Of a stretch of 63,045 nucleotides of DNA, positions 1-63,045 are shown piece by piece. The position numbers and the translations under genes were made by a program. The stretch covers positions 1 through 63,045 of the forward strand of contig CAMDHE010000013.1 in the NCBI GenBank assembly GCA_945898095.1. The letters are read 5' to 3'. The notes under the pieces are model-generated. The model did no database searches, was not told the origin of the DNA, and was given only the letters and a program-made list of their open reading frames with translations. Each line of letters opens with the position of its first letter. Positions within the stretch are counted from its first letter, which is position 1. This DNA is from Roseateles toxinivorans (lineage in GTDB: Bacteria > Pseudomonadota > Gammaproteobacteria > Burkholderiales > Burkholderiaceae_C).

Positions 1-44
1 TGTGTGCAGTGCGGACCGGGATGGGATGCAAGGCGCATTTTGCG

Positions 45-66
45 GCCAATAGCGCGTGCTATTGGC
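45..66. repeat. Perfect 9-bp inverted repeat, possible terminator or operator
   Basis: Nine-base arms (45-53 and 58-66) pair perfectly around a 4-base GCGT loop. It lies about 160 bases past the stop of the leftward amidase gene, so it could end that transcript, but no T-run follows on the minus strand. It could equally be a regulator-binding palindrome for a gene to the left of the window. Nothing else is recognisable in 1-224. Confidence 0.4.
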
Positions 67-224
67 AATAAATGCAACGCCGCAGACCGCCCGGGGCCGC
101 GCTAGCACAAACCGTGAGGGGTTATGCAGAGCATCCTTAATACTAAAGCTGCTGATTTCTGGCGACATGGCGCTGCCTCGCAATACCAGCGAGGCGAAAG
201 TGGGAGACAACGGAGCCCGCAGTT

Positions 225-1604
225 TCAGTCGCATGCGGTCAATGTTGCTATCAAGGCCGCTTCGACTGAATTCGCAATCTTCAGAAGGGATCGGTCCTGC
301 CCGGCGACATTGGCGATCATCAAACCGCTGGGCGGCTCGCCACGGCGATGCATGGGCAGCGAGATGGCGCAGCCGTCGAACAGGTTTACGAGCGCGGCGT
401 TGCGCAGCGCCATGAGATTCAAACGGTTGAACACTGCGTCATCATGCAGATCAGCGATGCGAGGAGGCACGATGGCACAGGTGGGCATGACCATCGCGTC
501 CACCGTACCTGCTTCGGTGCCAACCGCCTCGACGAAGGCCTGCCGCGCCGCCAGCAGGTCGATGTAGTCAGTGGCCGTCATCTGCGCTCCGCGCTCGATG
601 CGTTCGAGCACTCGCGGGTCATAGCGGTCGCGATGGCGTGTGATCCACGTGCGATGCCAGGCCAGACTTTCCGCGGCGGCGAAACTGCCTCTTGCGTGCA
701 TGCGTGGCACGTCACTGAACGCTGCTAGCTTCAAATCCACAATCACCGCGCCGCGCTCGGACAAAGTGACCAAGACGCGATCGAACGCCACGGCAACTGC
801 CTCGTCGAGTCCGTCGAGCACCAGCGTGCGCGGCACGCCAAGGCGCAGTCCGCGCAGATCCAATGGCACCAGTGGCGTATCTGCAGTCGCACTCAGCAGC
901 GCATACAAGCTGGCGCAGCATGAAACGGACCGCGCCAGCGGGCCAACTGCATCCAGACTCGGGGCCAGCGGCACCACTCCGTCCGTGGGTACGCTGCGCG
1001 CGGTGGGCTTGAAGCCAACAACGCCGCAAAAGGCGGCCGGGATACGGCATGAGCCGCCGGTATCGCTTCCCAATGCGGCATGGGCCATGCCATCGGCGAC
1101 AGACACCGCAGCGCCAGATGAAGAACCGCCGGGTGCGCGCGCCGTCGCACGATCCCAAGGCGACAAGGGCGTACCGAAGTGAGGGTTGAGGCCGAGAGCC
1201 GAAAGAGCGAACTCCGGCATCTGCGTGCGACCTATCAATACGAATCCCGCTCGCCGTAACCGCTGGACGGCCGTTGCGTCGCATCGGGCTGCCGCCTCCC
1301 AAGCCAGTACGCGCGATCCGGCGCAGGTCACTTGTCCGGCGACGTCGAAGAGATCCTTGACCGAAACCGGTATGCCTGCGAACCGAGATGGTGAAGCGCC
1401 ATGCTCGCGCAGTTTGTCAAAGGCGTCAGCCGCTGCCAGCGCCTGGGCTGTATCCACCAACGTGAACGCACGCGCGCCTTCGCCCTCGGGGTCGGCAATA
1501 CGCACCAGGCAGTCCTCGACCAGTTGCCGCGAACTGGTTTGACCGCTCGCCAAGCGCCCTGCCAGCTCTGCCAATGTTGGCCCACATTCCGGGTCAGGCC
1601 TCAT
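225..1604 (-). CDS. Amidase, amidase-signature family
   Basis: Predicted 459-aa amide hydrolase, a normal length for the family. The Ser-cisSer-Lys triad is visible as Lys83 (GIPVSVKDLFD), Ser161 in the GGSSSG stretch and Ser185 in GSDTGGSCRIPA. It has no signal peptide, so it is cytoplasmic. I chose the ATG at 1604 because it overlaps the stop of the upstream dehydratase gene as ATGA (1601-1604); an in-frame extension upstream to 1670 lies inside that gene. Translational coupling to a PLP dehydratase suggests that an acyl-amide or amino-acid amide is hydrolysed and its amine product deaminated. The actual substrate cannot be read from sequence; GatA-like function is unlikely in this catabolic context. 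Confidence 0.88.
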   Translation of the reverse strand: MRPDPECGPTLAELAGRLASGQTSSRQLVEDCLVRIADPEGEGARAFTLVDTAQALAAADAFDKLREHGASPSRFAGIPVSVKDLFDVAGQVTCAGSRVLAWEAAARCDATAVQRLRRAGFVLIGRTQMPEFALSALGLNPHFGTPLSPWDRATARAPGGSSSGAAVSVADGMAHAALGSDTGGSCRIPAAFCGVVGFKPTARSVPTDGVVPLAPSLDAVGPLARSVSCCASLYALLSATADTPLVPLDLRGLRLGVPRTLVLDGLDEAVAVAFDRVLVTLSERGAVIVDLKLAAFSDVPRMHARGSFAAAESLAWHRTWITRHRDRYDPRVLERIERGAQMTATDYIDLLAARQAFVEAVGTEAGTVDAMVMPTCAIVPPRIADLHDDAVFNRLNLMALRNAALVNLFDGCAISLPMHRRGEPPSGLMIANVAGQDRSLLKIANSVEAALIATLTACD

Positions 1605-2614
1605 GACAAGAGCGCTTCGCCACGCGCTAGAAACTTGCAAAAGCCGTCGCGGTCGATGTTGGCGCCGCAAATGATCAATGCCACACGCAGGCCCTGCAAC
1701 TCGCCGCGCAAGGGGCCGATGGCAGCCGCCAGAGCGGCGGCGCCGGCGGGTTCGACGGCAAGTTTGGCATCGTGAAACTGCACCGCCAGCGCGCGACAGA
1801 TTTCGTCGTCACTGACGGTGACAACTTTTTCCAAGTGCGCGCGGCACAAGGCCAGGGAATACGCCAGGCTCATCGGTGGGCCAAGGCTATCGGCGATCGT
1901 GTTGACCTGGGTCAGGCGGGTCGGCTCACCGGTCTCGAAGCTACGCTGCATTGCGTTGGCGCCTTCGGGCTCGACGCCGTAGATCCGACAATTGGGCCGC
2001 AGGGCCTTCACAGCCGCAGCCATGCCGCTGGCCAGGCCGCCGCCGCCGATCGAGACGACCACCGCGTCGACTTCCGGCAACTGTTCGATCAATTCCAGAC
2101 CCAGGGTGGCGGTACCAAGTGACGTTAGCGGCCCGTCAAACGGATGGATCATGCTACGGCCTTCTTCCCTTGCCAGGCGCTCAGCGCCGGCGAACGCAGC
2201 AGGACCGTCGGCCGCGATGATGACCTCGGCGCCGTAGGACCGCGTCAGCGCCAGTCGAACGGGGTTGGCGGATGCCTGGACCATGATCTTGGCTGACGTA
2301 CCAGCCGCTTTGGCCGCGAAGGCGGCGGCAATGGCGTGATTGCCGGCGCTGGCCGCTGTGATGCCGCGCTGCCTCGCTGCCGCATCCAGGGCCAGCACGG
2401 CGTTGAGCGCGCCGCGGGCTTTGAACGTGCCCGTGCGTTGGAGCAACTCCAGCTTCATGTGTACTGATGCCAAGCCAGCGAGCAAGGCGTCTGAATAGCG
2501 GCCCTGCAAGGGCGCCAAGGGCGTACGCACGATGTAGGGGGCCAAGCGCTCCGCGGTGGCGCGCATTTCGGAAAGTGGCAACAAGGGTGGCGTCAATGTC
2601 ATGGGTTGGTTCAT
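1601..2614 (-). CDS. Fold-type II PLP ammonia-lyase (threonine/serine dehydratase-like)
   Basis: Predicted 337-aa PLP enzyme of the serine/threonine dehydratase family. Lys65 in TGTFKARGA is the expected Schiff-base lysine and the glycine loop IGGGGLASG (about residue 190) would bind the PLP phosphate. There is no C-terminal ACT regulatory domain, so this is the short catabolic type rather than biosynthetic IlvA. The family also includes 3-hydroxyaspartate and phenylserine dehydratases, and a beta-hydroxy amino acid substrate is plausible given the HPPD and IorAB genes nearby. The start is taken as ATG 2614; an in-frame TTG lies at 2635 and neither has a strong Shine-Dalgarno sequence. First gene of a two-gene operon with the amidase. 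Confidence 0.85.
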   Translation of the reverse strand: MNQPMTLTPPLLPLSEMRATAERLAPYIVRTPLAPLQGRYSDALLAGLASVHMKLELLQRTGTFKARGALNAVLALDAAARQRGITAASAGNHAIAAAFAAKAAGTSAKIMVQASANPVRLALTRSYGAEVIIAADGPAAFAGAERLAREEGRSMIHPFDGPLTSLGTATLGLELIEQLPEVDAVVVSIGGGGLASGMAAAVKALRPNCRIYGVEPEGANAMQRSFETGEPTRLTQVNTIADSLGPPMSLAYSLALCRAHLEKVVTVSDDEICRALAVQFHDAKLAVEPAGAAALAAAIGPLRGELQGLRVALIICGANIDRDGFCKFLARGEALLS

Positions 2615-3131
2615 CAATCGTTGGTCAGTCGGCAATCACCTAAATAGCAGCCACTTCGACCGCGAAACCCCTAATGAGACCGTTCAACAGCACGACTTCA
2701 CTGGCCACTTGGTCTGCGCAGAAGGACGCCGCAGAGAGTAGCTTGTATATCAGCCAACCTTCCTGATGAACCAGCGCTCGCCGCGCTGCGCCTCAAGATC
2801 GCCGCCGGCAAGTAGCTCGCCCAGCACAGTGAAAGCGAGCTGGGCGAATACCAAGCGCAGGTTCCCTAAATATCGTCGATTCTGGCCGGCGCTAGGGTCC
2901 TGGGCAACCGTCGTAACGCTATCGCACAGGCGGTAGCGCTTGGCGCAATGGTCGGCTTGGGGTTCGTCATAAGGTTCGATCAGCATTGACCCTAGGTTCG
3001 AGTCGGTTGAATAAGCGCTTGATGCTGGCGCAATAGTTCTGGCTCCTATATTTGTTCAACATACGCCTCATTCGCGCTCAGAGCACTTTCGTCAACCGTC
3101 ATACGTCCGCAACCGGATCAGGAGCTAGACC
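2615..3131. other. 517-base divergent intergenic region with a possible gene remnant
   Basis: This separates the leftward dehydratase/amidase operon from the rightward TonB receptor gene and should hold both promoters. I see no confident promoter or operator. A minus-strand frame at 2750-2986 encodes 78 residues ending ERWFIRKVG. Its pattern (NLRLVF, then an acidic stretch, then WFIRK) faintly resembles the C-terminus of NTF2-fold dioxygenase beta subunits, so it may be a decayed fragment. This is a weak resemblance only. Confidence 0.3.
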
Positions 3132-5504
3132 ATGAAAATGTGTAACCGTCACAGTCACAGTCGCATCGCCATCGCTATTGCCATGGCATGCAGCATGCCC
3201 TCGGCGTTTGCGCAGGCACAGCCTGTGCCTGCGACACCACCAGATGCCTCTATGCAGGTGCTTGACACAGTCGTCATCGCGACCAAGCGGGCCAAGTCAA
3301 TGCAGGACGTGCCGGTTGCAATGACATCGGTCAGCTCCGACCAGCTTGAACGCAACAATGTGGTCAATATTTTCAGTTTGCAAGCGTTAGTGCCCAGCCT
3401 GCAGGTCACCACTCTTGACCCTCCTGGTCAAGGCACGGCGATGATGCTGCGTGGCCTGGGCAACTCGGCTTTCAATATGGGCTTCGACCCTGCGGTGGCG
3501 ACCTTCGTTGACGGCATCTCGCGCAGTCGTTCCGGGCTGGTGGCTTCGACGGACTTCCTCGATCTCGAACGTATCGAGGTATTGAAGGGGCCGCAAGGTA
3601 CTTTGTTCGGCAAGAACACCACGGCGGGCCTTGTGCAAATGATTTCGCGCAAGCCGACGCTGGGTGAACGTGAGGGCTCCTTCTCCGTTGGCTATTCGAG
3701 CTTCAACACGATCTCGGCCAAGGGTAGTGTGAACATGCCCGTCAGCGATACCGTTGCCCTGCGCGTCGCCGCGACGATGGTCAAGGGCGACGGCTGGCTG
3801 ACGTTGGCACCGACCGGCGACAAGATCCACGATCGCGATCGTCAAGCTGTCAAGCTGCAAGTGCTGATCAAGCCCAGCGCCGATTTTTCCGCCCACATCA
3901 TTGCTGACTACGCCAACGTGAACGAAGCATGCTGCACGGCAATGCGTTTGACCAACGACTCACGTACCGCCGCCACCAACGGGCCGCTTGCTACAGCCAT
4001 GGGTTCAACCATCATCAATCCACCTGATCTCGGTGCGCTGCGCGCCGAGCAGAACATCATCCCGCGCTTCAAGGCCACCGACAAAGGCCTTTCCGCAGAC
4101 CTGAACTGGAAGCTTGGTGGTGGAACGACATTGACCTCATTGACAGGTTGGCGAGATTACAGCGACGCGGCTTACAAGGACAACGACTTCAGCGGCGCGG
4201 ACATTCTCTACAACCGCTCCAATCTGCCAAAAGTGGGCTTGCTGTCTCAGGAACTCCGTCTGGCTGGCGAGAATAAACTGGACGGTGGCCGCAGCCTGGA
4301 ATGGCTGACGGGGGTCTATTACTCCAAGGAGAAGATCAACCTCGACAACTCCTTCATCTGGGGCTCACAATCGCCGAAGCTGATACCGTTCATCACCCCT
4401 GGCGTGGCCTTCGACGACCACTTCACGCAAGATGTAAAGAGCATGGGCGCCTTCGGCCAAGTGACGTTGCAGCTGGACAAAGAGCTTTCGGTCAACGGCG
4501 GCCTGCGTTATTCGCGCGACGAAAAGACCGGCACCCTGCGCAGTTTATATCCCCAGTCGAATGCCATCGGCCTGCCCAATGTGCTGCCGTTGTCGGTGGT
4601 GCATAACTATGACGCTTCGCTGACGCAGAGCGCGCCGACGTACAGCCTGAGTGTGCAGTACAAGTTGGCCCCAAGAACCATGACCTATGCCACGGTCTCT
4701 CGCGGTTACAAAGCGGGTGGCATCAGCATGACACGTGATGCCGCAGGGCCAAAGCTCAACTTTTCGGGACCGACGGGATGCCCCCCCGGTGGCGTAGCGG
4801 GCGGCCCACTCTGTAACTATGCCCAAGTCTTGTCGCCGACGTTCAAGCGTGAACTCGCCGACCACTTCGAAGTCGGCGTGAAGGCTGATTTGTTCGATCG
4901 CACCGTGCGCGTGAATGCGGCGGCATGGAACACAGAGTTCAAGGATCTGCAGACGCAAACGCTTCGCCCGGATGGCAGCTTCGCGGTTACCAACGCCAAC
5001 ACCGCTTCATCCAAGGGCGTCGAGGTAGAGAGCAGCTTTGCCCTCGGGCGGGGGCTGACAGCACAGTTGGCAGTGCAGTATGCCAAGGCACGCTTCGGCA
5101 ACAACATCCCGGCGGCCACTCCGGGCTTCCTCGCCTTCAGCAACCAGCGGCTGCCATTCTCGTCCGACTGGACCGTTGGGGCAGGGATGGGCTACCGAAC
5201 GAAGGTCACTGCTGCCTGGACATTGGATCTGGATGCCAATGTCAACTACCGCAGCGAGTATTTCAACTTTTCCGAGCTACGCGCTGACCTGGTTCAGAAG
5301 GGTTTTGCCTCGGTTAACTTGCGTGCTGGCCTGTCGAGCGACAAGTGGGACGTGGCGCTGTGGTGCCGCAATTGCACCGACCAACGTGCCACGTACAGCA
5401 ACTTCGCGATTCCGTTCGACGGCACGCTGTTCGGGCATGGCACTCGCTGGGCGCACATCGCCGAGCCGCGCACGATTGGCGTTTCCACAAGCTACAACTT
5501 CTGA
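3132..5504 (+). CDS. TonB-dependent outer-membrane receptor
   Basis: Predicted 790-aa outer-membrane active transporter. A signal peptide (about residues 1-28, ending SAFAQA) is followed by a TonB-box-like segment DTVVIATKR (about 38-46), a plug domain with DVPVAMTSVS, and a long 22-strand-type barrel ending in aromatic Phe (STSYNF). It resembles the substrate-type receptors abundant in sphingomonads and aromatic or steroid degraders rather than a ferric-siderophore receptor with an N-terminal signalling extension. The start has a good ribosome site (AGGAG about 8 bases upstream). It begins a rightward operon with two exported NTF2-like proteins, suggesting uptake of the substrate they act on. 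Confidence 0.93.
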   Translation: MKMCNRHSHSRIAIAIAMACSMPSAFAQAQPVPATPPDASMQVLDTVVIATKRAKSMQDVPVAMTSVSSDQLERNNVVNIFSLQALVPSLQVTTLDPPGQGTAMMLRGLGNSAFNMGFDPAVATFVDGISRSRSGLVASTDFLDLERIEVLKGPQGTLFGKNTTAGLVQMISRKPTLGEREGSFSVGYSSFNTISAKGSVNMPVSDTVALRVAATMVKGDGWLTLAPTGDKIHDRDRQAVKLQVLIKPSADFSAHIIADYANVNEACCTAMRLTNDSRTAATNGPLATAMGSTIINPPDLGALRAEQNIIPRFKATDKGLSADLNWKLGGGTTLTSLTGWRDYSDAAYKDNDFSGADILYNRSNLPKVGLLSQELRLAGENKLDGGRSLEWLTGVYYSKEKINLDNSFIWGSQSPKLIPFITPGVAFDDHFTQDVKSMGAFGQVTLQLDKELSVNGGLRYSRDEKTGTLRSLYPQSNAIGLPNVLPLSVVHNYDASLTQSAPTYSLSVQYKLAPRTMTYATVSRGYKAGGISMTRDAAGPKLNFSGPTGCPPGGVAGGPLCNYAQVLSPTFKRELADHFEVGVKADLFDRTVRVNAAAWNTEFKDLQTQTLRPDGSFAVTNANTASSKGVEVESSFALGRGLTAQLAVQYAKARFGNNIPAATPGFLAFSNQRLPFSSDWTVGAGMGYRTKVTAAWTLDLDANVNYRSEYFNFSELRADLVQKGFASVNLRAGLSSDKWDVALWCRNCTDQRATYSNFAIPFDGTLFGHGTRWAHIAEPRTIGVSTSYNF

Positions 5505-5517
5505 GCATCGCATCAAG

Positions 5518-6594
5518 ATGCAGCGTCGCGATTCGCTCAAAATCTTGGGCATCGCCGGCGCTGCTAGCTTGCTATTTCCTGGCTTAGCGCAGGGCGCACA
5601 GGTCTCTGCGGTGGCCAGCGGCTCCAGCAAGCTGCTGCAGCCGCTGGCGGCGCTGACAGCTTCGCCCTGGCGCGCCTTGAGCCAAGCCAATAGGCGTCGG
5701 CTATATGCGATGCAAACGGCTACGCATGGCGGGCAGCGCGGACGCGCTGATGCGCTGCGCAGACTCGATCGCTACTTCTCCTTCTTCGCGCCTGATGCCA
5801 AGCTCTACGGGTACACCGAACTCAGTGCGGTCAGTGTCAGCCAGGCCAAGGGCAGCTACGAAGCTCTCTTCCTGGCCTCCGATGGCATGCTGGTCAGCGA
5901 TGAAATGATCGTGGCTGGCCCGATGGCGGCGCAGCGCTATCACGTGTTGTCGCGCTTTGACGGTGCGTTCTTCGGCCGCCAGTTCAACGATGATTTCATC
6001 GCCCTGCGCGGCCAGGACATCTTCGAAATGGATGCGGGCAGCGCGGCGCGGATCGCTAAGCGCTGGGCCAATCACGACCACGCCTACCGCGTCTCGCAGA
6101 TGCCGGCCCCGGGCCAGACGCCGCAAGCTGCCGCAGCCGAGGGCGCCAAGCTTGCCCAATGGCTGAACGGTCCGCTGGACGAGGCTCGCATCTACGATTG
6201 GATCGATCGTTTCCAGACCACGTTTAACGATCTGCGCGGCGTGGGTTCGGTAGCGTCGCTGGCGCAGGATCGAACCGGGACGCTGGCAGCACATTTCATC
6301 GCCGGCTGCCCGCTCGACGGGGGTGCGGCGGCCACTGTCGAAGCACATCTGCGGCGCTGGTTCGTGCTCATGCCCGACGTGACCCTGGTCATCGAGGGCC
6401 GCGTCGGCGTGGCGAACTTCGGCGCCTTTCGCTGGCGCGCCACCGGACGTCTCGCGACCGAGGGCGATGCTCGGCTTGGTGTGGATTCGGTCGCGGTGAC
6501 GCAGACCGGCGAGACCATCTTTCGTTTCACCAGCGAGGGTCTTGTCGACCATGTGTGGACCCACCACCACGCCCCGGCCAGCCTGCAGAATTAA
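5518..6594 (+). CDS. Tat-exported protein with two NTF2/SnoaL-like domains
   Basis: Predicted 358-aa protein whose N-terminus (MQRRDSLKILG, then a hydrophobic run ending GLAQGA) looks like a twin-arginine signal. The mature part holds two alpha/beta cone folds of the SnoaL/NTF2 type: the first about residues 75-190, ending in NHDHAYR, and the second about 210-350, ending in HVWTHHHAP. It is a paralogue of the 13017-14069 protein, sharing layout, length, Tat-like leader and the NHDHA motif. SnoaL-like domains include cyclases, dehydratases and small-molecule binding proteins; no specific reaction can be assigned. It starts 13 bases after the TonB receptor stop, so co-transcription is likely. 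The longer in-frame reading that begins inside the receptor gene was rejected. Confidence 0.8.
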   Translation: MQRRDSLKILGIAGAASLLFPGLAQGAQVSAVASGSSKLLQPLAALTASPWRALSQANRRRLYAMQTATHGGQRGRADALRRLDRYFSFFAPDAKLYGYTELSAVSVSQAKGSYEALFLASDGMLVSDEMIVAGPMAAQRYHVLSRFDGAFFGRQFNDDFIALRGQDIFEMDAGSAARIAKRWANHDHAYRVSQMPAPGQTPQAAAAEGAKLAQWLNGPLDEARIYDWIDRFQTTFNDLRGVGSVASLAQDRTGTLAAHFIAGCPLDGGAAATVEAHLRRWFVLMPDVTLVIEGRVGVANFGAFRWRATGRLATEGDARLGVDSVAVTQTGETIFRFTSEGLVDHVWTHHHAPASLQN

Positions 6595-6619
6595 TCACCC
6601 CCTATCCAACAGGAAGCTC

Positions 6620-7192
6620 ATGCCAATCCAAGAAGCCATCGTGACAATCCAAGAAGCCATCGTGATGTTGCGCGGCAGCATCGTGGTGCTGGCGCTCGGG
6701 GCCTGTGGCGCAGCAGCAGCCAACCCTTGCGTTGGCCCGCCACCCCTGGGCGTACCGGCCGCACATTCCAGTCAAACCGCCGCTGAAGCTAGCAACCGCG
6801 AGGTGGTCAATGAGTTGATTGAGCAGGCGATCAATCGGCAGAACTTCGATGTTGTGGATCGTCTGCTGGCAGACGATATCGTCGAGCACGACGAACATCA
6901 GGCCAAAGGCGTGTCGCCCAAGCAAGCCTTCATCGACAGCGTGCGTGGTTTCCGTCGCGCTTTCCCGGGTGGGCGCATGTATGTTGACGGTCAGGTGACG
7001 CAAGGCGACATCGTCGTCACGCGCTGGCATAGCCGCGCCACGCATGGCGGCGAGTTCATGGGTATACCAGCCACAGGTAAGGCGATATGCATGACAGGCA
7101 TGTTCTATGACAGACTCGACGGCGGCAAGCTGAAGGAAACCTGGGCCGTGCTCGATCTGTTCGGCCTGATGCAGCAGTTGCGCGCCAAGTAG
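6620..7192 (+). CDS. Exported SnoaL-like (ester cyclase family) protein
   Basis: Predicted 190-aa protein with one NTF2/SnoaL domain (about residues 60-185; TRWHSRATHGGEFMGIPATG is typical of SnoaL ester-cyclase-like proteins). The ATG at 6620 has an AGGAAG site 6 bases upstream. The leader contains a 21-base direct duplication (6623-6664) giving two copies of a seven-residue IQEAIV unit. A second start, ATG 6665, just after the duplication would give a compact signal peptide with a lipobox-like LGAC, so the mature protein may be a lipoprotein. Third gene of the TonB receptor operon. Function unknown beyond the fold. Confidence 0.75.
   Translation: MPIQEAIVTIQEAIVMLRGSIVVLALGACGAAAANPCVGPPPLGVPAAHSSQTAAEASNREVVNELIEQAINRQNFDVVDRLLADDIVEHDEHQAKGVSPKQAFIDSVRGFRRAFPGGRMYVDGQVTQGDIVVTRWHSRATHGGEFMGIPATGKAICMTGMFYDRLDGGKLKETWAVLDLFGLMQQLRAK
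6623..6664 (+). repeat. Perfect 21-base tandem duplication at a gene start
   Basis: Two identical 21-base units lie head to tail and span the start region of the SnoaL-like gene. Each is exactly seven codons, so the reading frame is kept and the N-terminus is lengthened by IQEAIV-type repeats. It looks like a recent slippage or duplication event. Confidence 0.9.
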
Positions 7193-7200
7193 CGTGGCAA

Positions 7201-8196
7201 TCAGAGTTCGAACACGCTGCCCAGGCCTTGCTCCTGCGCCAGATCGAACACACGCCGCGCAGTCATTACGTCCTGGGCAGCGATTCCCACAGACTTGTAG
7301 ACAGTGATCTCGTCATCGCTGCGCCTGCCGGCACAGACGCCAGCGATCACCTCGCCCAGTTCACCCTGGACATGGTCTTCGGTGACGACCCCGCGGGCGA
7401 TCGCGCCGAGTAGCTCGCCGGCCTGGTTCATTGCCGACTCGCGCCAATCGATGAAGAAGCGGGAGCGTGCAACCACCTCGTCATCGGCCTCGGCCGCATC
7501 GGCTGAACTTGAACCGACCAGATTCACATGCATGCCCGGCCGCAACAGGGCGCCGGGCAAGATCGGCCTGGGGCTGCTGGTCAGGGTGCAGATAACGTCG
7601 GCACCCTCCATGGCCTCGGCCACAGTGGCACAGGCTCGTACGCAGACGCCTCGCGCGGCCTGTGCCTCCACGAAGCTGGCGGCTTCGACCGGCAGGTGGC
7701 TCCAGACACGCAACTCCTCGAAGTTCCGTACGGCCGGCATTGCGCGTATATGGGCGTGAGCCTGTTCGCCGGCGCCCAGGATGGTCAGTACGCGCGCGTC
7801 GCGTCTTGCCAGATGATCCGTAGCCAGCGCGGTGACTGCCGAAGTACGCACCGAGGTGACTGTCGCGCCGCAAAGCAGTGCAATGGGTACCAGTCCGTCT
7901 TCGTCATATAGCACCATCAGGCCCAAATGGCTCGAACCGCGGCGCCGCGCAGGTGGAACAAGGCTGACCAGTTTGACACCGGCCGCGCGCACGCTGGCCA
8001 GGTAGCCTGGCATCATGCCGATCATGCCCTTGTCTGTCGGCAGCACCAGGGCTCGACGCAAGGGCATCACGGCCTGCCCAGAGCTGGCGGCGACCATCGC
8101 CTGGTGCATCCAGGCGCGCAGGGCGTCAGGCGGTGCCAGCTGGCGCACGAGTTCGCCGCTGATGACGCGAATGGGTTGGGATCCCGCTGGGTTCAT
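7201..8196 (-). CDS. Ornithine cyclodeaminase / mu-crystallin family enzyme
   Basis: Predicted 331-aa NAD(P)-dependent enzyme of the OCD/mu-crystallin/alanine dehydrogenase family. The Rossmann motif LGAGEQAHAH lies in the middle (about residues 135-145), preceded by the conserved SVRTSAVTALAT segment. Members reduce imines or oxidatively deaminate amino acids, so a role in C-N chemistry of the substrate is likely, but the specificity is unknown. The ATG at 8196 overlaps the upstream SDR stop as ATGA (8193-8196). The gene converges on the SnoaL-like gene with only 8 bases between stops. Confidence 0.87.
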   Translation of the reverse strand: MNPAGSQPIRVISGELVRQLAPPDALRAWMHQAMVAASSGQAVMPLRRALVLPTDKGMIGMMPGYLASVRAAGVKLVSLVPPARRRGSSHLGLMVLYDEDGLVPIALLCGATVTSVRTSAVTALATDHLARRDARVLTILGAGEQAHAHIRAMPAVRNFEELRVWSHLPVEAASFVEAQAARGVCVRACATVAEAMEGADVICTLTSSPRPILPGALLRPGMHVNLVGSSSADAAEADDEVVARSRFFIDWRESAMNQAGELLGAIARGVVTEDHVQGELGEVIAGVCAGRRSDDEITVYKSVGIAAQDVMTARRVFDLAQEQGLGSVFEL

Positions 8197-9008
8197 GATT
8201 TCAGGGCGCTCGGTGCGCGCGCTTGTACGAACGCCGTCACATTGGAGAGGATCGAGCCGCTGATGCTGGCGCCGCCATCCACGCACAGCACTTGGCCGGT
8301 CATGTAGGACGCATCGACCGAGGCCAAAAATGCGCATACGGCCGCCACTTCGTCCGGTCGCCCCTCGCGTGGCAACGGCAGCGTTGCGGTCGCCGCAGCA
8401 TAGACTTCGTCGGGCGAAGCCTGGGTCAGCCCCGCCAGAGCGGCAAAGTCGCCCTCGTTCATCGGGGTGCGGATCAATCCCGGTGCCACTGCATTTACAC
8501 GCACGCCGGTCGAGCCCCATTCGACGGCCAGCGCACGCACGAGTCCGTGCAGGCCCGCCTTGGCAGCCGCATACACCGCCATGCCCGGCGCACCCTGCAG
8601 GGCGCCGAGTGACGACACCAGCACGACGGCTCCGCCGGGACGCCGGATCATCGGCATCAGCGCATGCAGCAACTGGATCGGTCCGCCCAGATTGATCTCG
8701 ATCGAGCGCGCGATGGACTCAGTAGTCTGGGCCGTGAACGGTTCGTGGACCGACACGCCGGCTGCATTGACAATGACATCGAGCGCGTCCCATTGGGAGC
8801 GCAGTCGATCGCATAGCCTTGCCCGCTGATGCGCATCGGAAATATCGCATTCGCAGGCTATGCCACCGATCTCCCGCGCCACCTCCTGCAGCGGCGCAAG
8901 ACGGCGACCGACGACCATCACTTCCGCGCCTTCGCGGGCCAAGCGCTCAGCAATCGCACGGCCGATGCCGCTGCCTCCGCCGGTGACCAGAGCTTTGCGC
9001 GGTTTCAT
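8193..9008 (-). CDS. Short-chain dehydrogenase/reductase (SDR)
   Basis: Predicted 271-aa classical SDR. It shows the cofactor motif TGGGSGIG near residues 9-16, NAAG, catalytic Ser in LVSSLGA, and the YAAAK catalytic pair. The basic GRR after the second strand suggests NADP(H), though this is inference. It probably oxidises or reduces a hydroxyl/keto intermediate and is translationally coupled to the downstream OCD-like gene. It is divergent from the FAD-oxidase operon, sharing the 9009-9260 promoter region. Confidence 0.9.
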   Translation of the reverse strand: MKPRKALVTGGGSGIGRAIAERLAREGAEVMVVGRRLAPLQEVAREIGGIACECDISDAHQRARLCDRLRSQWDALDVIVNAAGVSVHEPFTAQTTESIARSIEINLGGPIQLLHALMPMIRRPGGAVVLVSSLGALQGAPGMAVYAAAKAGLHGLVRALAVEWGSTGVRVNAVAPGLIRTPMNEGDFAALAGLTQASPDEVYAAATATLPLPREGRPDEVAAVCAFLASVDASYMTGQVLCVDGGASISGSILSNVTAFVQARAPSALKS

Positions 9009-9045
9009 CTAGGGCGCCTGCCAATCTTTTTGACGCGCTCGTTTG

Positions 9046-9090
9046 CGCAATGCCGGCAGTATTACCGGACTGCCCATGCCCGGCAATGCG
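9046..9090. promoter_or_regulatory. Nested inverted repeats between divergent operons, candidate operator
   Basis: Between the leftward SDR (start 9008) and the rightward FAD oxidase (start 9261) are two nested symmetries. The inner one is GGCAGT (9055-9060) and ACTGCC (9069-9074) with an 8-base spacer. The outer one is CGCAATGCCGG (9046-9056) and CCGGCAATGCG (9080-9090), matching as an inverted repeat at 10 of 11 bases. The position suits a regulator controlling both operons. No promoter boxes are convincing. Confidence 0.4.
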
Positions 9091-9260
9091 TGCAACATGC
9101 TTCCCGGTCTTTCGCACAAGCAGTCTCTGTTGGCGCACAACTCACCAATTCAATCCTGAACGCGCCCAATGCAACTGTTCGATCCCATAACCCAAGCCAT
9201 GTCATGCAACAGCGCAATCGCACGGGTTGGCGCTATCGTCCGGTCATCTACATTGGCATC

Positions 9261-10787
9261 ATGACTCTACCCACTTCCACCACGCCGGTTCAATCCACCA
9301 TTGACCTACAGCTAGGCACCGAGGTCGCTGGGGATCGGCGTGCTTTCCTGCGCCAGCTCGGCCAAGCTGGGGCATGGGCAGCCTCAGCCCTTGCTGGCAT
9401 GCCGGCTACGGCCGCAACAGGCAAGGGTGCTGCTGAGGCGACTTCGCTACGCAAGACCGTGCGGGGTACCGTGATCGGACAAGGCGACCGCGCTTGGCCG
9501 CAGTGGTGCGAGGGCATGGTCTGGCAACAGCGCAAACCGACCCGCCGCCCGCCGTTGATCGTGCGCGCCAGCAACGAAACCGATGTTATTGAGGCTGTGC
9601 GCTTTGCCAAGCGCCATGGCCTGAAGGTGGCCGTGCGCACAGGGGGGCACAGCATCTGGGCCACGCATATGCGCGACGAAGGCCTGCTGATCGACCTGTC
9701 GCAACTCACCCGATCGTCGTTCAACCGTGAGGATCGCAGCGCTGTCGTGCAGCCGGCGCTCTGGGGCTATCACCTGATCGAACGCGCGGCGCCTCTCGGC
9801 TTGGCCTTCCCGGTGGCGCACTGCTCGCAAGTGGCGCTGGGCGGCTATCTCATCGGAGGCGGGCTCGGGCTCAATCACGACACCTGGGGCCAGATGGCCT
9901 GTTTTGGCATTCAGGGCGCCGATGTGGTGACGGCTGCCGGCGAGTTGGTCACCGTCGATGCGAGGCAGAACGCTGATCTTTACTGGGCCGTGCGTGGCGC
10001 GGGTCAGGGCTTTCCAGGCATCGTGACCAAGCTTCATCTGAAGCTGCAAACGCGGCCTCAGCAAGTGCTGGCGAGCATGTATGTGTTGCCGCTGCAGCGT
10101 GCGTCCGAGGCTGTGACCTGGATCGAGCAAGCGATCGGTGCAGACCCCCCATCGATCGAGGTGCTGATGCTGCTGGCTTACGGCCCGAGCGGGCAAGCGG
10201 TGGCCATCGTTATCGTGAACGCCTTTGCGGCCAGTTCCGATGAAGCACGTGCCAGCCTGGCCCCGTTCGCCAGCAGCGAGTTGGCCACAACTGCCTTGTT
10301 CAAGATGGAAGGCCAGTCCTCGTCGATGGAGAAGTTGCTCGAGGTCAGCGTGAACCCGATGACCGGATCTGGCTTCGGGGCCCAGGCGGTGGATGTGATC
10401 TGGACTGCGCGGGGCAGCGAGGCGGTGGCCGCGGCGGCCCATCACATCGCCCGTGCGGCCTCGCCGATGACGCATGCGGTAATCGCTTTCAAGTCGGGGC
10501 GGCCATTGCCTGCCGACGCGGCCTGCTCACGTACGGATCGAGTTTTCGTGGGCCTTTATTCGGCATGGCTTGGCACCGAGGGTAATGCCGCCAACATTGC
10601 CTGGCTGCGCGAGGCATCGCGCGCGCTGCAGCCCTTTGCCAGCGGCCATTACATCAATGAGATCGATGTCGAAGCCACGCCTCAAAAGGCCGAACAATGT
10701 TTCGCGCCGCAGGCCTGGCGCCGGCTGGCCGAAGTGCGCCGCCAGCATGATCCCGACGGCCTTTTCCACAGCTTCTACGGTCTGTAA
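9261..10787 (+). CDS. Tat-exported FAD-linked oxidase (berberine-bridge type)
   Basis: Predicted 508-aa flavoprotein of the VAO/BBE superfamily. A twin-arginine leader GDRRAFLRQLG (about residues 27-37) precedes a hydrophobic run, so it should be folded and exported to the periplasm. The FAD-binding PCMH domain follows, with His in RTGGHSIW as the likely covalent flavin attachment site and GGYLIGGGLG. The C-terminus has the BBE signature (HDPDGLFHSFYGL). Family members oxidise alcohols, amines or phenolic side chains with O2 or cytochrome as acceptor. The start ATG 9261 gives the whole Tat leader; it lacks a strong ribosome site and in-frame starts exist further upstream (for example 9204). 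First gene of the long rightward operon. Confidence 0.85.
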   Translation: MTLPTSTTPVQSTIDLQLGTEVAGDRRAFLRQLGQAGAWAASALAGMPATAATGKGAAEATSLRKTVRGTVIGQGDRAWPQWCEGMVWQQRKPTRRPPLIVRASNETDVIEAVRFAKRHGLKVAVRTGGHSIWATHMRDEGLLIDLSQLTRSSFNREDRSAVVQPALWGYHLIERAAPLGLAFPVAHCSQVALGGYLIGGGLGLNHDTWGQMACFGIQGADVVTAAGELVTVDARQNADLYWAVRGAGQGFPGIVTKLHLKLQTRPQQVLASMYVLPLQRASEAVTWIEQAIGADPPSIEVLMLLAYGPSGQAVAIVIVNAFAASSDEARASLAPFASSELATTALFKMEGQSSSMEKLLEVSVNPMTGSGFGAQAVDVIWTARGSEAVAAAAHHIARAASPMTHAVIAFKSGRPLPADAACSRTDRVFVGLYSAWLGTEGNAANIAWLREASRALQPFASGHYINEIDVEATPQKAEQCFAPQAWRRLAEVRRQHDPDGLFHSFYGL

Positions 10788-10797
10788 GGAGAATCTT

Positions 10798-11877
10798 ATG
10801 AAGATCGCCATCCTCGGCGGCGGCCACGGCTGCTATGCCGCCGCCGCTGACCTCTCTGAAGCCGGCCATGAGGTACGCCTTTGGCGTCGCGACGCAGCTG
10901 CCTTGCAACCGGTGATCGATGCCGGCGGCATAACACTCAAGGACAGCAACGGCAGCCGCGACGTGCGGGTCTCACTGGCCACGGCTGACATCGGTAAGGC
11001 GCTGCATGGTGCTGCGCTGATCGTGATTCCGTCGCCTGCCATTGCACAGGTGGACATTGCTCGCGCCATGGCACCGTACCTCGTCGACGGCCAAGTGGTG
11101 TTTCTGCCACCAGGCACTTTCGGCTCGCTGCTGATGGCACGTATGGTGCGTGGCGCTGGCAATCCGGCCGATGTGGCTTGGGCCGAGACGGGGACCCTGC
11201 CCTATTTGGCACGCAAGCATGGCGTGCGCGAAGTCAACGTCACGATCCGCGCCATCCACCTTCCCGCCGGGGTGTACCCGGGGCGGCATAGCGCGCGTGC
11301 GATCGAGGTCATTCGCACGGCCTACCCGAGTGTGCATGCCTGCGGCGACGCGCTTTCGGGCGCTCTGATGAATGCCGGCCCGATCATTCATCCACCCCTG
11401 ATGGTGATGAACGCCGCGCCCTTGCAGCACTTCGATAAATGGGACATCCACAGCGAAGGCACGCAGCCCGCCGTACGCGCAGTCACTGACCGCCTCGACC
11501 TCGAGCGCATCGCCGTGCGCGAAGCCCTGGGCTACAGCGCACCGCACTATCCGCTGGCCGATCATTACAACAACGACAAATGGATGTACGGTGACGCGCA
11601 CAAGAAATTGCAAAAGAGTGGTGACTGGCGTGAGCACATCGATCTGTACAAGCACCGCTACATCACCGAGGACACCGAGATGGGCCTCGCCTTCCTGGCC
11701 AGCGTAGCGCGCTGGGCCAGCGTCGATGCCCCGATCGCACAGGGCATCCTGGCCATCGTCGGCGGCTTGCTCGGGCGCGACCTGCGCACAGGGGCGCGCA
11801 CGCTCGAAGGGATGGGCTTGGCCGGTCTATCGCGGGCCGAACTGCTGCGTCTGCTTCACGAGGGTGAGTCGGCATGA
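10798..11877 (+). CDS. Opine (octopine/nopaline) dehydrogenase family protein
   Basis: Predicted 359-aa NAD(P)-dependent dehydrogenase. An N-terminal Rossmann motif ILGGGHGCYAAAA (about residues 4-16) leads to a C-terminal octopine-dehydrogenase-like domain with the conserved His in GPIIHPPLMVMNA. Opine dehydrogenases reversibly couple an amino acid with a 2-keto acid, so in a catabolic operon it could oxidise a secondary amine to amino acid plus keto acid; the substrate is not known. An AAGGAG site precedes ATG 10798. Its stop overlaps the next start as ATGA (11874-11877). Confidence 0.83.
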   Translation: MKIAILGGGHGCYAAAADLSEAGHEVRLWRRDAAALQPVIDAGGITLKDSNGSRDVRVSLATADIGKALHGAALIVIPSPAIAQVDIARAMAPYLVDGQVVFLPPGTFGSLLMARMVRGAGNPADVAWAETGTLPYLARKHGVREVNVTIRAIHLPAGVYPGRHSARAIEVIRTAYPSVHACGDALSGALMNAGPIIHPPLMVMNAAPLQHFDKWDIHSEGTQPAVRAVTDRLDLERIAVREALGYSAPHYPLADHYNNDKWMYGDAHKKLQKSGDWREHIDLYKHRYITEDTEMGLAFLASVARWASVDAPIAQGILAIVGGLLGRDLRTGARTLEGMGLAGLSRAELLRLLHEGESA

Positions 11878-12887
11878 CCGGGTCGGTCGCCAACTCCGCG
11901 CTGCCCCGCTTTGCCGCTGTCGGCGCAGGCCGTATGGGCCGCGGAATCGCCATCGCCTTCGCCTACGCCGGGCACCGCATCGCCCTGATAGATTTGCGTC
12001 AGCGCACGCCTGAGTCCTGGGCAGCATTACGTGGCGAGGTTGAAACCGAGATCCGCGCCAGCCTGCAAGGCCTGGCGCAACTCGGCACCTTGCAGCCCGA
12101 CCAGATCGATGCGGTGGCTGCGCGCGTGCAACTGGTGGACGCCTCCGGGGCACCCGCCGCATTGGCCGCGGCTGAGTTGCTGTTCGAAGGCGTGCCCGAG
12201 ACCATGCAGGCCAAGCGCGAGGCCTTCGACTGGATGAACCAGTATTGCGACGACAACGCGATCCTCACCTCCACCACCAGCAGCATCCTGGTCACGCAAC
12301 TCGCTGGCTTGGTGAAGCGCCCCGAGCGCTTCCTGAACATGCATTGGCTCAATCCGGCCTACATCATCCCGGTGGTCGAGCTGTCCACTCACCCGGCGCT
12401 GGCGCCCGAGGTGCTGGCACGCACCAAGGCTTTGATGGAGAGCATCGGCAAGTTGCCCGTAGTTTGCGGCCCCACGCCTGGCTACATCGTGCCGCGCCTG
12501 CAGGCCTTGATCATGAACGAGGCCGCGCGCATGGTCGATGAGGGCGTGGCCACCGCTGAGGAAATCGACAAGGCCACCCGCTTCGGCATGGGCCTGCGCT
12601 TTGCCGCCATCGGCGTGGTCGAGTTCATCGATTTCGGCGGTGCCGACATCCTGCACCACGCCAGTCGCGAAATGGCGCAAAGTATCGACGCCGCGCGCTA
12701 CACCGCCCCGCCCGTCGTCGGCCGGATGTTCGAAGAGGGACGGCTCGGCCTGAAGACGGCCAGCGGCTTCTACGACTATGCCGGGCGCGACCTGCCAGCC
12801 TACCGGCACGACGTGCTTGCGCGCGTGCTCGCCCTGCTGAAGCATGCCGGGCTATGGCGCGCGGCGTCCGACGAGACGCTGCCGTGA
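11874..12887 (+). CDS. 3-hydroxyacyl-CoA dehydrogenase family protein (lambda-crystallin-like)
   Basis: Predicted 337-aa NAD-dependent enzyme. It has the Rossmann motif VGAGRMGRGIA near the N-terminus, the Ser-containing TSTTSSI segment, and the His...Glu pair spaced as in 3-hydroxyacyl-CoA dehydrogenases (HWLNPAYIIPVVE). The HWLNP form, rather than HFFNP, and the absence of a hydratase domain fit the short lambda-crystallin/L-gulonate-dehydrogenase-like group, so the substrate may be a free or CoA-bound 3-hydroxy acid. Translationally coupled to the opine-dehydrogenase-like gene. Confidence 0.85.
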   Translation: MTGSVANSALPRFAAVGAGRMGRGIAIAFAYAGHRIALIDLRQRTPESWAALRGEVETEIRASLQGLAQLGTLQPDQIDAVAARVQLVDASGAPAALAAAELLFEGVPETMQAKREAFDWMNQYCDDNAILTSTTSSILVTQLAGLVKRPERFLNMHWLNPAYIIPVVELSTHPALAPEVLARTKALMESIGKLPVVCGPTPGYIVPRLQALIMNEAARMVDEGVATAEEIDKATRFGMGLRFAAIGVVEFIDFGGADILHHASREMAQSIDAARYTAPPVVGRMFEEGRLGLKTASGFYDYAGRDLPAYRHDVLARVLALLKHAGLWRAASDETLP

Positions 12888-13016
12888 GAGGGTTTTGCTC
12901 TCGATTGAATGGCAATGACCTGCTGTAACGCAGCGCAACGCACTTGTCAGCGTGCAGCTGAGAGTCTTTCACTGCCGCTGATGTGGAACTCCGCATAAGC
13001 ATCCTTTGGAGTCGCC

Positions 13017-14069
13017 ATGAAGATCAACCTGCAAGACCGCCGGAACTTTCACAAGGCAGCGATCGCTGCCTCGATCTTTGCGATCGGAGCATCCGCAGAG
13101 GCGGGCCCGCAAGCTGTTCCGGGCGCATATCCCTATGCCAAACCGATGGGTGAGTATCCGCATCCCGAGTTCATTCTTGACGCCCTTCGCTTGCATTTCG
13201 GTTCGGCCAAGACGATCAAATCGAACTTGTTCCTGGGTTGGGATGAAGAAATCATCGCCTACGGCATGGCCCCGGCCCCCGTCGGTAAGCAAGCGTTGAT
13301 GCAGTTCTATTCGGGCGTTTTTGCCGGCTTCCCCGATTTCACGCTGGTCAGCGATTCACTCATCGTCGCGGGAGACATGGGTGCGCATCGGTATCACGCG
13401 ATGGGCACTTACGTGGGCGGGCCAGAAGCGACCGGCCAAAAAGTCATGTTTCGAGGACAGACGGTCTACCGGATCAGCCCGACCGGCCGCGTGGTATTCC
13501 GCTTTTCCAACCATGATCATGCATTTCGCGAGGCTCAGATCGCTTACTCGCGAGACAAGTCTTCGGATGCCGCAACTCGCAGCTACGAGCCCGATGCATT
13601 CCTGCATCAGCCGGACTACGACTCGAAAGCCATCGGTGACCCCAACGAACTGCCGGAATACGCCGTGCGACGAGCGGTGGCCAAGCTCACGGCAATGGCG
13701 TCACAGGCGAACATGTCCAAGGCCTATGGGCAGTTGTATCGCCCGGACGCCAGGATTCACGGGCTGGTGCCAGGAAAGCCGCTCGAGGTGCAATCTTTGG
13801 CAGCAATGCAGACACGGCAAGCACAGTTGCGCAGCGCGATGCCTGATCTCACCTATGCCACCGATGAGCTGATTGTTTGCGGCCCATACGCCATCGAACA
13901 GAATTTCGCTTGGGGACACCACCGTGGTGGATCGCTGGGCGGCCGTGCTGCAAGGGGCAAAAAATTGATGCTGCGCGAGCAAACGATATTCCGCTTGGAT
14001 GAGAACTGCCGGGTCGCCGAGCGCTGGATCAATCATGACGATGCCTTCTTGAAAGCGCAGCTCGGCTAG
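13017..14069 (+). CDS. Tat-exported protein with two NTF2/SnoaL-like domains (paralogue)
   Basis: Predicted 350-aa protein with a twin-arginine leader (DRRNFHKAA, residues 7-15, then a hydrophobic run ending ASAEA) and two SnoaL/NTF2 folds. The first ends FSNHDHAFREAQ (about residue 165) and the second WINHDDAFLKAQ near the C-terminus. It is a divergent paralogue of the 5518-6594 protein. A GGAG site precedes ATG 13017. It sits between the 3-hydroxyacyl-CoA-dehydrogenase-like gene and the Bug binding protein; the 129-base gap before it may hold a separate promoter. Probable periplasmic small-molecule enzyme or binding protein of unknown reaction. Confidence 0.8.
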   Translation: MKINLQDRRNFHKAAIAASIFAIGASAEAGPQAVPGAYPYAKPMGEYPHPEFILDALRLHFGSAKTIKSNLFLGWDEEIIAYGMAPAPVGKQALMQFYSGVFAGFPDFTLVSDSLIVAGDMGAHRYHAMGTYVGGPEATGQKVMFRGQTVYRISPTGRVVFRFSNHDHAFREAQIAYSRDKSSDAATRSYEPDAFLHQPDYDSKAIGDPNELPEYAVRRAVAKLTAMASQANMSKAYGQLYRPDARIHGLVPGKPLEVQSLAAMQTRQAQLRSAMPDLTYATDELIVCGPYAIEQNFAWGHHRGGSLGGRAARGKKLMLREQTIFRLDENCRVAERWINHDDAFLKAQLG

Positions 14070-14072
14070 AGC

Positions 14073-14168
14073 ATGCAGATTGACAGCACCACTTCCAGGC
14101 CCGAGGCCACGACGAGATCTCACCTGCTCGAGCCCTTCGGGATGCCGCTGAGCTTGCTGGGCAAGTAG
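14073..14168 (+). CDS. 31-codon small reading frame, possible peptide or gene remnant
   Basis: Beginning 3 bases after the NTF2-like stop, an ATG opens a 31-residue frame ending LEPFGMPLSLLGK. The C-terminal half reads like protein rather than random translation, and it fills most of the gap before the Bug gene. I do not recognise it; it could be a small protein or the surviving 3' end of a deleted gene. No clear ribosome site. Confidence 0.25.
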   Translation: MQIDSTTSRPEATTRSHLLEPFGMPLSLLGK

Positions 14169-14181
14169 GAGATTCGATGCC

Positions 14182-15162
14182 ATGACAAGATTGATCGACG
14201 GGGCTTCGTGGAGCCGTCGCCGCTGCTTGGCGGCTTTATCGCTGCTGGCCATGCCGTCGGCGCGCGCGCAGGGTGATGCGATACGCATCATCGTCGGGTT
14301 TCCGCCCGGTGGCGGTGCCGACTACGTGGCCAGGCTGCTCGCTGATCATCTCAAGGATCAACTCGGCGTGCCGGTGATCGTCGACAACCGGCCCGGCGCC
14401 GGTGGTGTCGTGGCTGCCAGCGTCTTCCTGCAGGCCAGCGCCGACGGCCGCACGCTGATCCTCGCCAGTGACCACATGCTCAGCGTGGTTCCGATGACGA
14501 TCGCCAAACCCGGCTACGACCCGGCGCGCGACTTTCTGGCGGTCGGCACGGTGGCGCTGGGCGAAACCGCCTTTGCCGTGCACCCGCACAAGGGCGTCAA
14601 GACGCTGGGCGACTACGCGGCCTGGTTGCGTACTCATCCCAAGGACGACGTGGCAGGCATCCCGGCGCCCGGCAGCGCGCCGGAGTTCATCGTCGCCCTG
14701 CTGGCCAAGCTGCTGGGCAATACGCTGCGCCCGGTCCCCTACCGCGGCGGCGCGCCGCTGATCCAGGACCTGATCGCCGGCCAGATCCCGGCGGGCCTGG
14801 CCACTGCGGGCGAGCTGTTCGCGCACCACCAAGCCGGCCGCGTGCGCATGCTCGGCCTGACCGGCGCCAAGCGCATGCCACTGCTGCCTGATGTGCCGAC
14901 CTTTGGTGAGCTGGGCTTGGCCGGGCTCGACCACAGCACCTACCTGGCGTTGTTTACGCGCAGCGGTACGCCGGCACCGGTGGTGGCCCGGCTCAACCAG
15001 GCGCTGCGCGCCACGCTTGAGGCGCCGAAGATGCGCGAGGGCCTGACCACGCTGTCGATGGCGCCGCTGCATGAGTCGCCCGAAGACCTGGCGGCGCGCC
15101 GTGACCGGTCCGCGGCCGCCTGGGCCAGGATCATCAAGTCCAGTGGCTACATGCCGCAATAG
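14182..15162 (+). CDS. Bug-family (TctC-like) solute-binding protein
   Basis: Predicted 326-aa periplasmic binding protein of the tripartite tricarboxylate transporter family, a group greatly expanded in Burkholderiales. A signal peptide (SRRRCLAALSLLAMPSARAQG, cleaved after about residue 29) is followed by the family hallmarks IIVGFPPGGGAD and DNRPGAGG and the LPDVPTFGELG segment near residue 235. No TctA/TctB membrane genes are in the window, as is common for orphan Bug proteins. It probably captures a carboxylate intermediate or substrate for this operon. Confidence 0.92.
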   Translation: MTRLIDGASWSRRRCLAALSLLAMPSARAQGDAIRIIVGFPPGGGADYVARLLADHLKDQLGVPVIVDNRPGAGGVVAASVFLQASADGRTLILASDHMLSVVPMTIAKPGYDPARDFLAVGTVALGETAFAVHPHKGVKTLGDYAAWLRTHPKDDVAGIPAPGSAPEFIVALLAKLLGNTLRPVPYRGGAPLIQDLIAGQIPAGLATAGELFAHHQAGRVRMLGLTGAKRMPLLPDVPTFGELGLAGLDHSTYLALFTRSGTPAPVVARLNQALRATLEAPKMREGLTTLSMAPLHESPEDLAARRDRSAAAWARIIKSSGYMPQ

Positions 15163-15279
15163 CGTTCGCGCTCAAACCGGGGTCGCATAGGTCGCGGTGG
15201 GTGGCGCAGATGGACACCCTGCACGGGCTTTGGTGTACTACGGGCCTGTCAAACCCGTCGATCAGATCCGAATTCACCG

Positions 15280-17412
15280 ATGGCCGAACGATCCTTCGTC
15301 GAAGAAGTCAAGAAGCTGCGCCTTGGTCAGGGCCAGGTTTTCCATGGTGAAGGCATATTGGCCGTCACCAAAGCCCTTCTCGAGTCTGGCGTGGCCTATG
15401 TCGCCGGCTACCAGGGTGCGCCCATCTCGCATTTGATGGACGTGCTGGCCGACGCCCAGGACATCCTGGCTGATCACGGTATCCACTTTGAAAACAGCGC
15501 CAGCGAAGCGACCGCCGCCGCCACGCTGGCCGCCAGCGTCAACTACCCGCTACGCGGTGCGGCCACCTTCAAAAGCACAGTGGGCACCAATGTAGCCAGC
15601 GATGCTTTGGCCAACCTGGCCTCGGGCGGCGTGACCGGCGGCGCGCTGATCATCGTCGGCGAGGACTATGGCGAAGGCAGTTCGATCATGCAAGAACGCA
15701 GCCACGCCTTCGCGATGAAATCGCAGATCTGGCTGCTGGACCCGCGGCCCAACCTGCCTAGCATCGTGCAGGCCGTGAAGGACGGCTTCGATCTGAGCGA
15801 GGCCAGCCACACGCCAGTGATGCTGCAGTTGCGCATCCGCGCCTGCCATGTGCATGGCCAATTCACGACCAGCGCCAACCGGCGCCCGGCTTATACATTG
15901 CGCGAGGCGATGGAAAACCCGCGTCGCGACACCAGTCGCATCGTCCTGCCGCCAGCCAGCTTCTTGCACGAGAAGGAAAAAGTGCAACAGCGCTGGCCTG
16001 CGGCGGTGAAGTTCATCCAGGAACGTGGCCTCAACGAATTCTTCAGCGAGCAAGATGACGACATCGGCGTCATCGTGCAGGGTGGAACCTACAACACCCT
16101 CGTGCGCGTGCTCGAGCGCCTCGGCGTGGCCGATGTGTTCGGCCGCACCCGCATACCGTTGTACGTCATGAACGTGGCCTACCCGGTGATCGATGCCGAG
16201 GTGCTGCGTTTTTGCGAAGGCAAGCGCGCGGTGCTGCTGGTCGAGGAAGGCCAGCCCAACTTCATCGAGCAGAACATCGCCAGCATCCTGCGTAGCGGCG
16301 GTTCGACAACCGCCTTGCACGGCAAGGACATGCTGCCGATGGCCGGCGAGTACACCGCGTCAGAAGTACTGGCCGGCGCGCGCAGCTTCCTCCAGCGCTA
16401 TGGGCGCTTGGCGGCGTCCACAACGGTTACTGCACCCAGCGAGCCTTTTGAAATCGCCGCCACCACGGTGCAGGCGCGCCCGCCGGGTTTTTGCACGGGT
16501 TGCCCTGAGCGGCCGATCTTTACCGCGATGAAGTTGGTCGAGCGCGAACTGGGTGAACACCATGTCTCAGCCGACATTGGTTGCCATCTGTTCTCGATCC
16601 TGCCACCGTTCAACCTGGGTAATACGACGATGGGCTACGGCCTGGGCTCGGCAGGTGCCGCCGCGCTCAACGTCAAGGCCGACAAACGTGCCATCAGCGT
16701 GATGGGCGACGGCGGCTTCTGGCACAACGGTCTGACCAGCGGCATCGCCAATGCGGTCTTCAACCGTTCGGACAACCTGACGATCGTCGTCGACAACAGC
16801 TACACGTCGGCCACCGGCGGCCAGGACATCCTGTCCTCCGCCGCTGCCAACCCGACCCGAAGCACAGGCCACGCGATCGAGAAAGCGGTGCGCGGCGTCG
16901 GCGTCGAGTGGGTGCGTACGGTGGAACATACCTACGACCTGGCGCGCATGAAGGCCGCGCTGAAAGATGCCCTGACCAGCAAGCAAAGTGGCCCGAAGGT
17001 GGTGATCGCGCGCAGCGAATGCATGCTCAACAAGCAGCGGCGCGAGAAACCCATCGTGCGCCAGGCTGTCGCGGCAGGCAAACGGGTCGTGCGTGAGCGC
17101 TTCGGTATCGATGCCGACACCTGCACCGGCGACCATTCCTGTATCCGCCTGTCCGGCTGCCCCTCGCTGACGATCAAACCCAACCCTGATCCGCTGCGCA
17201 CTGACCCTGTAGCGGCGGTCATCGATTCCTGTGTCGGCTGCGGCCTGTGCGGCGAGGTCGCGCATGCTGCCGTGTTGTGCCCCTCGTTCTACAAGGCGCA
17301 GATCGTCAGCAACCCCACCGCCTGGGACCGACTGGGCGAGCTGGTCCGTGGCAAGGTCATCGGCTGGCTTCAAGCTCGCGGAGCCGCGCGCCGCGCGCGT
17401 TTCGCGTTTTGA
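15280..17412 (+). CDS. iorA: Indolepyruvate:ferredoxin oxidoreductase-like alpha subunit (TPP, 4Fe-4S)
   Basis: Predicted 710-aa subunit that oxidatively decarboxylates 2-keto acids, typically arylpyruvates, to acyl-CoA with ferredoxin-type reduction. The N-terminal half has the pyrimidine-binding 2-oxoacid oxidoreductase domain (YQGAPISHLMD, ENSASEATAA). The TPP-binding motif GDGGFWHNG...NAVFNRSDN lies near residues 477-500. The C-terminus has cysteine clusters for two 4Fe-4S centres (CTGDHSC...SGCP and CVGCGLC...CP). IorB follows 2 bases later. The size fits the two-subunit IorAB type of Azoarcus-like bacteria rather than the fused about 1160-aa form. Its place in an aromatic cluster suggests an arylpyruvate substrate. 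Confidence 0.9.
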   Translation: MAERSFVEEVKKLRLGQGQVFHGEGILAVTKALLESGVAYVAGYQGAPISHLMDVLADAQDILADHGIHFENSASEATAAATLAASVNYPLRGAATFKSTVGTNVASDALANLASGGVTGGALIIVGEDYGEGSSIMQERSHAFAMKSQIWLLDPRPNLPSIVQAVKDGFDLSEASHTPVMLQLRIRACHVHGQFTTSANRRPAYTLREAMENPRRDTSRIVLPPASFLHEKEKVQQRWPAAVKFIQERGLNEFFSEQDDDIGVIVQGGTYNTLVRVLERLGVADVFGRTRIPLYVMNVAYPVIDAEVLRFCEGKRAVLLVEEGQPNFIEQNIASILRSGGSTTALHGKDMLPMAGEYTASEVLAGARSFLQRYGRLAASTTVTAPSEPFEIAATTVQARPPGFCTGCPERPIFTAMKLVERELGEHHVSADIGCHLFSILPPFNLGNTTMGYGLGSAGAAALNVKADKRAISVMGDGGFWHNGLTSGIANAVFNRSDNLTIVVDNSYTSATGGQDILSSAAANPTRSTGHAIEKAVRGVGVEWVRTVEHTYDLARMKAALKDALTSKQSGPKVVIARSECMLNKQRREKPIVRQAVAAGKRVVRERFGIDADTCTGDHSCIRLSGCPSLTIKPNPDPLRTDPVAAVIDSCVGCGLCGEVAHAAVLCPSFYKAQIVSNPTAWDRLGELVRGKVIGWLQARGAARRARFAF

Positions 17413-17414
17413 AC

Positions 17415-18914
17415 ATGCACGCCAAGGCGCAACCCCTCAAGATCGCCATCCTGGCCATGGGTGGCGAAGGTGGCGGGGTGCTGGCCGACTGGATCGTCGA
17501 CCTCGGCGAGCACAACGGCCACATCGCGCAGACCACCTCGGTACCGGGCGTCGCGCAGCGTACCGGCGCGACGATCTACTACGTCGAATTGTTCCCCGCT
17601 GCTGCGGCCGAACAGGCTGGCGCTGCGCCTGTGCTGGCGCTGATGCCGCTGCCCGGCGACGTTGACATAGTGCTGGCCTCCGAGCTGATGGAAGCCGGCC
17701 GCGCCGTGCAACGTGGCCTGGTGACGCCGGACCGCACCACCTTGATCGCTTCTACCCATCGCGTCTATGCCATCGCCGAAAAAATCGCCATGGGCGATGG
17801 CCGCGCCGACGACGCGACGCTGCTGGCGCTGGCACAAGCTGCGGCTCGACGCTTCGTCGGTTACGACATGGCGCAGGCTGCCGAGCAGAGCGGCAGCGTG
17901 ATCAGCGCAGTGATCTTCGGCAGCCTGGCGGGCACCGGCTTGCTCCCATTCACGCGCGCCCAGTTCGAAGCCACGATCGGCCGCGGAGGTGTCGGCGTCA
18001 AACCCAGTCTGAAGGCTTTCGGTGCGGCCTTTGAACATGCGTCGCACCTTGCGCCGACGACGAGCGCGAAGGCGAGCGCAGCGGTGGCGCTGCCTCGATC
18101 CCCGCACCCCGAAGTCCAAGCCCTCATAGAGCGCGCCGCCAAGGCCTTCGAAGGCGCTGCGTTGACCATCGTCCTGGAAGGCCTGCGTCGTCTGGTCGAC
18201 TATCAGGATCCAGCTTACGCTGCCTTGTACCTCGATCGTTTGGACAAGGTACGCGCCGTGGTGCGCGGGGGTGAACTCACGCTGGAAGTAGCGCGCCATC
18301 TTGCACTGTGGATGTCTTACGAAGACACCATTCGCGTCGCCGACCTGAAGACGCGCGGCTCGCGTTTCGAGCGCGTGCGCGACGAGGTCAAGGCTGCGCC
18401 GGGCCAAATGCTGTCCATTAACGAGTACATGCATCCGCGCCTGCAGGAGATCGCCGACACCATGCCAGCCGGCTTGGGCCGTTGGCTACTGGCGTCTGGC
18501 ACGCCGAGGCGATGGGTGGAGCGTCTCGCATCCAAGGGCAGGGTGGTGCGGACGAGTTCGCTGCGCGGCTATTTGATGTTGACCTTCTTGGCCGGACTGC
18601 GGCGCTGGCGCCGCAGCACGTTGCGCTTTGTCCATGAGAACGGGCGCATCGAGGCCTGGCTTGCCGAGATTCACCACGTATCCGACAGCGACCCGGCGCT
18701 GGCCACCGAGATCGCACGCTGCCAGCGCCTCGTCAAGGGCTACGGCGACACCCATGAGCGCGGGTTGCGCAACTATGCCTTGCTGCGCAGCGCCTGGCAG
18801 CGCGGCGGCCCGCGCATGACGGCCACACTGCTGGCCGAGTTGCGCCAGGCTGCCTTGGCCGACGAGCATGGCAAGGCACTCGCAACCGCGCTGCAGCAGC
18901 ATGCGTTGGCCTGA
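17415..18914 (+). CDS. iorB: Indolepyruvate oxidoreductase-like beta subunit with DUF6537-type tail
   Basis: Predicted 499-aa partner of IorA. The N-terminal about 190 residues are the gamma-type 2-oxoacid:acceptor oxidoreductase domain (ILAMGGEGGGVLADWI, TTSVPGVAQRTGATIYYVE). The rest is a long helical tail of the DUF6537 kind seen in IorB of this two-subunit type. The start ATG 17415 lies directly after the iorA stop; the in-frame upstream extension overlaps iorA and is not used. Confidence 0.88.
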   Translation: MHAKAQPLKIAILAMGGEGGGVLADWIVDLGEHNGHIAQTTSVPGVAQRTGATIYYVELFPAAAAEQAGAAPVLALMPLPGDVDIVLASELMEAGRAVQRGLVTPDRTTLIASTHRVYAIAEKIAMGDGRADDATLLALAQAAARRFVGYDMAQAAEQSGSVISAVIFGSLAGTGLLPFTRAQFEATIGRGGVGVKPSLKAFGAAFEHASHLAPTTSAKASAAVALPRSPHPEVQALIERAAKAFEGAALTIVLEGLRRLVDYQDPAYAALYLDRLDKVRAVVRGGELTLEVARHLALWMSYEDTIRVADLKTRGSRFERVRDEVKAAPGQMLSINEYMHPRLQEIADTMPAGLGRWLLASGTPRRWVERLASKGRVVRTSSLRGYLMLTFLAGLRRWRRSTLRFVHENGRIEAWLAEIHHVSDSDPALATEIARCQRLVKGYGDTHERGLRNYALLRSAWQRGGPRMTATLLAELRQAALADEHGKALATALQQHALA

Positions 18915-18926
18915 GGAAGACGCCCG

Positions 18927-19916
18927 ATGAACGACAACTCCACCCTGCAGATGCGTGTTGTCCAGGCCAATGAACTCAACCCGCTGATCCGCGAGTTCCG
19001 ACTATGTGCTGCCGATGGCGCCCCGCTGCCCGGCTTCACCGCAGGCTCGCATGTGCGCGTGCGGGTCAGGCTGGCCGATGGCAGCTTAGACTGGCGCCAC
19101 TACTCGCTGGTCAATTTCTCGCCGGCGCCGGATGCCACTGCCAAGCCGGCCGAGTATGTGATCGCCGTGCGCAAGGAAGAGCCGGGGCGCGGCGGCTCGC
19201 AGTTCATGCACATGCGACTGGTCGAAGGCGATCTGCTGACCATCGAGGCACCGACCAATCAGTTCCCCGTCGGCGCGCATTCGGGTACCGCTGTGATGGT
19301 GGCCGGTGGCATCGGTGTCACGCCGCTCACGGCCATGGCGGCTCGTCGCCGCGCCGACGATTTGCCGGTGCGCATGGTTTATGCCGGCCGCAGCCGCGAG
19401 CTGATGGCCTACCTGTCCGAGTTGCAGGCGCTGCTGGGTAGCGACCTGACGGCGCATGCTGACGACGAGATCGGCAAACCGGTCGATGTGGCCGCACTCC
19501 TCGATGCCTGCGGGCCGATGGACGAACTCTATGTCTGCGGCCCGGGCTCGATGCTCCACGCCGTGCAGCAAGAGGCCGAAAGCCGGGGCTGGCCGCGCGA
19601 GCGCGTGCACTTCGAGGTGTTCGCTCCGGCATTGCATGTCGCGGGCGACAGTGTCATCGAGGTCGTGCTCTCTCAAAGCGGCAAGACGCTCAGCGTGCCG
19701 GCCGACAAGACAATCCTGCAATGTCTGATCGATGCTGGCTGTGACCCGCTGTTCGACTGCCAGCGCGGCGAGTGCGGCGTCTGCGTCGTGCCGGTGATCG
19801 AAGGCGCCATCGACCACCGCGACCATGTGTTGTCCCAGACCGAGAAGGATGGCGGCAAGTTGATCCAGGTTTGTGTGTCCCGTGCCAAGGGCGCGCGCTT
19901 GGTGCTCGATCTGTAG
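18927..19916 (+). CDS. Ferredoxin-NAD(P) reductase of a Rieske oxygenase (class IA type)
   Basis: Predicted 329-aa electron-transfer protein with the phthalate-dioxygenase-reductase order: flavin domain (RHYSLVNF, about residues 54-61), NAD domain (VAGGIGVTPLTAM, then YVCGPGSM), and a C-terminal plant-type 2Fe-2S domain with CQRGECGVC and a distal Cys in IQVCVSRA. It would pass electrons from NAD(P)H directly to the Rieske oxygenase encoded next. Start ATG 18927 follows a GAGGAAG-like site 12 bases after iorB. Confidence 0.93.
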   Translation: MNDNSTLQMRVVQANELNPLIREFRLCAADGAPLPGFTAGSHVRVRVRLADGSLDWRHYSLVNFSPAPDATAKPAEYVIAVRKEEPGRGGSQFMHMRLVEGDLLTIEAPTNQFPVGAHSGTAVMVAGGIGVTPLTAMAARRRADDLPVRMVYAGRSRELMAYLSELQALLGSDLTAHADDEIGKPVDVAALLDACGPMDELYVCGPGSMLHAVQQEAESRGWPRERVHFEVFAPALHVAGDSVIEVVLSQSGKTLSVPADKTILQCLIDAGCDPLFDCQRGECGVCVVPVIEGAIDHRDHVLSQTEKDGGKLIQVCVSRAKGARLVLDL

Positions 19917-19925
19917 GAGGTTTGC

Positions 19926-21257
19926 ATGAGCAAGTACCGAGACAATCCCGAGGCCGTCGCGGCGCTGGTGCGCGACACCGAGATCCACAAGGACTGCTAT
20001 GTCGACGAGGAATTGTTCCGACTCGAGATGGAGAATTTGTTCGCCAACACCTGGGTCTATGTCGGCCACGCCAGCCAGGTATCCAGGGTGGGCGACTTCT
20101 ACTCCACGACCGTCGGTGACCAGGCCGTGGTCATGGTGCGTCACACTGATCAGTCAGTGCGCGTGCTGTACAACCGCTGTGCCCACAAGGGCGTGCAGGT
20201 CGCGCCCGATGGTTGCGGCAATACCGGCAAGTTCTTCCGCTGCCCTTATCACGCATGGACTTACAAGACCGACGGCTCGCTGCTCGCCATACCGTTGAAG
20301 AAGGGCTATGACTTCCCCGAGTTCGACGCCTGCGAGGCCAAGCGCGGCATGAAGCCCGTGGGTGAGGTCAAGGTTTATCGCGATTTCGTTTTTTGCCGTC
20401 TGAACCCCGAAGGCGTGGGTTTCGAGGAATTCTTCGGCGATTCGCTTTCGACCCTCGACAACATGGTCGACCGCTCACCCGAGGGCAAGCTCGAAGTCAC
20501 GGGCGGTGTGATGCGATACATGCACCGATGCAACTGGAAGATGCTGGTCGACAACCAGACGGACACCTGCCACCCGATGGTGGCGCACGAATCCTCGGCC
20601 GGCACCGCCGTCAAGGTCTGGCAGGCCGCGGCTGAGGGCACGCCCAAGCCAATGGCGGTGGAGCTGTTCGCGCCTTTCATCAACTCCTACGAGTTCTTCG
20701 AGAACATGGGCATCCGGGTGTGGGTCAACGGCCACGGCCACACCGGCGTCGCTGATTCGATCCATGCCGCCTACTCGCCTGCACCTGGCTACCTGGAGAG
20801 CATGGTCGCCGCCTACGGCGAAGAGCGCGCGAAGCGGATCCTGGGCGATGTACGTCACAACACGGTGTATTTCCCGAACATCATGGTCAAGGGGCCGATC
20901 CAGACCCTGCGCCTTTTCAAGCCGATCGCCGCCGATAGGACATTGGTCGAGTCATGGACCTTTCGGCTCGTCGGCGCGCCCGATCTGCTGCTTGAGCGCA
21001 CCCTCATGTACAACCGTCTGGTCAATGCGCCGACCTCGGTGGTCGGACACGACGACCTGGAGATGTATGAGCGCGCGCAGCAGGGGCTGCAGACGCGTGC
21101 CGCACATTGGGTCAATGTCGGCCGGCTTTACAGCCCGACCGAACATGGCCAGACCAATGCGGTAACAAACGGCACGAACGAATGGCAGATGCGTGCCCAG
21201 ATGCGCGCATGGGTGAAGTACATGACAGCCTCGATGAAACATGGAGTTTCTGCATGA
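19926..21257 (+). CDS. Rieske aromatic-ring oxygenase, alpha subunit
   Basis: Predicted 443-aa catalytic subunit. Rieske 2Fe-2S ligands are Cys85, His87, Cys106 and His109. The mononuclear iron site follows the naphthalene-dioxygenase spacing, with bridging Asp213 and iron ligands His216 and His221 (DTCHPMVAH). The third carboxylate is probably in GHDDLEMYERA near residue 380. An AGGAGG site lies 5 bases before ATG 19926. With the adjacent reductase and beta subunit this is a complete oxygenase; it could be a ring dihydroxylase or an O-/N-demethylating monooxygenase. The alpha-beta composition favours ring hydroxylation. Confidence 0.94.
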   Translation: MSKYRDNPEAVAALVRDTEIHKDCYVDEELFRLEMENLFANTWVYVGHASQVSRVGDFYSTTVGDQAVVMVRHTDQSVRVLYNRCAHKGVQVAPDGCGNTGKFFRCPYHAWTYKTDGSLLAIPLKKGYDFPEFDACEAKRGMKPVGEVKVYRDFVFCRLNPEGVGFEEFFGDSLSTLDNMVDRSPEGKLEVTGGVMRYMHRCNWKMLVDNQTDTCHPMVAHESSAGTAVKVWQAAAEGTPKPMAVELFAPFINSYEFFENMGIRVWVNGHGHTGVADSIHAAYSPAPGYLESMVAAYGEERAKRILGDVRHNTVYFPNIMVKGPIQTLRLFKPIAADRTLVESWTFRLVGAPDLLLERTLMYNRLVNAPTSVVGHDDLEMYERAQQGLQTRAAHWVNVGRLYSPTEHGQTNAVTNGTNEWQMRAQMRAWVKYMTASMKHGVSA

Positions 21258-21736
21258 GTGCACCGACGAAACAACAGTTGATTGACTTCGTCATCGCCGA
21301 AGCCCGCATGCTCGACGAATTGCGCTTCGACGACTGGCTCGGGCTCTTCACCGACGACGCCTACTACTGGATGCCGCTGGCCCATGGTCAAACCGACCCC
21401 AAGTTGCACGCCTCCTTGATGTACGAGGACAAGATGCTGCTGAACGTGCGCATCGAACGCCTGCGTGGCGCACGCACTTTTTCACAGCAGCCAAAGAGCC
21501 GCTGCCACCATCTGCTGCAAACGCCCGAGGTCGAGTCTTGTGATGAGGCTGCTGGCGTCTACACCACCCGCACCGCCTTCCACTATCTCGAGACGCGCAT
21601 GGATGAGCAGACCCTCTACGCTGGTTGGGCCACGCATACGCTGGTGGGGCAGGCAGACGCGCTGCGCATCCGGTTGAAGCGTGTGGACCTCGTCAATTGC
21701 GATGCGGCTTTCGGCAACATCCAGTTGTTCATGTAG
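21254..21736 (+). CDS. Rieske aromatic-ring oxygenase, beta subunit
   Basis: Predicted 160-aa NTF2-fold structural subunit, normal length for the family. Typical features are the N-terminal FDDWLGLFTDDAYYWMPL segment and the C-terminal RVDLVNCDAAFGNIQLFM ending. ATG 21254 overlaps the alpha stop as ATGA, supporting stoichiometric translation. Confidence 0.93.
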   Translation: MSAPTKQQLIDFVIAEARMLDELRFDDWLGLFTDDAYYWMPLAHGQTDPKLHASLMYEDKMLLNVRIERLRGARTFSQQPKSRCHHLLQTPEVESCDEAAGVYTTRTAFHYLETRMDEQTLYAGWATHTLVGQADALRIRLKRVDLVNCDAAFGNIQLFM

Positions 21737-21744
21737 GGCCGGCG

Positions 21745-23379
21745 GTGAGCAATACTGCCTCCACAGTCGCCGCAGCCTTCGCCGCTGCGGCCGCGCGCTG
21801 GCCCGCGCGACCCTTCATTGCCGTTCTGGCCGAGACCGCCGCCATCTACGGCATCGCCGCGGGCGAGTTGAGCTACGCCGACGCGCAGCGGCGCATCTGC
21901 GAATTGCGCGCGGCATATATCTGCGCCGGCTATGGCAACGGCCACCGCGTCGGCTTGATGCTGGAAAACCGCCCGGCCTTCTTCCTGCACTGGTTTGCGC
22001 TCAACGGCCTGGGTGTATCGGTGGTGCCGATCAATGCCGAGTTGCGCGCGGCGGAACTCGAATATCTGGTTGGGCACTCGGAGATTGCACTCGCTGTCGC
22101 CTTGCCGCAGCGGCACGCGGATCTGCGGGCTGCCGCCGCGGCGGCCGGCCGCACGCTGGCGCTGATGGCCGATGGCCAGATACCGCCGGACGCACCGGTT
22201 GAATCGCATCATGCCCAAGGTGCCATCGGCGAACTAGCCGAATGCGCGTTGCTCTACACCTCGGGCACCACGGGCCGTCCCAAGGGCTGCATCCTGCCCA
22301 ACCGCTACTTCCTGCATGCCGGGCGCTGGTACGCCGGCATCGGTGGCATGGCATCACTGCGCCCAGGTGAAGAACGCATGCTCACGCCGCTGCCATTGGT
22401 GCACATGAATGCGATGGCCTACTCTGCGATGGCGATGGTGCTCACGGGGGGGTGCCTGATCGTGCTCGATCGTTTCCATCCCGGCAGTTGGTGGGCCAGC
22501 GTGCGCGAGTCACAAGCCAGCGTCGTGCACTACCTCGGGGTGATGCCGGCCATGTTGATGAAATCTGCGCAACCTGCCGACGACACAAGGCACGCGGTCC
22601 GCTTCGGCTTCGGTGCAGGTGTAGACAAGGCCTTGCATGCGTCCTTTGAGCAGCGCTTTGGCTTCCCACTGCTCGAAGCCTGGGCGATGACCGAGACCGG
22701 CGCTGGTGCGGTAGTCATGGCCCACGACGAACCGCGCTGTGTCGGCACCAGTTGTTTCGGCCGGGAAGGTGCCGACGTCGAGGTCAGAATAGTTGCCGAC
22801 GACGGCAATGAGGCCGGCATCGATCAGCCAGGCGAGCTTTGGGTGCGCCACGCTGGCGTCGACCCGCGTTACGGCTTCTTTGCCGGCTACCTGAAGGATG
22901 CGCAAGCCACGGATGAGGCATGGGCTCAAGGCTGGTTCCACACCGGCGACATCGTGCAGCGCGACGCGCAGGTAATGTTGCACTTCATCGACCGGCGCAA
23001 GAACGTGATTCGCCGAAGCGGCGAGAACATCTCGGCAGTCGAAGTGGAAAGCGTGCTCAACCAGCACCCCGCCGTCAAGACCAGCGCGGTGGCTGCAACG
23101 CCCGATCCCTTGCGCGGCGACGAAGTGCTGGCTTGTGTGGTGCTGCGCGAGGCCATTGCCGAAGCCGACCATGCGGCGCTGGCCGCCAGCATCGTCGAAC
23201 ATGCCTTGGAGCGCCTGGCGTACTACAAGGCGCCGGGCTACGTGGCCTTTCTCGATGCCCTCCCGCTGACCGCGTCGCAAAAAATACAGCGTGGCGAGCT
23301 CAAGGCGCTGGCCTTGGCGCTGCCGGGACAGTCGCACTGCGTCGATACTCGTGCGATGAAGAAGCGCCAGCTCGGATGA
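21745..23379 (+). CDS. Acyl/aryl-CoA ligase (AMP-forming), module 1
   Basis: Predicted 544-aa ANL-superfamily ligase. The P-loop-like YTSGTTGRPKG lies near residue 172, with the AWAMTETG motif, GWFHTGD, the hinge RRKNVIRRSGENIS and a C-terminal catalytic Lys in TASQKIQRGE. It should activate a carboxylate to a CoA thioester with ATP. The start is GTG 21745, 8 bases after the oxygenase beta stop; no ATG fits as well. Its stop overlaps the next start as ATGA (23376-23379), tying the ligase to the thiolase-like protein. Confidence 0.9.
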   Translation: MSNTASTVAAAFAAAAARWPARPFIAVLAETAAIYGIAAGELSYADAQRRICELRAAYICAGYGNGHRVGLMLENRPAFFLHWFALNGLGVSVVPINAELRAAELEYLVGHSEIALAVALPQRHADLRAAAAAAGRTLALMADGQIPPDAPVESHHAQGAIGELAECALLYTSGTTGRPKGCILPNRYFLHAGRWYAGIGGMASLRPGEERMLTPLPLVHMNAMAYSAMAMVLTGGCLIVLDRFHPGSWWASVRESQASVVHYLGVMPAMLMKSAQPADDTRHAVRFGFGAGVDKALHASFEQRFGFPLLEAWAMTETGAGAVVMAHDEPRCVGTSCFGREGADVEVRIVADDGNEAGIDQPGELWVRHAGVDPRYGFFAGYLKDAQATDEAWAQGWFHTGDIVQRDAQVMLHFIDRRKNVIRRSGENISAVEVESVLNQHPAVKTSAVAATPDPLRGDEVLACVVLREAIAEADHAALAASIVEHALERLAYYKAPGYVAFLDALPLTASQKIQRGELKALALALPGQSHCVDTRAMKKRQLG

Positions 23380-24557
23380 TGGCAAACATCACCACACGCA
23401 AGGGTTACGAAGGCATCGCCGTCGCGGTGCCGGTCACGGTGCCCTATATGCGTTACTCGACGCGCAGCGCCCACTGGTTCCTCGGTCAGGCCATCCAGGC
23501 GCTGATCAAACAAAGCGGTGTGCCCAAGGAACAGATCGACGGCCTCACGGTGAGCAGCTTCTCCCTCGGACCCGACACGGCGGTGGGCGTCACTCAGCAC
23601 CTGGGGCTCTCGCCGCGCTGGCTTGACCACATCCCCACCGGCGGCGCCAGCGGCGTGATGGCATTACGCCGCGCCGCGCGTGCGGTTCAGGCGGGTGACG
23701 CCAGCATCGTCGCTTGCGTGGCAGCGGACACCAACCAAGTCGATTCCTTTCGCATGATGCTCGGCAGCTTCAGCAGCTTCGCGCGTGACGCGACCTACCC
23801 CTACGGCTCGGGTGGCCCCAACGCTATATTCGCCTTCATCACCGCCAACTACATGCACAAGTACGGGGCGCGACGCGAGGACTTCGGCCGCATTTGCGTC
23901 GACCAGCGCACCAACGCGCTGGCCTATGGTTCGCGCATGTTCAAGAAGCCTTTGACGCTGGACGAGTACTTGGCCGCGCGGCCCATCGCCGACCCGATCC
24001 ACCTGTTCGACTGCGTGATGCCCTGCGCCGGGGCCGAGGCCTTCCTGGTGATGAGCGAGGAGCGCGCCCGCGACCTCGGCCTGCCCTTCGCCACGATGCG
24101 TGGCGCAATCGAGCGCCACAACGCCTTTTCCACCGACCCCGTGATGGAACGCGGCGGCTGGCTGGTCGACCGCGCCGAGCTCTATGCGATGGCCGATGCA
24201 AAGCCTGCTGACATTGATTTTTTACAGGCCTACGACGACTATCCCGTCATCGTGATGATCCAGTGCGAGGATCTGGGCTTTTGCGACAAGGGCGAGGGCC
24301 CGGCCTTCGTGCGCGCCCACGGTATGACGTTCGCAGGCGACTTCCCCATCAACACCTCAGGCGGCCAGCTCTCCACCGGCCAAGCCGGTGCGGCGGGTGG
24401 CTTCATGGGTGTGACCGAGTCGATTCGGCAGCTCACCAACCACGCCGAGGGCCGCGCTGTGAAGGACGCTCAGCTCGGCCTGATCGGCGGTTTCGGCATG
24501 GTGACCTACGACCGCTGCCTGTGCACCGGCGCGGCGATCCTGGGGCGCTCGTCATGA
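23376..24557 (+). CDS. SCP2-thiolase-like protein without thiolase catalytic residues (Ltp2-like), module 1
   Basis: Predicted 393-aa member of the non-decarboxylating thiolase/lipid-transfer-protein group. At the usual nucleophilic-cysteine position (about residues 86-95) it reads IPTGGASGVM, with no Cys. The usual GHP histidine motif is replaced by TGQAGAAG (334-341). Tyrosines are present at 286 and 289 (QAYDDYP), in the region where Ltp2 aldolases carry an active-site Tyr. Together with the DUF35 protein encoded next, this fits an Ltp2-ChsH2(DUF35)-type retro-aldolase cleaving a beta-hydroxyacyl-CoA, rather than a thiolase. The assignment as aldolase is inference from family knowledge and gene pairing. 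Translationally coupled to the upstream CoA ligase. Confidence 0.82.
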   Translation: MMANITTRKGYEGIAVAVPVTVPYMRYSTRSAHWFLGQAIQALIKQSGVPKEQIDGLTVSSFSLGPDTAVGVTQHLGLSPRWLDHIPTGGASGVMALRRAARAVQAGDASIVACVAADTNQVDSFRMMLGSFSSFARDATYPYGSGGPNAIFAFITANYMHKYGARREDFGRICVDQRTNALAYGSRMFKKPLTLDEYLAARPIADPIHLFDCVMPCAGAEAFLVMSEERARDLGLPFATMRGAIERHNAFSTDPVMERGGWLVDRAELYAMADAKPADIDFLQAYDDYPVIVMIQCEDLGFCDKGEGPAFVRAHGMTFAGDFPINTSGGQLSTGQAGAAGGFMGVTESIRQLTNHAEGRAVKDAQLGLIGGFGMVTYDRCLCTGAAILGRSS

Positions 24558-24567
24558 GGAGACTGGC

Positions 24568-25818
24568 ATGACCATGCCCCTGATGCGCCCCAAGCGCAAG
24601 AACCCGATCCTGCGCACGCGGCAGATGAACCTGCCGCCCTGGGCCCGCAGCCGCGTGGCGATGGGGCTGACAGTGGCCGCCGCCGAGGGCCGCTTCGAGC
24701 TGCAGGTCTGCGAGGACTGCGCCACCGTGCAATACCCGCCGCGTGAAGCCTGCTGCGCTTGCGTGTCGCCGCGCCTGAAGTGGCGGCCGCAATCGGGTGC
24801 CGGGCAGTTGCTTGCCACCACGACGCTCCACCACAGCAACGACCTCTTCTTCCGCGAGCGCCTGCCATGGCGCCTGGGCCTGGTGCATCTGGACGCCGGC
24901 CCGACGCTGATGGTGCACCTGCATGGCGACGTCGGCGACAAGCCCCAGCGCGTGACGGTCGGCGCCCGCCTGGACCGCGCTGGCCGCGCCGTGGTGATTG
25001 GATTCCCTCCATCGGAGACACAGAACATGGCTGACGACAAGATGTTGCGCGAGATGACGAGCGACCCCAGATTCCGCAAAGTGCTGGTCACCGACGGCAA
25101 GACCGGCGTCGGCCAGGCGCTGGTGCGCTCGCTGGTCAAGGCCGGGGCCGACATCGTGTGGGTGGGCCATGCCGAACCCTGGAAGAAGATGCCCGGCCTT
25201 GACGACATCACGGCGCTGCCGCAGGTGACGCTGGTGCCACTGGATCTGACCAACGGGCGCTCGGTGACCGAACTCGCCGGCGAGATCGGCGGCAAAGTCG
25301 ACATCGTCATCAACAACGCCGAGTTGCACCGCAGCTTCGGCATCGCCGCTCGCCGCGGCACTGACGCTGCCAAGGCCGAGATGGACATCAACTACTTCGG
25401 CCTGCTGCGCCTGGCGCAGGAGTTCGGCCCGGCGCTCAGGGGCCGGGCAGCCGACGGCACGATCGGTGCCACCGCATGGGTCAATCTGCTGTCGATCTAC
25501 GCATTGGCCAATTTTCCGCCGCATGGCACTTACTCGGCCAGCAAGGCGGCGGCGCATTCACTCTCGCAATGCCTTCGTGCAGAGATGCGGCCTGCGGGCA
25601 TCCGCGTGGTCCATGTCTTCCCCGGACCGATCGACGACGAATGGAACCAGAACATGCCACCGCCCAAGCTCACGCCCGAGGCCGTGGCCAATGCCATCGT
25701 CAAGGCATTGCGCGATGGGATCGAAGATGTCTACCCGGGCGACGTGGCGCAAGAGTGGCTGGAGCGGTGGCGCGAAAACCCCAAGGTGCTGGAGCGCGAA
25801 CTGGCTGCAGGCGGATGA
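24568..25818 (+). CDS. DUF35 OB-fold domain fused to a short-chain dehydrogenase
   Basis: Predicted 416-aa fusion. Residues about 1-150 form a DUF35 acyl-CoA-associated protein: a rubredoxin-like zinc ribbon (CEDC and CCAC pairs, about 48-66) followed by an OB-fold ending VVIGFPPS. Residues about 165-416 form an SDR with a degenerate cofactor loop (TDGKTGVG), NNAE, and an intact YSASK pair. At the junction an in-frame ATG at 25027 is preceded by GGAG 9 bases upstream, so a separate SDR product could also be translated. DUF35 partners are needed by Ltp2-like aldolases; the SDR could reduce or oxidise the carbonyl released. The stop overlaps the next start as ATGA. Confidence 0.85.
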   Translation: MTMPLMRPKRKNPILRTRQMNLPPWARSRVAMGLTVAAAEGRFELQVCEDCATVQYPPREACCACVSPRLKWRPQSGAGQLLATTTLHHSNDLFFRERLPWRLGLVHLDAGPTLMVHLHGDVGDKPQRVTVGARLDRAGRAVVIGFPPSETQNMADDKMLREMTSDPRFRKVLVTDGKTGVGQALVRSLVKAGADIVWVGHAEPWKKMPGLDDITALPQVTLVPLDLTNGRSVTELAGEIGGKVDIVINNAELHRSFGIAARRGTDAAKAEMDINYFGLLRLAQEFGPALRGRAADGTIGATAWVNLLSIYALANFPPHGTYSASKAAAHSLSQCLRAEMRPAGIRVVHVFPGPIDDEWNQNMPPPKLTPEAVANAIVKALRDGIEDVYPGDVAQEWLERWRENPKVLERELAAGG

Positions 25819-26609
25819 CCATGATGAACAACACCCAACTCCTTGCCGCTCTGGCCGGCGCACTCACCAGCGGCGGCATCCGCGTGGTGGACCTGACTCA
25901 GACGCTCACGCCCGACTTTCCGCAAATCGCCTTGCCGCCCGAGATGGGGCAGTGCTGGCCCTTCCGGATCGAAGAGGTGTCGCACTACGACGAGCGCGGT
26001 CCCGGTTGGTACTGGAACAATTTTTCCTGTGGTGAGCACACCGGCACGCATTTCGACGCGCCGATCCATTGGATATCAGGCCGCCACCTGCCCAACAACG
26101 CAGTCGATACGATTCCTCCACAGCACTTCGTGGCGCCGGCCGTGGTGATTGATTGCGTCGACAAAGTCAAGGCCGATCCGGACTACCTGCTCAGCGTGGC
26201 CGACATCGCGGCCTTCGAGGCTCAGCATGGACGCATCCCTGCGGGCAGTTGGGTGCTGATGCACACCGACTGGAGCAAGCGGCAGGACCCCGAGGCTTAC
26301 CAGAACTTCGACGAGACTGGCCAACACACACCCGGCCCGAGCAGTGAGGCGGTGCAGTTCCTTGTCGAGAAGCGCGACGTGCTCGGTTTCGGTTCCGAGG
26401 CCATCGGCACCGATGCCGGTCAGGGCTACCACCTGCGCCCGCCATACCCCTGCCATTACTTCATGCACGGGGCAGGACGCTACGGCCTGCAATGCCTGAC
26501 CAACCTGGACCAGTTGCCGCCCACCGGCAGCGTGCTGATCTGCCCGCCGCTGAAAATCCAGCAAGGCAGCGGCAGCCCGCTACGTGTGCTGGCACTCGTC
26601 GGAGCCTGA
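25815..26609 (+). CDS. Cyclase-family hydrolase (kynurenine-formamidase-like)
   Basis: Predicted 264-aa metal-dependent hydrolase of the cyclase family. The signature GEHTGTHFDAPIHW (about residues 72-85) supplies the HxGTHxDxPxH metal-binding motif, and VDLTQTLTPDFP near the N-terminus is typical. Relatives include kynurenine formamidase, polyketide cyclases and lactone or isatin hydrolases, so an amide, lactone or cyclic imide may be opened. ATG 25815 overlaps the DUF35-SDR stop (ATGA). Confidence 0.87.
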   Translation: MTMMNNTQLLAALAGALTSGGIRVVDLTQTLTPDFPQIALPPEMGQCWPFRIEEVSHYDERGPGWYWNNFSCGEHTGTHFDAPIHWISGRHLPNNAVDTIPPQHFVAPAVVIDCVDKVKADPDYLLSVADIAAFEAQHGRIPAGSWVLMHTDWSKRQDPEAYQNFDETGQHTPGPSSEAVQFLVEKRDVLGFGSEAIGTDAGQGYHLRPPYPCHYFMHGAGRYGLQCLTNLDQLPPTGSVLICPPLKIQQGSGSPLRVLALVGA

Positions 26610-26611
26610 CA

Positions 26612-27343
26612 GTGAAACCACGCGGCGTCGCCCTCGTCACGGGCACCAGCACGGGTATCGGCAAGGTGCTGTGCGAGCACCTGCTGGATAGCGGCCATGA
26701 GGTGGTGGCGATGGCACGGCGCAAGACCGAGATCGAGCACCCGCGCCTGCACAGTGTGAGCGTCGATCTGACCGACCGCGCCGCCACTGCGCAAGCCGCG
26801 GCCGAAGTGACGAGGCGATTCGCCATCACCACCTTCGTGCACAACGCCGGCATCATCCGCCCCGCCTTGCTGGGCGAGGTCAAGCTCGAAGACCTCGATG
26901 CCTTGACCGAGTTGCACCTGGGCAGCGCCATCACAATTGCGCAGGCGGTGCTGCCGACGATGCGCGCGCTGGGTTTCGGCCGCATCGTGCTGCTGTCTTC
27001 GCGCGGCGCGCTGGGTCTGGCCACCCGCAGCGTTTACTCGGCCACCAAGGCCGGCATGATCGGCATGGCACGCACCTGGGCGCTTGAGTTGGCGCCCGCG
27101 GGTATCACCGTCAACGTCGTCGCACCAGGCCCGATCCGCGGCACCGAGATGTTCCACGCGGTGGTACCCGCCGAAAGCGAACGCGAGCACAAGCTGGCCG
27201 AAGCCATCCCTGTCAAGCGCCTGGGTACACCAGAAGACGTGGCCCGCGCGGTGGACTTCTTTGTCGACCCCGGCAATGGTTTCATCACGGGGCAGGTGCT
27301 CTATGTGTGCGGCGGAGCGAGCATCGGCAGCGTGACGATCTGA
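26612..27343 (+). CDS. Short-chain dehydrogenase/reductase (SDR)
   Basis: Predicted 243-aa classical SDR with TGTSTGIG, HNAGI, Ser in LLSSRGA, YSATK and a C-terminal GQVLYVCGGAS. The start is GTG 26612, 2 bases after the cyclase-family stop; the ATG-less reading continues upstream into that gene and is not used. Last gene of the long rightward operon. Substrate unknown. Confidence 0.88.
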   Translation: MKPRGVALVTGTSTGIGKVLCEHLLDSGHEVVAMARRKTEIEHPRLHSVSVDLTDRAATAQAAAEVTRRFAITTFVHNAGIIRPALLGEVKLEDLDALTELHLGSAITIAQAVLPTMRALGFGRIVLLSSRGALGLATRSVYSATKAGMIGMARTWALELAPAGITVNVVAPGPIRGTEMFHAVVPAESEREHKLAEAIPVKRLGTPEDVARAVDFFVDPGNGFITGQVLYVCGGASIGSVTI

Positions 27344-27346
27344 TCC

Positions 27347-27370
27347 CGCCCGCCCTGGAGCGGACGGGCG
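27347..27370. terminator. GC-rich hairpin between convergent operons, candidate terminator
   Basis: CGCCCGCC (27347-27354) can pair with GG(A)CGGGCG (27362-27370) around a short loop, with a bulged A. It sits between the SDR stop (27343) and the HPPD stop (27443), where both operons should end. There is no clear T-run, so termination is only suggested by position and stem strength. Confidence 0.35.
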
Positions 27371-27442
27371 TGGCTTATACGAACAGCTTCATTGGTACAG
27401 AATCGGCTCGCCAACTACGGCCCTTGTAGCTTGCGGGCAAAG

Positions 27443-28525
27443 TCACGACGCTGTGACGCCGATCACACCGCGGCGCACCTGGTCGCGCTCGATCGATTCG
27501 AACAGCGCCTTGAAGTTGCCTTCCCCGAAACCGTCGTCTCGCTTGCGCTGGATGAACTCGAAGAACACCGGGCCGACCATCGTCTGCGAGAAGATCTGCA
27601 GCAGCAGCCGTGCATCGCCTTGCTGTGTCGAACCGTCGAGCAGGATGCCGCGCATCTTCAGTTCGCCCACCGGCTCGCCATGCCCGGGCAGGCGCTCCTC
27701 TAACATCTCGTAGTAGGTGGCCGGTGGCGCGGTCATGAAGGGCACGCCGCGGGCTTTGAGCTTGTCCCAGGCCACGAGCAGGTCGTCACAGGCCAGCGCG
27801 ATGTGCTGGATACCCTCGCCGTTGTACTGCATCAAGAACTCTTCGATCTGCCCCGCGCCGCGCGACGATTCCTCGTTCAGCGGGATGCGTATCCTGCCGT
27901 CGGGCGAGGTCATGGCCTTGGAGGTCAGGCCTGTGTACTCGCCTTTGATGTCGAAGAAACGGATCTCGCGGAAATTGAAGATGCGCTCGTAAAACGCCGC
28001 CCAGTAGCCCATGCGGCCGCGGTAGACGTTGTGCGTCAGGTGGTCGATCAGTTGGAAGCCGCAACCCGGGGGGTGGCGATCGACACCCGGCGCGAATTCG
28101 AAGTCGATGTCGTAGATCGACTTGCCGTCTTCATAGCGGTCGATCAGGTACAGCGGCGCGCCACCGATGCCCTTGATGGCCGGCAGGCGCAACTCCATCG
28201 GGCCGGTGGGGATCTCGATCGGCTGGGCGCCGAGTTCCAGAGCGCGCTCGTAGGCCTTATGTGCGTCGCGCACTCGAAACGCCATGCCGCAGGCTGACGG
28301 ACCATGCTCGGCAGCGAAGTACGCCGCCTGGCTGCGCGGCTCATGGTTGACGATGAAGTTGATGCCACCCTGACGGTACAGAGTGACATCCTTCGATCGA
28401 TGCCGCGCCACGCGGCTGAATCCCAGAGTCTCGAACACGGCCTCGAGCGCGCCGGGTGTGGGCGAGGCAAACTCAACGAATTCGAAGCCCTCCAGGCCCA
28501 TCGGGTTGTCAAACAGGTCGGCCAA
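27443..28525 (-). CDS. hpd: 4-Hydroxyphenylpyruvate dioxygenase (HPPD)
   Basis: Predicted 360-aa non-haem iron dioxygenase, the standard bacterial length. Numbering from the chosen start, the iron ligands are His162 (DHLTHNV), His241 (GIQHIAL) and Glu323 (FFEFIQRK), within one residue of the classical Pseudomonas positions. It should convert 4-hydroxyphenylpyruvate to homogentisate. The start is TTG 28525, preceded by AGAGGAG 7 bases upstream and giving the usual N-terminus (ADLFDNPMG); a longer reading upstream to 28723 lacks family similarity. 4-Hydroxymandelate synthase is an alternative reaction for this fold, but HPPD is favoured. No homogentisate dioxygenase gene is nearby. Confidence 0.92.
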
Positions 28526-28992
28526 TTCTTCGCTCCTCTGGATGCGCTTGCACGGTAGGCACCAGCATATGCAATCCGACACCTCGAGGCTGATGAACGG
28601 GGCAGGTGTGCTTATGCAAGCCTGGCGCCAACCTCGAATCGCATAGGTCCTGGCCCGCTGTGCAAGGTTTTTGGCATTGATCGCATGCAGGCCATGACTT
28701 ACCGCAAATGACGACTCGGCCACGCCGGTCCATCGTCACCGCTGCGTGCAGCGTTTGCTCTGCCAGCCAATATGCAGCCGGCTTCGTTTACGGAATCCGA
28801 ACGGCGCCAGTTCCTGTCCGAACCCCGAACCAACGCATGCAAGCCATGAGTGCCTTCGTAGGTGTTGACGACCTCCACGTTCACCAGGTGACCTGCAACG
28901 CCGGCCTCAGCGTGGACCTCGACCATTAGCGGCAAGGCCATTGGCATATCCTGTGGGCCGCGCCCAGTAGAGCGGTTCAAGCAGTTGCAGCG
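28526..28992. other. 467-base gap holding an acyl-CoA dehydrogenase relic
   Basis: Between HPPD and the thioesterase there is no intact gene. Apart from the relic at 28822-28890 (separate entry), I see no promoter, repeat or RNA. The HPPD promoter should lie near its left end, just upstream of 28525. Confidence 0.5.
28822..28890 (-). pseudogene. Relic of a glutaryl-CoA/acyl-CoA dehydrogenase C-terminus
   Basis: On the minus strand 23 codons read [20 protein letters not shown] followed by VRG. This closely matches the conserved C-terminal [20 protein letters not shown] block of glutaryl-CoA-dehydrogenase-like acyl-CoA dehydrogenases. Similarity stops abruptly on both sides and no flavin-binding or catalytic parts exist, so this is a deletion remnant. 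It shows that an acyl-CoA dehydrogenase gene once lay upstream of hpd in the same orientation. Confidence 0.7.
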
Positions 28993-29421
28993 TCATGCGG
29001 CGTTCTGCGCCTGAAAGCCCTCAATCGCCGTGCGCAGAAACGCCGGTATGGCGATGGACTTGTGCGTAGCGAGATCGGTGGTGACCAGCACTTGTGTGAT
29101 TTTCACGCGCAATTCGTCGCCGTAGCGACAACTCAGATCCAAGGTGAAGGACTTGCCACCCAAGCGGCGTACAGCCAGATCCAGCACGACCCGTTCGCCC
29201 ATGCGACTGGGTGCGCTGAATACACACTCCAGGGCCACGGTCGGCAGGCCGATACCCAAGTCGCGCACCACGTGGGCATAACCCAGGCGAAGACCCTGGT
29301 CGAACCAGTCTTCGACCAGCCCGTTGAACATCACCAGGTACTGCGGGAAAAAGACGATCCCGGCGGGGTCGCAGTGCGAGAAGCGGATGAGCGCCTCGCG
29401 CTCGAACACAGTGCCGCTCAT
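28993..29421 (-). CDS. Hot-dog acyl-CoA thioesterase (4-hydroxybenzoyl-CoA thioesterase type)
   Basis: Predicted 142-aa thioesterase. RFSHCDPAGIVFFPQYL near residues 13-29 carries the catalytic Asp of the 4HBT family (HCDPAGI), followed by the long hot-dog helix. It would release CoA from an aromatic acyl-CoA. ATG 29421 overlaps the stop of the 62-codon flavoprotein relic as ATGA. The original partner may have been an aryl-CoA hydroxylase, as in routes releasing gentisate. Confidence 0.88.
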   Translation of the reverse strand: MSGTVFEREALIRFSHCDPAGIVFFPQYLVMFNGLVEDWFDQGLRLGYAHVVRDLGIGLPTVALECVFSAPSRMGERVVLDLAVRRLGGKSFTLDLSCRYGDELRVKITQVLVTTDLATHKSIAIPAFLRTAIEGFQAQNAA

Positions 29422-29606
29422 GGGCGTTGGCCTTTCAGCAGCTCGATGTCATCCCAATGTGCGAACGATTGCTCGATGGCGTCGGACTTGTCGTGGCCCC
29501 ACTCTCGCATGTTGTCCGTCGGGGCGTCGTCATGGGGCTCAAGTTTGCTCATCAGCGGGGGGAAGTACAAGCCGGCGGGGCCGCCGTTGATGGAGGAGAT
29601 CTTCAT
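29418..29606 (-). pseudogene. 62-codon relic of a salicylyl-CoA 5-hydroxylase-like flavoprotein
   Basis: The short frame starts like the FAD monooxygenases of salicylyl-CoA 5-hydroxylase and 2-aminobenzoyl-CoA monooxygenase (MKISSINGGPAGLYF, with the first glycine of the FAD motif changed to Asn). It then jumps to a segment normally found tens of residues later (NMREW...IEQSFAHWDDIEL) and stops. Most of the protein is missing, so it cannot bind FAD. The open frame and its ATGA coupling to the thioesterase are intact, so it may survive as a translated leader. Confidence 0.7.
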
Positions 29607-29612
29607 GGCAAC

Positions 29613-30625
<1,013 letters not shown>

Positions 30626-30629
<4 letters not shown>

Positions 30630-31549
30630 TCGATGCGGTCGACCGACGGCTTGGGCCGCCGGTCCCAGACAAGTTTGAAGACATCGGGCCTGGCGTAATG
30701 TCCGTTGGGGTCGTACCAGAGCTTGGCTCGCACGATGAGCGAGAGGTCGACTTCACCCAGGACAAGCCGTTCCTCGTCGAACACCGGCTTGGTGATGTAT
30801 TCGCCGCCCGGCGCGATGATGGCGCTGCCGCCATGTGCGTTCCAGTACTGCGGCTCGGACGTCACGATGGCGGCCAAGTCAGCCGGCAGCCGGTCGTGGC
30901 TTATGACTTCGCGGGCGACGATCACGGCGCAACCGTTCTCGAACGCAGTCTGCCGCGTTGCGGCATCCACGATACCGTCAAGCATGGCCATACCGGGAAA
31001 CACCGATGCATGTACCTGCACGCCCGTGCTGCCCAACGCGTAGCGCGCCAGGGCCATGTGGTGCTCCCAGCAGATCAGGCCGCCGAAGCGCCCGACGTCG
31101 GTGTCGTACGAGTCCAGATCCGAGCCGTCGCCCAGGCCCCAGACGAGTTTCTCGTTGGCGGTGGGCATCAGCTTGCGGTGTCTGCCCAACACGCTGCCGT
31201 TGGCGCCAAGATAGACAGCGGTGTTGTAGATCGTGCCACCATCGCGTTCGTGTACGCCGATCTGGACATTGCAGCGAGCGCGCCCGGCAGCTTCGGCCAA
31301 CTTTGCAAGCTCGGGCCCGGGGATGGTGATCGCCTGCTCGAACAGCCGTTGGTAGCACTGCCTGAATTCAGTTGTGCGCGGCGCACCGGCCCAGTAGCAG
31401 TAACCCTGCAGCCAGGTCTCGGGGAAGACCAGCACGCGCACCCCTTCGCGGCCAGCCTGCTCGATGATCTGGACGGCACGCGACAGCCCGGCGGCAGTGT
31501 CGAGCATGGAAGGCGCGAATTGCGCTGCGGCAGCGACGAACTTGCTCAT
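30626..31549 (-). CDS. Nitrilase-superfamily C-N hydrolase (aliphatic/aryl nitrilase type)
   Basis: Predicted 307-aa enzyme with the Glu-Lys-Cys triad at Glu44 (FPETW), Lys126 (HRKLMPT) and Cys160 (LICWEHHM). The CWEHHM form and the length fit true nitrilases that convert nitriles to carboxylic acids. ATG 31549 has an AGGAAGG site upstream; an in-frame TTG at 31570 overlaps the ALDH gene and is less likely. Lies between ALDH and the AcuI-type reductase in one leftward operon. Confidence 0.9.
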
Positions 31550-31562
31550 GTAGTGACCTTCC

Positions 31563-33065
31563 TCAGCCAAACGAGTACTCGACGACCTGCTGGCGCATAT
31601 AGCTCTCCATGCCCTTCAAGCCGCCTTCGATGCCAAAGCCAGATTGCCGCGCCGGCTCAGCCGATTGGTTGAGCATTGAGCCTTCGGTGGGCATCGGCGA
31701 GGCCATGACCTTGACCTTGCCCACCTTCATGCGAGAGGTGATGTCGTTGGCATGTTTGATGTCACGCGTCCACAACGTAGCCGCCAAGCCAAAGTCTCCA
31801 CTGTTGGCGATGGGAAGCACGTCGTCTACGCTATCGAAACGGTTGACGGTCAGCACCGGGCCGAAGATTTCCTCGATGTTCAGGCGACTGTCTGCGCCAA
31901 GGCCGGAGAAAACGCTGGGCTGAAGGTAGTAGCCCCCCGCAGGCAAGTCCTGAGTCTGGCGGCCGTCCACCAGGAGCTGCGCTCCCTCGGCAATGCCGGC
32001 GCCGATGTACTCGAGCGCGATGTCGCGCTGCCTTGCGTTGGCCATCGCGCCATACTGCGTGGCCTTGTCTTGTGGATGGCCGGCCCGGATCGAGCGCGCC
32101 ACGCCGATGATGCGGTCCAGCAGCGGTGCATACAGATCCTTGTGCACGTAGAGGGCAGAGCGCGCCACGCACAGTTGACCGCAGTTGGCAAAAGCGCCCA
32201 TCACAATCTGCATCGCCATGCCGTCAAGGTCGCTTGATGCCATGTCGCCCAGCACGAACTCTCGGTTCTTGCCCCCGCACTCCAGCAGCAGCGGCTTGAT
32301 CGCCGAGCCGCCGATGGCGGACATCAAGGCGCGACCAGTTGGGGTGGAACCGGTGAAGGTGACCATGTCGACATCGGCATGGCGCACCAGCAGGTCGCCG
32401 CTGGCGCCATTACCTTGCACGATGTTGAGCACACCTGCCGGCAAGCCTGCATCGATGGCCAGGGTGGCCAGCAGTTCGGATGAGCGGGGCGAGATCGACG
32501 AGGGCTTGACGATGACGCTGTTGCCCGCAGCCAGCGCCGGCGCGATCTTCAGGCAGGTGTTGACCAGTGGATAGTTCCACGGCGTGATGGCCACCACAAC
32601 GCCACGCGGCCGTCGGACCTGCACCTCCATCGACTGCGCACAGGTGGGTACCGTGGCACCGGTGTAGTGCTTGTCCAGCACCTCGGCGTAGTAGCGGATG
32701 AAGGCCGCCGCGATGCGCGATTCGAACATCGCACCCGAGATCGGTTTGCCGACATCGAGTGAATCCGCCAGCGCCAGCGCTTGCCCGTTGGCCTCGATGC
32801 CGGCGGCAAACTTCAGCAACACGCCGCGCCGCCCCATCGGACTCATGCGCGCCCAGCGGCCGTCGTCGAAGGCGGCGCGCGCCGAGGCCACCGCCGCATT
32901 CACCGTGCCGGCACCGGCGGCCGTGAAGCGCAAGGCGGCTGAACCGTCGGCCGGGTTGTGGGTCTGCACCTGAGCATCACCGTCGGCAGCCGAAAAAAAA
33001 CCTTCGATAAAAGCGTCCCCGCGAAAGGGCAGATCATTGGTCAGTTGGGTCGATGGGGTGTTCAT
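31563..33065 (-). CDS. NAD(P)-dependent aldehyde dehydrogenase
   Basis: Predicted 500-aa ALDH-superfamily enzyme with catalytic Cys299 (NCGQLC), general base Glu262 (LECGGKN), cofactor motif FTGSTPTGR and TPWNYPL. It oxidises an aldehyde to an acid. In this operon the aldehyde could come from the GMC alcohol oxidase encoded upstream or from retro-aldol cleavage by the DUF35/thiolase-like pair. Cytoplasmic, no leader. Confidence 0.94.
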   Translation of the reverse strand: MNTPSTQLTNDLPFRGDAFIEGFFSAADGDAQVQTHNPADGSAALRFTAAGAGTVNAAVASARAAFDDGRWARMSPMGRRGVLLKFAAGIEANGQALALADSLDVGKPISGAMFESRIAAAFIRYYAEVLDKHYTGATVPTCAQSMEVQVRRPRGVVVAITPWNYPLVNTCLKIAPALAAGNSVIVKPSSISPRSSELLATLAIDAGLPAGVLNIVQGNGASGDLLVRHADVDMVTFTGSTPTGRALMSAIGGSAIKPLLLECGGKNREFVLGDMASSDLDGMAMQIVMGAFANCGQLCVARSALYVHKDLYAPLLDRIIGVARSIRAGHPQDKATQYGAMANARQRDIALEYIGAGIAEGAQLLVDGRQTQDLPAGGYYLQPSVFSGLGADSRLNIEEIFGPVLTVNRFDSVDDVLPIANSGDFGLAATLWTRDIKHANDITSRMKVGKVKVMASPMPTEGSMLNQSAEPARQSGFGIEGGLKGMESYMRQQVVEYSFG

Positions 33066-33082
33066 GATTACCTTTGGTCAAA

Positions 33083-34684
33083 TCAAACGGTGCGGCGCGC
33101 GGCCAACACCAGGTCGGAAGCTTTCTCGCCGATCACGATGCAGGTGGCGTTGATATTGCCGGCAGGAATGGTCGGGATGACCGATGCATCCGCCACCCAC
33201 AGGCCCTGAACCCCACGCACGCGCAGCTGCGGGTCAACGACGGCCATTTCGTCATTGCCCATGCGTGCGGTGCCGCAGGGGTGGTACATGAGAAAAGCGG
33301 TCTGACGGATGAATTCCTGCCACTGTTCGTCGCTCTGCACCTGAATGCCCGGAAGGCGCTCGTCAGTGATGAAGGGCTTGAAGGCATCAGTCGCCATGAT
33401 GCGGCGTGCGATGCGGCAGCCTTCAATCAGATGCTGCAGGTCGGTCGGGTGACCCACCAGCGGGTAGCGAATCACCGGCCGTGCGTCGGGGTCGGCACTT
33501 GCGATGTCGATCTGGCCGCGGCTGTGCGCGCCCGTCAGGCCGATAGCGAATCCTGCTGCCGGCTTCGGGTACGGGCGCGGGCCGCTCTCGGTGAACTCGA
33601 AGGCCAGCGGCGAGAAGATGATCTGCAGGTTGGGCGCCGGCAAGTCGGCCTGCGAACGCACGAAGGCCTGTGCGTGGCCGATCACCATCGCCAGCGGGCC
33701 TCGCTTATTGAAGACATAGTTGAATAAGTGCGCGACATTGCGCAGCGGTCCCAGGTCGCTGTTGATTGTGGGCACGGCGCTGTGAAAGCCCACGCGCACC
33801 GCAGCATGTTCCTGCAGGTTTTGACCGACACCGGGCAGGTCACGCACTGCCGCAATACCTAGTTTCGCCAGTCGTGCCGCCGATCCCAAGCCCGACCGCA
33901 GCAAGACGCTTGGCGTGGCCAACGATCCGGCGCTGATGATCACCCCGTGGGCGGCTTGTGCGGTAGCGGCGACGCCGCTGCGCCGGTATTCGACGCCAGT
34001 GGCGCGTCCCTCGGTGATCAGCACCTTCGTGACTGGGCAGTGCAGGCGCACAACCAGGTTGCGGCGGCCGCGGATCGCCTGAATGTAGGAACTGGCTGTA
34101 CTGGCCCGCCTGCCCTTGCGTTGCGTGGCCTGGACATAGCCCACACCCTCGGCGCGCTCACCGTTCAGGTCGGCGTTGAAGGGGATGCCGATTTCCTGCG
34201 CGGCGGCAACGAAGGCCTTGTCGAGAGGGTGGCGGTTGCGTCCCTCTGAGACGGCCTGTGGGCCACCGGCACCGCGCCAGGCATCGCCACCTCGCTCGTT
34301 GTCTTCCATACGACGGAAGTAGGGCAGCAGATCGTCCAGTCCCCAGCCCGTATTGCCGGCCTTCGCCCAACTGTCGTAATCGTGACGGTGGCCGCGTACG
34401 TACATCATGCCGTTCAGCGCACTGCCCCCACCGAGCATCTTGCCGGCAGGCCACATGTCCACCATGCCCTTGCGCGAAGCGTCGGGCTCGGCCATGTATT
34501 GCCAGTTCATATCCTTGCGACCTAGCGCGATCGGCACGCCGGCGGGCACCTTGCTTATCAATGTGTCGCTTGAACGTCCGGCCTCGAGCAGCAGCACGCG
34601 CGTACTCGGATCGGCTGACAGCCGGTTGGCCAGCACGCATCCGGCCGAGCCACCACCCACAATGATGTAGTCCCAGTTCTCCAT
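33083..34684 (-). CDS. GMC-family FAD alcohol oxidoreductase (choline dehydrogenase-like)
   Basis: Predicted 533-aa flavoprotein. The N-terminal FAD motif IIVGGGSAGCVLANRL (about residues 7-22), the GMC signature around GGGSALNGMMYVRGH (near 86-100), and the C-terminal catalytic YHPCGTARMG and IPAGNINAT segments are all present. It oxidises a primary or secondary alcohol. ATG 34684 is used; a GTG at 34693, overlapping the DUF35 stop as GTGA, is an equally good coupled start adding three residues. The order ligase, thiolase-like, DUF35, GMC, ALDH suggests one degradative unit. Confidence 0.92.
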   Translation of the reverse strand: MENWDYIIVGGGSAGCVLANRLSADPSTRVLLLEAGRSSDTLISKVPAGVPIALGRKDMNWQYMAEPDASRKGMVDMWPAGKMLGGGSALNGMMYVRGHRHDYDSWAKAGNTGWGLDDLLPYFRRMEDNERGGDAWRGAGGPQAVSEGRNRHPLDKAFVAAAQEIGIPFNADLNGERAEGVGYVQATQRKGRRASTASSYIQAIRGRRNLVVRLHCPVTKVLITEGRATGVEYRRSGVAATAQAAHGVIISAGSLATPSVLLRSGLGSAARLAKLGIAAVRDLPGVGQNLQEHAAVRVGFHSAVPTINSDLGPLRNVAHLFNYVFNKRGPLAMVIGHAQAFVRSQADLPAPNLQIIFSPLAFEFTESGPRPYPKPAAGFAIGLTGAHSRGQIDIASADPDARPVIRYPLVGHPTDLQHLIEGCRIARRIMATDAFKPFITDERLPGIQVQSDEQWQEFIRQTAFLMYHPCGTARMGNDEMAVVDPQLRVRGVQGLWVADASVIPTIPAGNINATCIVIGEKASDLVLAARRTV

Positions 34685-34689
34685 CTCGC

Positions 34690-35112
34690 TCACCCTTGCT
34701 CCATGGCACCGAATAGCACGCCGTCGTCGTGCTGCAGAACGACCAGGCGCGCACGCTGCTCGCAGCGTGGCGGTGCAGCCCCCACCCAGCGTGTAACCAA
34801 ACGAACGCCCTCGGCCAGATCGAGTACTACCAGCGCGTAAGGCCCTAGAGCGCTGAACAGCGCCGGCGCTGCGTGTACCACTGTGGCGCTGTAGACGGTG
34901 GCATCTCCGCTGACGGGATGCCAGCCCATGCCCACGGCGCCGCAATCGGGGCAATTCGCCTTGGGTGGAAAAGTCAGGCGACCACAGAGTTCGCAGTGCG
35001 CCACGCCGAAGACACCGCCGGCCAGGCGCGTCCAAAAGGGTTCAGATTGCTGGCTTATGCGCGGGGCAAGTGCCCTCGAGCCGTGAACCACAACGAACTC
35101 GAGCTCGTTCAT
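34690..35112 (-). CDS. DUF35 OB-fold acyl-CoA-associated protein, module 2
   Basis: Predicted 140-aa protein with an N-terminal helix (QSEPFWTRLAGGVF), a zinc ribbon (CELC ... CPDC, about residues 42-60) and an OB-fold. Stand-alone DUF35 proteins act as obligate partners of thiolase-like aldolases or of MaoC-type hydratases. It lies 13 bases after the module-2 thiolase-like gene, and ATG 35112 has a GAAGGGG site 8 bases upstream. Likely the structural partner of that protein. Confidence 0.88.
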   Translation of the reverse strand: MNELEFVVVHGSRALAPRISQQSEPFWTRLAGGVFGVAHCELCGRLTFPPKANCPDCGAVGMGWHPVSGDATVYSATVVHAAPALFSALGPYALVVLDLAEGVRLVTRWVGAAPPRCEQRARLVVLQHDDGVLFGAMEQG

Positions 35113-35125
35113 TGGATGCACCCCT

Positions 35126-36331
35126 TCACGCTGCGACCTCCAACACATGTACCAGCGCTGCGTTGTAGTTGCCCAATTCGCAGCAGTGCAGGGCGCGCTG
35201 CGCATCCTTGACCTGCCGCGTACCGGCCAGGCCGAGCAGTTGTTCGCGCAGCTCCAAAAGCCCGTATAGCCCGGTTAGCGATGGCGGATGCCCACGGGAC
35301 AGGCAGCCTCCCGAAGTATTGACTGGCATGCGGCCACCAACGGCCGTGGCGCCGCTGGCAGCATCGGCGCCGCCACGGCCGCGTGCGCTGATGCCAAGCG
35401 CCTCAGCAACAAGGATCTCGCTGATCGTGCACGGCGCATAGAGCTCAGCCAGGTTCAAGTCGACCATGTTCATGCCTGCGTCGGCTAGGGCCTGCGCCGT
35501 GGCTTTGCGAGCGGCGACGAAGTCGGTCATGTCGTGCGGACGGTCTCCGATTTGGTGGAAACCATCGTGCGCGAATCCCCGCCCACGCACAGTGATGAAC
35601 GGGCGGCGCAGGCTGCGCGCAGCATCCCGATGGGTCAGCAGCAAAGCTACGGCGCCTTCACCTCGCGGCGGCACGTCCAGCAGGCCTAAAGGTTCGACGA
35701 TCGGGCGTTTAGCCAGAACTTCAGCCTCTTCCAGTGGACGCCCGCGCATTTGCGCCAGCGGGTTGTCCAGGGCGTGGCGGCGATTCTTCACGGCCACGGC
35801 CGCGAGATCGCGCCGCGTGGATCCGGTCTCGTGCATATAGCGCGCAGCGTCGAATGCATACCAGCTGATCGGTGTGATGCCGAATGGCGATTGAAAATCG
35901 ACATCGCCCACTGCCCGGATACCGTTGTTGGCGGCTTCGGCAGCATTGACATTACCGTCGAGGTTGATGCCCAATGCGAGCGCGAAGTCGCAATGGCCAA
36001 GCGCGATGTCGGCAGCCGCCTGGTCGAACGCCAGGCCACCAGTAATACCCATTTCCACCACCTCAGCAATGCGGCCGGTACAGCGCAGCCCCAGGTGCGC
36101 GGCGAGCATCGTGGCCAGGCCGAGTTGCCGCGTCGATGGCGGTGGCAATGTCAGCACCAGCGAGCCGACTTCCGCCGCTGCTACGCCTGCCTCGGCCAGC
36201 ATGCGCTGTACCAGCGCGCCAAGGATGTCCTGCTCGAAACCCAGGGCAATCGCACCGTCCCGCGGTGACAGTCGTCCTACCGGCAGCGCGGCCGCGCCAA
36301 CGATAGCCACTTCACGCACAGCACGCTTCAT
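35126..36331 (-). CDS. SCP2-thiolase-like protein lacking the nucleophilic Cys, module 2
   Basis: Predicted 401-aa thiolase-fold protein. The nucleophile region reads EVVEMGITGG (residues 90-99) with no Cys. Unlike the module-1 protein it keeps NTSGG and GHP (His348 in LSRGHPPS). A tyrosine (Tyr298, ELYAPCT) lies in the region of the Ltp2 active-site Tyr. Pairing with a DUF35 gene and a CoA ligase suggests a retro-aldolase acting on a beta-hydroxyacyl-CoA. ATG 36331 overlaps the ligase stop as ATGA. True thiolase activity seems unlikely but is not excluded. Confidence 0.82.
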   Translation of the reverse strand: MKRAVREVAIVGAAALPVGRLSPRDGAIALGFEQDILGALVQRMLAEAGVAAAEVGSLVLTLPPPSTRQLGLATMLAAHLGLRCTGRIAEVVEMGITGGLAFDQAAADIALGHCDFALALGINLDGNVNAAEAANNGIRAVGDVDFQSPFGITPISWYAFDAARYMHETGSTRRDLAAVAVKNRRHALDNPLAQMRGRPLEEAEVLAKRPIVEPLGLLDVPPRGEGAVALLLTHRDAARSLRRPFITVRGRGFAHDGFHQIGDRPHDMTDFVAARKATAQALADAGMNMVDLNLAELYAPCTISEILVAEALGISARGRGGADAASGATAVGGRMPVNTSGGCLSRGHPPSLTGLYGLLELREQLLGLAGTRQVKDAQRALHCCELGNYNAALVHVLEVAA

Positions 36332-37887
36332 GATTGGCTGGCACCAGTCGCAAGCCACTGCTCACGCAACAGACGCTTCTTGACCTTGCCGGAGTCTTCG
36401 CGCGGCAGCGTCAGATCGAATCGAATTTCGCGTGGCAGCTTGTAGCTGGCCAAGCTGGCCCGCAGGCCAGTCATGACGTCGGCTTGGGTCAGCGTCTCGT
36501 CGCTGCGCTCCACGGCGGCGACCACGCGCTCTCCCATCTCGGCGTCGGGCAGGCCGAACGCGGCGGCATCCTTCACGCCGGGCAGATTCAGTAGCACGGC
36601 TTCGATCTCAGCGGGGTAGATGTTCACCCCCCCTGCGATCACCATGTCGGATTTGCGGTCGTTGATGACCAGCGAGCCATCGTCGGTCAGATAGCCCACG
36701 TCGCCCGTGCAGAGAAACCCGTCGCGGCGCAGCGACTGCGTCTTGGCTTCGGCACGGTGGTAGGAGACGAAGTCGGTGGTTTCGCTGCGGATGCAGATCT
36801 CGCCCGCCTGACCGGGTGGCATGGGTCGGCCGTCGTCGCCGTCGATGCGGATCTGCACACCCAGCGCCGGGCGACCCACCGTGCCGGGATGCGCCAGCCA
36901 TTGCGCGCTGTCGCTCACGGTGATGATGCCGGTCTCGGTCATCGCGTAGTACTCACCGATGACGGGTCCCCACCACTCGATCATCTGGCGCTTGACCTCG
37001 GGCGGGCAAGGTGCAGCACCATGCATGACACAGCGCAGGCTCGATAGGTCGTGCCTTGCTCGCACCTCGGCCGGCAGTGCCAGCAGGCGTACAAACATTG
37101 TCGGCACCATGTGCAGGTGGGTGATGCGATGAGATTCGATGAGCGCCAGCAACTCGCCCGCATCGAACTTGGGCTGCAGCACCAGCAGTCCGCCGCTGCG
37201 CAGCACATTCATGCCGTAGGCGTTGGGGGCCGAGTGGTACAGCGGCCCGGTCATCACCGCGCGCGGCGGCGCCTGACCCTCGACCGCTGTCAAACCGTAA
37301 GCAGCGATCGTGCGCCGCTGCGCAGCCTGGGCCACCTCGGGCGGCACGTTGCCCGCGCGCTGCACGCCCTTCGGTACACCGGTCGTGCCCGATGTGTAGA
37401 ACATCGGGCCCGCGATTGGCACGGCACCTGCTTGCCAGGGCTCGAACGTACCTAGCCAGCTGTCCCATTCAGGGAATCCGGCGGTCTGCGTCGTCTCCGC
37501 GGCGGCGGCATAGGCATGCCGAACTTCGGGCGGCGTGCGCACGACGATGGTCGAAACACCGCAGCGCGCCACCACCGCCTGCACGGCCGGCGGGAATATG
37601 TCGGCATGTACGACCAGCACGCGCGCGCCGCAGTCGACCAGGATGTAGGCAACTTCTTCGGGCGTGAGATGCCAGTTCAGTGGCACGGTGGACGCACCCA
37701 GCAACGCCGCGCCTTGCGTAGCCTGCAAGAAGGCGAAGTCGTTGCGCAATAGCAGCGCCACGCGCGCACCCTGCTGCACACCGAGGCTGGCGAAGCCCGA
37801 AGCTGCGCGCCGACTGCTTGCAGACAGCGCGTCGAGAGACAGGTGGCGGTCCGCGCTGAGGATACCGGTTCGACCAGAGAGATTCAT
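36328..37887 (-). CDS. Acyl/aryl-CoA ligase (AMP-forming), module 2
   Basis: Predicted 519-aa ANL-superfamily ligase with YTSGTTGVPKG (about residue 170), YYAMTETG, GFLCTGD, the RKSDMVIAGGVNIYP hinge and catalytic Lys in REDSGKVKKR. It should provide the CoA thioester used by the coupled thiolase-like/DUF35 pair. The start is ATG 37887; a TTG at 37917 is possible and no strong ribosome site is visible for either. First gene of the leftward block running to the AcuI-type gene. Confidence 0.9.
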   Translation of the reverse strand: MNLSGRTGILSADRHLSLDALSASSRRAASGFASLGVQQGARVALLLRNDFAFLQATQGAALLGASTVPLNWHLTPEEVAYILVDCGARVLVVHADIFPPAVQAVVARCGVSTIVVRTPPEVRHAYAAAAETTQTAGFPEWDSWLGTFEPWQAGAVPIAGPMFYTSGTTGVPKGVQRAGNVPPEVAQAAQRRTIAAYGLTAVEGQAPPRAVMTGPLYHSAPNAYGMNVLRSGGLLVLQPKFDAGELLALIESHRITHLHMVPTMFVRLLALPAEVRARHDLSSLRCVMHGAAPCPPEVKRQMIEWWGPVIGEYYAMTETGIITVSDSAQWLAHPGTVGRPALGVQIRIDGDDGRPMPPGQAGEICIRSETTDFVSYHRAEAKTQSLRRDGFLCTGDVGYLTDDGSLVINDRKSDMVIAGGVNIYPAEIEAVLLNLPGVKDAAAFGLPDAEMGERVVAAVERSDETLTQADVMTGLRASLASYKLPREIRFDLTLPREDSGKVKKRLLREQWLATGASQS

Positions 37888-38119
37888 GACAGGGAGATTG
37901 CTATGCAGTTGGGGCAAGAGCCGCAGAGCCGCAGGATATACGGGTGGATGGTCTTGCGCTTATGCAGGTAAAGCCCAGGCTATTGCCATCGCGCGCACTT
38001 GCTGCACGCCGCTTTGATCGCAATGCTGCGTTGGATGATCGCAAGCAATGGGCGGGCGCATCTCCACTACGATCGACTCATGCAACAGCAAGTGCGCGGG
38101 CGCGAGGAGGCTTGAGTCG

Positions 38120-39214
38120 ATGTCGATCCAACAGTTTTTTTCAGAAGACTATTTCACTGCGCGTGACAAGTTCCGGGCGGCGTGCCAGATTCACGGCACA
38201 TCGGTGCAAACCTTCGCGCATCCCGAACTCGACGGTGCCGGCGTGGCACTGTCCACTGAGGTGGCGTGGTTCGGCCCGAGCAATGCTTCGCGATTGCTGG
38301 TGCTGGTGTCTGGCGTGCACGGCGTCGAAGCCCTGCCCGGTTCGGCTTGCCAAACGGGCCTGGCAGCCAGTGGGAGCCTATGCGATCTTCCTGCCGATAC
38401 GGCTGTCTTGATGGTGCATGTCATCAACTGCTGGGGCGCGGTACATCTGCGCCGCAATACCGAGGGAAACGTTGATCTGTGCCGCAACTTTATGGACTTC
38501 AGCAAACCGTTGCCGACACGTCCCGACTACGAGGAAATCCATGCAGCGGTGAACTGCCCTGAGCGCCTGGGACCGCTGCGCGATGCGGCAAGCGGCGAAA
38601 TCGAGTCCTTCGTCCGGCGCAAGGGCATGGACGGATATATCCAGGCATTGATGGGCGGGCAATATCAGCACACCGACGGCTTTTCCTTCGGCGGGACAGA
38701 GCCGGTGTGGGCGCACCGCGCTCTGGTTGCGATCTTGGCTGAGTACGGCCAGCAGGCGCGAAAGGTCTGTGTTGTCGAGTACCACACCGGCCTCGGCCCC
38801 TGGGCCTATGGTATGGCTGTGACGATGCACACCGAAGCCGACTGCGCTCGGGCCAAGCATTGGTTCGGCCCATGGATCGTGGCCCCCAACCAGCGAGAAA
38901 AAGATCGGCTGGGCGACGCATACAGAGTTCACGGGCACAGCACTGAGGGCTATCTGCGTGCCCTTTCGGGCGCCGAAACTACCGCCATCGTGCTCGAATA
39001 CGGGACCTACCCGCCGCAGGAATCGTTGCCGGCGATGCTCGACGACCACTGGCTCACGGTACATGGTGATGAAAATACTGCGGTCGGGCAAGCGATAAAG
39101 CAACGCATGCTGCGCCTGCACTATCCGCAGGACCCCGATTGGCGCCAGGCGGTGTGGGATCGATCGAAGCAAGTCGTAGGTCAGGCCTTGCGCGGCCTAA
39201 CCAGTACGTCCTGA
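38120..39214 (+). CDS. DUF2817 M14-like zinc hydrolase
   Basis: Predicted 364-aa protein of the DUF2817 family, related to M14 carboxypeptidases and succinylglutamate-desuccinylase-like amidohydrolases. Zinc-site candidates are His and Glu in SGVHGVEALPGS (about residues 65-76) and His in VEYHTGLGPWAYG, with RRNTEGNVDLCRN as a substrate-binding segment. It has no signal peptide. AGGAGG lies 9 bases before ATG 38120. It is divergent from the CoA-ligase block and convergent with the cytochrome gene, the two stops being adjacent at 39214/39215. It may hydrolyse an amide or amino-acid conjugate. Confidence 0.8.
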   Translation: MSIQQFFSEDYFTARDKFRAACQIHGTSVQTFAHPELDGAGVALSTEVAWFGPSNASRLLVLVSGVHGVEALPGSACQTGLAASGSLCDLPADTAVLMVHVINCWGAVHLRRNTEGNVDLCRNFMDFSKPLPTRPDYEEIHAAVNCPERLGPLRDAASGEIESFVRRKGMDGYIQALMGGQYQHTDGFSFGGTEPVWAHRALVAILAEYGQQARKVCVVEYHTGLGPWAYGMAVTMHTEADCARAKHWFGPWIVAPNQREKDRLGDAYRVHGHSTEGYLRALSGAETTAIVLEYGTYPPQESLPAMLDDHWLTVHGDENTAVGQAIKQRMLRLHYPQDPDWRQAVWDRSKQVVGQALRGLTSTS

Positions 39215-39883
39215 TCAGGGTGCAAGCGACGACAGATAGGCCACCACGTCGCGAATCGCTCGTTCGTCGCGCAATGTCTTGCGCGCCACATCCGTCATCT
39301 GCTGCCCAAGATCGTTGCCCGCTGCGGCGCGCCGGTCGAACTTGAAGTGCTGCAGCTGGGTGACTGTGTACTGCTCACCCAGCCCGGCCGCACGTGGTGC
39401 ATTCAGCGCGGCTTGGCCTTCGCCACTTGCACCGTGACATGCGATGCACTGTGCTTGATACAGCTTGCGGCCCGCCTGCACGCTACCTTTGACAGCGCGA
39501 TCGCTGCGTACTGCTGGCAGACTGGAGATATGGGCCGCCAGATCAGCTATCAGGGCCTCGTCCGGGAGCGAGCGGGCCAGCACGCGCATTCGGTTTCCTG
39601 CGACATCGTCGGGGTGCATGCCGCGCAGACCCGCACGGTAGGCCCTGAGCTGTCGCTCGACATAGGCGGGCGACTGGCCGCCGAGTGGGGGCGCGTCCAT
39701 CGATGGTGGACGCTCGCCGCCAGCGCCATGGCAGGTGGCGCACATCACATAGGCTTGGCGCCCGCGCGCTGCATCGGGGGCTGAAGCGGCAGCACTCGGC
39801 GGTGCTGGCTGTGCACAAGCCGCCAGCGTCACCATCGACATCAGTGCCAGCAAGAGTTTGCGAGCGGTTCTCTTTTTCATCAT
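39215..39883 (-). CDS. Dihaem cytochrome c lipoprotein (c4-like)
   Basis: Predicted 222-aa exported protein. A lipoprotein leader with lipobox LAAC (Cys23) is followed by two cytochrome c domains, each with CxxCH (CATCH near 48-52; CIACH near 140). The two-domain layout resembles cytochrome c4. Anchored in the membrane facing the periplasm, it could accept electrons from the exported FAD oxidase or another periplasmic dehydrogenase; that link is inference. ATG 39883 has GAGG 6 bases upstream. Last gene of the symporter operon. Confidence 0.88.
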   Translation of the reverse strand: MMKKRTARKLLLALMSMVTLAACAQPAPPSAAASAPDAARGRQAYVMCATCHGAGGERPPSMDAPPLGGQSPAYVERQLRAYRAGLRGMHPDDVAGNRMRVLARSLPDEALIADLAAHISSLPAVRSDRAVKGSVQAGRKLYQAQCIACHGASGEGQAALNAPRAAGLGEQYTVTQLQHFKFDRRAAAGNDLGQQMTDVARKTLRDERAIRDVVAYLSSLAP

Positions 39884-39905
39884 TGCGGGCCTCACGGATG
39901 GGCGC

Positions 39906-40391
39906 TCAGGACTTGCGATTGCCCATGTCGACGATGATGCTCCAACGGCCATCGCCTTGGCGTTCCCAGAGGATGAAGAACTTGCCTTCGCCGCCCAAAC
40001 CGCTGTCCTTGCCGTCGCTGCGCATCAGGAGGCGCGTGCTGTAACTGCCGCGCGTATAGGCCCAGGCGCCGTTGACCCGCACTTCCTCGACGGTGACGTC
40101 GAAGCGGTCAATTTTCAGGTGTGTGGCTACCATCTTGCCAAACTCAGCGATGGCCGCTTGACCCACATCGGCAGGCCGTCGATCATGCAGCCCCACGGCG
40201 TTGGGTGCAAACGCAGCGGCCCACCCATCGGCGTCGCCACGAACAAACGGGGCAACGTAACGCTCCTTGAACAGCCGCTCGAAGTCGACAGGACTCGGCG
40301 CAGGCGGTGCTATGGCACAACCGGCCAATCCCACAATCGTCAACAGAGCTGACCCGATTGCGCAGGCGCCAACGATGTTCCTACTGCTCAT
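39906..40391 (-). CDS. SnoaL/DUF4440-like lipoprotein
   Basis: Predicted 161-aa exported protein with a lipobox LAGC (Cys25) and one NTF2-fold domain (about residues 35-158; WERQGDGRWSIIVDMGN is the typical C-terminal strand). Fourth exported NTF2-like protein of the cluster. ATG 40391 overlaps the symporter stop as ATGA, so it is made together with the transporter. Function beyond small-molecule binding or a minor catalytic role is unknown. Confidence 0.8.
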   Translation of the reverse strand: MSSRNIVGACAIGSALLTIVGLAGCAIAPPAPSPVDFERLFKERYVAPFVRGDADGWAAAFAPNAVGLHDRRPADVGQAAIAEFGKMVATHLKIDRFDVTVEEVRVNGAWAYTRGSYSTRLLMRSDGKDSGLGGEGKFFILWERQGDGRWSIIVDMGNRKS

Positions 40392-41755
40392 GCGAGCCCC
40401 TTGGCAGCGACCGCTTGCTCGTCCAGCATGCGGCGGACTTCGTCGTGGCGCTCACGGGTGAGCGGGTAGTTGAACAGCATCAGCATGCCCGGCAAGGCGA
40501 TAAACACCGGCAGCACCAAAGCCACCATGTTCAATGCACGCACACCGTCCACCGTGTTATCACCGGCTGCATTGAAACCCAGTGCGCCGGCCAAGGCCAT
40601 GCCAATCCCGACGCCACCTGCCATGGCCACCTTCTGCACGAAATGGTAGAGCGCCATGTAGAGTGCAGCGTCGTCCTTGGCACCATGCAAGCGCCCGTAA
40701 TCGATCGCATCGGCCACTAACGCCGGCGGCATCACCCAGATGGCGCTGGTCGTGGTACCTAGAAGTGCGTACAGCGCGATTGCGTAAGGCAATGCTCCCG
40801 GCGGCACCAGCATGAACAGCGGCAGCGGCAACATGAATGCCAACGCACCGAGCACCAGCACGCGATGCCTGCCGATGCGATTGGCGAGCTTGAGCATTAG
40901 AGGCAGACACAACAAGCCGACAGCGTACTGCGTGAACACGAAATAGAGCATTGCACTGTTCTGCAACTTGAGCGTGTGTTGCACGATGAAGATAACCAGC
41001 GCATTGAATATGCTGCCGCCAAGCCAGATGAGCAGTACGCCTATCAACAACCGAGCCAGTAGCTTGTTTTTACGTAATCCACGTAGGGCCTGCAGCAACG
41101 ATTGCTTGCCGGTATCGACGAACTCTCCCATCGGTGCATTGCGCAAAGCCAGGAATGTCGTGATCGGGAACAGCACCGTTACCGTGACTACAAACACGAA
41201 GGCGATCTCGCGCAAGCTGGGGTTGGTCTTGCCTTCGATCAGCACCAGCACGACCAGTGGCAGCACCGTGGCCAGTACCGTCCCGAGCATGCCCGCACCT
41301 TCCCTCATGCCGTTGATGCGTGTTCGCTGCGCATAGTCACGTGATAGCTCGGCACCCCAGGACAAGTACGGAATTTGCACCAGCGTCAGGCAGATGTAGA
41401 ACGCCACCGCCGAAACTAATAGATAGGTCGTACTCGCGCCTGCAGGTGGCGCGCAAAGCACCCAGGCCATGACCATCAGCAGCGGAACGCCCACCGCGAT
41501 CCAGGGTTTGCGCCTGCCCCAGGTCGTGCGCGTGCTGTCGGACATGCTGCCAACCCAAATATCGACGAAGGCATCCACGCCCCGTGCGATGAAGAAAATC
41601 CCGCCCACCGCAGCAATACTGACGCCCGCCTCGATCGCATACAGCGGTGGGATGTAGACGATGATTTGCATGATGAGCATCGCCAGCGGTATGGCGGGCG
41701 ATGCGTAGCTCAGCAGCGCTGCGCGGCTGGGGCCGTCGGATGTCGATGTCGCCAT
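40388..41755 (-). CDS. GPH-family (MFS) cation symporter
   Basis: Predicted 455-aa inner-membrane transporter with about 12 hydrophobic segments. The DxxVGxxSDxTRTxWGRRKPWI motif (about residues 60-85) is diagnostic for glycoside-pentoside-hexuronide/cation symporters, and YLSWGAELSRDYAQRTR follows. The family also occurs in aromatic, steroid and glycoside catabolic clusters, so the substrate need not be a sugar. An AAAGG site precedes ATG 41755. It probably completes uptake begun by the TonB receptor. Confidence 0.9.
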   Translation of the reverse strand: MATSTSDGPSRAALLSYASPAIPLAMLIMQIIVYIPPLYAIEAGVSIAAVGGIFFIARGVDAFVDIWVGSMSDSTRTTWGRRKPWIAVGVPLLMVMAWVLCAPPAGASTTYLLVSAVAFYICLTLVQIPYLSWGAELSRDYAQRTRINGMREGAGMLGTVLATVLPLVVLVLIEGKTNPSLREIAFVFVVTVTVLFPITTFLALRNAPMGEFVDTGKQSLLQALRGLRKNKLLARLLIGVLLIWLGGSIFNALVIFIVQHTLKLQNSAMLYFVFTQYAVGLLCLPLMLKLANRIGRHRVLVLGALAFMLPLPLFMLVPPGALPYAIALYALLGTTTSAIWVMPPALVADAIDYGRLHGAKDDAALYMALYHFVQKVAMAGGVGIGMALAGALGFNAAGDNTVDGVRALNMVALVLPVFIALPGMLMLFNYPLTRERHDEVRRMLDEQAVAAKGLA

Positions 41756-41861
41756 GCTTGCCTTTCGGAGGTGTCACCCGGCGCCGCCAAAAGCAGCTTT
41801 CTCAGGTGTTGCTAGCCTATAGGCGCAGGCGCCGTCCAGCCTTTGCAGCACCCCGGCGGAC

Positions 41862-42893
41862 TTATGCGCGCGCTGGCGGAACGCCGGCACTCTGCCGTAC
41901 GGAGCGTGGAGGCAATCCGAAATGGCGTTTGAACGCCGTCGTGAAGTTGCTTGGGTAGTCGTAACCGACCTCGAAGGCGATGTCGGTGATGGAGCGGTCG
42001 GTGGCCTCGAGCAACTTGGCGGCGAACTCCATGCGCACGCGCTGAGAAAAGTCGAAGATGGTTTCACCGAACAGACGCTTGAAGAGTTGCATCATCCGCG
42101 ATGCATTCATGCCGACACGTGCGGCCAATTCACCGACCTTCAGTACCGCATTGAACTCGGTCTGCAGTATGCGGCGGGCTTCGCGCAATTGCTCGAAATC
42201 GCTCTTCGAGATCCGATGTTCGATATGTTCTGGCTGTGCCAACTCGTTGGCAAGGACGTCCAGACTCAAAGCCAGGATTTCGTTGGCCTTGGCCAGAAAG
42301 TAGATGCGGCGCAGAGACCCGACCAATTCGCAAGACAGCAACGCCGAAACGGCCTGCGAGATGGTCGAACGCATCGTGATGGGCAGATAAAAGAACTCCT
42401 TGCACTCGCCCTGTGCATAGGCAGCCAATTGCGGCGAGACATTGATGAGTTCTGTGCCGAGTTCTCGCACCATCCATTCCGGTGTGCACACTATGGTCAC
42501 AGACTGCTCGTGCTTTCCCGCGAAAGCGATCTCACGCTTGCGCAGCGGCGTCGGCATGAACAATGCCACAGCGGTGTGCTCGGCCACACGGGTCACGCCG
42601 CGATTTTCGAAATCGATGCCACCTCCGCCGGTTAGCCGGAAGTGGAACTTGATCAGCGCACGGTCGGGATGCTCAATCGTCACCTGTTCGGTGTAGCGAA
42701 CATCGCTGACGATGATTGCCAAGCCATCGTCAAGGAGTACGAAATCCCGATGCCCTACGGCGCCGGTCGCCTTTGGGATGACCCGAATGCCACATTCCAG
42801 CGGAAACGGCTGATCGGTATCGGCGCGAAAAATCTCAAGAAGTTCTTCGCGGTCGAGGAGCCAGGAGCGTTCAGGAAACTCGGACAGATTCAT
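41862..42893 (-). CDS. AraC-family transcriptional regulator
   Basis: Predicted 343-aa regulator. The C-terminal about 100 residues carry two helix-turn-helix motifs (VGELAARVGMNASRMMQLFKR and ITDIAFEVGYDYPSNFTTAFKRHFG). The N-terminal part is a sensory domain of unknown ligand, as in PchR-like regulators. I chose ATG 42893; the frame stays open to 43301, but the extension shows no family similarity. It is the only transcription factor in the accessory region, so it is the best candidate for pathway-specific control. It is expressed toward the symporter operon and probably has its own promoter in 42894-43300. Confidence 0.88.
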   Translation of the reverse strand: MNLSEFPERSWLLDREELLEIFRADTDQPFPLECGIRVIPKATGAVGHRDFVLLDDGLAIIVSDVRYTEQVTIEHPDRALIKFHFRLTGGGGIDFENRGVTRVAEHTAVALFMPTPLRKREIAFAGKHEQSVTIVCTPEWMVRELGTELINVSPQLAAYAQGECKEFFYLPITMRSTISQAVSALLSCELVGSLRRIYFLAKANEILALSLDVLANELAQPEHIEHRISKSDFEQLREARRILQTEFNAVLKVGELAARVGMNASRMMQLFKRLFGETIFDFSQRVRMEFAAKLLEATDRSITDIAFEVGYDYPSNFTTAFKRHFGLPPRSVRQSAGVPPARA

Positions 42894-43410
42894 CAAATCA
42901 GTATATTCGCTCAAGTTCTCGCAAGGTAGACGGGATTGCTTAGGATGCTCTGCATAAGCTCTGACGACTTGTGCGAGCGCGGCCTCGGGCGGTCTGCGGT
43001 GTTGCATTTTTTGCCAATCGCAGGCGTTGAATGATTCAAATTGCCATGGCTCTCGGGCGGACGGCAATTGATCGACGCTGCAAACAAGTCCGCCATGCTG
43101 AATCGAATGGGTTGGCCTCACTGCGAACCCTTGTTTGTCGCTTGATCGGAGCGATGGTGGCTTTGAAGCGCGTTGCCGCTTTTCCATCAACTGCGCCGGA
43201 TCCGGTTCAGGAAAAGATTCAATTTCGAAGGACCTGGTGCTGGAAGTAGCGAGCTTTGACCACGCCAAAAGCCGTGGGCACCCCACCTGCTGGACTTGCA
43301 CACCTTAAAAAATTTTGGCGAGTGTTGTTTGTTGGTCGCTGCGGCAAGGTACAAAAGCATGTACCGTTGGCTACATGGTGGCTACATGGAGTCATAAAGC
43401 AAGCAAGCCA
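42894..43410. other. About 500-base region between the AraC gene and the tRNA terminator
   Basis: No convincing gene. It includes the inverted repeat GGTACA...TGTACC (43349-43366) and two adjacent copies of TGGCTACATGG just beside the tRNA-Thr terminator. Such short repeats at the end of a tRNA can be integrase arm-type sites. No integrase or transposase frame is recognisable; a 67-codon minus-strand frame (43219-43422) has no known similarity. Composition becomes visibly more AT-rich after 43300. Confidence 0.4.
43370..43391 (+). repeat. Direct repeat TGGCTACATGG x2
   Basis: Two 11-base copies stand head to tail beside a GGTACA/TGTACC inverted repeat, within 100 bases of the tRNA-Thr 3' end. 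Their spacing and place suit leftover recombinase arm sites, though no recombinase gene is present. Confidence 0.5.
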
Positions 43411-43446
43411 AGAAAAAAGCACCTAGCATTTTTTCGCTAAGTGCTT
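43411..43446 (-). terminator. Rho-independent terminator of the fbp/tRNA-Thr transcript
   Basis: On the minus strand, AAGCACTTAGC and GCTAGGTGCTT (43446-43417) form an 11-bp stem with one G-U pair and an A-rich 8-base loop, followed by a run of six T. It lies just beyond the tRNA-Thr CCA end. Confidence 0.85.
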
Positions 43447-43464
43447 GATTTAATTGCATTTTTT

Positions 43465-43540
43465 TGGTGCCGGAGAGATGAATCGAACACCCGACCTTCT
43501 CATTACGAATGAGCTGCTCTACCGACTGAGCTACACCGGC
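43465..43540 (-). tRNA. tRNA-Thr (CGT)
   Basis: A 76-base cloverleaf with encoded CCA. The anticodon loop is TTCGTAA, giving anticodon CGT for threonine ACG codons. The D-loop (AGCTCAGTCGGTAGAGC) and T-loop (TTCGATT) are normal. The acceptor stem has one mismatch: base 6 (T) faces base 67 (T), where a normal tRNA would have A at 67. The 3' end faces the accessory region, the usual attachment side for genomic islands, so the altered 3' half could be a trace of integration. Confidence 0.93.
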
Positions 43541-43552
43541 ATCAAGCCTTGA

Positions 43553-43558
43553 ATTATA
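43553..43558 (-). promoter_or_regulatory. -10 box of the tRNA-Thr gene
   Basis: A perfect TATAAT on the minus strand ends 12 bases before the tRNA 5' end, placing the transcript start about 6 bases upstream of the mature tRNA. No good -35 box is seen at the proper distance, which would lie inside the end of fbp. Read-through from fbp is also possible. Confidence 0.5.
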
Positions 43559-43570
43559 GCCAGGATATTC

Positions 43571-44581
43571 TCATTCGGCTTGTAGATGGTAGGCCGTGAC
43601 GCGTTCGACTTCGCGTTTGGAACCGAGCATGACGGCGACCCGCTCGTGCAACTGCGTGGGTTGCAGATCGAGGATGCGTTGCCGGCCGTTGGTGGCGGCG
43701 CCGCCGGCTTGTTCGACCAGGAAGGCCAGCGGGTTGGCTTCGTAGAGCAGGCGCAACTTGCCGGCACGGTGCGGTTCGCGCTTGTCCCAGGGGTAGATGA
43801 AGATGCCGCCGCGGGTCAGGATGCGGTGCACATCGGCGACCATCGAGGCAATCCAGCGCATATTGAAATCCTTGCCGCGCGGCCCGGTGGTGCCTGCCAG
43901 GCATTCCTCGACATAGCGCTGCATCGGCGCATCCCAATGGCGCTGGTTCGACATATTGATCGCGAATTCCTGCGTCTCGACCGGGATCCGCATGTTTTCA
44001 ACAGTCAGCACGAATGAGCCCTGCTCGCGGTCGAGCGTGAACATCGAGACCCCGTCACCGAAGCTCAGGGTCAGCGTGGTTTGTGGCCCGTAGACGCAAT
44101 AGCCGGCAGCGACCTGGCTGCTGCCGGGTTGCAGGAAGTCGTCTTCGGACACGCCTTTGTGGCCTTCGGCTTTTTTCAGCACAGAGAAAATCGTGCCGAT
44201 GCTGACGTTGACGTCGATGTTTGACGAGCCGTCAAGCGGATCGAACATCAACAGGTATTCGCCCTTCGGGTAGCGGTTGGGCACTAGGTGGATGGCTTCC
44301 ATTTCTTCGGATGCCATCGCAGCGAGGTGGCCGCCCCATTCATTGGCTTCGATCAGCACTTCGTTGGCGATGATGTCGAGCTTTTTTTGCACTTCACCCT
44401 GGACATTGGCACTGCCTGCCGAGCCCAGCACATCGCCGAGCGCGCCCTTGTTGACGCTGATGGCGATGCGCTTGCAGGCGCGCGCAACGACTTCGATCAG
44501 CAGGCGCAGTTCCTGCGGGATGCTGCCATGCTGGCGCTGTTGCTCGATCAGGTATTGGGTCAGGCTGATGCGTCGGTTCAT
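43571..44581 (-). CDS. fbp: Fructose-1,6-bisphosphatase class I
   Basis: Predicted 336-aa gluconeogenic enzyme converting fructose 1,6-bisphosphate to fructose 6-phosphate with Mg2+. The metal-site motifs [13 protein letters not shown] (about residue 113) and ASEEMEAI, and the class I signature [26 protein letters not shown], are all intact. Normal length. It is followed by tRNA-Thr on the same strand after 30 bases and lies downstream of pepN. Confidence 0.97.
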
Positions 44582-44616
44582 ATGGTGGCGGAATGGTTGA
44601 AATGTCGAGAAGCTGT

Positions 44617-47301
44617 TCAGGAAGCCAAGGCGCGGCTGATGATTTCGCGTACATCGCCCGACAGGTCGGGCTTGGCCGCGACCCGGCGGATCGCTTCCGC
44701 GGCGGCGCTGCGATAGGGCTCGGCCAGCGCCGTCCAGCGGTCCATCGCACGCGCCAGCCGGCTGGCCAGTTGCGGGTTGATCGCGTCAATGGCGAGTACC
44801 TGCTCGGCCCAGAATACATAGCCGGCCGCATCGCTGCGGTGGAAGGCGGCCGGATTGGCCAGGCAAAGCGAGAAGATCAGGCTGCGCGCACGGTTCGGAT
44901 TCTTCAGCGTGAAGTCCGGGTGCTGCAACAGCTGTTTGACGCGTGCAAAGCTGCGGCCGTCGAGCTCGGGGGTGCGGCCTTGCAGGGCGAACCATTTGTC
45001 GATGACCAGCGCTTCGTCCTTGAACAAGGCGTGGAAGCGGGCCAGGGCAGGTTCGGCCAGTTCGGCATGGCCGTTGACCAGCGCAGACAGCGCGCCAAAG
45101 CGGTCGGTCATATTGCCCGCATCCTTGAAACGCTGATAGGCGCGACCTGGCCAGAGGCTGTCGGCGCTGCTGCTGGCGCCGAGCACCAGCATGCCCAGGG
45201 CCAGGTTGGCCAGCGCGCGTTTGCCGGCCGAGACCGGGTCGGGCTGGTAGCCGCCGATGATCTGGTTGGCTTCGAAGGCTGCCACCCAGTCGGCATGCAG
45301 CGCTGCGGCCAGTTGCTGCTGCGCTGCCAGCAAGGCCTTGTGGATTGCTTGCGGGTCGATGCCGGCACCTGTCGCCGCAATCTGTTCGGCCACATAGGCC
45401 TCGCCGGGCAATGTCAGCGCCAGTTCCTTGAAGGCCGGGTCGAGTTCCTGGTGGTTCAACAGCGCGCGCATGGCCTCGATATAGGCCTGGTCGAGTTGCA
45501 GCGGCAAGCCGGCGCGCAAGGCCGCCAGAATCTGGTTCAACGCCAGGCGCTGGCCAGCTTCCCAGCGATTGAAGGCATCGCTGTCATGCTGCAGTTGCAC
45601 CAGCAGGTCGGCGTTGCTCAGCGCATCGACCAGCACCACCGGCGCCGACAGGCCGCGCAGCAAGGATGGCACTGGTTCAGCGGCGACATTGACGAAGGTG
45701 AACTGCTGCTCGGCCGATTCCAGCACCAGCACCTGCTCGTTGCCACCGGCCTCAGCTTCGCCCTGCAATTGCATAGGTATTGCCTGCCCATCGCGCCCGA
45801 GCAGGCCGATGGCCAGCGGAATCACCTGCGGCAATTTCTCCGGCTGCCCGGCGCTGGCCGGGTTGTGTTGTTGCAGGCTGAGCGTGTAGGTCTGCGCTGC
45901 GGCGTCGTAGGTGCCATGGGCTTGCACGCGCGGCGTGCCGGCTTGCGAGTACCAGCGCTTGAAGGCGTCGAGCCGTATCGTCAGCGCCGAGCCGGGGTTG
46001 GCATCGGCAATCGCTTGGGCGAAATCGTCGCAGGTCACGGCCTGGCCGTCATGGCGCTGGAAGTACAAGGCCATGCCGGCCTCGAAGCCGGCGCGGCCGA
46101 CCAGCGTCTGCATCATGCGCACGACTTCGGCGCCTTTTTCGTAGACGGTGGAGGTGTAGAAGTTGTTGATCTCGGCATAGCTGTCTGGCCGCACCGGATG
46201 TGCCATCGCGCCGGCGTCCTCGGTGAACTGCCCGGCACGCAGGCCGCGCACATCCTGGATCCGGCAGACCGCGCGAGCCGAGGGGCTGCCGGCCATGTCC
46301 ATGCTGAATTCCTGGTCGCGGAACACCGTCAGGCCCTCTTTCAGCGACAGCTGGAACCAGTCGCGGCAGGTGACGCGGTTGCCGGTCCAGTTGTGGAAAT
46401 ATTCATGCGCAACAATGCTTTCGATACGCGAAAAATCGGCATCGGTGGCAGTCGCCGGGCTGGCCAGCAGGGCCGAGGTGTTGAAGATGTTCAGGCCCTT
46501 GTTTTCCATCGCGCCCATATTGAAGTCGGACACGCCGACGATCATGAAGCGCTCCAGATCGAGCGGCAGCTTGAAGCGCGCTTCGTCCCAGATGATCGAT
46601 GCGATCAGCGAGTTCATCGCATGCTCGGTCTTGCCCAAGTCGCCGCTGCGCACATAGACCTGCAGCAGATGGTCTTTGCCCGCACGGGTGCGGATGGCCT
46701 GCTCGCGCGCCACCAGAGCGCCCGCCACCAGGGCGAACAAATAGCTGGGCTTGGGGAAGGGGTCATGCCATTTGGCGAAATGGCGGCCGTTGTCGAGGTC
46801 ACCCGACTCGAGCAGGTTGCCGTTTGACAGCAGCACCGGGTACTTGGCCTTGTCGGCGCGCAGCAACACGGTGTATTCGGCCATCACATCCGGACGGTCG
46901 AGGAAATAGGTAATACGGCGAAAGCCTTCGGCCTCGCATTGGGTAAAGAAGCTGCCGCCCGAGGTGTAGAGACCGGTCAGCGAGCTGTTTTTCTCCGGCG
47001 CGCAGGTGTTGCGGATTTCCAGCTGGAAGTCGGCATCGGGCGCGGTTTCGATCACCAGCATCTGGCCTTCGACGCGGAAGGAGACGCTTTCGCCATCAAT
47101 CAGCACGCGCAGCAGGTTCAACTCTTCGCCATGCAGGCGTAGCGGGCCATGCGGCACGTCGCGGTTGCGCTCGACCTTCATCTTCGAGGCGACGATGGTC
47201 TTGGCCGGGTCGAGGTCGAATGTCAGCTCGACGCTGCGAATCCAGAAAGCTGGCGCCAGGTAGTCTTCGCGGCGAATCAGCGGGGCTTGGCCTTCATGCA
47301 T
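44617..47301 (-). CDS. pepN: Aminopeptidase N (M1 family)
   Basis: Predicted 894-aa zinc aminopeptidase of the gammaproteobacterial-type PepN group. The exopeptidase motif GAMEN and the zinc motif [20 protein letters not shown] are complete, with the C-terminal DUF3458 domains present. It removes N-terminal residues during cytoplasmic peptide turnover. Full length. Lies between prfB and fbp, all on the minus strand, with about 60 and 35 bases between genes. Confidence 0.97.
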
Positions 47302-47360
47302 GGGTGCATCCTGTTCGGTTCAGATCGAGACCCGGAGCCAGGCTCCGGGAAGGTCGGCGT

Positions 47361-48465
47361 TCAAACGCCTTGTTTCAGGCTGGCCGTGATGAAGGGATCA
47401 AGATCCCCGTCGAGCACTTTTTGCGTGGCCGATGTTTCGTAGTTGGTGCGCAGATCCTTGATGCGGCTCTGGTCCAGCACATAGCTGCGGATCTGGTGAC
47501 CCCAGCCGACATCGGTCTTGGTGTCTTCGAGCTTTTGCTGTTCTTCCATGCGCTTGCGCATTTCGAAGTCATAAAGCCTTGAACGCAGCCGCTTCCAGGC
47601 GACATCGCGGTTGCCATGCTGGCTGCGACCATCCTGGCATTGCACGACGATGCCGGTCGGCAAATGGGTCAGCCGCACGGCCGAGTCGGTCTTGTTGATG
47701 TGCTGGCCGCCGGCGCCGCTGGCGCGGAAGGTATCGACGCGAACATCAGCAGGGTTGATGTCGATCTCGATCGAATCATCGACCTCCGGATAGACGAACA
47801 GCGAGGCAAAGCTGGTGTGGCGGCCACCGGCCGAGTCGAACGGACTCTTGCGTACCAGCCGATGCACGCCGGTTTCGGTGCGCAGCAGGCCGAACGCATA
47901 TTCACCCTCGACCTTGATCGTGGCGCTCTTGATGCCTGCGACATCGCCGGAGGTTTCGTCTTCGAGCGTGGCCTTGAAGCCCTTGCGTTCGCAATATTTC
48001 AGGTATTGGCGCAGCAGCATGCTGGCCCAGTCGCAGGCTTCGGTGCCGCCGGCACCCGCCTGGATGTCGATGAAACAGTTGCTCGGGTCTTCGGGCTTGT
48101 TGAACATGCGACGGAATTCCATCTGTTCAACCGTTTCCTGCAGCTTGGCGGCATCGGCCTCGATGCCCTCCAGGCCGGTCAGATCTTCTTCTTCCTTAGC
48201 CATCTCGTACAACTCGATGTTGTCAGAGAGGTTGCTGGTCAGGTGATCGATGGTCGAGACGACATTTTCCAGCGTGCGCTTTTCGCGGCCCAGTTCCTGC
48301 GCGCGCTTGGGCTCATCCCAGATCTTGGGATTTTCCAGCGCGGCATTGACTTCGTTCAGGCGTAATGCTTTCCGGTCGTAGTCAAAGATACCCCCTTAGC
48401 GCGGCGGTGCGCGCTGACAGATCGGCCAGACTTGTGCCGATCAAATTGATTCTTTCGATGTCCAT
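47361..48465 (-). CDS. prfB: Peptide chain release factor 2 (programmed +1 frameshift)
   Basis: Predicted 367-aa RF2, which releases peptides at UGA and UAA. Codons 1-27 run from ATG 48465 to CTT; the next codon is an in-frame TGA (48384-48382), preceded by the internal Shine-Dalgarno AGGGGG and the slippery CTT TGA C. A +1 shift skips the T at 48384 and continues at GAC (48383) for 340 more codons. The recognition segment SPFDSAGG and the catalytic GGQ ([12 protein letters not shown]) are intact. The frameshift autoregulates RF2 level: scarce RF2 favours shifting. The start has an AGGA site upstream. Confidence 0.96.
48382..48397 (-). promoter_or_regulatory. prfB: prfB programmed frameshift site
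   Basis: The minus-strand order is AGGGGG, TAT, CTT, TGA, C: an internal anti-SD-binding stretch 3 bases before the slippery CTT codon and an in-frame UGA. This is the standard RF2 autoregulatory arrangement. Confidence 0.95.
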
Positions 48466-48545
48466 GCTGGTTCCTGGTTAGCCCGTATTTTCACATGGCC
48501 TCGAGAAACGGCGCCACCAGGCTGATTTGGGGCACACTGCAGGCC

Positions 48546-48842
48546 ATGTTGCTGTTCATCACCGCCGTCAAGATGCTGGCCGAGATCGCCTTGATGCTGC
48601 TGCTTGGGCGGGGCCTGCTGGCACTGTTGGCCGGCCCGGCAAGGGCCGGCAATCCGGTCTACCGCTTGCTGCAATGGCTGACCGATCCCTTGTTGCGGGG
48701 TGCCCGCGCAGCGATGCCGGGCTTCCTGCTGGAGCGACATCTTGGGCTGGCTGCCGGCGCGGCGCTGCTGCTGATCTGGTTGCTCAGCACCGCCCTCAAG
48801 GTCAGCTATTGTTTGCGCATCGGCGTAGCGCTTTGCCAATGA
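48546..48842 (+). CDS. Small membrane protein, YggT-like
   Basis: Predicted 98-aa protein with two hydrophobic segments (about residues 2-30 and 66-90) around a polar stretch NPVYRLLQWLTDPLLRGARAAMP, which resembles the NPxxRLLxxLTDPxLRPxR motif of YggT family membrane proteins. ATG 48546 is preferred; ATG 48495 in the same frame is only 29 bases from the divergent prfB start. Possibly co-transcribed with the next gene (10-base gap). Confidence 0.65.
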   Translation: MLLFITAVKMLAEIALMLLLGRGLLALLAGPARAGNPVYRLLQWLTDPLLRGARAAMPGFLLERHLGLAAGAALLLIWLLSTALKVSYCLRIGVALCQ

Positions 48843-48852
48843 TCGGAACCGG

Positions 48853-49137
48853 ATGAAAACCATCGATGCAGATCACGCTGCCCACGAGGCAATCCGTTTG
48901 CAGCAATATTGGCTGCGAGTCAAACGCTTGACGGCCTGGCTGCTGCTGGCCTGGGCGCTGGTCAGCTTCGGCCTGACCTATTTTGCCCGCGACCTTAACT
49001 TCAGTTTCTTCGGCTGGCCCTTCAGTTTCTGGGTCGCCTCGCAAGGCGCGCTGCTGGTTTTTTGCCTGATCGTGGCCTTTTATGCCCACGCGATGCGCAA
49101 GCTTGATGAGCAGGACCAGGCGCCAGACAAGAACTAA
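48853..49137 (+). CDS. DUF4212 protein (small subunit type of a sodium:solute symporter)
   Basis: Predicted 94-aa membrane protein with two transmembrane segments (about 27-45 and 54-80) and the YWLRVKRLTAWLLLAWALVSFG start typical of DUF4212. In most genomes it precedes a large SSS-family symporter gene. Here no symporter follows, so it is an orphan, or the partner is elsewhere. Confidence 0.8.
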   Translation: MKTIDADHAAHEAIRLQQYWLRVKRLTAWLLLAWALVSFGLTYFARDLNFSFFGWPFSFWVASQGALLVFCLIVAFYAHAMRKLDEQDQAPDKN

Positions 49138-49371
49138 ATCAACAGGCTCAAAAGCGTGCATTGTTCACGCGCTATCGAGGTATCCGCCGGCCCTGTTACG
49201 GGTCTGCTCTTAAGCTTCGGCCGGGGCAGATTCGCCCTCAGCGGAGCAAAGGCGATGAGATTCACGACCACTGCACATCGGCCCGGCCTGCGCGATTCGA
49301 TTGACAGGCCTCAACGCCCGAGGCTGGCGACGGCACCATTGTTGCGGCCTTTGCAACGGTTGAAATCCCCG

Positions 49372-49629
49372 ATGACTGGCCAGATGATTTTGCCGCCGCA
49401 CTTCAATCCAACCACGCGCAGCCTTTGCTTCATGGTCCAGATCGGACCGGACGCGGTGCCGGCCTATTTTTCTGAAAGTTCCTGGCAGGCGCGCCATGGC
49501 AGGTCGGACGATCAAGCCAGCCTGCACGAGATCTACCTGCAGAACCGCACCGCCATTGATGCGGCAGTGATCCGCAAGGTCGAGGCGGGGTCGCGAACGC
49601 CGGTGATTCTGCGCGTCAGCGACCTCTGA
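49372..49629 (+). CDS. DUF1488-like small protein
   Basis: Predicted 85-aa soluble protein with an N-terminal strand pattern (LCFMVQIGPDAVPAYFS) and a helical middle ending NRTAIDAAVIRKVEAG, as in DUF1488 family proteins of unknown function. ATG 49372 is chosen because the upstream frame (to 49156) is not protein-like. It converges on the alpha/beta hydrolase gene. Confidence 0.6.
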   Translation: MTGQMILPPHFNPTTRSLCFMVQIGPDAVPAYFSESSWQARHGRSDDQASLHEIYLQNRTAIDAAVIRKVEAGSRTPVILRVSDL

Positions 49630-49635
49630 GGCTTT

Positions 49636-50556
49636 TCAGCCCAGAAAGGCCTCGAGCTGAGCTGCCAGCGCTTCGGCCTGGTCATGGTGCAGCATATGGC
49701 CGGCATCTTTCAGGACGGCGCGAACCAGATCGGGCACCACAGCCAGGCGCGCGTCGAAATCGGAGCGCGGGTAACGCTGGCCCCAGATCGTGCCGATATT
49801 GGTGCTGTCGCCTTCAACCCAAAGGGTAGGTGCCGTGATACGGACCCAGCCCGCCAGGATCTCGGCTTTGCGGTACAGGACGGGATTGCTGCGCTTGTGC
49901 GCCGGATCTCCAAGGATCTGCCATGCAGTCCCGGTTGCGTCATCGATGGGACGCGACCAATGGGGCGCCAGCCAATCGGCCTTGGCACGCGTCAGCCGCG
50001 GATTGGTTTTCATCAAGCGATCGGCCACGGCGGCCAGGCTGGCGTAGGGTTTCAACTGCTGCGGCTGCTTCAGTTCGTCGAGCCATTTTGTCAGTCGGTC
50101 GGGTGCCTGTTCGGGCTGGGATTCGGGCAGACCGAAGCCCTCGAGGTTGATCAGGCGGCGCACGCGTTGCGGCCTCACGCCGGCATAAGTCATCACCACA
50201 TTGCCGCCCATGCTGTGGCCCAGCAGGTCGACCGCGGCATGGGGACTGACCGCATCGAGCAGGGCATCGAGATCACCCAAATAGTCGGGGAACCAGTAGC
50301 TGTCCGAACCGCTGGCTTCGCTGAGGCCAAAGCCGCGCCAGTCGAGCGCCACCACTTGCCGATCCTGCTGCATGGCATCGACGACAAACTGGAATGAGGC
50401 ACCGACATCCATCCAGCCATGCAGCATCACCAGCATCGGCCTGGCCTCTGTAATCAGGCTGGCTTCACCCCAGCGCAGTAGATGGTGGCGCAGGCCGCGC
50501 AACTGGATGAATTCGCTCTGGTGGCTGCGGCGGGTGCTGTAGGGTAAATGGGTCAT
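49636..50556 (-). CDS. Alpha/beta-hydrolase
   Basis: Predicted 306-aa hydrolase fold protein. The nucleophile elbow GHSMGGN lies near residue 112, the oxyanion HGWMDVGASF near 45, and a C-terminal catalytic His in DAGHMLHHDQ. Esterase or lipase-like; substrate unknown. ATG 50556 gives the usual N-terminus. Divergent from the GNAT gene. Confidence 0.88.
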   Translation of the reverse strand: MTHLPYSTRRSHQSEFIQLRGLRHHLLRWGEASLITEARPMLVMLHGWMDVGASFQFVVDAMQQDRQVVALDWRGFGLSEASGSDSYWFPDYLGDLDALLDAVSPHAAVDLLGHSMGGNVVMTYAGVRPQRVRRLINLEGFGLPESQPEQAPDRLTKWLDELKQPQQLKPYASLAAVADRLMKTNPRLTRAKADWLAPHWSRPIDDATGTAWQILGDPAHKRSNPVLYRKAEILAGWVRITAPTLWVEGDSTNIGTIWGQRYPRSDFDARLAVVPDLVRAVLKDAGHMLHHDQAEALAAQLEAFLG

Positions 50557-50639
50557 GGACTGCAATATAGGCCAAGCCTTGTCCAGCGGCTGTCGGTGAG
50601 GTGACAGGGTGCCGACCAGTTGGGCGCAAAATCGCGGCC

Positions 50640-51128
50640 ATGAACCCATATGTTTTGCGTCAAGCCGAGCCGCGCGATGTGCCGGCCATCACCGGACTGA
50701 TCCGGGAGTTGGCTGAATTCGAGCAGCTGTCCCATCTGGCCGTGCTGAGTGCCGACAAGCTGCATCCGCATCTGTTCGGCCCGAAGCCGGTGGTCGAAGC
50801 GCTGGTCGGCGAGCTCGGTGCTGAAGTGATCGCCTTCGCGCTCTTTTTCACCAACTTCAGCACCTTCCTGGCCAAGCCGGGGCTGTACCTGGAAGACCTT
50901 TATGTGCAGCCGGCGCATCGCGGCAAAGGGGTCGGCCGACGCTTGTTGACAAGGCTGGCAGAGACTGCGGTGTCGCGCGACTACGGCCGCTTCGAGTGGA
51001 GCGTGCTCGACTGGAATCAGCAGGCCATCGGTTTTTACGAAAAAATGGGCGCCAGGGTGATGCCCGAATGGCGTATCTGCCGGCTCGACGGACAGGCGCT
51101 GGCGAACTTTGGCGGTCGGAACGAATAA
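50640..51128 (+). CDS. GNAT-family N-acetyltransferase
   Basis: Predicted 162-aa acetyltransferase with the acetyl-CoA loop VQPAHRGKGVGRRLL (about residues 87-101) and WSVLDWNQQAIGFYEKMGA at the C-terminal end, as in diamine-acetyltransferase-like GNATs. Its stop overlaps the next start by one base (TAATG). Confidence 0.88.
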   Translation: MNPYVLRQAEPRDVPAITGLIRELAEFEQLSHLAVLSADKLHPHLFGPKPVVEALVGELGAEVIAFALFFTNFSTFLAKPGLYLEDLYVQPAHRGKGVGRRLLTRLAETAVSRDYGRFEWSVLDWNQQAIGFYEKMGARVMPEWRICRLDGQALANFGGRNE

Positions 51129-52852
51129 TGGACAGTTACGCCGGGCTGTATGCGGAGTTTCGCTGGCAGGTGCCGGAAGACTTCAACATCGCCGAAGCCT
51201 GCTGCGGGCGCTGGGCCCGCGAGCAAGCTTCGGCGATTGCGGTCCGGTTCGAGAACGAAGCCGGGTTTCAGGCGCATTACAGCTACGGCCAATTGCAGCG
51301 TGCAGCGAACCGGCTTGCCAATGCCTTGCAGCGTCAGGGCGTGCAGCGAGGTGACCGCGTTGCCATCCTGCTGCCGCAATGTTTCGAGACCGCGGTCGCG
51401 CATATCGCGATCAATCAGCTCGGCGCTGTGGCGATGCCGCTGTCAATGCTGTTCGGCCCTGAGGCGCTGGAATACCGGCTGCGCGACAGCGGCGCGGTGT
51501 TGGCGATTGCTGAAGGAGGGACGGTCCCGGCATTGCGTGATTTGCGCCAGCAGTTGCCCGATCTGCGCCGCTTGATCGTCGTCAGCGGCACAGCGGCAGA
51601 GAACGAAATCGAATGGATGGCCGCCCTGCAGGCCGAGGACGCGCGCTTCAGTGCCGTCAAGACCAGCGCTGACGACGCAGCGATCCTCGTCTACACCAGC
51701 GGCACGACCGGACCACCCAAGGGTGCCTTGATCCCGCAGCGCGCGCTGCTCGGCAACCTCAGCGGCTTCATCGCCAGCCAGAACTGGTTTGGTTTCGAGC
51801 CGTTCCCGGCCGGCGCGCAGCCGGTTTGGCCCGAGCCTTCGCCGCTGCAGGAGTCGACGATCTTCTGGTCGCCGGCCGACTGGGCCTGGACCGGCGGCCT
51901 GATGGACGCTTTATTGCCAACGCTTTATTTCGGCCGGACCATCCTCGGCTTCCAGGGGCGCTTTGCGCCGGAGCGCGCTTTCGAGCTGATGCAGCGCCAT
52001 GGCGTGACCCATAGCTTCTTGTTCCCGACCGCGCTGAAGGCGATGATGAAAGCGGTGCCCGAGCCGCGCTTGCGCTATGCGCTGAAGCTGCAGGCGATCA
52101 TGAGCGCCGGCGAAGCGGTTGGCGACGCGGTATTCGGCTATTGCCAGGATCAGCTCGGCGTCACCGTCAACGAGATGTTCGGCCAGACTGAAATCAACTA
52201 TGTGGTCGGCAACTGCATGCTCTGGCCGGCTCGGCCGGGCAGCATGGGCCGCGCCTATCCGGGGCACCGGGTGGCCGTTATCGACGCTGCCGGCCTGGTC
52301 TGCCCGACCGGCGTGGCGGGTGACGTTGCCGTGCATCGCCGCGATCTGCATGGCGATCTCGATCCGGTGTTTTTCCTCGGCTATTGGCGCCAGCCGGAGG
52401 CAACGCGGGCCAAGTTCACCGGCGATCCGGACGACAGTTGGTGCCGCACCGGCGACATGGCGCTGATGGACGCCGATGGCTATCTCTGGTACCAGGGGCG
52501 CAGTGACGATATGTTCAAGTCGGCCGGCTATCGCATCGGCCCGAGTGAAATCGAGAACTGTCTGGTCAAGCATGAAGCGGTCGCCAATGCTGCCGTGGTG
52601 CCCAAGCCCGATGCCGAGCGCGGTGCTTTGGTCAAGGCTTATGTGGTGCTGGCGCCTGGCTTCACCGCTTCACCGGCCCTGGTGCGGGCATTGCAAACCC
52701 ATGTGAAGCAGCGGCTGGCGCCCTATGAATATCCGAAGGAGATCGAATTCATCGAGGCCTTGCCGATGACGACGACCGGCAAGTTGCAGCGACGCATCCT
52801 GCGCCTGCAGGAAGAACAGCGGGCACAGGAAGCCGCGAACAGCCACGGCTGA
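51128..52852 (+). CDS. Medium-chain acyl-CoA/acetyl-CoA synthetase-like ligase
   Basis: Predicted 574-aa AMP-forming ligase of the ACSM/acetyl-CoA-synthetase-like group: YTSGTTGPPKG, the NEMFGQTEINYVVGN motif, SWCRTGD, RSDDMFKSAGYRIGPSEIE and catalytic Lys in TTTGKLQRR. It activates acetate, propionate or a medium-chain or branched acid. Core-genome gene separate from the accessory ligases. Confidence 0.9.
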   Translation: MDSYAGLYAEFRWQVPEDFNIAEACCGRWAREQASAIAVRFENEAGFQAHYSYGQLQRAANRLANALQRQGVQRGDRVAILLPQCFETAVAHIAINQLGAVAMPLSMLFGPEALEYRLRDSGAVLAIAEGGTVPALRDLRQQLPDLRRLIVVSGTAAENEIEWMAALQAEDARFSAVKTSADDAAILVYTSGTTGPPKGALIPQRALLGNLSGFIASQNWFGFEPFPAGAQPVWPEPSPLQESTIFWSPADWAWTGGLMDALLPTLYFGRTILGFQGRFAPERAFELMQRHGVTHSFLFPTALKAMMKAVPEPRLRYALKLQAIMSAGEAVGDAVFGYCQDQLGVTVNEMFGQTEINYVVGNCMLWPARPGSMGRAYPGHRVAVIDAAGLVCPTGVAGDVAVHRRDLHGDLDPVFFLGYWRQPEATRAKFTGDPDDSWCRTGDMALMDADGYLWYQGRSDDMFKSAGYRIGPSEIENCLVKHEAVANAAVVPKPDAERGALVKAYVVLAPGFTASPALVRALQTHVKQRLAPYEYPKEIEFIEALPMTTTGKLQRRILRLQEEQRAQEAANSHG

Positions 52853-52853
52853 T

Positions 52854-53492
52854 TCAGCGTCGGCATTTGCCACGGGCCTCGGCCAAGGCCCAGAAGGGCA
52901 GGCTCAGCAAACCCATGCCAGCGCCAGCAAATTCGCCTTTCAGGCAATCGCCGCTGGCTGACTGCATGATTTGCCCGCCCAGCTTGTCTTCCGGGCGCAG
53001 CGGTGCGCCATCGCCCATCGCCGAGGCTGCGCGCTCAGAAAGCAAGGGTGCCCGCGCAGCTTGGCGGATGGCCTGTCGGGTCGCTTCGCTGTCGAGCAAG
53101 CTGCCCTGAGCTGGCGCGACCGGCGCTGGCGTGACAACCGGCGGCTCGACGATCACCGGCCTGGCTTCTGGCAGGGCGGATGGCCTGGGGATCGGCAGCG
53201 CTGTCATGGTTGAAGCGACCCGCAGCGCCGCAGGTGGCGCGAGTTTCCGGGGCGGCGGTAGTCGCAATTCAATCAGTTGCAAGTCGCTGCGATTGGCCTG
53301 GGTTGCCGGATGTTTGCCGGGCTGCATCCGGCCGTCAATCCAGATCCACAGACCCAGATGCGCCGAAGCCAGCAAGGCCAAAAGCAGGGTGCGCTGGCTG
53401 GTGCTTGTTGTTGGGGCAGGGAAATGGTGATTCAGGATTTTCTCGATCGGGAGGTCTGGCCCGATGGCAGGTCCTCGAGGATAACAAGACAT
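52854..53492 (-). CDS. Hypothetical membrane-anchored proline-rich protein
   Basis: Predicted 212-aa protein with one hydrophobic segment (about residues 34-52, LLLALLASAHLGLWIWI), then a proline-rich linker (PPPRK...PIPRPSALPEARPVIVEPPVVTP) and a cysteine-containing C-terminus ending GKCRR. It looks like a single-pass protein with a periplasmic tail. Function unknown. ATG 53492 or 53537 could be the start. Confidence 0.55.
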   Translation of the reverse strand: MSCYPRGPAIGPDLPIEKILNHHFPAPTTSTSQRTLLLALLASAHLGLWIWIDGRMQPGKHPATQANRSDLQLIELRLPPPRKLAPPAALRVASTMTALPIPRPSALPEARPVIVEPPVVTPAPVAPAQGSLLDSEATRQAIRQAARAPLLSERAASAMGDGAPLRPEDKLGGQIMQSASGDCLKGEFAGAGMGLLSLPFWALAEARGKCRR

Positions 53493-53606
53493 CGATGGGC
53501 ATTGCCAGTTGAGCCGCTGCGGGTTTTTACGCGCCAAGTCAGGTCTTGTTAGCTGGCATGATGAGCCGGCTTTCCCTCCCCCTGCTTCAGCCGCAGGAAA
53601 AATTTA

Positions 53607-54551
53607 ATGCAAACGATCGAATGCATAGACTCCCACAGCGGGGGTGAGCCGACGCGGGTGGTGTTGTCGGGCTTTCCTGACCTCGCCGGCCTGCCGCTGC
53701 CGCAGGCAGTGGCAAGACTGCGCGACCAGCATGACCAATACCGCCGGGCAACGGTGTGCGAACCCCGCGGCAATGATGTGATGGTCGGCGCCTTGCTGCT
53801 GCCGCCAGTGAATCCGCAGTCTCTGGCTGCGGTGATCTTTTTCAACAATGTGGGCTATCTGGGCATGTGCGGCCACGGCACGATCGGGCTGATGGCAACC
53901 TTGGAACATCTGGGTCGTGCAACACCGGGCAGCTACGCTATTGATACGCCGGTCGGTACGGTGCAGGCGAGCCTCTATGGCCAGGGCCGCGTCTCGGTCG
54001 AGAACGTGGCAGCCTACCGGCATCTGGCCGCTGTGGCGCTGGATGTTGCCGGCTATGGCAGGGTGGTCGGCGATGTCGCCTGGGGCGGCAACTGGTTTTT
54101 TCTGACCGATGCGGCGGGCTTGCCGCTGCGGCATTCCGGGGTGCATGAGTTGACAGGTTTCTCAATGGCAATCCGCCAGGCCTTGCGTGACCGCGGGATC
54201 ACTGGCGCTGGCGGGGCCGAAATCGACCATATCGAATTGATGGGGCCGGCGCATCAACCGGGCAACAGCGGCCGCAACTTTGTTCTTTGCCCCGGTGGCG
54301 CTTACGACCGCTCGCCCTGCGGTACCGGCACCAGCGCCAAGCTGGCTTGTCTGGCGGGCGAAGGCAAGTTGGCCGAAGGCGAGTTGTGGCGACAGGAAAG
54401 CGTCATCGGCAGCCTTTTTGAAGCCAGCTACCGATGGCTGGACGGTCAGCTGATACCCAACATTCGCGGCCAGGCCCATCTGTCGGCACAAACCTCGCTG
54501 TTGCTGGACAGCGCTGATCCGTTTTGCTGGGGTCTGGCCGAGCAGGCTTGA
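53607..54551 (+). CDS. hypRE: 4-Hydroxyproline 2-epimerase (proline racemase family)
   Basis: Predicted 314-aa cofactor-free epimerase that interconverts trans-4-hydroxy-L-proline and cis-4-hydroxy-D-proline. Both catalytic cysteines are present (MCGHGTIG, about residue 91; DRSPCGTGTSAK, about 238), with IDSHSGGEPTRVV at the N-terminus. Two cysteines and the downstream genes favour hydroxyproline epimerase over the Cys/Thr dehydratase type. First gene of a three-gene hydroxyproline operon. Confidence 0.92.
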   Translation: MQTIECIDSHSGGEPTRVVLSGFPDLAGLPLPQAVARLRDQHDQYRRATVCEPRGNDVMVGALLLPPVNPQSLAAVIFFNNVGYLGMCGHGTIGLMATLEHLGRATPGSYAIDTPVGTVQASLYGQGRVSVENVAAYRHLAAVALDVAGYGRVVGDVAWGGNWFFLTDAAGLPLRHSGVHELTGFSMAIRQALRDRGITGAGGAEIDHIELMGPAHQPGNSGRNFVLCPGGAYDRSPCGTGTSAKLACLAGEGKLAEGELWRQESVIGSLFEASYRWLDGQLIPNIRGQAHLSAQTSLLLDSADPFCWGLAEQA

Positions 54552-54581
54552 AACCGGTCCAACCCAAGAAGAGGATTCACC

Positions 54582-55490
54582 ATGAGCAATTTCTGGCAAG
54601 GCGTGTTGCCCGCCATCACCACACCTTTTCTGGATAACGGCGAAGTGGATCATGGCTTCCTGGCCCAGCATGTCAACTTGATGATGGAGGCTGGCTGCAC
54701 CGGCATCGTTCCGCTGGGTTCGCTGGGCGAAACGGCGACCTTGAGTTTTGACGAGAAGCGCGCTGTGCTGCGCACGGTGGTGCGGGCGGTGGCCGGGCGC
54801 GGCGCAGTCGTCTCCGGCGTGGCAGCCCTGGCTACTGCCGATGCGGTGCGATTGGCTCAGATGGCTGAAGCTGAAAATTGCCAAGGGCTGATGGTGCTGC
54901 CACCCTATGTCTATTCGACCGACTGGCGCGAGATGAAGGCTCATGTCAGCGCAGTCATTGCCAGCACCAACTTGCCCTGCATGCTCTACAACAACCCGGT
55001 GGCTTACCGGACCGACTTCACTGCGCAGCAGATGCAGGAACTGGCCGCAATCCATCCCAATCTGGCGGCGGTCAAGGAGTCCAGTACGGATGTGCGCCGC
55101 ATCGCGGCGATCAGATCGGCTCTGGGCGCGCGCCTGCAAATCCTGGTCGGGGTGGACGACCTGATTGTGGAGGGCATCGCGGCCGGAGCCACCGGCTGGG
55201 TCGCAGGGCTGGTCAACGCCTTTCCGGCAGAAACGATGACCTTGTTCAAGCTGGCCCGGGCAGGCCGCTGGGAAGAACTGCAGCCGCTCTACCACTGGTT
55301 CTTGCCCTTGTTGCGGATGGACGTGGTGCCGAAGTTTGTGCAGCTGATCAAGCTGGCGCAGTCGCGGGTGCAGATGGGCAGTCAGGCGGTGCGGGCACCG
55401 CGCCTTGTGCTCGCGGGTGACGAGTTGGCGCAGGCCGAAGCGGTAATCACTGTGGCACTGGCCAGCAGGCCGGTTTTGCCCACAGTCTGA
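54582..55490 (+). CDS. hypD: DapA-family 1-pyrroline-4-hydroxy-2-carboxylate deaminase
   Basis: Predicted 302-aa class I aldolase-fold lyase. The Schiff-base Lys lies in AAVKESSTD (about residue 165), with GSLGETATLS at the N-terminal substrate loop. In the hydroxyproline pathway this enzyme turns the pyrroline product into 2-oxoglutarate semialdehyde and ammonia. The assignment rests on the neighbours; alone it would only be a DapA-like protein. Confidence 0.85.
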   Translation: MSNFWQGVLPAITTPFLDNGEVDHGFLAQHVNLMMEAGCTGIVPLGSLGETATLSFDEKRAVLRTVVRAVAGRGAVVSGVAALATADAVRLAQMAEAENCQGLMVLPPYVYSTDWREMKAHVSAVIASTNLPCMLYNNPVAYRTDFTAQQMQELAAIHPNLAAVKESSTDVRRIAAIRSALGARLQILVGVDDLIVEGIAAGATGWVAGLVNAFPAETMTLFKLARAGRWEELQPLYHWFLPLLRMDVVPKFVQLIKLAQSRVQMGSQAVRAPRLVLAGDELAQAEAVITVALASRPVLPTV

Positions 55491-55498
55491 GTCGATTC

Positions 55499-56779
55499 AT
55501 GGCCAGCTTGATCCACCGCCACGACGCACAGGTCATCGTGATCGGCGGCGGGGTGATCGGCTCGGCCTGCGCTTTCAGGCTGGCGCAGGCCGGGCGCGAT
55601 GTGCTGCTGCTGCAATTCGGTACACCCGAGCGCGCGGCCAGTTTTGGCAACGCCGGCCATATCGCGATCGAGCAGCTGTTTCCGCTGGCCAGCGCCGAGG
55701 TGATCCGCAGCAGTTGGCGCTATCTGCTGGACGCCGACAGTCCCTTGCGTCTGCGACCCGCATATTTGTTGGCGCTGCTGCCCTGGCTGGCCCGTTTTGT
55801 CTGGGCGGCAAGAGGCTCTTCTTTCAAGCGCGGTGTGGCCGCCCTGCTGTCGCTGCAGCAAAGCGCTCTGGTCGATATGGTGGATTTGCTGGCGGATGCG
55901 GGCTTGGCACATTTGCTGCACCAGCGAGGCCATCTGGAGGTCTGGGAGACCCCAGCCGGTGAGGCTGCCGCGCTCACTCAGGCGCAGCGGCTGGGTGCAT
56001 ACGGCATCAAGACGGCGCCATGGTCATTGGCTGATTTGCGCTCGCAGTTGCCTGAACTCGGGCAGTCTGTGCAGGGGGCAATGCATTACCCGGGCAGCGG
56101 CCATGTCGAGGACCCCTGGGCGGTCTGCAGCGGCTTGCACCTTGCGTTGCGGCGCAGTGGCGGGCGCATCAGGCAAGGCCGGGTATTGCAGCTCCATGCC
56201 GACAAGGACTATGCCAATGTTTTGCTGGAGGACGGCAGCCGTTTGCAGGCGCAGCAGTTGCTGGTCTGCGCCGGCGCCTGGTCCAGGCCGCTGGCCGCCA
56301 GTCTGGGTTATCGCGTGCCGCTGGAGGTCGAACGCGGTTATCACATCACCATCGGCAAGCCGGCTGACGGCGTGATGCCGCCAAGGCTGCCGTTGCCGGT
56401 TGCATCGAATGAGCGCAAGGTCATCATGAGCTCGATGTCGATGGGGCTGCGCATGACCGGGACGGTGGAATTTGGCGGCCTGCAGCTGCCTGCCGATCCG
56501 CGGCGCTTTGACTTGCTGCAGCGACAACTGCAGGCAATGCTGCCGGGTATTGACAGCAGGCAGGCTAGCCACTGGATGGGTTTCAGGCCGTCTTTGCCCG
56601 ACCATCTGCCGGTACTTGGCGCCGCAACCCGCCATGCGAATGTGTTCTTTGCCTTTGGTCACCAGCATCTGGGGCTGACCCTGGCGGCAGTGACCGCTCG
56701 TGCGATGACGCATTTGATGCAGTCGGGAGAAAGTCCGGTCGATCTGGCGCCTTTTTCGGTCAGTCGTTTCGGCGCTTGA
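55499..56779 (+). CDS. hypO: FAD-dependent D-hydroxyproline (D-amino acid) dehydrogenase
   Basis: Predicted 426-aa DAO-family flavoprotein with the N-terminal FAD motif VIVIGGGVIGSACAFRLA, ASFGNAGHIA and a C-terminal MGFRPSLPDHLPVLG, as in DadA-like dehydrogenases. It would oxidise cis-4-hydroxy-D-proline to the pyrroline used by the DapA-like enzyme. Lies 8 bases after that gene. The last enzyme, 2-oxoglutarate-semialdehyde dehydrogenase, is not encoded here. Confidence 0.87.
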   Translation: MASLIHRHDAQVIVIGGGVIGSACAFRLAQAGRDVLLLQFGTPERAASFGNAGHIAIEQLFPLASAEVIRSSWRYLLDADSPLRLRPAYLLALLPWLARFVWAARGSSFKRGVAALLSLQQSALVDMVDLLADAGLAHLLHQRGHLEVWETPAGEAAALTQAQRLGAYGIKTAPWSLADLRSQLPELGQSVQGAMHYPGSGHVEDPWAVCSGLHLALRRSGGRIRQGRVLQLHADKDYANVLLEDGSRLQAQQLLVCAGAWSRPLAASLGYRVPLEVERGYHITIGKPADGVMPPRLPLPVASNERKVIMSSMSMGLRMTGTVEFGGLQLPADPRRFDLLQRQLQAMLPGIDSRQASHWMGFRPSLPDHLPVLGAATRHANVFFAFGHQHLGLTLAAVTARAMTHLMQSGESPVDLAPFSVSRFGA

Positions 56780-56854
56780 AAGTAACCTGCCCACGGCAGG
56801 CTGCGGGCGAATGCGGCACACTCCACGGCTTGTTCAAAGTAGCCAAGGAAATCG

Positions 56855-57913
56855 ATGGAATTCACCACGCTGGGTCGCTCTGACCTGAAGGTCAGCCGCA
56901 TTTGCCTGGGCACGATGACGTTCGGCCAGCAAGTCGACGAAGCCGGCACCCATGCCATCCTGGACCGCGCCTTGGCCAGCGGTATCAACTTCATCGACAC
57001 CGCCGAAATGTATGCGGTGCCGGCGCGCGCCGAAACCTATAACGCGACCGAAAAATTGATTGGCAGCTGGCTGGCCAAAAAACCTCAAGCGCGGGAGCGG
57101 ATCATCCTGGCCACCAAGGTCACTGGTCCTTCGCGCGGCATGCCCTGGATCCGCGGCGGTGGCGCGGATCTGAGCGGCGCTGACATCATCGAAGCCTGTG
57201 AAGCGAGCTTGCGTCGCCTGCAGACCGAGGTGGTCGACCTGTACCAACTGCATTGGCCGAACCGCAATGTGCCGATGTTCGGCGGCGTCTATTTCGACCC
57301 GGCCAAGGAGACCTCGACGACCGGTATCCATGCACAACTTGAAGCGCTGGCGCAACTGGTCAGGGCGGGCAAAGTTCGTCATATTGGCTTGTCGAACGAA
57401 ACGCCTTATGGCGTTTGCGAATTCATCCGCCTGGCCGAGCAGCATGGTCTGCCGCGGATTGTTTCGGTGCAAAACGCCTACAGCTTGCTCAACCGCATCC
57501 CTGAAAACGGCCTTGATGAAGCCTTGTACCGCCATCAGGTCTCGATGCTGGCCTATTCCCCGCTGGCCTTCGGCAGCCTGACCGGCAAGTACGATTTGCT
57601 GGGGTTGGCAGACCCGCTCAAGCCAGGGCGGTTGGCGATTTTCGAGAGCATGAAAAAACAGCGCTGGGCCAGACCTGATTCGCTGCGTGCGGCCAAGCGC
57701 TACAACCAGCTGGCGCGCGATCATGGCCTGAGCCCGATCAGTCTGGCGCTGTCCTGGTGTGCGAGTCGCTGGCAGACGGCCAGCACCATCATCGGCGTGA
57801 CCTCAATCGCTCAGCTCGATGAAAACCTGGCAGCCTTTGGTGCCAAGTTGTCGCCGGAGTTGCTGGCCGAAATCGACCAGATCCGCTGGGAAATCCGCGA
57901 CCCGGCGCAGTGA
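56855..57913 (+). CDS. tas: Aldo/keto reductase, Tas type
   Basis: Predicted 352-aa NADPH-dependent reductase closely resembling E. coli Tas: FTTLGRSDLKVSRICLGTMTFG, DTAEMYAVPARAET (catalytic Asp and Tyr), ATKVTGPSRGM and IGLSNETPYGV. Its physiological substrate is unknown. Full length; converges on the protease gene. Confidence 0.9.
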   Translation: MEFTTLGRSDLKVSRICLGTMTFGQQVDEAGTHAILDRALASGINFIDTAEMYAVPARAETYNATEKLIGSWLAKKPQARERIILATKVTGPSRGMPWIRGGGADLSGADIIEACEASLRRLQTEVVDLYQLHWPNRNVPMFGGVYFDPAKETSTTGIHAQLEALAQLVRAGKVRHIGLSNETPYGVCEFIRLAEQHGLPRIVSVQNAYSLLNRIPENGLDEALYRHQVSMLAYSPLAFGSLTGKYDLLGLADPLKPGRLAIFESMKKQRWARPDSLRAAKRYNQLARDHGLSPISLALSWCASRWQTASTIIGVTSIAQLDENLAAFGAKLSPELLAEIDQIRWEIRDPAQ

Positions 57914-57920
57914 TGTTAGG

Positions 57921-57944
57921 CCGGCAGCCCGATCGGGCCGCCGG
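57921..57944. terminator. GC-rich hairpin between convergent genes
   Basis: CCGGC and GCCCG arms pair with CGGGC and GCCGG across a two-base loop, with small internal mismatches. It lies between the tas stop (57913) and the protease stop (57997). No strong T-run, so a bidirectional terminator is only probable. Confidence 0.45.
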
Positions 57945-57996
57945 ATTTGATGCAAACGGCGCGTCTCAGTCGATGACTGGCTGAACGCGCCCAGGC

Positions 57997-59031
57997 TCAG
58001 GGCAGATCGGCGCGCGCCCTGATCACCAGATCGACCATGTCCGAACCACCGCTGGCGAAGTTGTTCGACGGGTTATGCGCGCTTTGCACCCCGACGGCAT
58101 AGGGCTGGCCATTCCAGTAGCCCCAGAAGGGTCCGCCGCTCTGGCCGGGCCAGACATCGCCCTTGTGGCTCATGCTTTCATGCGAATCCGGGCTCCAGAA
58201 GTCGCCGTCCAGCGCAATGCCGCTCTGCCAGATCGGCCGCTGCGTGCCGGTCAAGTCGCCCGGGTAGCCGACATGAGTCCAGTAGGCCCCGCCGTCCCAG
58301 CTGTCGCTATAGGACTTGGTGCCCAGCCAACCGGTGGCGTTGCCAGCCGGCCGATCCAGCACCACGACCACATAGTCGTACTTGATCTCATTGCTGTCGA
58401 TCGTCGGCGGCGTCACCTTGACCTTGAAATAGGTCCTGACGCCAAAGGCACTGCCGAACGGTGCGCTGCCGTTGTAATACATCGGCGTGAACTTGAGCCA
58501 GCCTGTGGTGTTACCGGGCCGCCAGTCGATCATGTGTGATGCGGTCAGCAGATGGCGCGGCCCCACCATCACGCCGCTGCCGCTGCCCAGTGAGCTTTCG
58601 ACCCGGCCATTGCAGCGCCAAGGATAGGCGTTGCTGTAGAAGACCCGGCGGTCATCGCTGCCGAAGATGGTCTTGGCCCCTTCTTCGAGTTTCATGAAGT
58701 CATTGCGCTCGATGAATTTCGGGCGGCGCAGGCTTTGCGGCTCGAGTCTGGCGATGTATTCGACATCGGCATGGTCGGGGATGAAACCTTCGGTGCCGCC
58801 ATCGATCGCCTTGTCAGCCTTGCCCTTGCCGAGGGCGGCGATTTCGACCGCCTCGCAACCGCGCGGATATTGGCGGCCATCGACTTCGATCATCGCGGTC
58901 GCCTGACTCGCCAATTTCTCGACCAGGCCCTGATTCAGCTTGGCCGAGGCTTTGCGGCTTTTGAGCTTGATGGCCTCGTCGTTCAGGCAAGGGGCGATGA
59001 ACTCTTTGTTTAGATCCAGATGCTCTTCCAT
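57997..59031 (-). CDS. Trypsin-fold (V8-like) serine endopeptidase
   Basis: Predicted 344-aa protein with a chymotrypsin-fold domain from about residue 125. The catalytic triad is His in LLTASHMI (about 167), Asp in KYDYVVVVLD (about 222) and Ser in WPGQSGGPFWG (about 300). The first about 120 residues look like a propeptide and no signal peptide or membrane segment is visible, which is unusual for this normally secreted family. ATG 59031 gives the only start I can support; a leader could be missed if the true start differs. Confidence 0.82.
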   Translation of the reverse strand: MEEHLDLNKEFIAPCLNDEAIKLKSRKASAKLNQGLVEKLASQATAMIEVDGRQYPRGCEAVEIAALGKGKADKAIDGGTEGFIPDHADVEYIARLEPQSLRRPKFIERNDFMKLEEGAKTIFGSDDRRVFYSNAYPWRCNGRVESSLGSGSGVMVGPRHLLTASHMIDWRPGNTTGWLKFTPMYYNGSAPFGSAFGVRTYFKVKVTPPTIDSNEIKYDYVVVVLDRPAGNATGWLGTKSYSDSWDGGAYWTHVGYPGDLTGTQRPIWQSGIALDGDFWSPDSHESMSHKGDVWPGQSGGPFWGYWNGQPYAVGVQSAHNPSNNFASGGSDMVDLVIRARADLP

Positions 59032-59318
59032 GGTGAACTCCTGACGGGCCGGACTGTAGGCGCCAAGCCCGATGTGTGCCTACTCTAGGAACCCTTTTCG
59101 GCGACCGGGTCGAGGCGCAAGGCTGTGCCGGCGTCTCCATCTGCCCTTTCATCGCCTCAGGCCTGCCAAGCAGGTCGTCAAGGCAATTCAACAGCAGCTA
59201 CTCCTTGCCAGCAATTCGGGAAGGCAAGATTTCGAAGGGTAGGACGCTCGTTCCTGGCTGCAATCCCTAGTCTTTTTCCTACCTGCAGGCCAGCCCGGCC
59301 AATCGGCGAAAATCCCTC

Positions 59319-59813
59319 ATGGCCAAGAAAAACATCCATATCAGCGAGACGCCGGCGACGCAGTTCCTGCGCCAGCATGGTGTCGCCTTCAGCGAGCATG
59401 TCTATGACTATGTCGAGCATGGCGGCACAGCAGAATCGGCGCGCCAACTTGGTGTGCCCGAGCAGCAGGTGGTGAAGACGCTGTTGCTGCAGGACGAACG
59501 CGCCCAGCCCCTGATCATGCTGATGCCAGGGGACAGGCAAGTCAGCCTGAAAGAACTGGCGCGGCAGATTCCCTGCAAGAAGGTCGAGATGTGCCGCCCT
59601 GATGTGGCCTCGCGACACAGCGGTTACCAGGTTGGCGGCACCTCGCCATTCGCAACCCGCAAGGTGATGCCGGTCTATGTCGAGGCGGCAATCCTGGATC
59701 TGCCCAGCCTGTGCATCAACGGTGGCAGGCGCGGCTATCTGGTCGGGATCAAGCCGGCGGTTTTGCTCGAACTGCTGAATGCCAAGCCGGTCAGCTGCGG
59801 CAGTGCAGAATAG
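59319..59813 (+). CDS. ybaK: Cys-tRNA(Pro)/Cys-tRNA(Cys) deacylase YbaK/EbsC
   Basis: Predicted 164-aa trans-editing protein of the YbaK/ProX superfamily, with KTLLLQDE (active-site Lys region), KKVEMCRPD, GYQVGGTSPFATRK and GGRRGYLVGI conserved. It hydrolyses mischarged Cys-tRNA(Pro). Normal length. Followed by plsY after 6 bases. Confidence 0.93.
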   Translation: MAKKNIHISETPATQFLRQHGVAFSEHVYDYVEHGGTAESARQLGVPEQQVVKTLLLQDERAQPLIMLMPGDRQVSLKELARQIPCKKVEMCRPDVASRHSGYQVGGTSPFATRKVMPVYVEAAILDLPSLCINGGRRGYLVGIKPAVLLELLNAKPVSCGSAE

Positions 59814-59819
59814 CGACCT

Positions 59820-60533
59820 ATGCAAGAACTACTGTTTCCATTGCTGGCCGGTTTTGGCGGCTACCTCATCGGCTCGATTTCCTTTGCCGTGCTCGTCAGC
59901 CGGTTGATGGGCTTGTCCGACCCACGCAGCTACGGATCCGGCAATCCGGGTGCCACCAATGTGCTGCGCTCGGGCAGCAAGCTCGCGGCCATCCTGACCC
60001 TGGCACTGGACCTGCTGAAGGGCTATGGGCCGGTACTGCTGGTGCAGCTTTACGGCGAGCGCTATCAGCTCGGCGAAGGTTCGGCCGCGCTGGTCGGGCT
60101 GGGTGCTTTCCTCGGCCATCTGTGGCCGCTGTTTTTCCGCTTCAAGGGCGGCAAGGGCGTGGCGACGGCGGCTGGCGTGATCCTGGGCCTGAACCCTTGG
60201 CTTGGCGCTGCGACGCTGCTGGCCTGGTTGGTGGTGGTTTATTTCTCTCGCTATGTCTCGCTGGCATCGATGGCCGCGGCCACCTTTGCGCCGGTGCTAC
60301 AGATGCTGGTCTGGGGCGGTGGCCCGGTCGTCGGCGTGCTGGTACTGATGGGATTGTTGTTGGTCTGGCGTCATGAGGCCAACCTCAGGAAGCTGCTGCG
60401 CGGCACTGAAAGCCGTCTGGGGCAGAAGGCCCTGGCAGCGCCGGCCGACAGCAGCAAGAAACATCCTCATGGTCTGGGTCCCCATGCCCCTGGCCATTCG
60501 CACCATCATTCCAAAAAGGCAGTAAAAAAATGA
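59820..60533 (+). CDS. plsY: Acyl-phosphate:glycerol-3-phosphate acyltransferase
   Basis: Predicted 237-aa integral membrane enzyme making lysophosphatidic acid from acyl-phosphate. The three PlsY motifs are intact: [27 protein letters not shown] and the C-terminal [15 protein letters not shown]. The last 30 residues form a His/Lys-rich tail ([16 protein letters not shown]) not found in typical PlsY, which usually ends near residue 205. Its stop overlaps the RidA start as ATGA. Confidence 0.95.
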
Positions 60534-60877
60534 AGATCGAGAGATTTGACGTTGGCGCCCGCATGTCCGAAATGGCCGTGCACAACGGAGTGGTTTACCT
60601 GGCAGGCCAGATCGCCGACGACGGTAGCCAGGACATCGCCGGCCAGACCGCGCAGGTGCTGGGTGCCATCGACGCCTTGCTGGCCCGCGCCGGCAGCGAC
60701 AAGTCAAAGATCCTGCGCGCGCAGATTTTCATTGCCGATCTGGCTGAATTCGCTGCGATGAATGCCGTCTGGGAAGCCTGGGTCGTGCCCGGCCATACGC
60801 CGCCGCGCGCCACCGTCGAAGCCAAACTGGCCAGGCCCGAGTGGAAGATCGAGATCGTCGTCACTGCGGCGCAGTGA
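60530..60877 (+). CDS. RidA/YjgF-family protein
   Basis: Predicted 115-aa trimeric RidA-like enamine/imine deaminase. Typical features are [23 protein letters not shown] and [20 protein letters not shown], which keeps the Arg of the family (PPRATVE). Translationally coupled to plsY. Confidence 0.93.
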
Positions 60878-60915
60878 GTTCGGATGCTTTGGCCTGACGG
60901 CCGCTTGGTTCGGTT

Positions 60916-61539
60916 TCAGAGTCCCAGCAGGGCCGGGTCACCGCGTCCGATGCGCAAGATTTCGGCCTGATCACCGCTCAGGTCAACAATCGTTGTCGGC
61001 TGCATCGGGCAGGCGCCCGCGTCGACGATGACCTGCACCAGCTTGTCATAGCGATCGACGATTTCCTGGGTATCGTTCAGAGGCTCGGCTTCACCCGGTG
61101 GAATCAGCGTGGTGGCCAGCAATGCTTGACCGAACAGGGCCAGCAAATCCTGTGTCACCTTGTGGTCGGGCACGCGCAAGCCGATCGTTCGCCTGGAGGG
61201 GTGCGAGAGCCGCCGCGGCACTTCTTTGCTGGCTTCCAGAATGAAGGTGAACGGTCCCGGCGTGGCTGATTTGAGCAAGCGGTATTGACGGTTGTCGACG
61301 CGGGCATAGCTGGCCAGCTCGCTGAGGTCGCGGCACAGCAGGGTCAGATGATGCTTGTCGTCGACGCCGCGCAGTCGGCGCAGGTTCTCCGCCGCTGCCT
61401 TGTCGTCAAGCCGGCAGACCAGCGCATAGCTGGAGTCGGTCGGGATTGCCGCAATGCCGCCAGCCTGCAGGATCTGCGCGGCCTGTTTCAGGAAACGCTG
61501 CTGCGGGTTATCGGGGTGGACTTCAAATAGCTGGGCCAT
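60916..61539 (-). CDS. YciO/Sua5 (YrdC)-domain protein
   Basis: Predicted 207-aa single YrdC-domain protein of the YciO subgroup (AAIPTDSSYALVC, PGPFTFILEASKEVPRR, IGLRVPDHK). It lacks the C-terminal Sua5 domain. YciO proteins are paralogues of threonylcarbamoyl-AMP synthase with a less clear role. Located beside a PHP-phosphatase gene, as in many proteobacteria. Confidence 0.9.
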   Translation of the reverse strand: MAQLFEVHPDNPQQRFLKQAAQILQAGGIAAIPTDSSYALVCRLDDKAAAENLRRLRGVDDKHHLTLLCRDLSELASYARVDNRQYRLLKSATPGPFTFILEASKEVPRRLSHPSRRTIGLRVPDHKVTQDLLALFGQALLATTLIPPGEAEPLNDTQEIVDRYDKLVQVIVDAGACPMQPTTIVDLSGDQAEILRIGRGDPALLGL

Positions 61540-61582
61540 CAGCGATTGTCGCCCGGGTCATTCACCGGCATTCAGGCTTGGG

Positions 61583-62527
61583 TCAATCTGCGGTGGTATC
61601 GCGCAAGACGATGGAATCGGGCAGTTGCCTGGCCTCGACCTGACGCAGATTGAGCCAGGCTGCGGCAGCGCCGCTGGCTGACAACACGCCGATGCCGATC
61701 CAGGCATAGCCATCCGGCGCATGGTCGAAGGCCAGCCAGCCAATCGCGGCTGCCACCGCGATCTGCACATAGACAAAGGGCATCAAGGTGCCGGTCGGCG
61801 CCAGTCCCAAGGCCAGGATCAGCAATAAATGCCCGAAGGTGCCGAGCAGACCGATCAGCGCCAGCAGACCCAGTTGCCAGGGTGCGGCGGACTGGACTGC
61901 CGCAAGGAACTTGAAATCGCCGCCGGCAATCAGCAAGCTCAACAGCAGCATGCCGGTCAGGCCGGTATAAAAATGCGTGGTGTACGGACTTTCCAGCAGC
62001 GCGAGTTTGCTGGTCAGAATCTGGAAACAGGCATAAAAGATCGCGCAAGACAGCGGGTAAAGCACGACCCAGCCGAACAGCCCGCTGCCTGGCCGGATCA
62101 CGATCAAGGCACCGGCAAAGCCGCCGATCACCAGGGCCCAGCGCAAGGCCGAGACCTGCTCCTTCAGCAACAGGCCGGCGAGCAGCGTGATCAGCACCGG
62201 CGAGAGCATATTGATGGCCGTGAATTCGGCCACCGGCATTTGCTGGACGCCGTAAAAACATATTGCGCTGGTGGCCAGCAGCAGCATGCCGCGCATGGCC
62301 TGGAATTTCGGATGCGCGGCGTGAAACGGTTTGGCCCCCGGCTGCTTGACCCATTGCCAGCCCAGCCACAGTGCCATCGCCAGCGCCTGGAAGCTGTAGC
62401 GCGCCCACAGGATCAGCAGCACAGGCAGGAAACCACCGAGGTAGCGCACCACGCTATCCATCGAAGCAAAGCAGCTGCAACTGCCGATGATCAGGGCGAT
62501 GCCGAGCGCTGGACGCGGCGTCCTCAC
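61583..62527 (-). CDS. EamA/DMT-family transporter
   Basis: Predicted 314-aa membrane protein with about ten transmembrane helices in two EamA repeats. Start GTG 62527 overlaps the PHP gene stop as GTGA (62524-62527) and gives the expected first helix (ALGIALIIGSCSCFASMDSVVRYL). Drug/metabolite exporter type; substrate unknown. Confidence 0.88.
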   Translation of the reverse strand: MRTPRPALGIALIIGSCSCFASMDSVVRYLGGFLPVLLILWARYSFQALAMALWLGWQWVKQPGAKPFHAAHPKFQAMRGMLLLATSAICFYGVQQMPVAEFTAINMLSPVLITLLAGLLLKEQVSALRWALVIGGFAGALIVIRPGSGLFGWVVLYPLSCAIFYACFQILTSKLALLESPYTTHFYTGLTGMLLLSLLIAGGDFKFLAAVQSAAPWQLGLLALIGLLGTFGHLLLILALGLAPTGTLMPFVYVQIAVAAAIGWLAFDHAPDGYAWIGIGVLSASGAAAAWLNLRQVEARQLPDSIVLRDTTAD

Positions 62528-63045
62528 GCAGGCCAATGGATACGTTGTTCCAGCGCTTGCCAGACCGGTTTGAGGCGGCCGGGCAGGGCGGCCAAGCTGC
62601 CCAGATCGGTGCGGCTTTCTTCGGGTGAATGGAAATCCGAGCCGCGCGATGCGAGCAGGTCGAACTCGATCGCGGTCTCGGTGTAGCGGACCGCATCGGC
62701 CGCTGTATGGCTGCCGGTGACGACTTCGACGCCGCGCCCGCCATGGGCAATGAATTCGGTGAACAGCGCGTATTCGACGGTCGGGCTGAAGCCATAGCGC
62801 GCCGGATGGGCGATCACTGCCGTGCCGCCGGCCTGGACGATCCAGCGCACGGCATCGCCGAGTTGTGCCCAGCGGTGTTCGACATAACCCGGCTTGCCCT
62901 CGGTCAGATAGCGCCGGAAGACTTCGCCGATGTCGCTGCAATGGCCGGCCTCGACCAGGAAGCGTCCGAAATGGGTGCGCGAAATCAGCTCCGGGTTACC
63001 GACGAATTTCAAAGCGCCTTCATAAGCGCCATGAATGCCGACGGC
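62524..63045 (-). CDS. PHP-domain phosphoesterase (YciV/RNase AM type), N-terminus cut by window
   Basis: The C-terminal 173 residues of a PHP-family enzyme. AVIAHPARYG, GGRGVEVVTGSH and SRGSDFHSPEES carry the late metal ligands. It matches the YciV/TrpH group (nucleoside 3',5'-bisphosphate phosphatase or 5'-3' RNase AM), often beside yciO. The gene continues past 63045, so the first metal ligands are not seen. Coupled to the EamA gene by a GTGA overlap. Confidence 0.88.
   Translation of the reverse strand, partial: AVGIHGAYEGALKFVGNPELISRTHFGRFLVEAGHCSDIGEVFRRYLTEGKPGYVEHRWAQLGDAVRWIVQAGGTAVIAHPARYGFSPTVEYALFTEFIAHGGRGVEVVTGSHTAADAVRYTETAIEFDLLASRGSDFHSPEESRTDLGSLAALPGRLKPVWQALEQRIHWPA

Follow-up and report, generated by a model that had tools for sequence, protein, structure and literature searches.

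Within a 63,045-nucleotide stretch of DNA from Roseateles toxinivorans (contig CAMDHE010000013.1; hereafter, the window), three adjacent genes for a CoA ligase, a thiolase-like protein, and a DUF35-SDR fusion are, judged by sequence and gene order, iadF, iadG, and iadH of the iad operon for degradation of the auxin indole-3-acetate. We consider it likely that IadG in this operon, partnered by the DUF35 half of IadH, is a retro-aldolase acting on the CoA thioester of dioxindole-3-acetate (DOAA-CoA), that IadI acts next, and that the SDR half of IadH is a scaffold. A fuller version of this reading, which we hold with less assurance and put at somewhat better than an even bet, is that IadG is a non-steroid, DUF35-partnered aldolase with a Tyr-Asp site, converting DOAA-CoA to isatin and acetyl-CoA beside a dead SDR, and that the published scheme is wrong in kind, no reductant being required. 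The operon itself is already known; this reading of IadG and IadH contradicts the published assignment, which was made from annotation. A sequence-only reading of the three genes had proposed a new module performing an Ltp2-like retro-aldol cleavage outside steroid metabolism: residues, fold rank, neighbors, and chemistry all point to such a cleavage, whereas the claim of a new module falls away, the genes being the published iadFGH. The features of the gene run are as follows:

15280..17412, + strand: IorA-like indolepyruvate ferredoxin oxidoreductase alpha subunit (TIGR03336, 295 bits, below the curated cut-off of 651); upstream, in the same gene run
17247..18914, + strand: IorB-like subunit (NF006179, 716 bits, above the cut-off of 348)
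18927..19916, + strand: IadC-like oxygenase reductase (Pfam Fer2, NAD_binding_1; adjoins IadD as in Variovorax-titled loci)
19926..21257, + strand: IadD-like Rieske oxygenase alpha subunit (598.9 bits to 9o71; 13/14 published ligand and IAA-pocket residues)
21254..21736, + strand: IadE-like oxygenase beta subunit (Ring_hydroxyl_B, 99.5 bits)
21745..23379, + strand: IadF, AMP-forming CoA ligase (AMP-binding, 188.4 bits; AMP-binding_C, 61.9 bits)
23376..24557, + strand: IadG, Cys-less thiolase-fold protein, proposed retro-aldolase (Gly90, Tyr286, Asp288, Gln331, Gln336)
24568..24975, + strand: IadH, DUF35 half, proposed aldolase partner (zf-ChsH2, 33.0 bits; OB_ChsH2_C, 46.8 bits; both above cut-off; limit from Pfam match)
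25078..25818, + strand: IadH, degenerate SDR half (adh_short, 91.6 bits; limit from Pfam match)
25821..26609, + strand: IadI, isatin hydrolase (370.2 bits to isatin hydrolase 5nmp)
26612..27343, + strand: IadJ, intact SDR dehydrogenase (adh_short_C2, 143.3 bits; GTG start at 26612 inferred from sequence)

The ligase, thiolase-like, and fusion genes had been read as coupled, and this holds: their Pfam families follow one another on one strand, iadF and iadG share 4 bases, and iadH (fusion ORF 24568-25818) starts after a gap of 10 bases behind iadG. The true start of the IorB-like ORF (17247..18914) probably lies further in, the family match beginning at residue 58. A TctC-type binding protein is encoded upstream, at 14182-15162. 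Comparisons were made across 96 iadG loci chosen by likeness to IadG, 80 of them being the best 80 of 582 candidates; at least three contig pairs among them are identical or overlapping (L035/L111, L019/L119, and L094/L095), and the counts given here are of sequences, not independent events. IorA and IorB matches occur in 66 and 71 of these loci, respectively. Counting the source genome each time, 9 of the 300 genomes examined from the order carry IadG at an E-value of 1e-100 or better, as do 8 of 398 from the phylum at 1e-90.

The window and the V. paradoxus CL14 iad operon have the order C-D-E-F-G-H-I-J in common, and this order, together with the IadD-type oxygenase and the isatin hydrolase, identifies the three genes as iadF-iadG-iadH. 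The best PDB matches of the window's IadD are 9o71 (598.9 bits) and 7yls (588.6 bits), followed by an entry at 157.1 bits. The second of these, titled merely Rieske domain protein, we take to be an earlier IadD entry. The first is the IadD of V. paradoxus according to a 2025 preprint (PMC12633357). Among its four Rieske ligands, iron ligands, and IAA-pocket residues, the window's protein departs at a single position, where Leu211 is replaced by Gln. Gene order from iadC to iadJ and the encoded families are shared with the CL14 locus. The window's IadD has 54-58% identity with its counterparts in 35 Variovorax-titled loci, compared with about 70-84% for some other Burkholderiales; it is thus not especially close to the Variovorax enzyme, and its substrate is assigned by homology. 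IadI scores 370.2 bits against isatin hydrolase 5nmp versus 24.7 bits against kynurenine formamidase 4cob, and its motif HxGTHxDxP is found in 91/91 extracted orthologues. Isatin is what relatives of IadI hydrolyse.

In the published pathway, described for Variovorax, IadCDE and IadJ oxidise indole-3-acetate to DOAA. Gene deletions reported in the 2025 preprint (PMC12633357) show that iadF, iadG, and iadH are required for DOAA consumption, that anthranilate falls when iadF, G, H, I, or J is deleted, and that C10H9NO4, assigned as DOAA, accumulates without iadF, G, H, or I. C8H7NO2, the formula of dioxindole, is reported there once IadFGH have acted and also when iadI is deleted, and removal of the side chain is termed reductive; the roles given to IadF, IadG, and IadH (ligase, ketothiolase, and alcohol dehydrogenase) come from annotation. 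The main text of that preprint contains neither C8H5NO2, the formula of isatin, nor the terms "aldol" and "DUF35", nor any word beginning "thiolase"; a 2022 study reports the detection of isatin. No aldolase reading of iad or DOAA-CoA was recognised in a search of titles, abstract starts, and term counts, and literature searches yielded no activity test of IadG, most subscription journals lying outside the scope of both.

DOAA carries a tertiary hydroxyl on its beta carbon, which is not oxidisable to a beta-ketone. Thiolysis therefore has no substrate. By formula, C10H9NO4 less C8H5NO2 leaves C2H4O2, such that retro-aldol cleavage to isatin and acetyl-CoA balances without a reductant. We propose that IadF would make the CoA thioester of DOAA, which IadG, bound to the DUF35 half of IadH, would then cleave by a retro-aldol step: Tyr286 would deprotonate the C3 hydroxyl, isatin would leave as the C3-CH2 bond breaks, and the acetyl-CoA enolate would be protonated, most likely by Asp288. 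IadI would then open isatin, pulling the reversible cleavage forward, and the SDR half of IadH would serve mainly as a scaffold. Counter to this mechanism, the reported product has the formula of dioxindole, which argues against redox-neutral release of isatin; we assume that the dioxindole is isatin reduced in the cell.

That product could instead come from a retro-aldolase coupled to an active reductase, the SDR half of IadH taking isatin and releasing dioxindole for IadI, a reading that we regard as unlikely. In its favor, the preprint reports that IadF, IadG, and IadH jointly yield C8H7NO2 and that this compound builds up in the absence of iadI (PMC12633357), and the IadH of the window keeps Ser309, Tyr322, and Lys326 along with the last two of the three Rossmann glycines. 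Across 91 distinct IadH sequences, however, the first of these glycines is never found and the second only three times (the third in 90), the catalytic Tyr is kept in 15 (with Phe in 70), and Ser, Tyr, and Lys occur together in just 12, the window included; in Variovorax-titled IadH, Phe stands for the Tyr in all 33 sequences aligned, out of 35 loci. The combination expected of an active classical SDR (TGxxxGxG plus Ser-Tyr-Lys) is accordingly lacking across the set. IadJ, on the contrary, carries TGTSTGIG and YSATK and keeps the three Gly, the Tyr, and the Lys in 59/59 sequences under the same alignment procedure, and the best matches to IadI are enzymes whose structures were solved as isatin hydrolases. 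Taken together, these sequence patterns make it improbable that the SDR half of IadH works as a dehydrogenase. In the PDB chain nearest to this half, 5u4s, the Tyr is missing too while the Gly motif is kept, and part of the erosion may thus predate IadH.

The other half of the fusion bears out the earlier claim of a DUF35 protein beside the thiolase-like gene, with zf-ChsH2 and OB_ChsH2_C both above cut-off and a DUF35 gene adjacent in 94/96 loci. Its zinc ribbon (Cys48, 51, 62, and 65) has all four Cys in 91/91 distinct IadH sequences, its closest PDB chain is ChsH2(DUF35) (6ok1_B, 31.3 bits), and, among the 94 loci with an IadH match, at least 93 have one that covers 98% or more of the fusion. 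From the published accounts consulted, DUF35 is reported to be unimportant for Ltp2 activity, whereas pairing Sal with just the DUF35 portion of Shy gives an active enzyme that loses activity on dilution and has a specific activity less than half that of the full complex; the need for iadH is therefore compatible with a partner role, though not explained by it. The structure model of IadH was poor (mean pLDDT 57.8, pTM 0.47) and was set aside.

Turning to IadG, we found that Pfam Thiolase_C_1 matches at 111.4 bits and Thiolase_N at 19.1 bits, below its cut-off of 26.4, while the best PDB match both by sequence and by fold is CtSal. In alignment, Gly90 occupies the position of the thiolase nucleophilic Cys, Gln336 that of the GHP His, and Y286-D-D-Y289 stands where thiolases have HDxF. 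G90, Y286, D287, D288, Y289, Q331, and Q336 are invariant in 94/94 distinct IadG sequences (96 loci plus the window), such that YDDY is not a product of chance, and the description of a thiolase-like protein without the nucleophilic Cys or the GHP His, and with Tyr residues in this motif, proves accurate for the whole set. A catalytic Cys elsewhere in the alignment would have counted against the sequence-only reading as a whole; Cys 114, 213, 217, and 303 are invariant, and none stands at a thiolase catalytic position. Cys303 is common to Sal, and of the 44 rows in the tree, those outside IadG that have Cys217 are one paralogue and 7yvy.

These residues bear on whether IadG could be a true ketothiolase. 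In such a scheme, derived from the Egebo 1991 route as cited in PMC8383072, C10H9NO4 would be 2-formamidobenzoylacetate, IadG would thiolyse the CoA ester of this compound to N-formylanthraniloyl-CoA, and IadI would be a formamidase. The best NCBIfam match of IadG (below its cut-off) and the label in the preprint are both acetyl-CoA acetyltransferase, and by our own calculation the postulated intermediate has the same formula, C10H9NO4. We nonetheless consider this scheme very improbable: neither the nucleophilic Cys nor the GHP His is present in any of the 94 sequences, IadI is nearest to isatin hydrolase by the scores given above and not to kynurenine formamidase, and, among the results reported in PMC12633357, MS/MS excludes N-formylanthranilate for C8H7NO3 and one deuterium is lost on forming C10H9NO4, which is what we would predict for DOAA.

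Measured against the solved DUF35-partnered aldolases, its nearest thiolase folds, IadG has Gly for Cys and keeps the Tyr of YDxx. Their acid residue is replaced, with Asp288 for Sal Cys304 and Gln336 for Ltp2 Tyr344; IadG would thus work like Sal or Ltp2 yet should not be filed as either, and its active site is, on alignment, a variant in which the second aldolase residue of both is not kept. CtSal numbering was placed on the printed chain with an offset of 24, inferred from Tyr302, and with this offset CtSal Gly89 aligns with IadG Gly90; the proposed oxyanion residue of Sal, Gln161, is Pro or Ala in IadG sequences. Replacement of CtSal Cys304 by Ala, Ser, or His is reported to abolish activity. 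The loss of the acid and oxyanion residues, along with the report that the related TbSLP shows no activity beyond a weak malonyl-CoA decarboxylation, might suggest that IadG is non-catalytic or acts otherwise (for example, as a hydrolase or an enolate-forming decarboxylase) while another enzyme removes the side chain, but we give this very little credence, as deletion of iadG is reported to lower anthranilate and raise C10H9NO4 (PMC12633357) and Tyr286, Asp288, and Gln336 are invariant.

Phylogeny, which by placing IadG among true thiolases would likewise have counted against the sequence-only reading, gave a less settled answer. IadG grouped with Sal in one tree (82/92) and with Ltp2 in a tree of other rows (91/91), the latter built with 12 of the 24 IadG rows from outside the window and without four long rows; because the answer shifted with the rows used, a sister relationship to either was dropped. 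Forcing IadG with the thiolases on one side was 4.84 log units worse and not rejected (p-AU 0.089), in trees whose reference fragments, being taken from PDB alignments as printed, have incomplete ends. A paralogue from the same genome (at C4; L128, YDDF) that grouped with IadG at 97/94 was given no weight, owing to its long branch. The genome also holds a Sal on contig 29 (76% to the CtSal stretch, YDCY) and an Ltp2 on contig 9 (65% to the TcLtp2 stretch, YDHF), and among 200 genomes from the order each occurs in 2, this one included; given these separate copies, IadG would be a third member and not a displaced steroid gene.

IadF matches occur in 93 of the 96 iadG loci (81 at 45% identity or more), and iadH follows iadG in 94, the two misses being contig ends. 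G, H, and I lie in order on one strand in 91; in the three others, I is either missing (L104, L106) or displaced (L120). IadD matches occur in 84 loci and in none of 8 that have more than 4.5 kb of upstream DNA and yet keep G, H, and I. When whole genomes were searched, IadH was present in 8 of the 8 tried, and 4 of 6 genomes without a locus IadD had a match elsewhere: in three (G406, G492, and G507), an IadD-like gene lies at a distance of about 19-33 kb, with one stop codon in two of these matches, and G175 has two weaker IadD-like matches, while G548 and G664 have none at E 1e-60. Ten chosen neighboring genes in L020, L036, L037, L039, and L081 matched no oxygenase family in Pfam at E 1e-5. 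IadG thus stays with the isatin hydrolase where IadD is absent, implying a tighter link to the hydrolase than to the oxygenase.

With the iad pathway, Variovorax and its relatives are reported to rescue the growth of roots, and further root bacteria have already been given iad cassettes (PMC12633357). Removal of the acetyl side chain is the step that the published work left to annotation. A retro-aldol answer, if true, would correct the scheme and account for the persistent grouping of iadG and iadH with the isatin hydrolase gene; the Ltp2/Sal aldolases would then reach outside steroid metabolism and include a third solution for the active site, and a testable role would fall to a DUF35 protein whose enzyme half is eroded.

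Among the closest known systems is Sal-Shy(DUF35) of Comamonas testosteroni (9MYR), a steroid aldolase, which shares with IadG the thiolase fold, Gly at the Cys position, the Tyr of YDxY (YDCY in CtSal, YDDY in IadG), Gln at the GHP-His position (Sal Gln352, IadG Gln336), a second Gln (Sal Gln347, IadG Gln331), and a gene adjoining a DUF35 fusion. The two differ in that IadG is 28-29% identical to Sal in fold comparisons, has no steroid context, and has Asp288 for Sal Cys304 and, in the window, Pro148 for Sal Gln161; moreover, the DUF35 of IadH carries an SDR whereas that of Shy carries a MaoC hydratase, and the expected product of IadG is a ketone, not an aldehyde. In this last respect IadG resembles Ltp2, which cleaves a tertiary beta-hydroxyacyl-CoA to a ketone and releases propionyl-CoA. 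Ltp2-ChsH2(DUF35) (6OK1) also has a Tyr base (in YDxF; YDHF in sequence) and a DUF35 partner, and acts on the same kind of substrate as proposed for IadG; in contrast, Ltp2 His296 and Tyr344 are Asp288 and Gln336 in IadG (26-27% identity), and acetyl-CoA would be released in place of propionyl-CoA. The MaoC half of ChsH2, reported to lack catalytic residues, parallels the degenerate SDR of IadH. Finally, DUF35-associated thiolases such as BbsAB likewise combine a thiolase fold with a DUF35 partner, but BbsB keeps both the Cys and the GHP His, and IadG neither.

In 12 iadG loci (L040, L045, L050, L054, L055, L056, L066, L070, L077, L080, L089, and L112), the best match to the CoA ligase IadF reached only 34-37% identity, even though IadG, the thiolase-fold protein proposed as a retro-aldolase, was conserved; another CoA ligase may have been recruited there. 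At an E value of 1e-60, no gene resembling IadD, the Rieske oxygenase, was found in genomes G664 and G548 (loci L036 and L037); iadG-H-I was retained, and therefore an oxygenase other than IadD may feed this module there. Two other genomes carried IadD-like matches, each interrupted by a stop codon that may mark either a pseudogene or alignment run-on:

G492:C151:23755-25068: IadD-like match, 67% identity, one stop codon inside the match
G507:C1:6184554-6185870: IadD-like match, 67% identity, one stop codon inside the match

Several genes neighbor the iad genes, either in the window or at other loci:

Window, 15280-18914: IorAB-like indolepyruvate oxidoreductase genes, upstream of iadC
Window, 27443-28723, minus strand: 4-hydroxyphenylpyruvate-dioxygenase-like gene, facing the iad operon
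L039, 10477-11343: Asp/Glu/hydantoin racemase family gene, upstream of iadG
L020, 5568-7712: Asp/Glu/hydantoin racemase family gene, upstream of iadF

Matches to IorA and IorB were present in 66 and 71 of the 96 loci, respectively, and the occurrence of IorAB both in the window and at other loci hints that indolepyruvate enters the iad pathway.

The window also holds a second set of comparable composition, adjoined by GMC oxidoreductase and aldehyde dehydrogenase genes:

Window, 31563-37917, minus strand: CoA ligase, thiolase-like, and DUF35 genes

Its thiolase-like protein has the GHP-type His and lacks Cys at the nucleophile position. Across the whole genome (GCA_945898095.1), we counted 10 DUF35 sites and 15 Thiolase_C_1 sites, two of the latter weak. 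Among the proteins encoded are a paralogue with the motif YDDF and, likewise, the steroid aldolases Ltp2 (contig 9, L139) and Sal (contig 29, L138).

L141 (on contig 4), 84-1268: YDDF paralogue, adjoining a DUF35 site

In this paralogue, Gln occupies the GHP position and the residue corresponding to Cys217 of IadG is likewise a Cys. The protein clusters with IadG in the larger tree and may represent a further non-steroid aldolase. Two cysteines, Cys213 and Cys217 (numbered as in the window protein), are invariant across IadG and may serve as proton donor. Among the tree rows, Cys217 is common to IadG, the YDDF paralogue, and the PDB entry 7yvy, and is absent from the steroid aldolases Sal and Ltp2.
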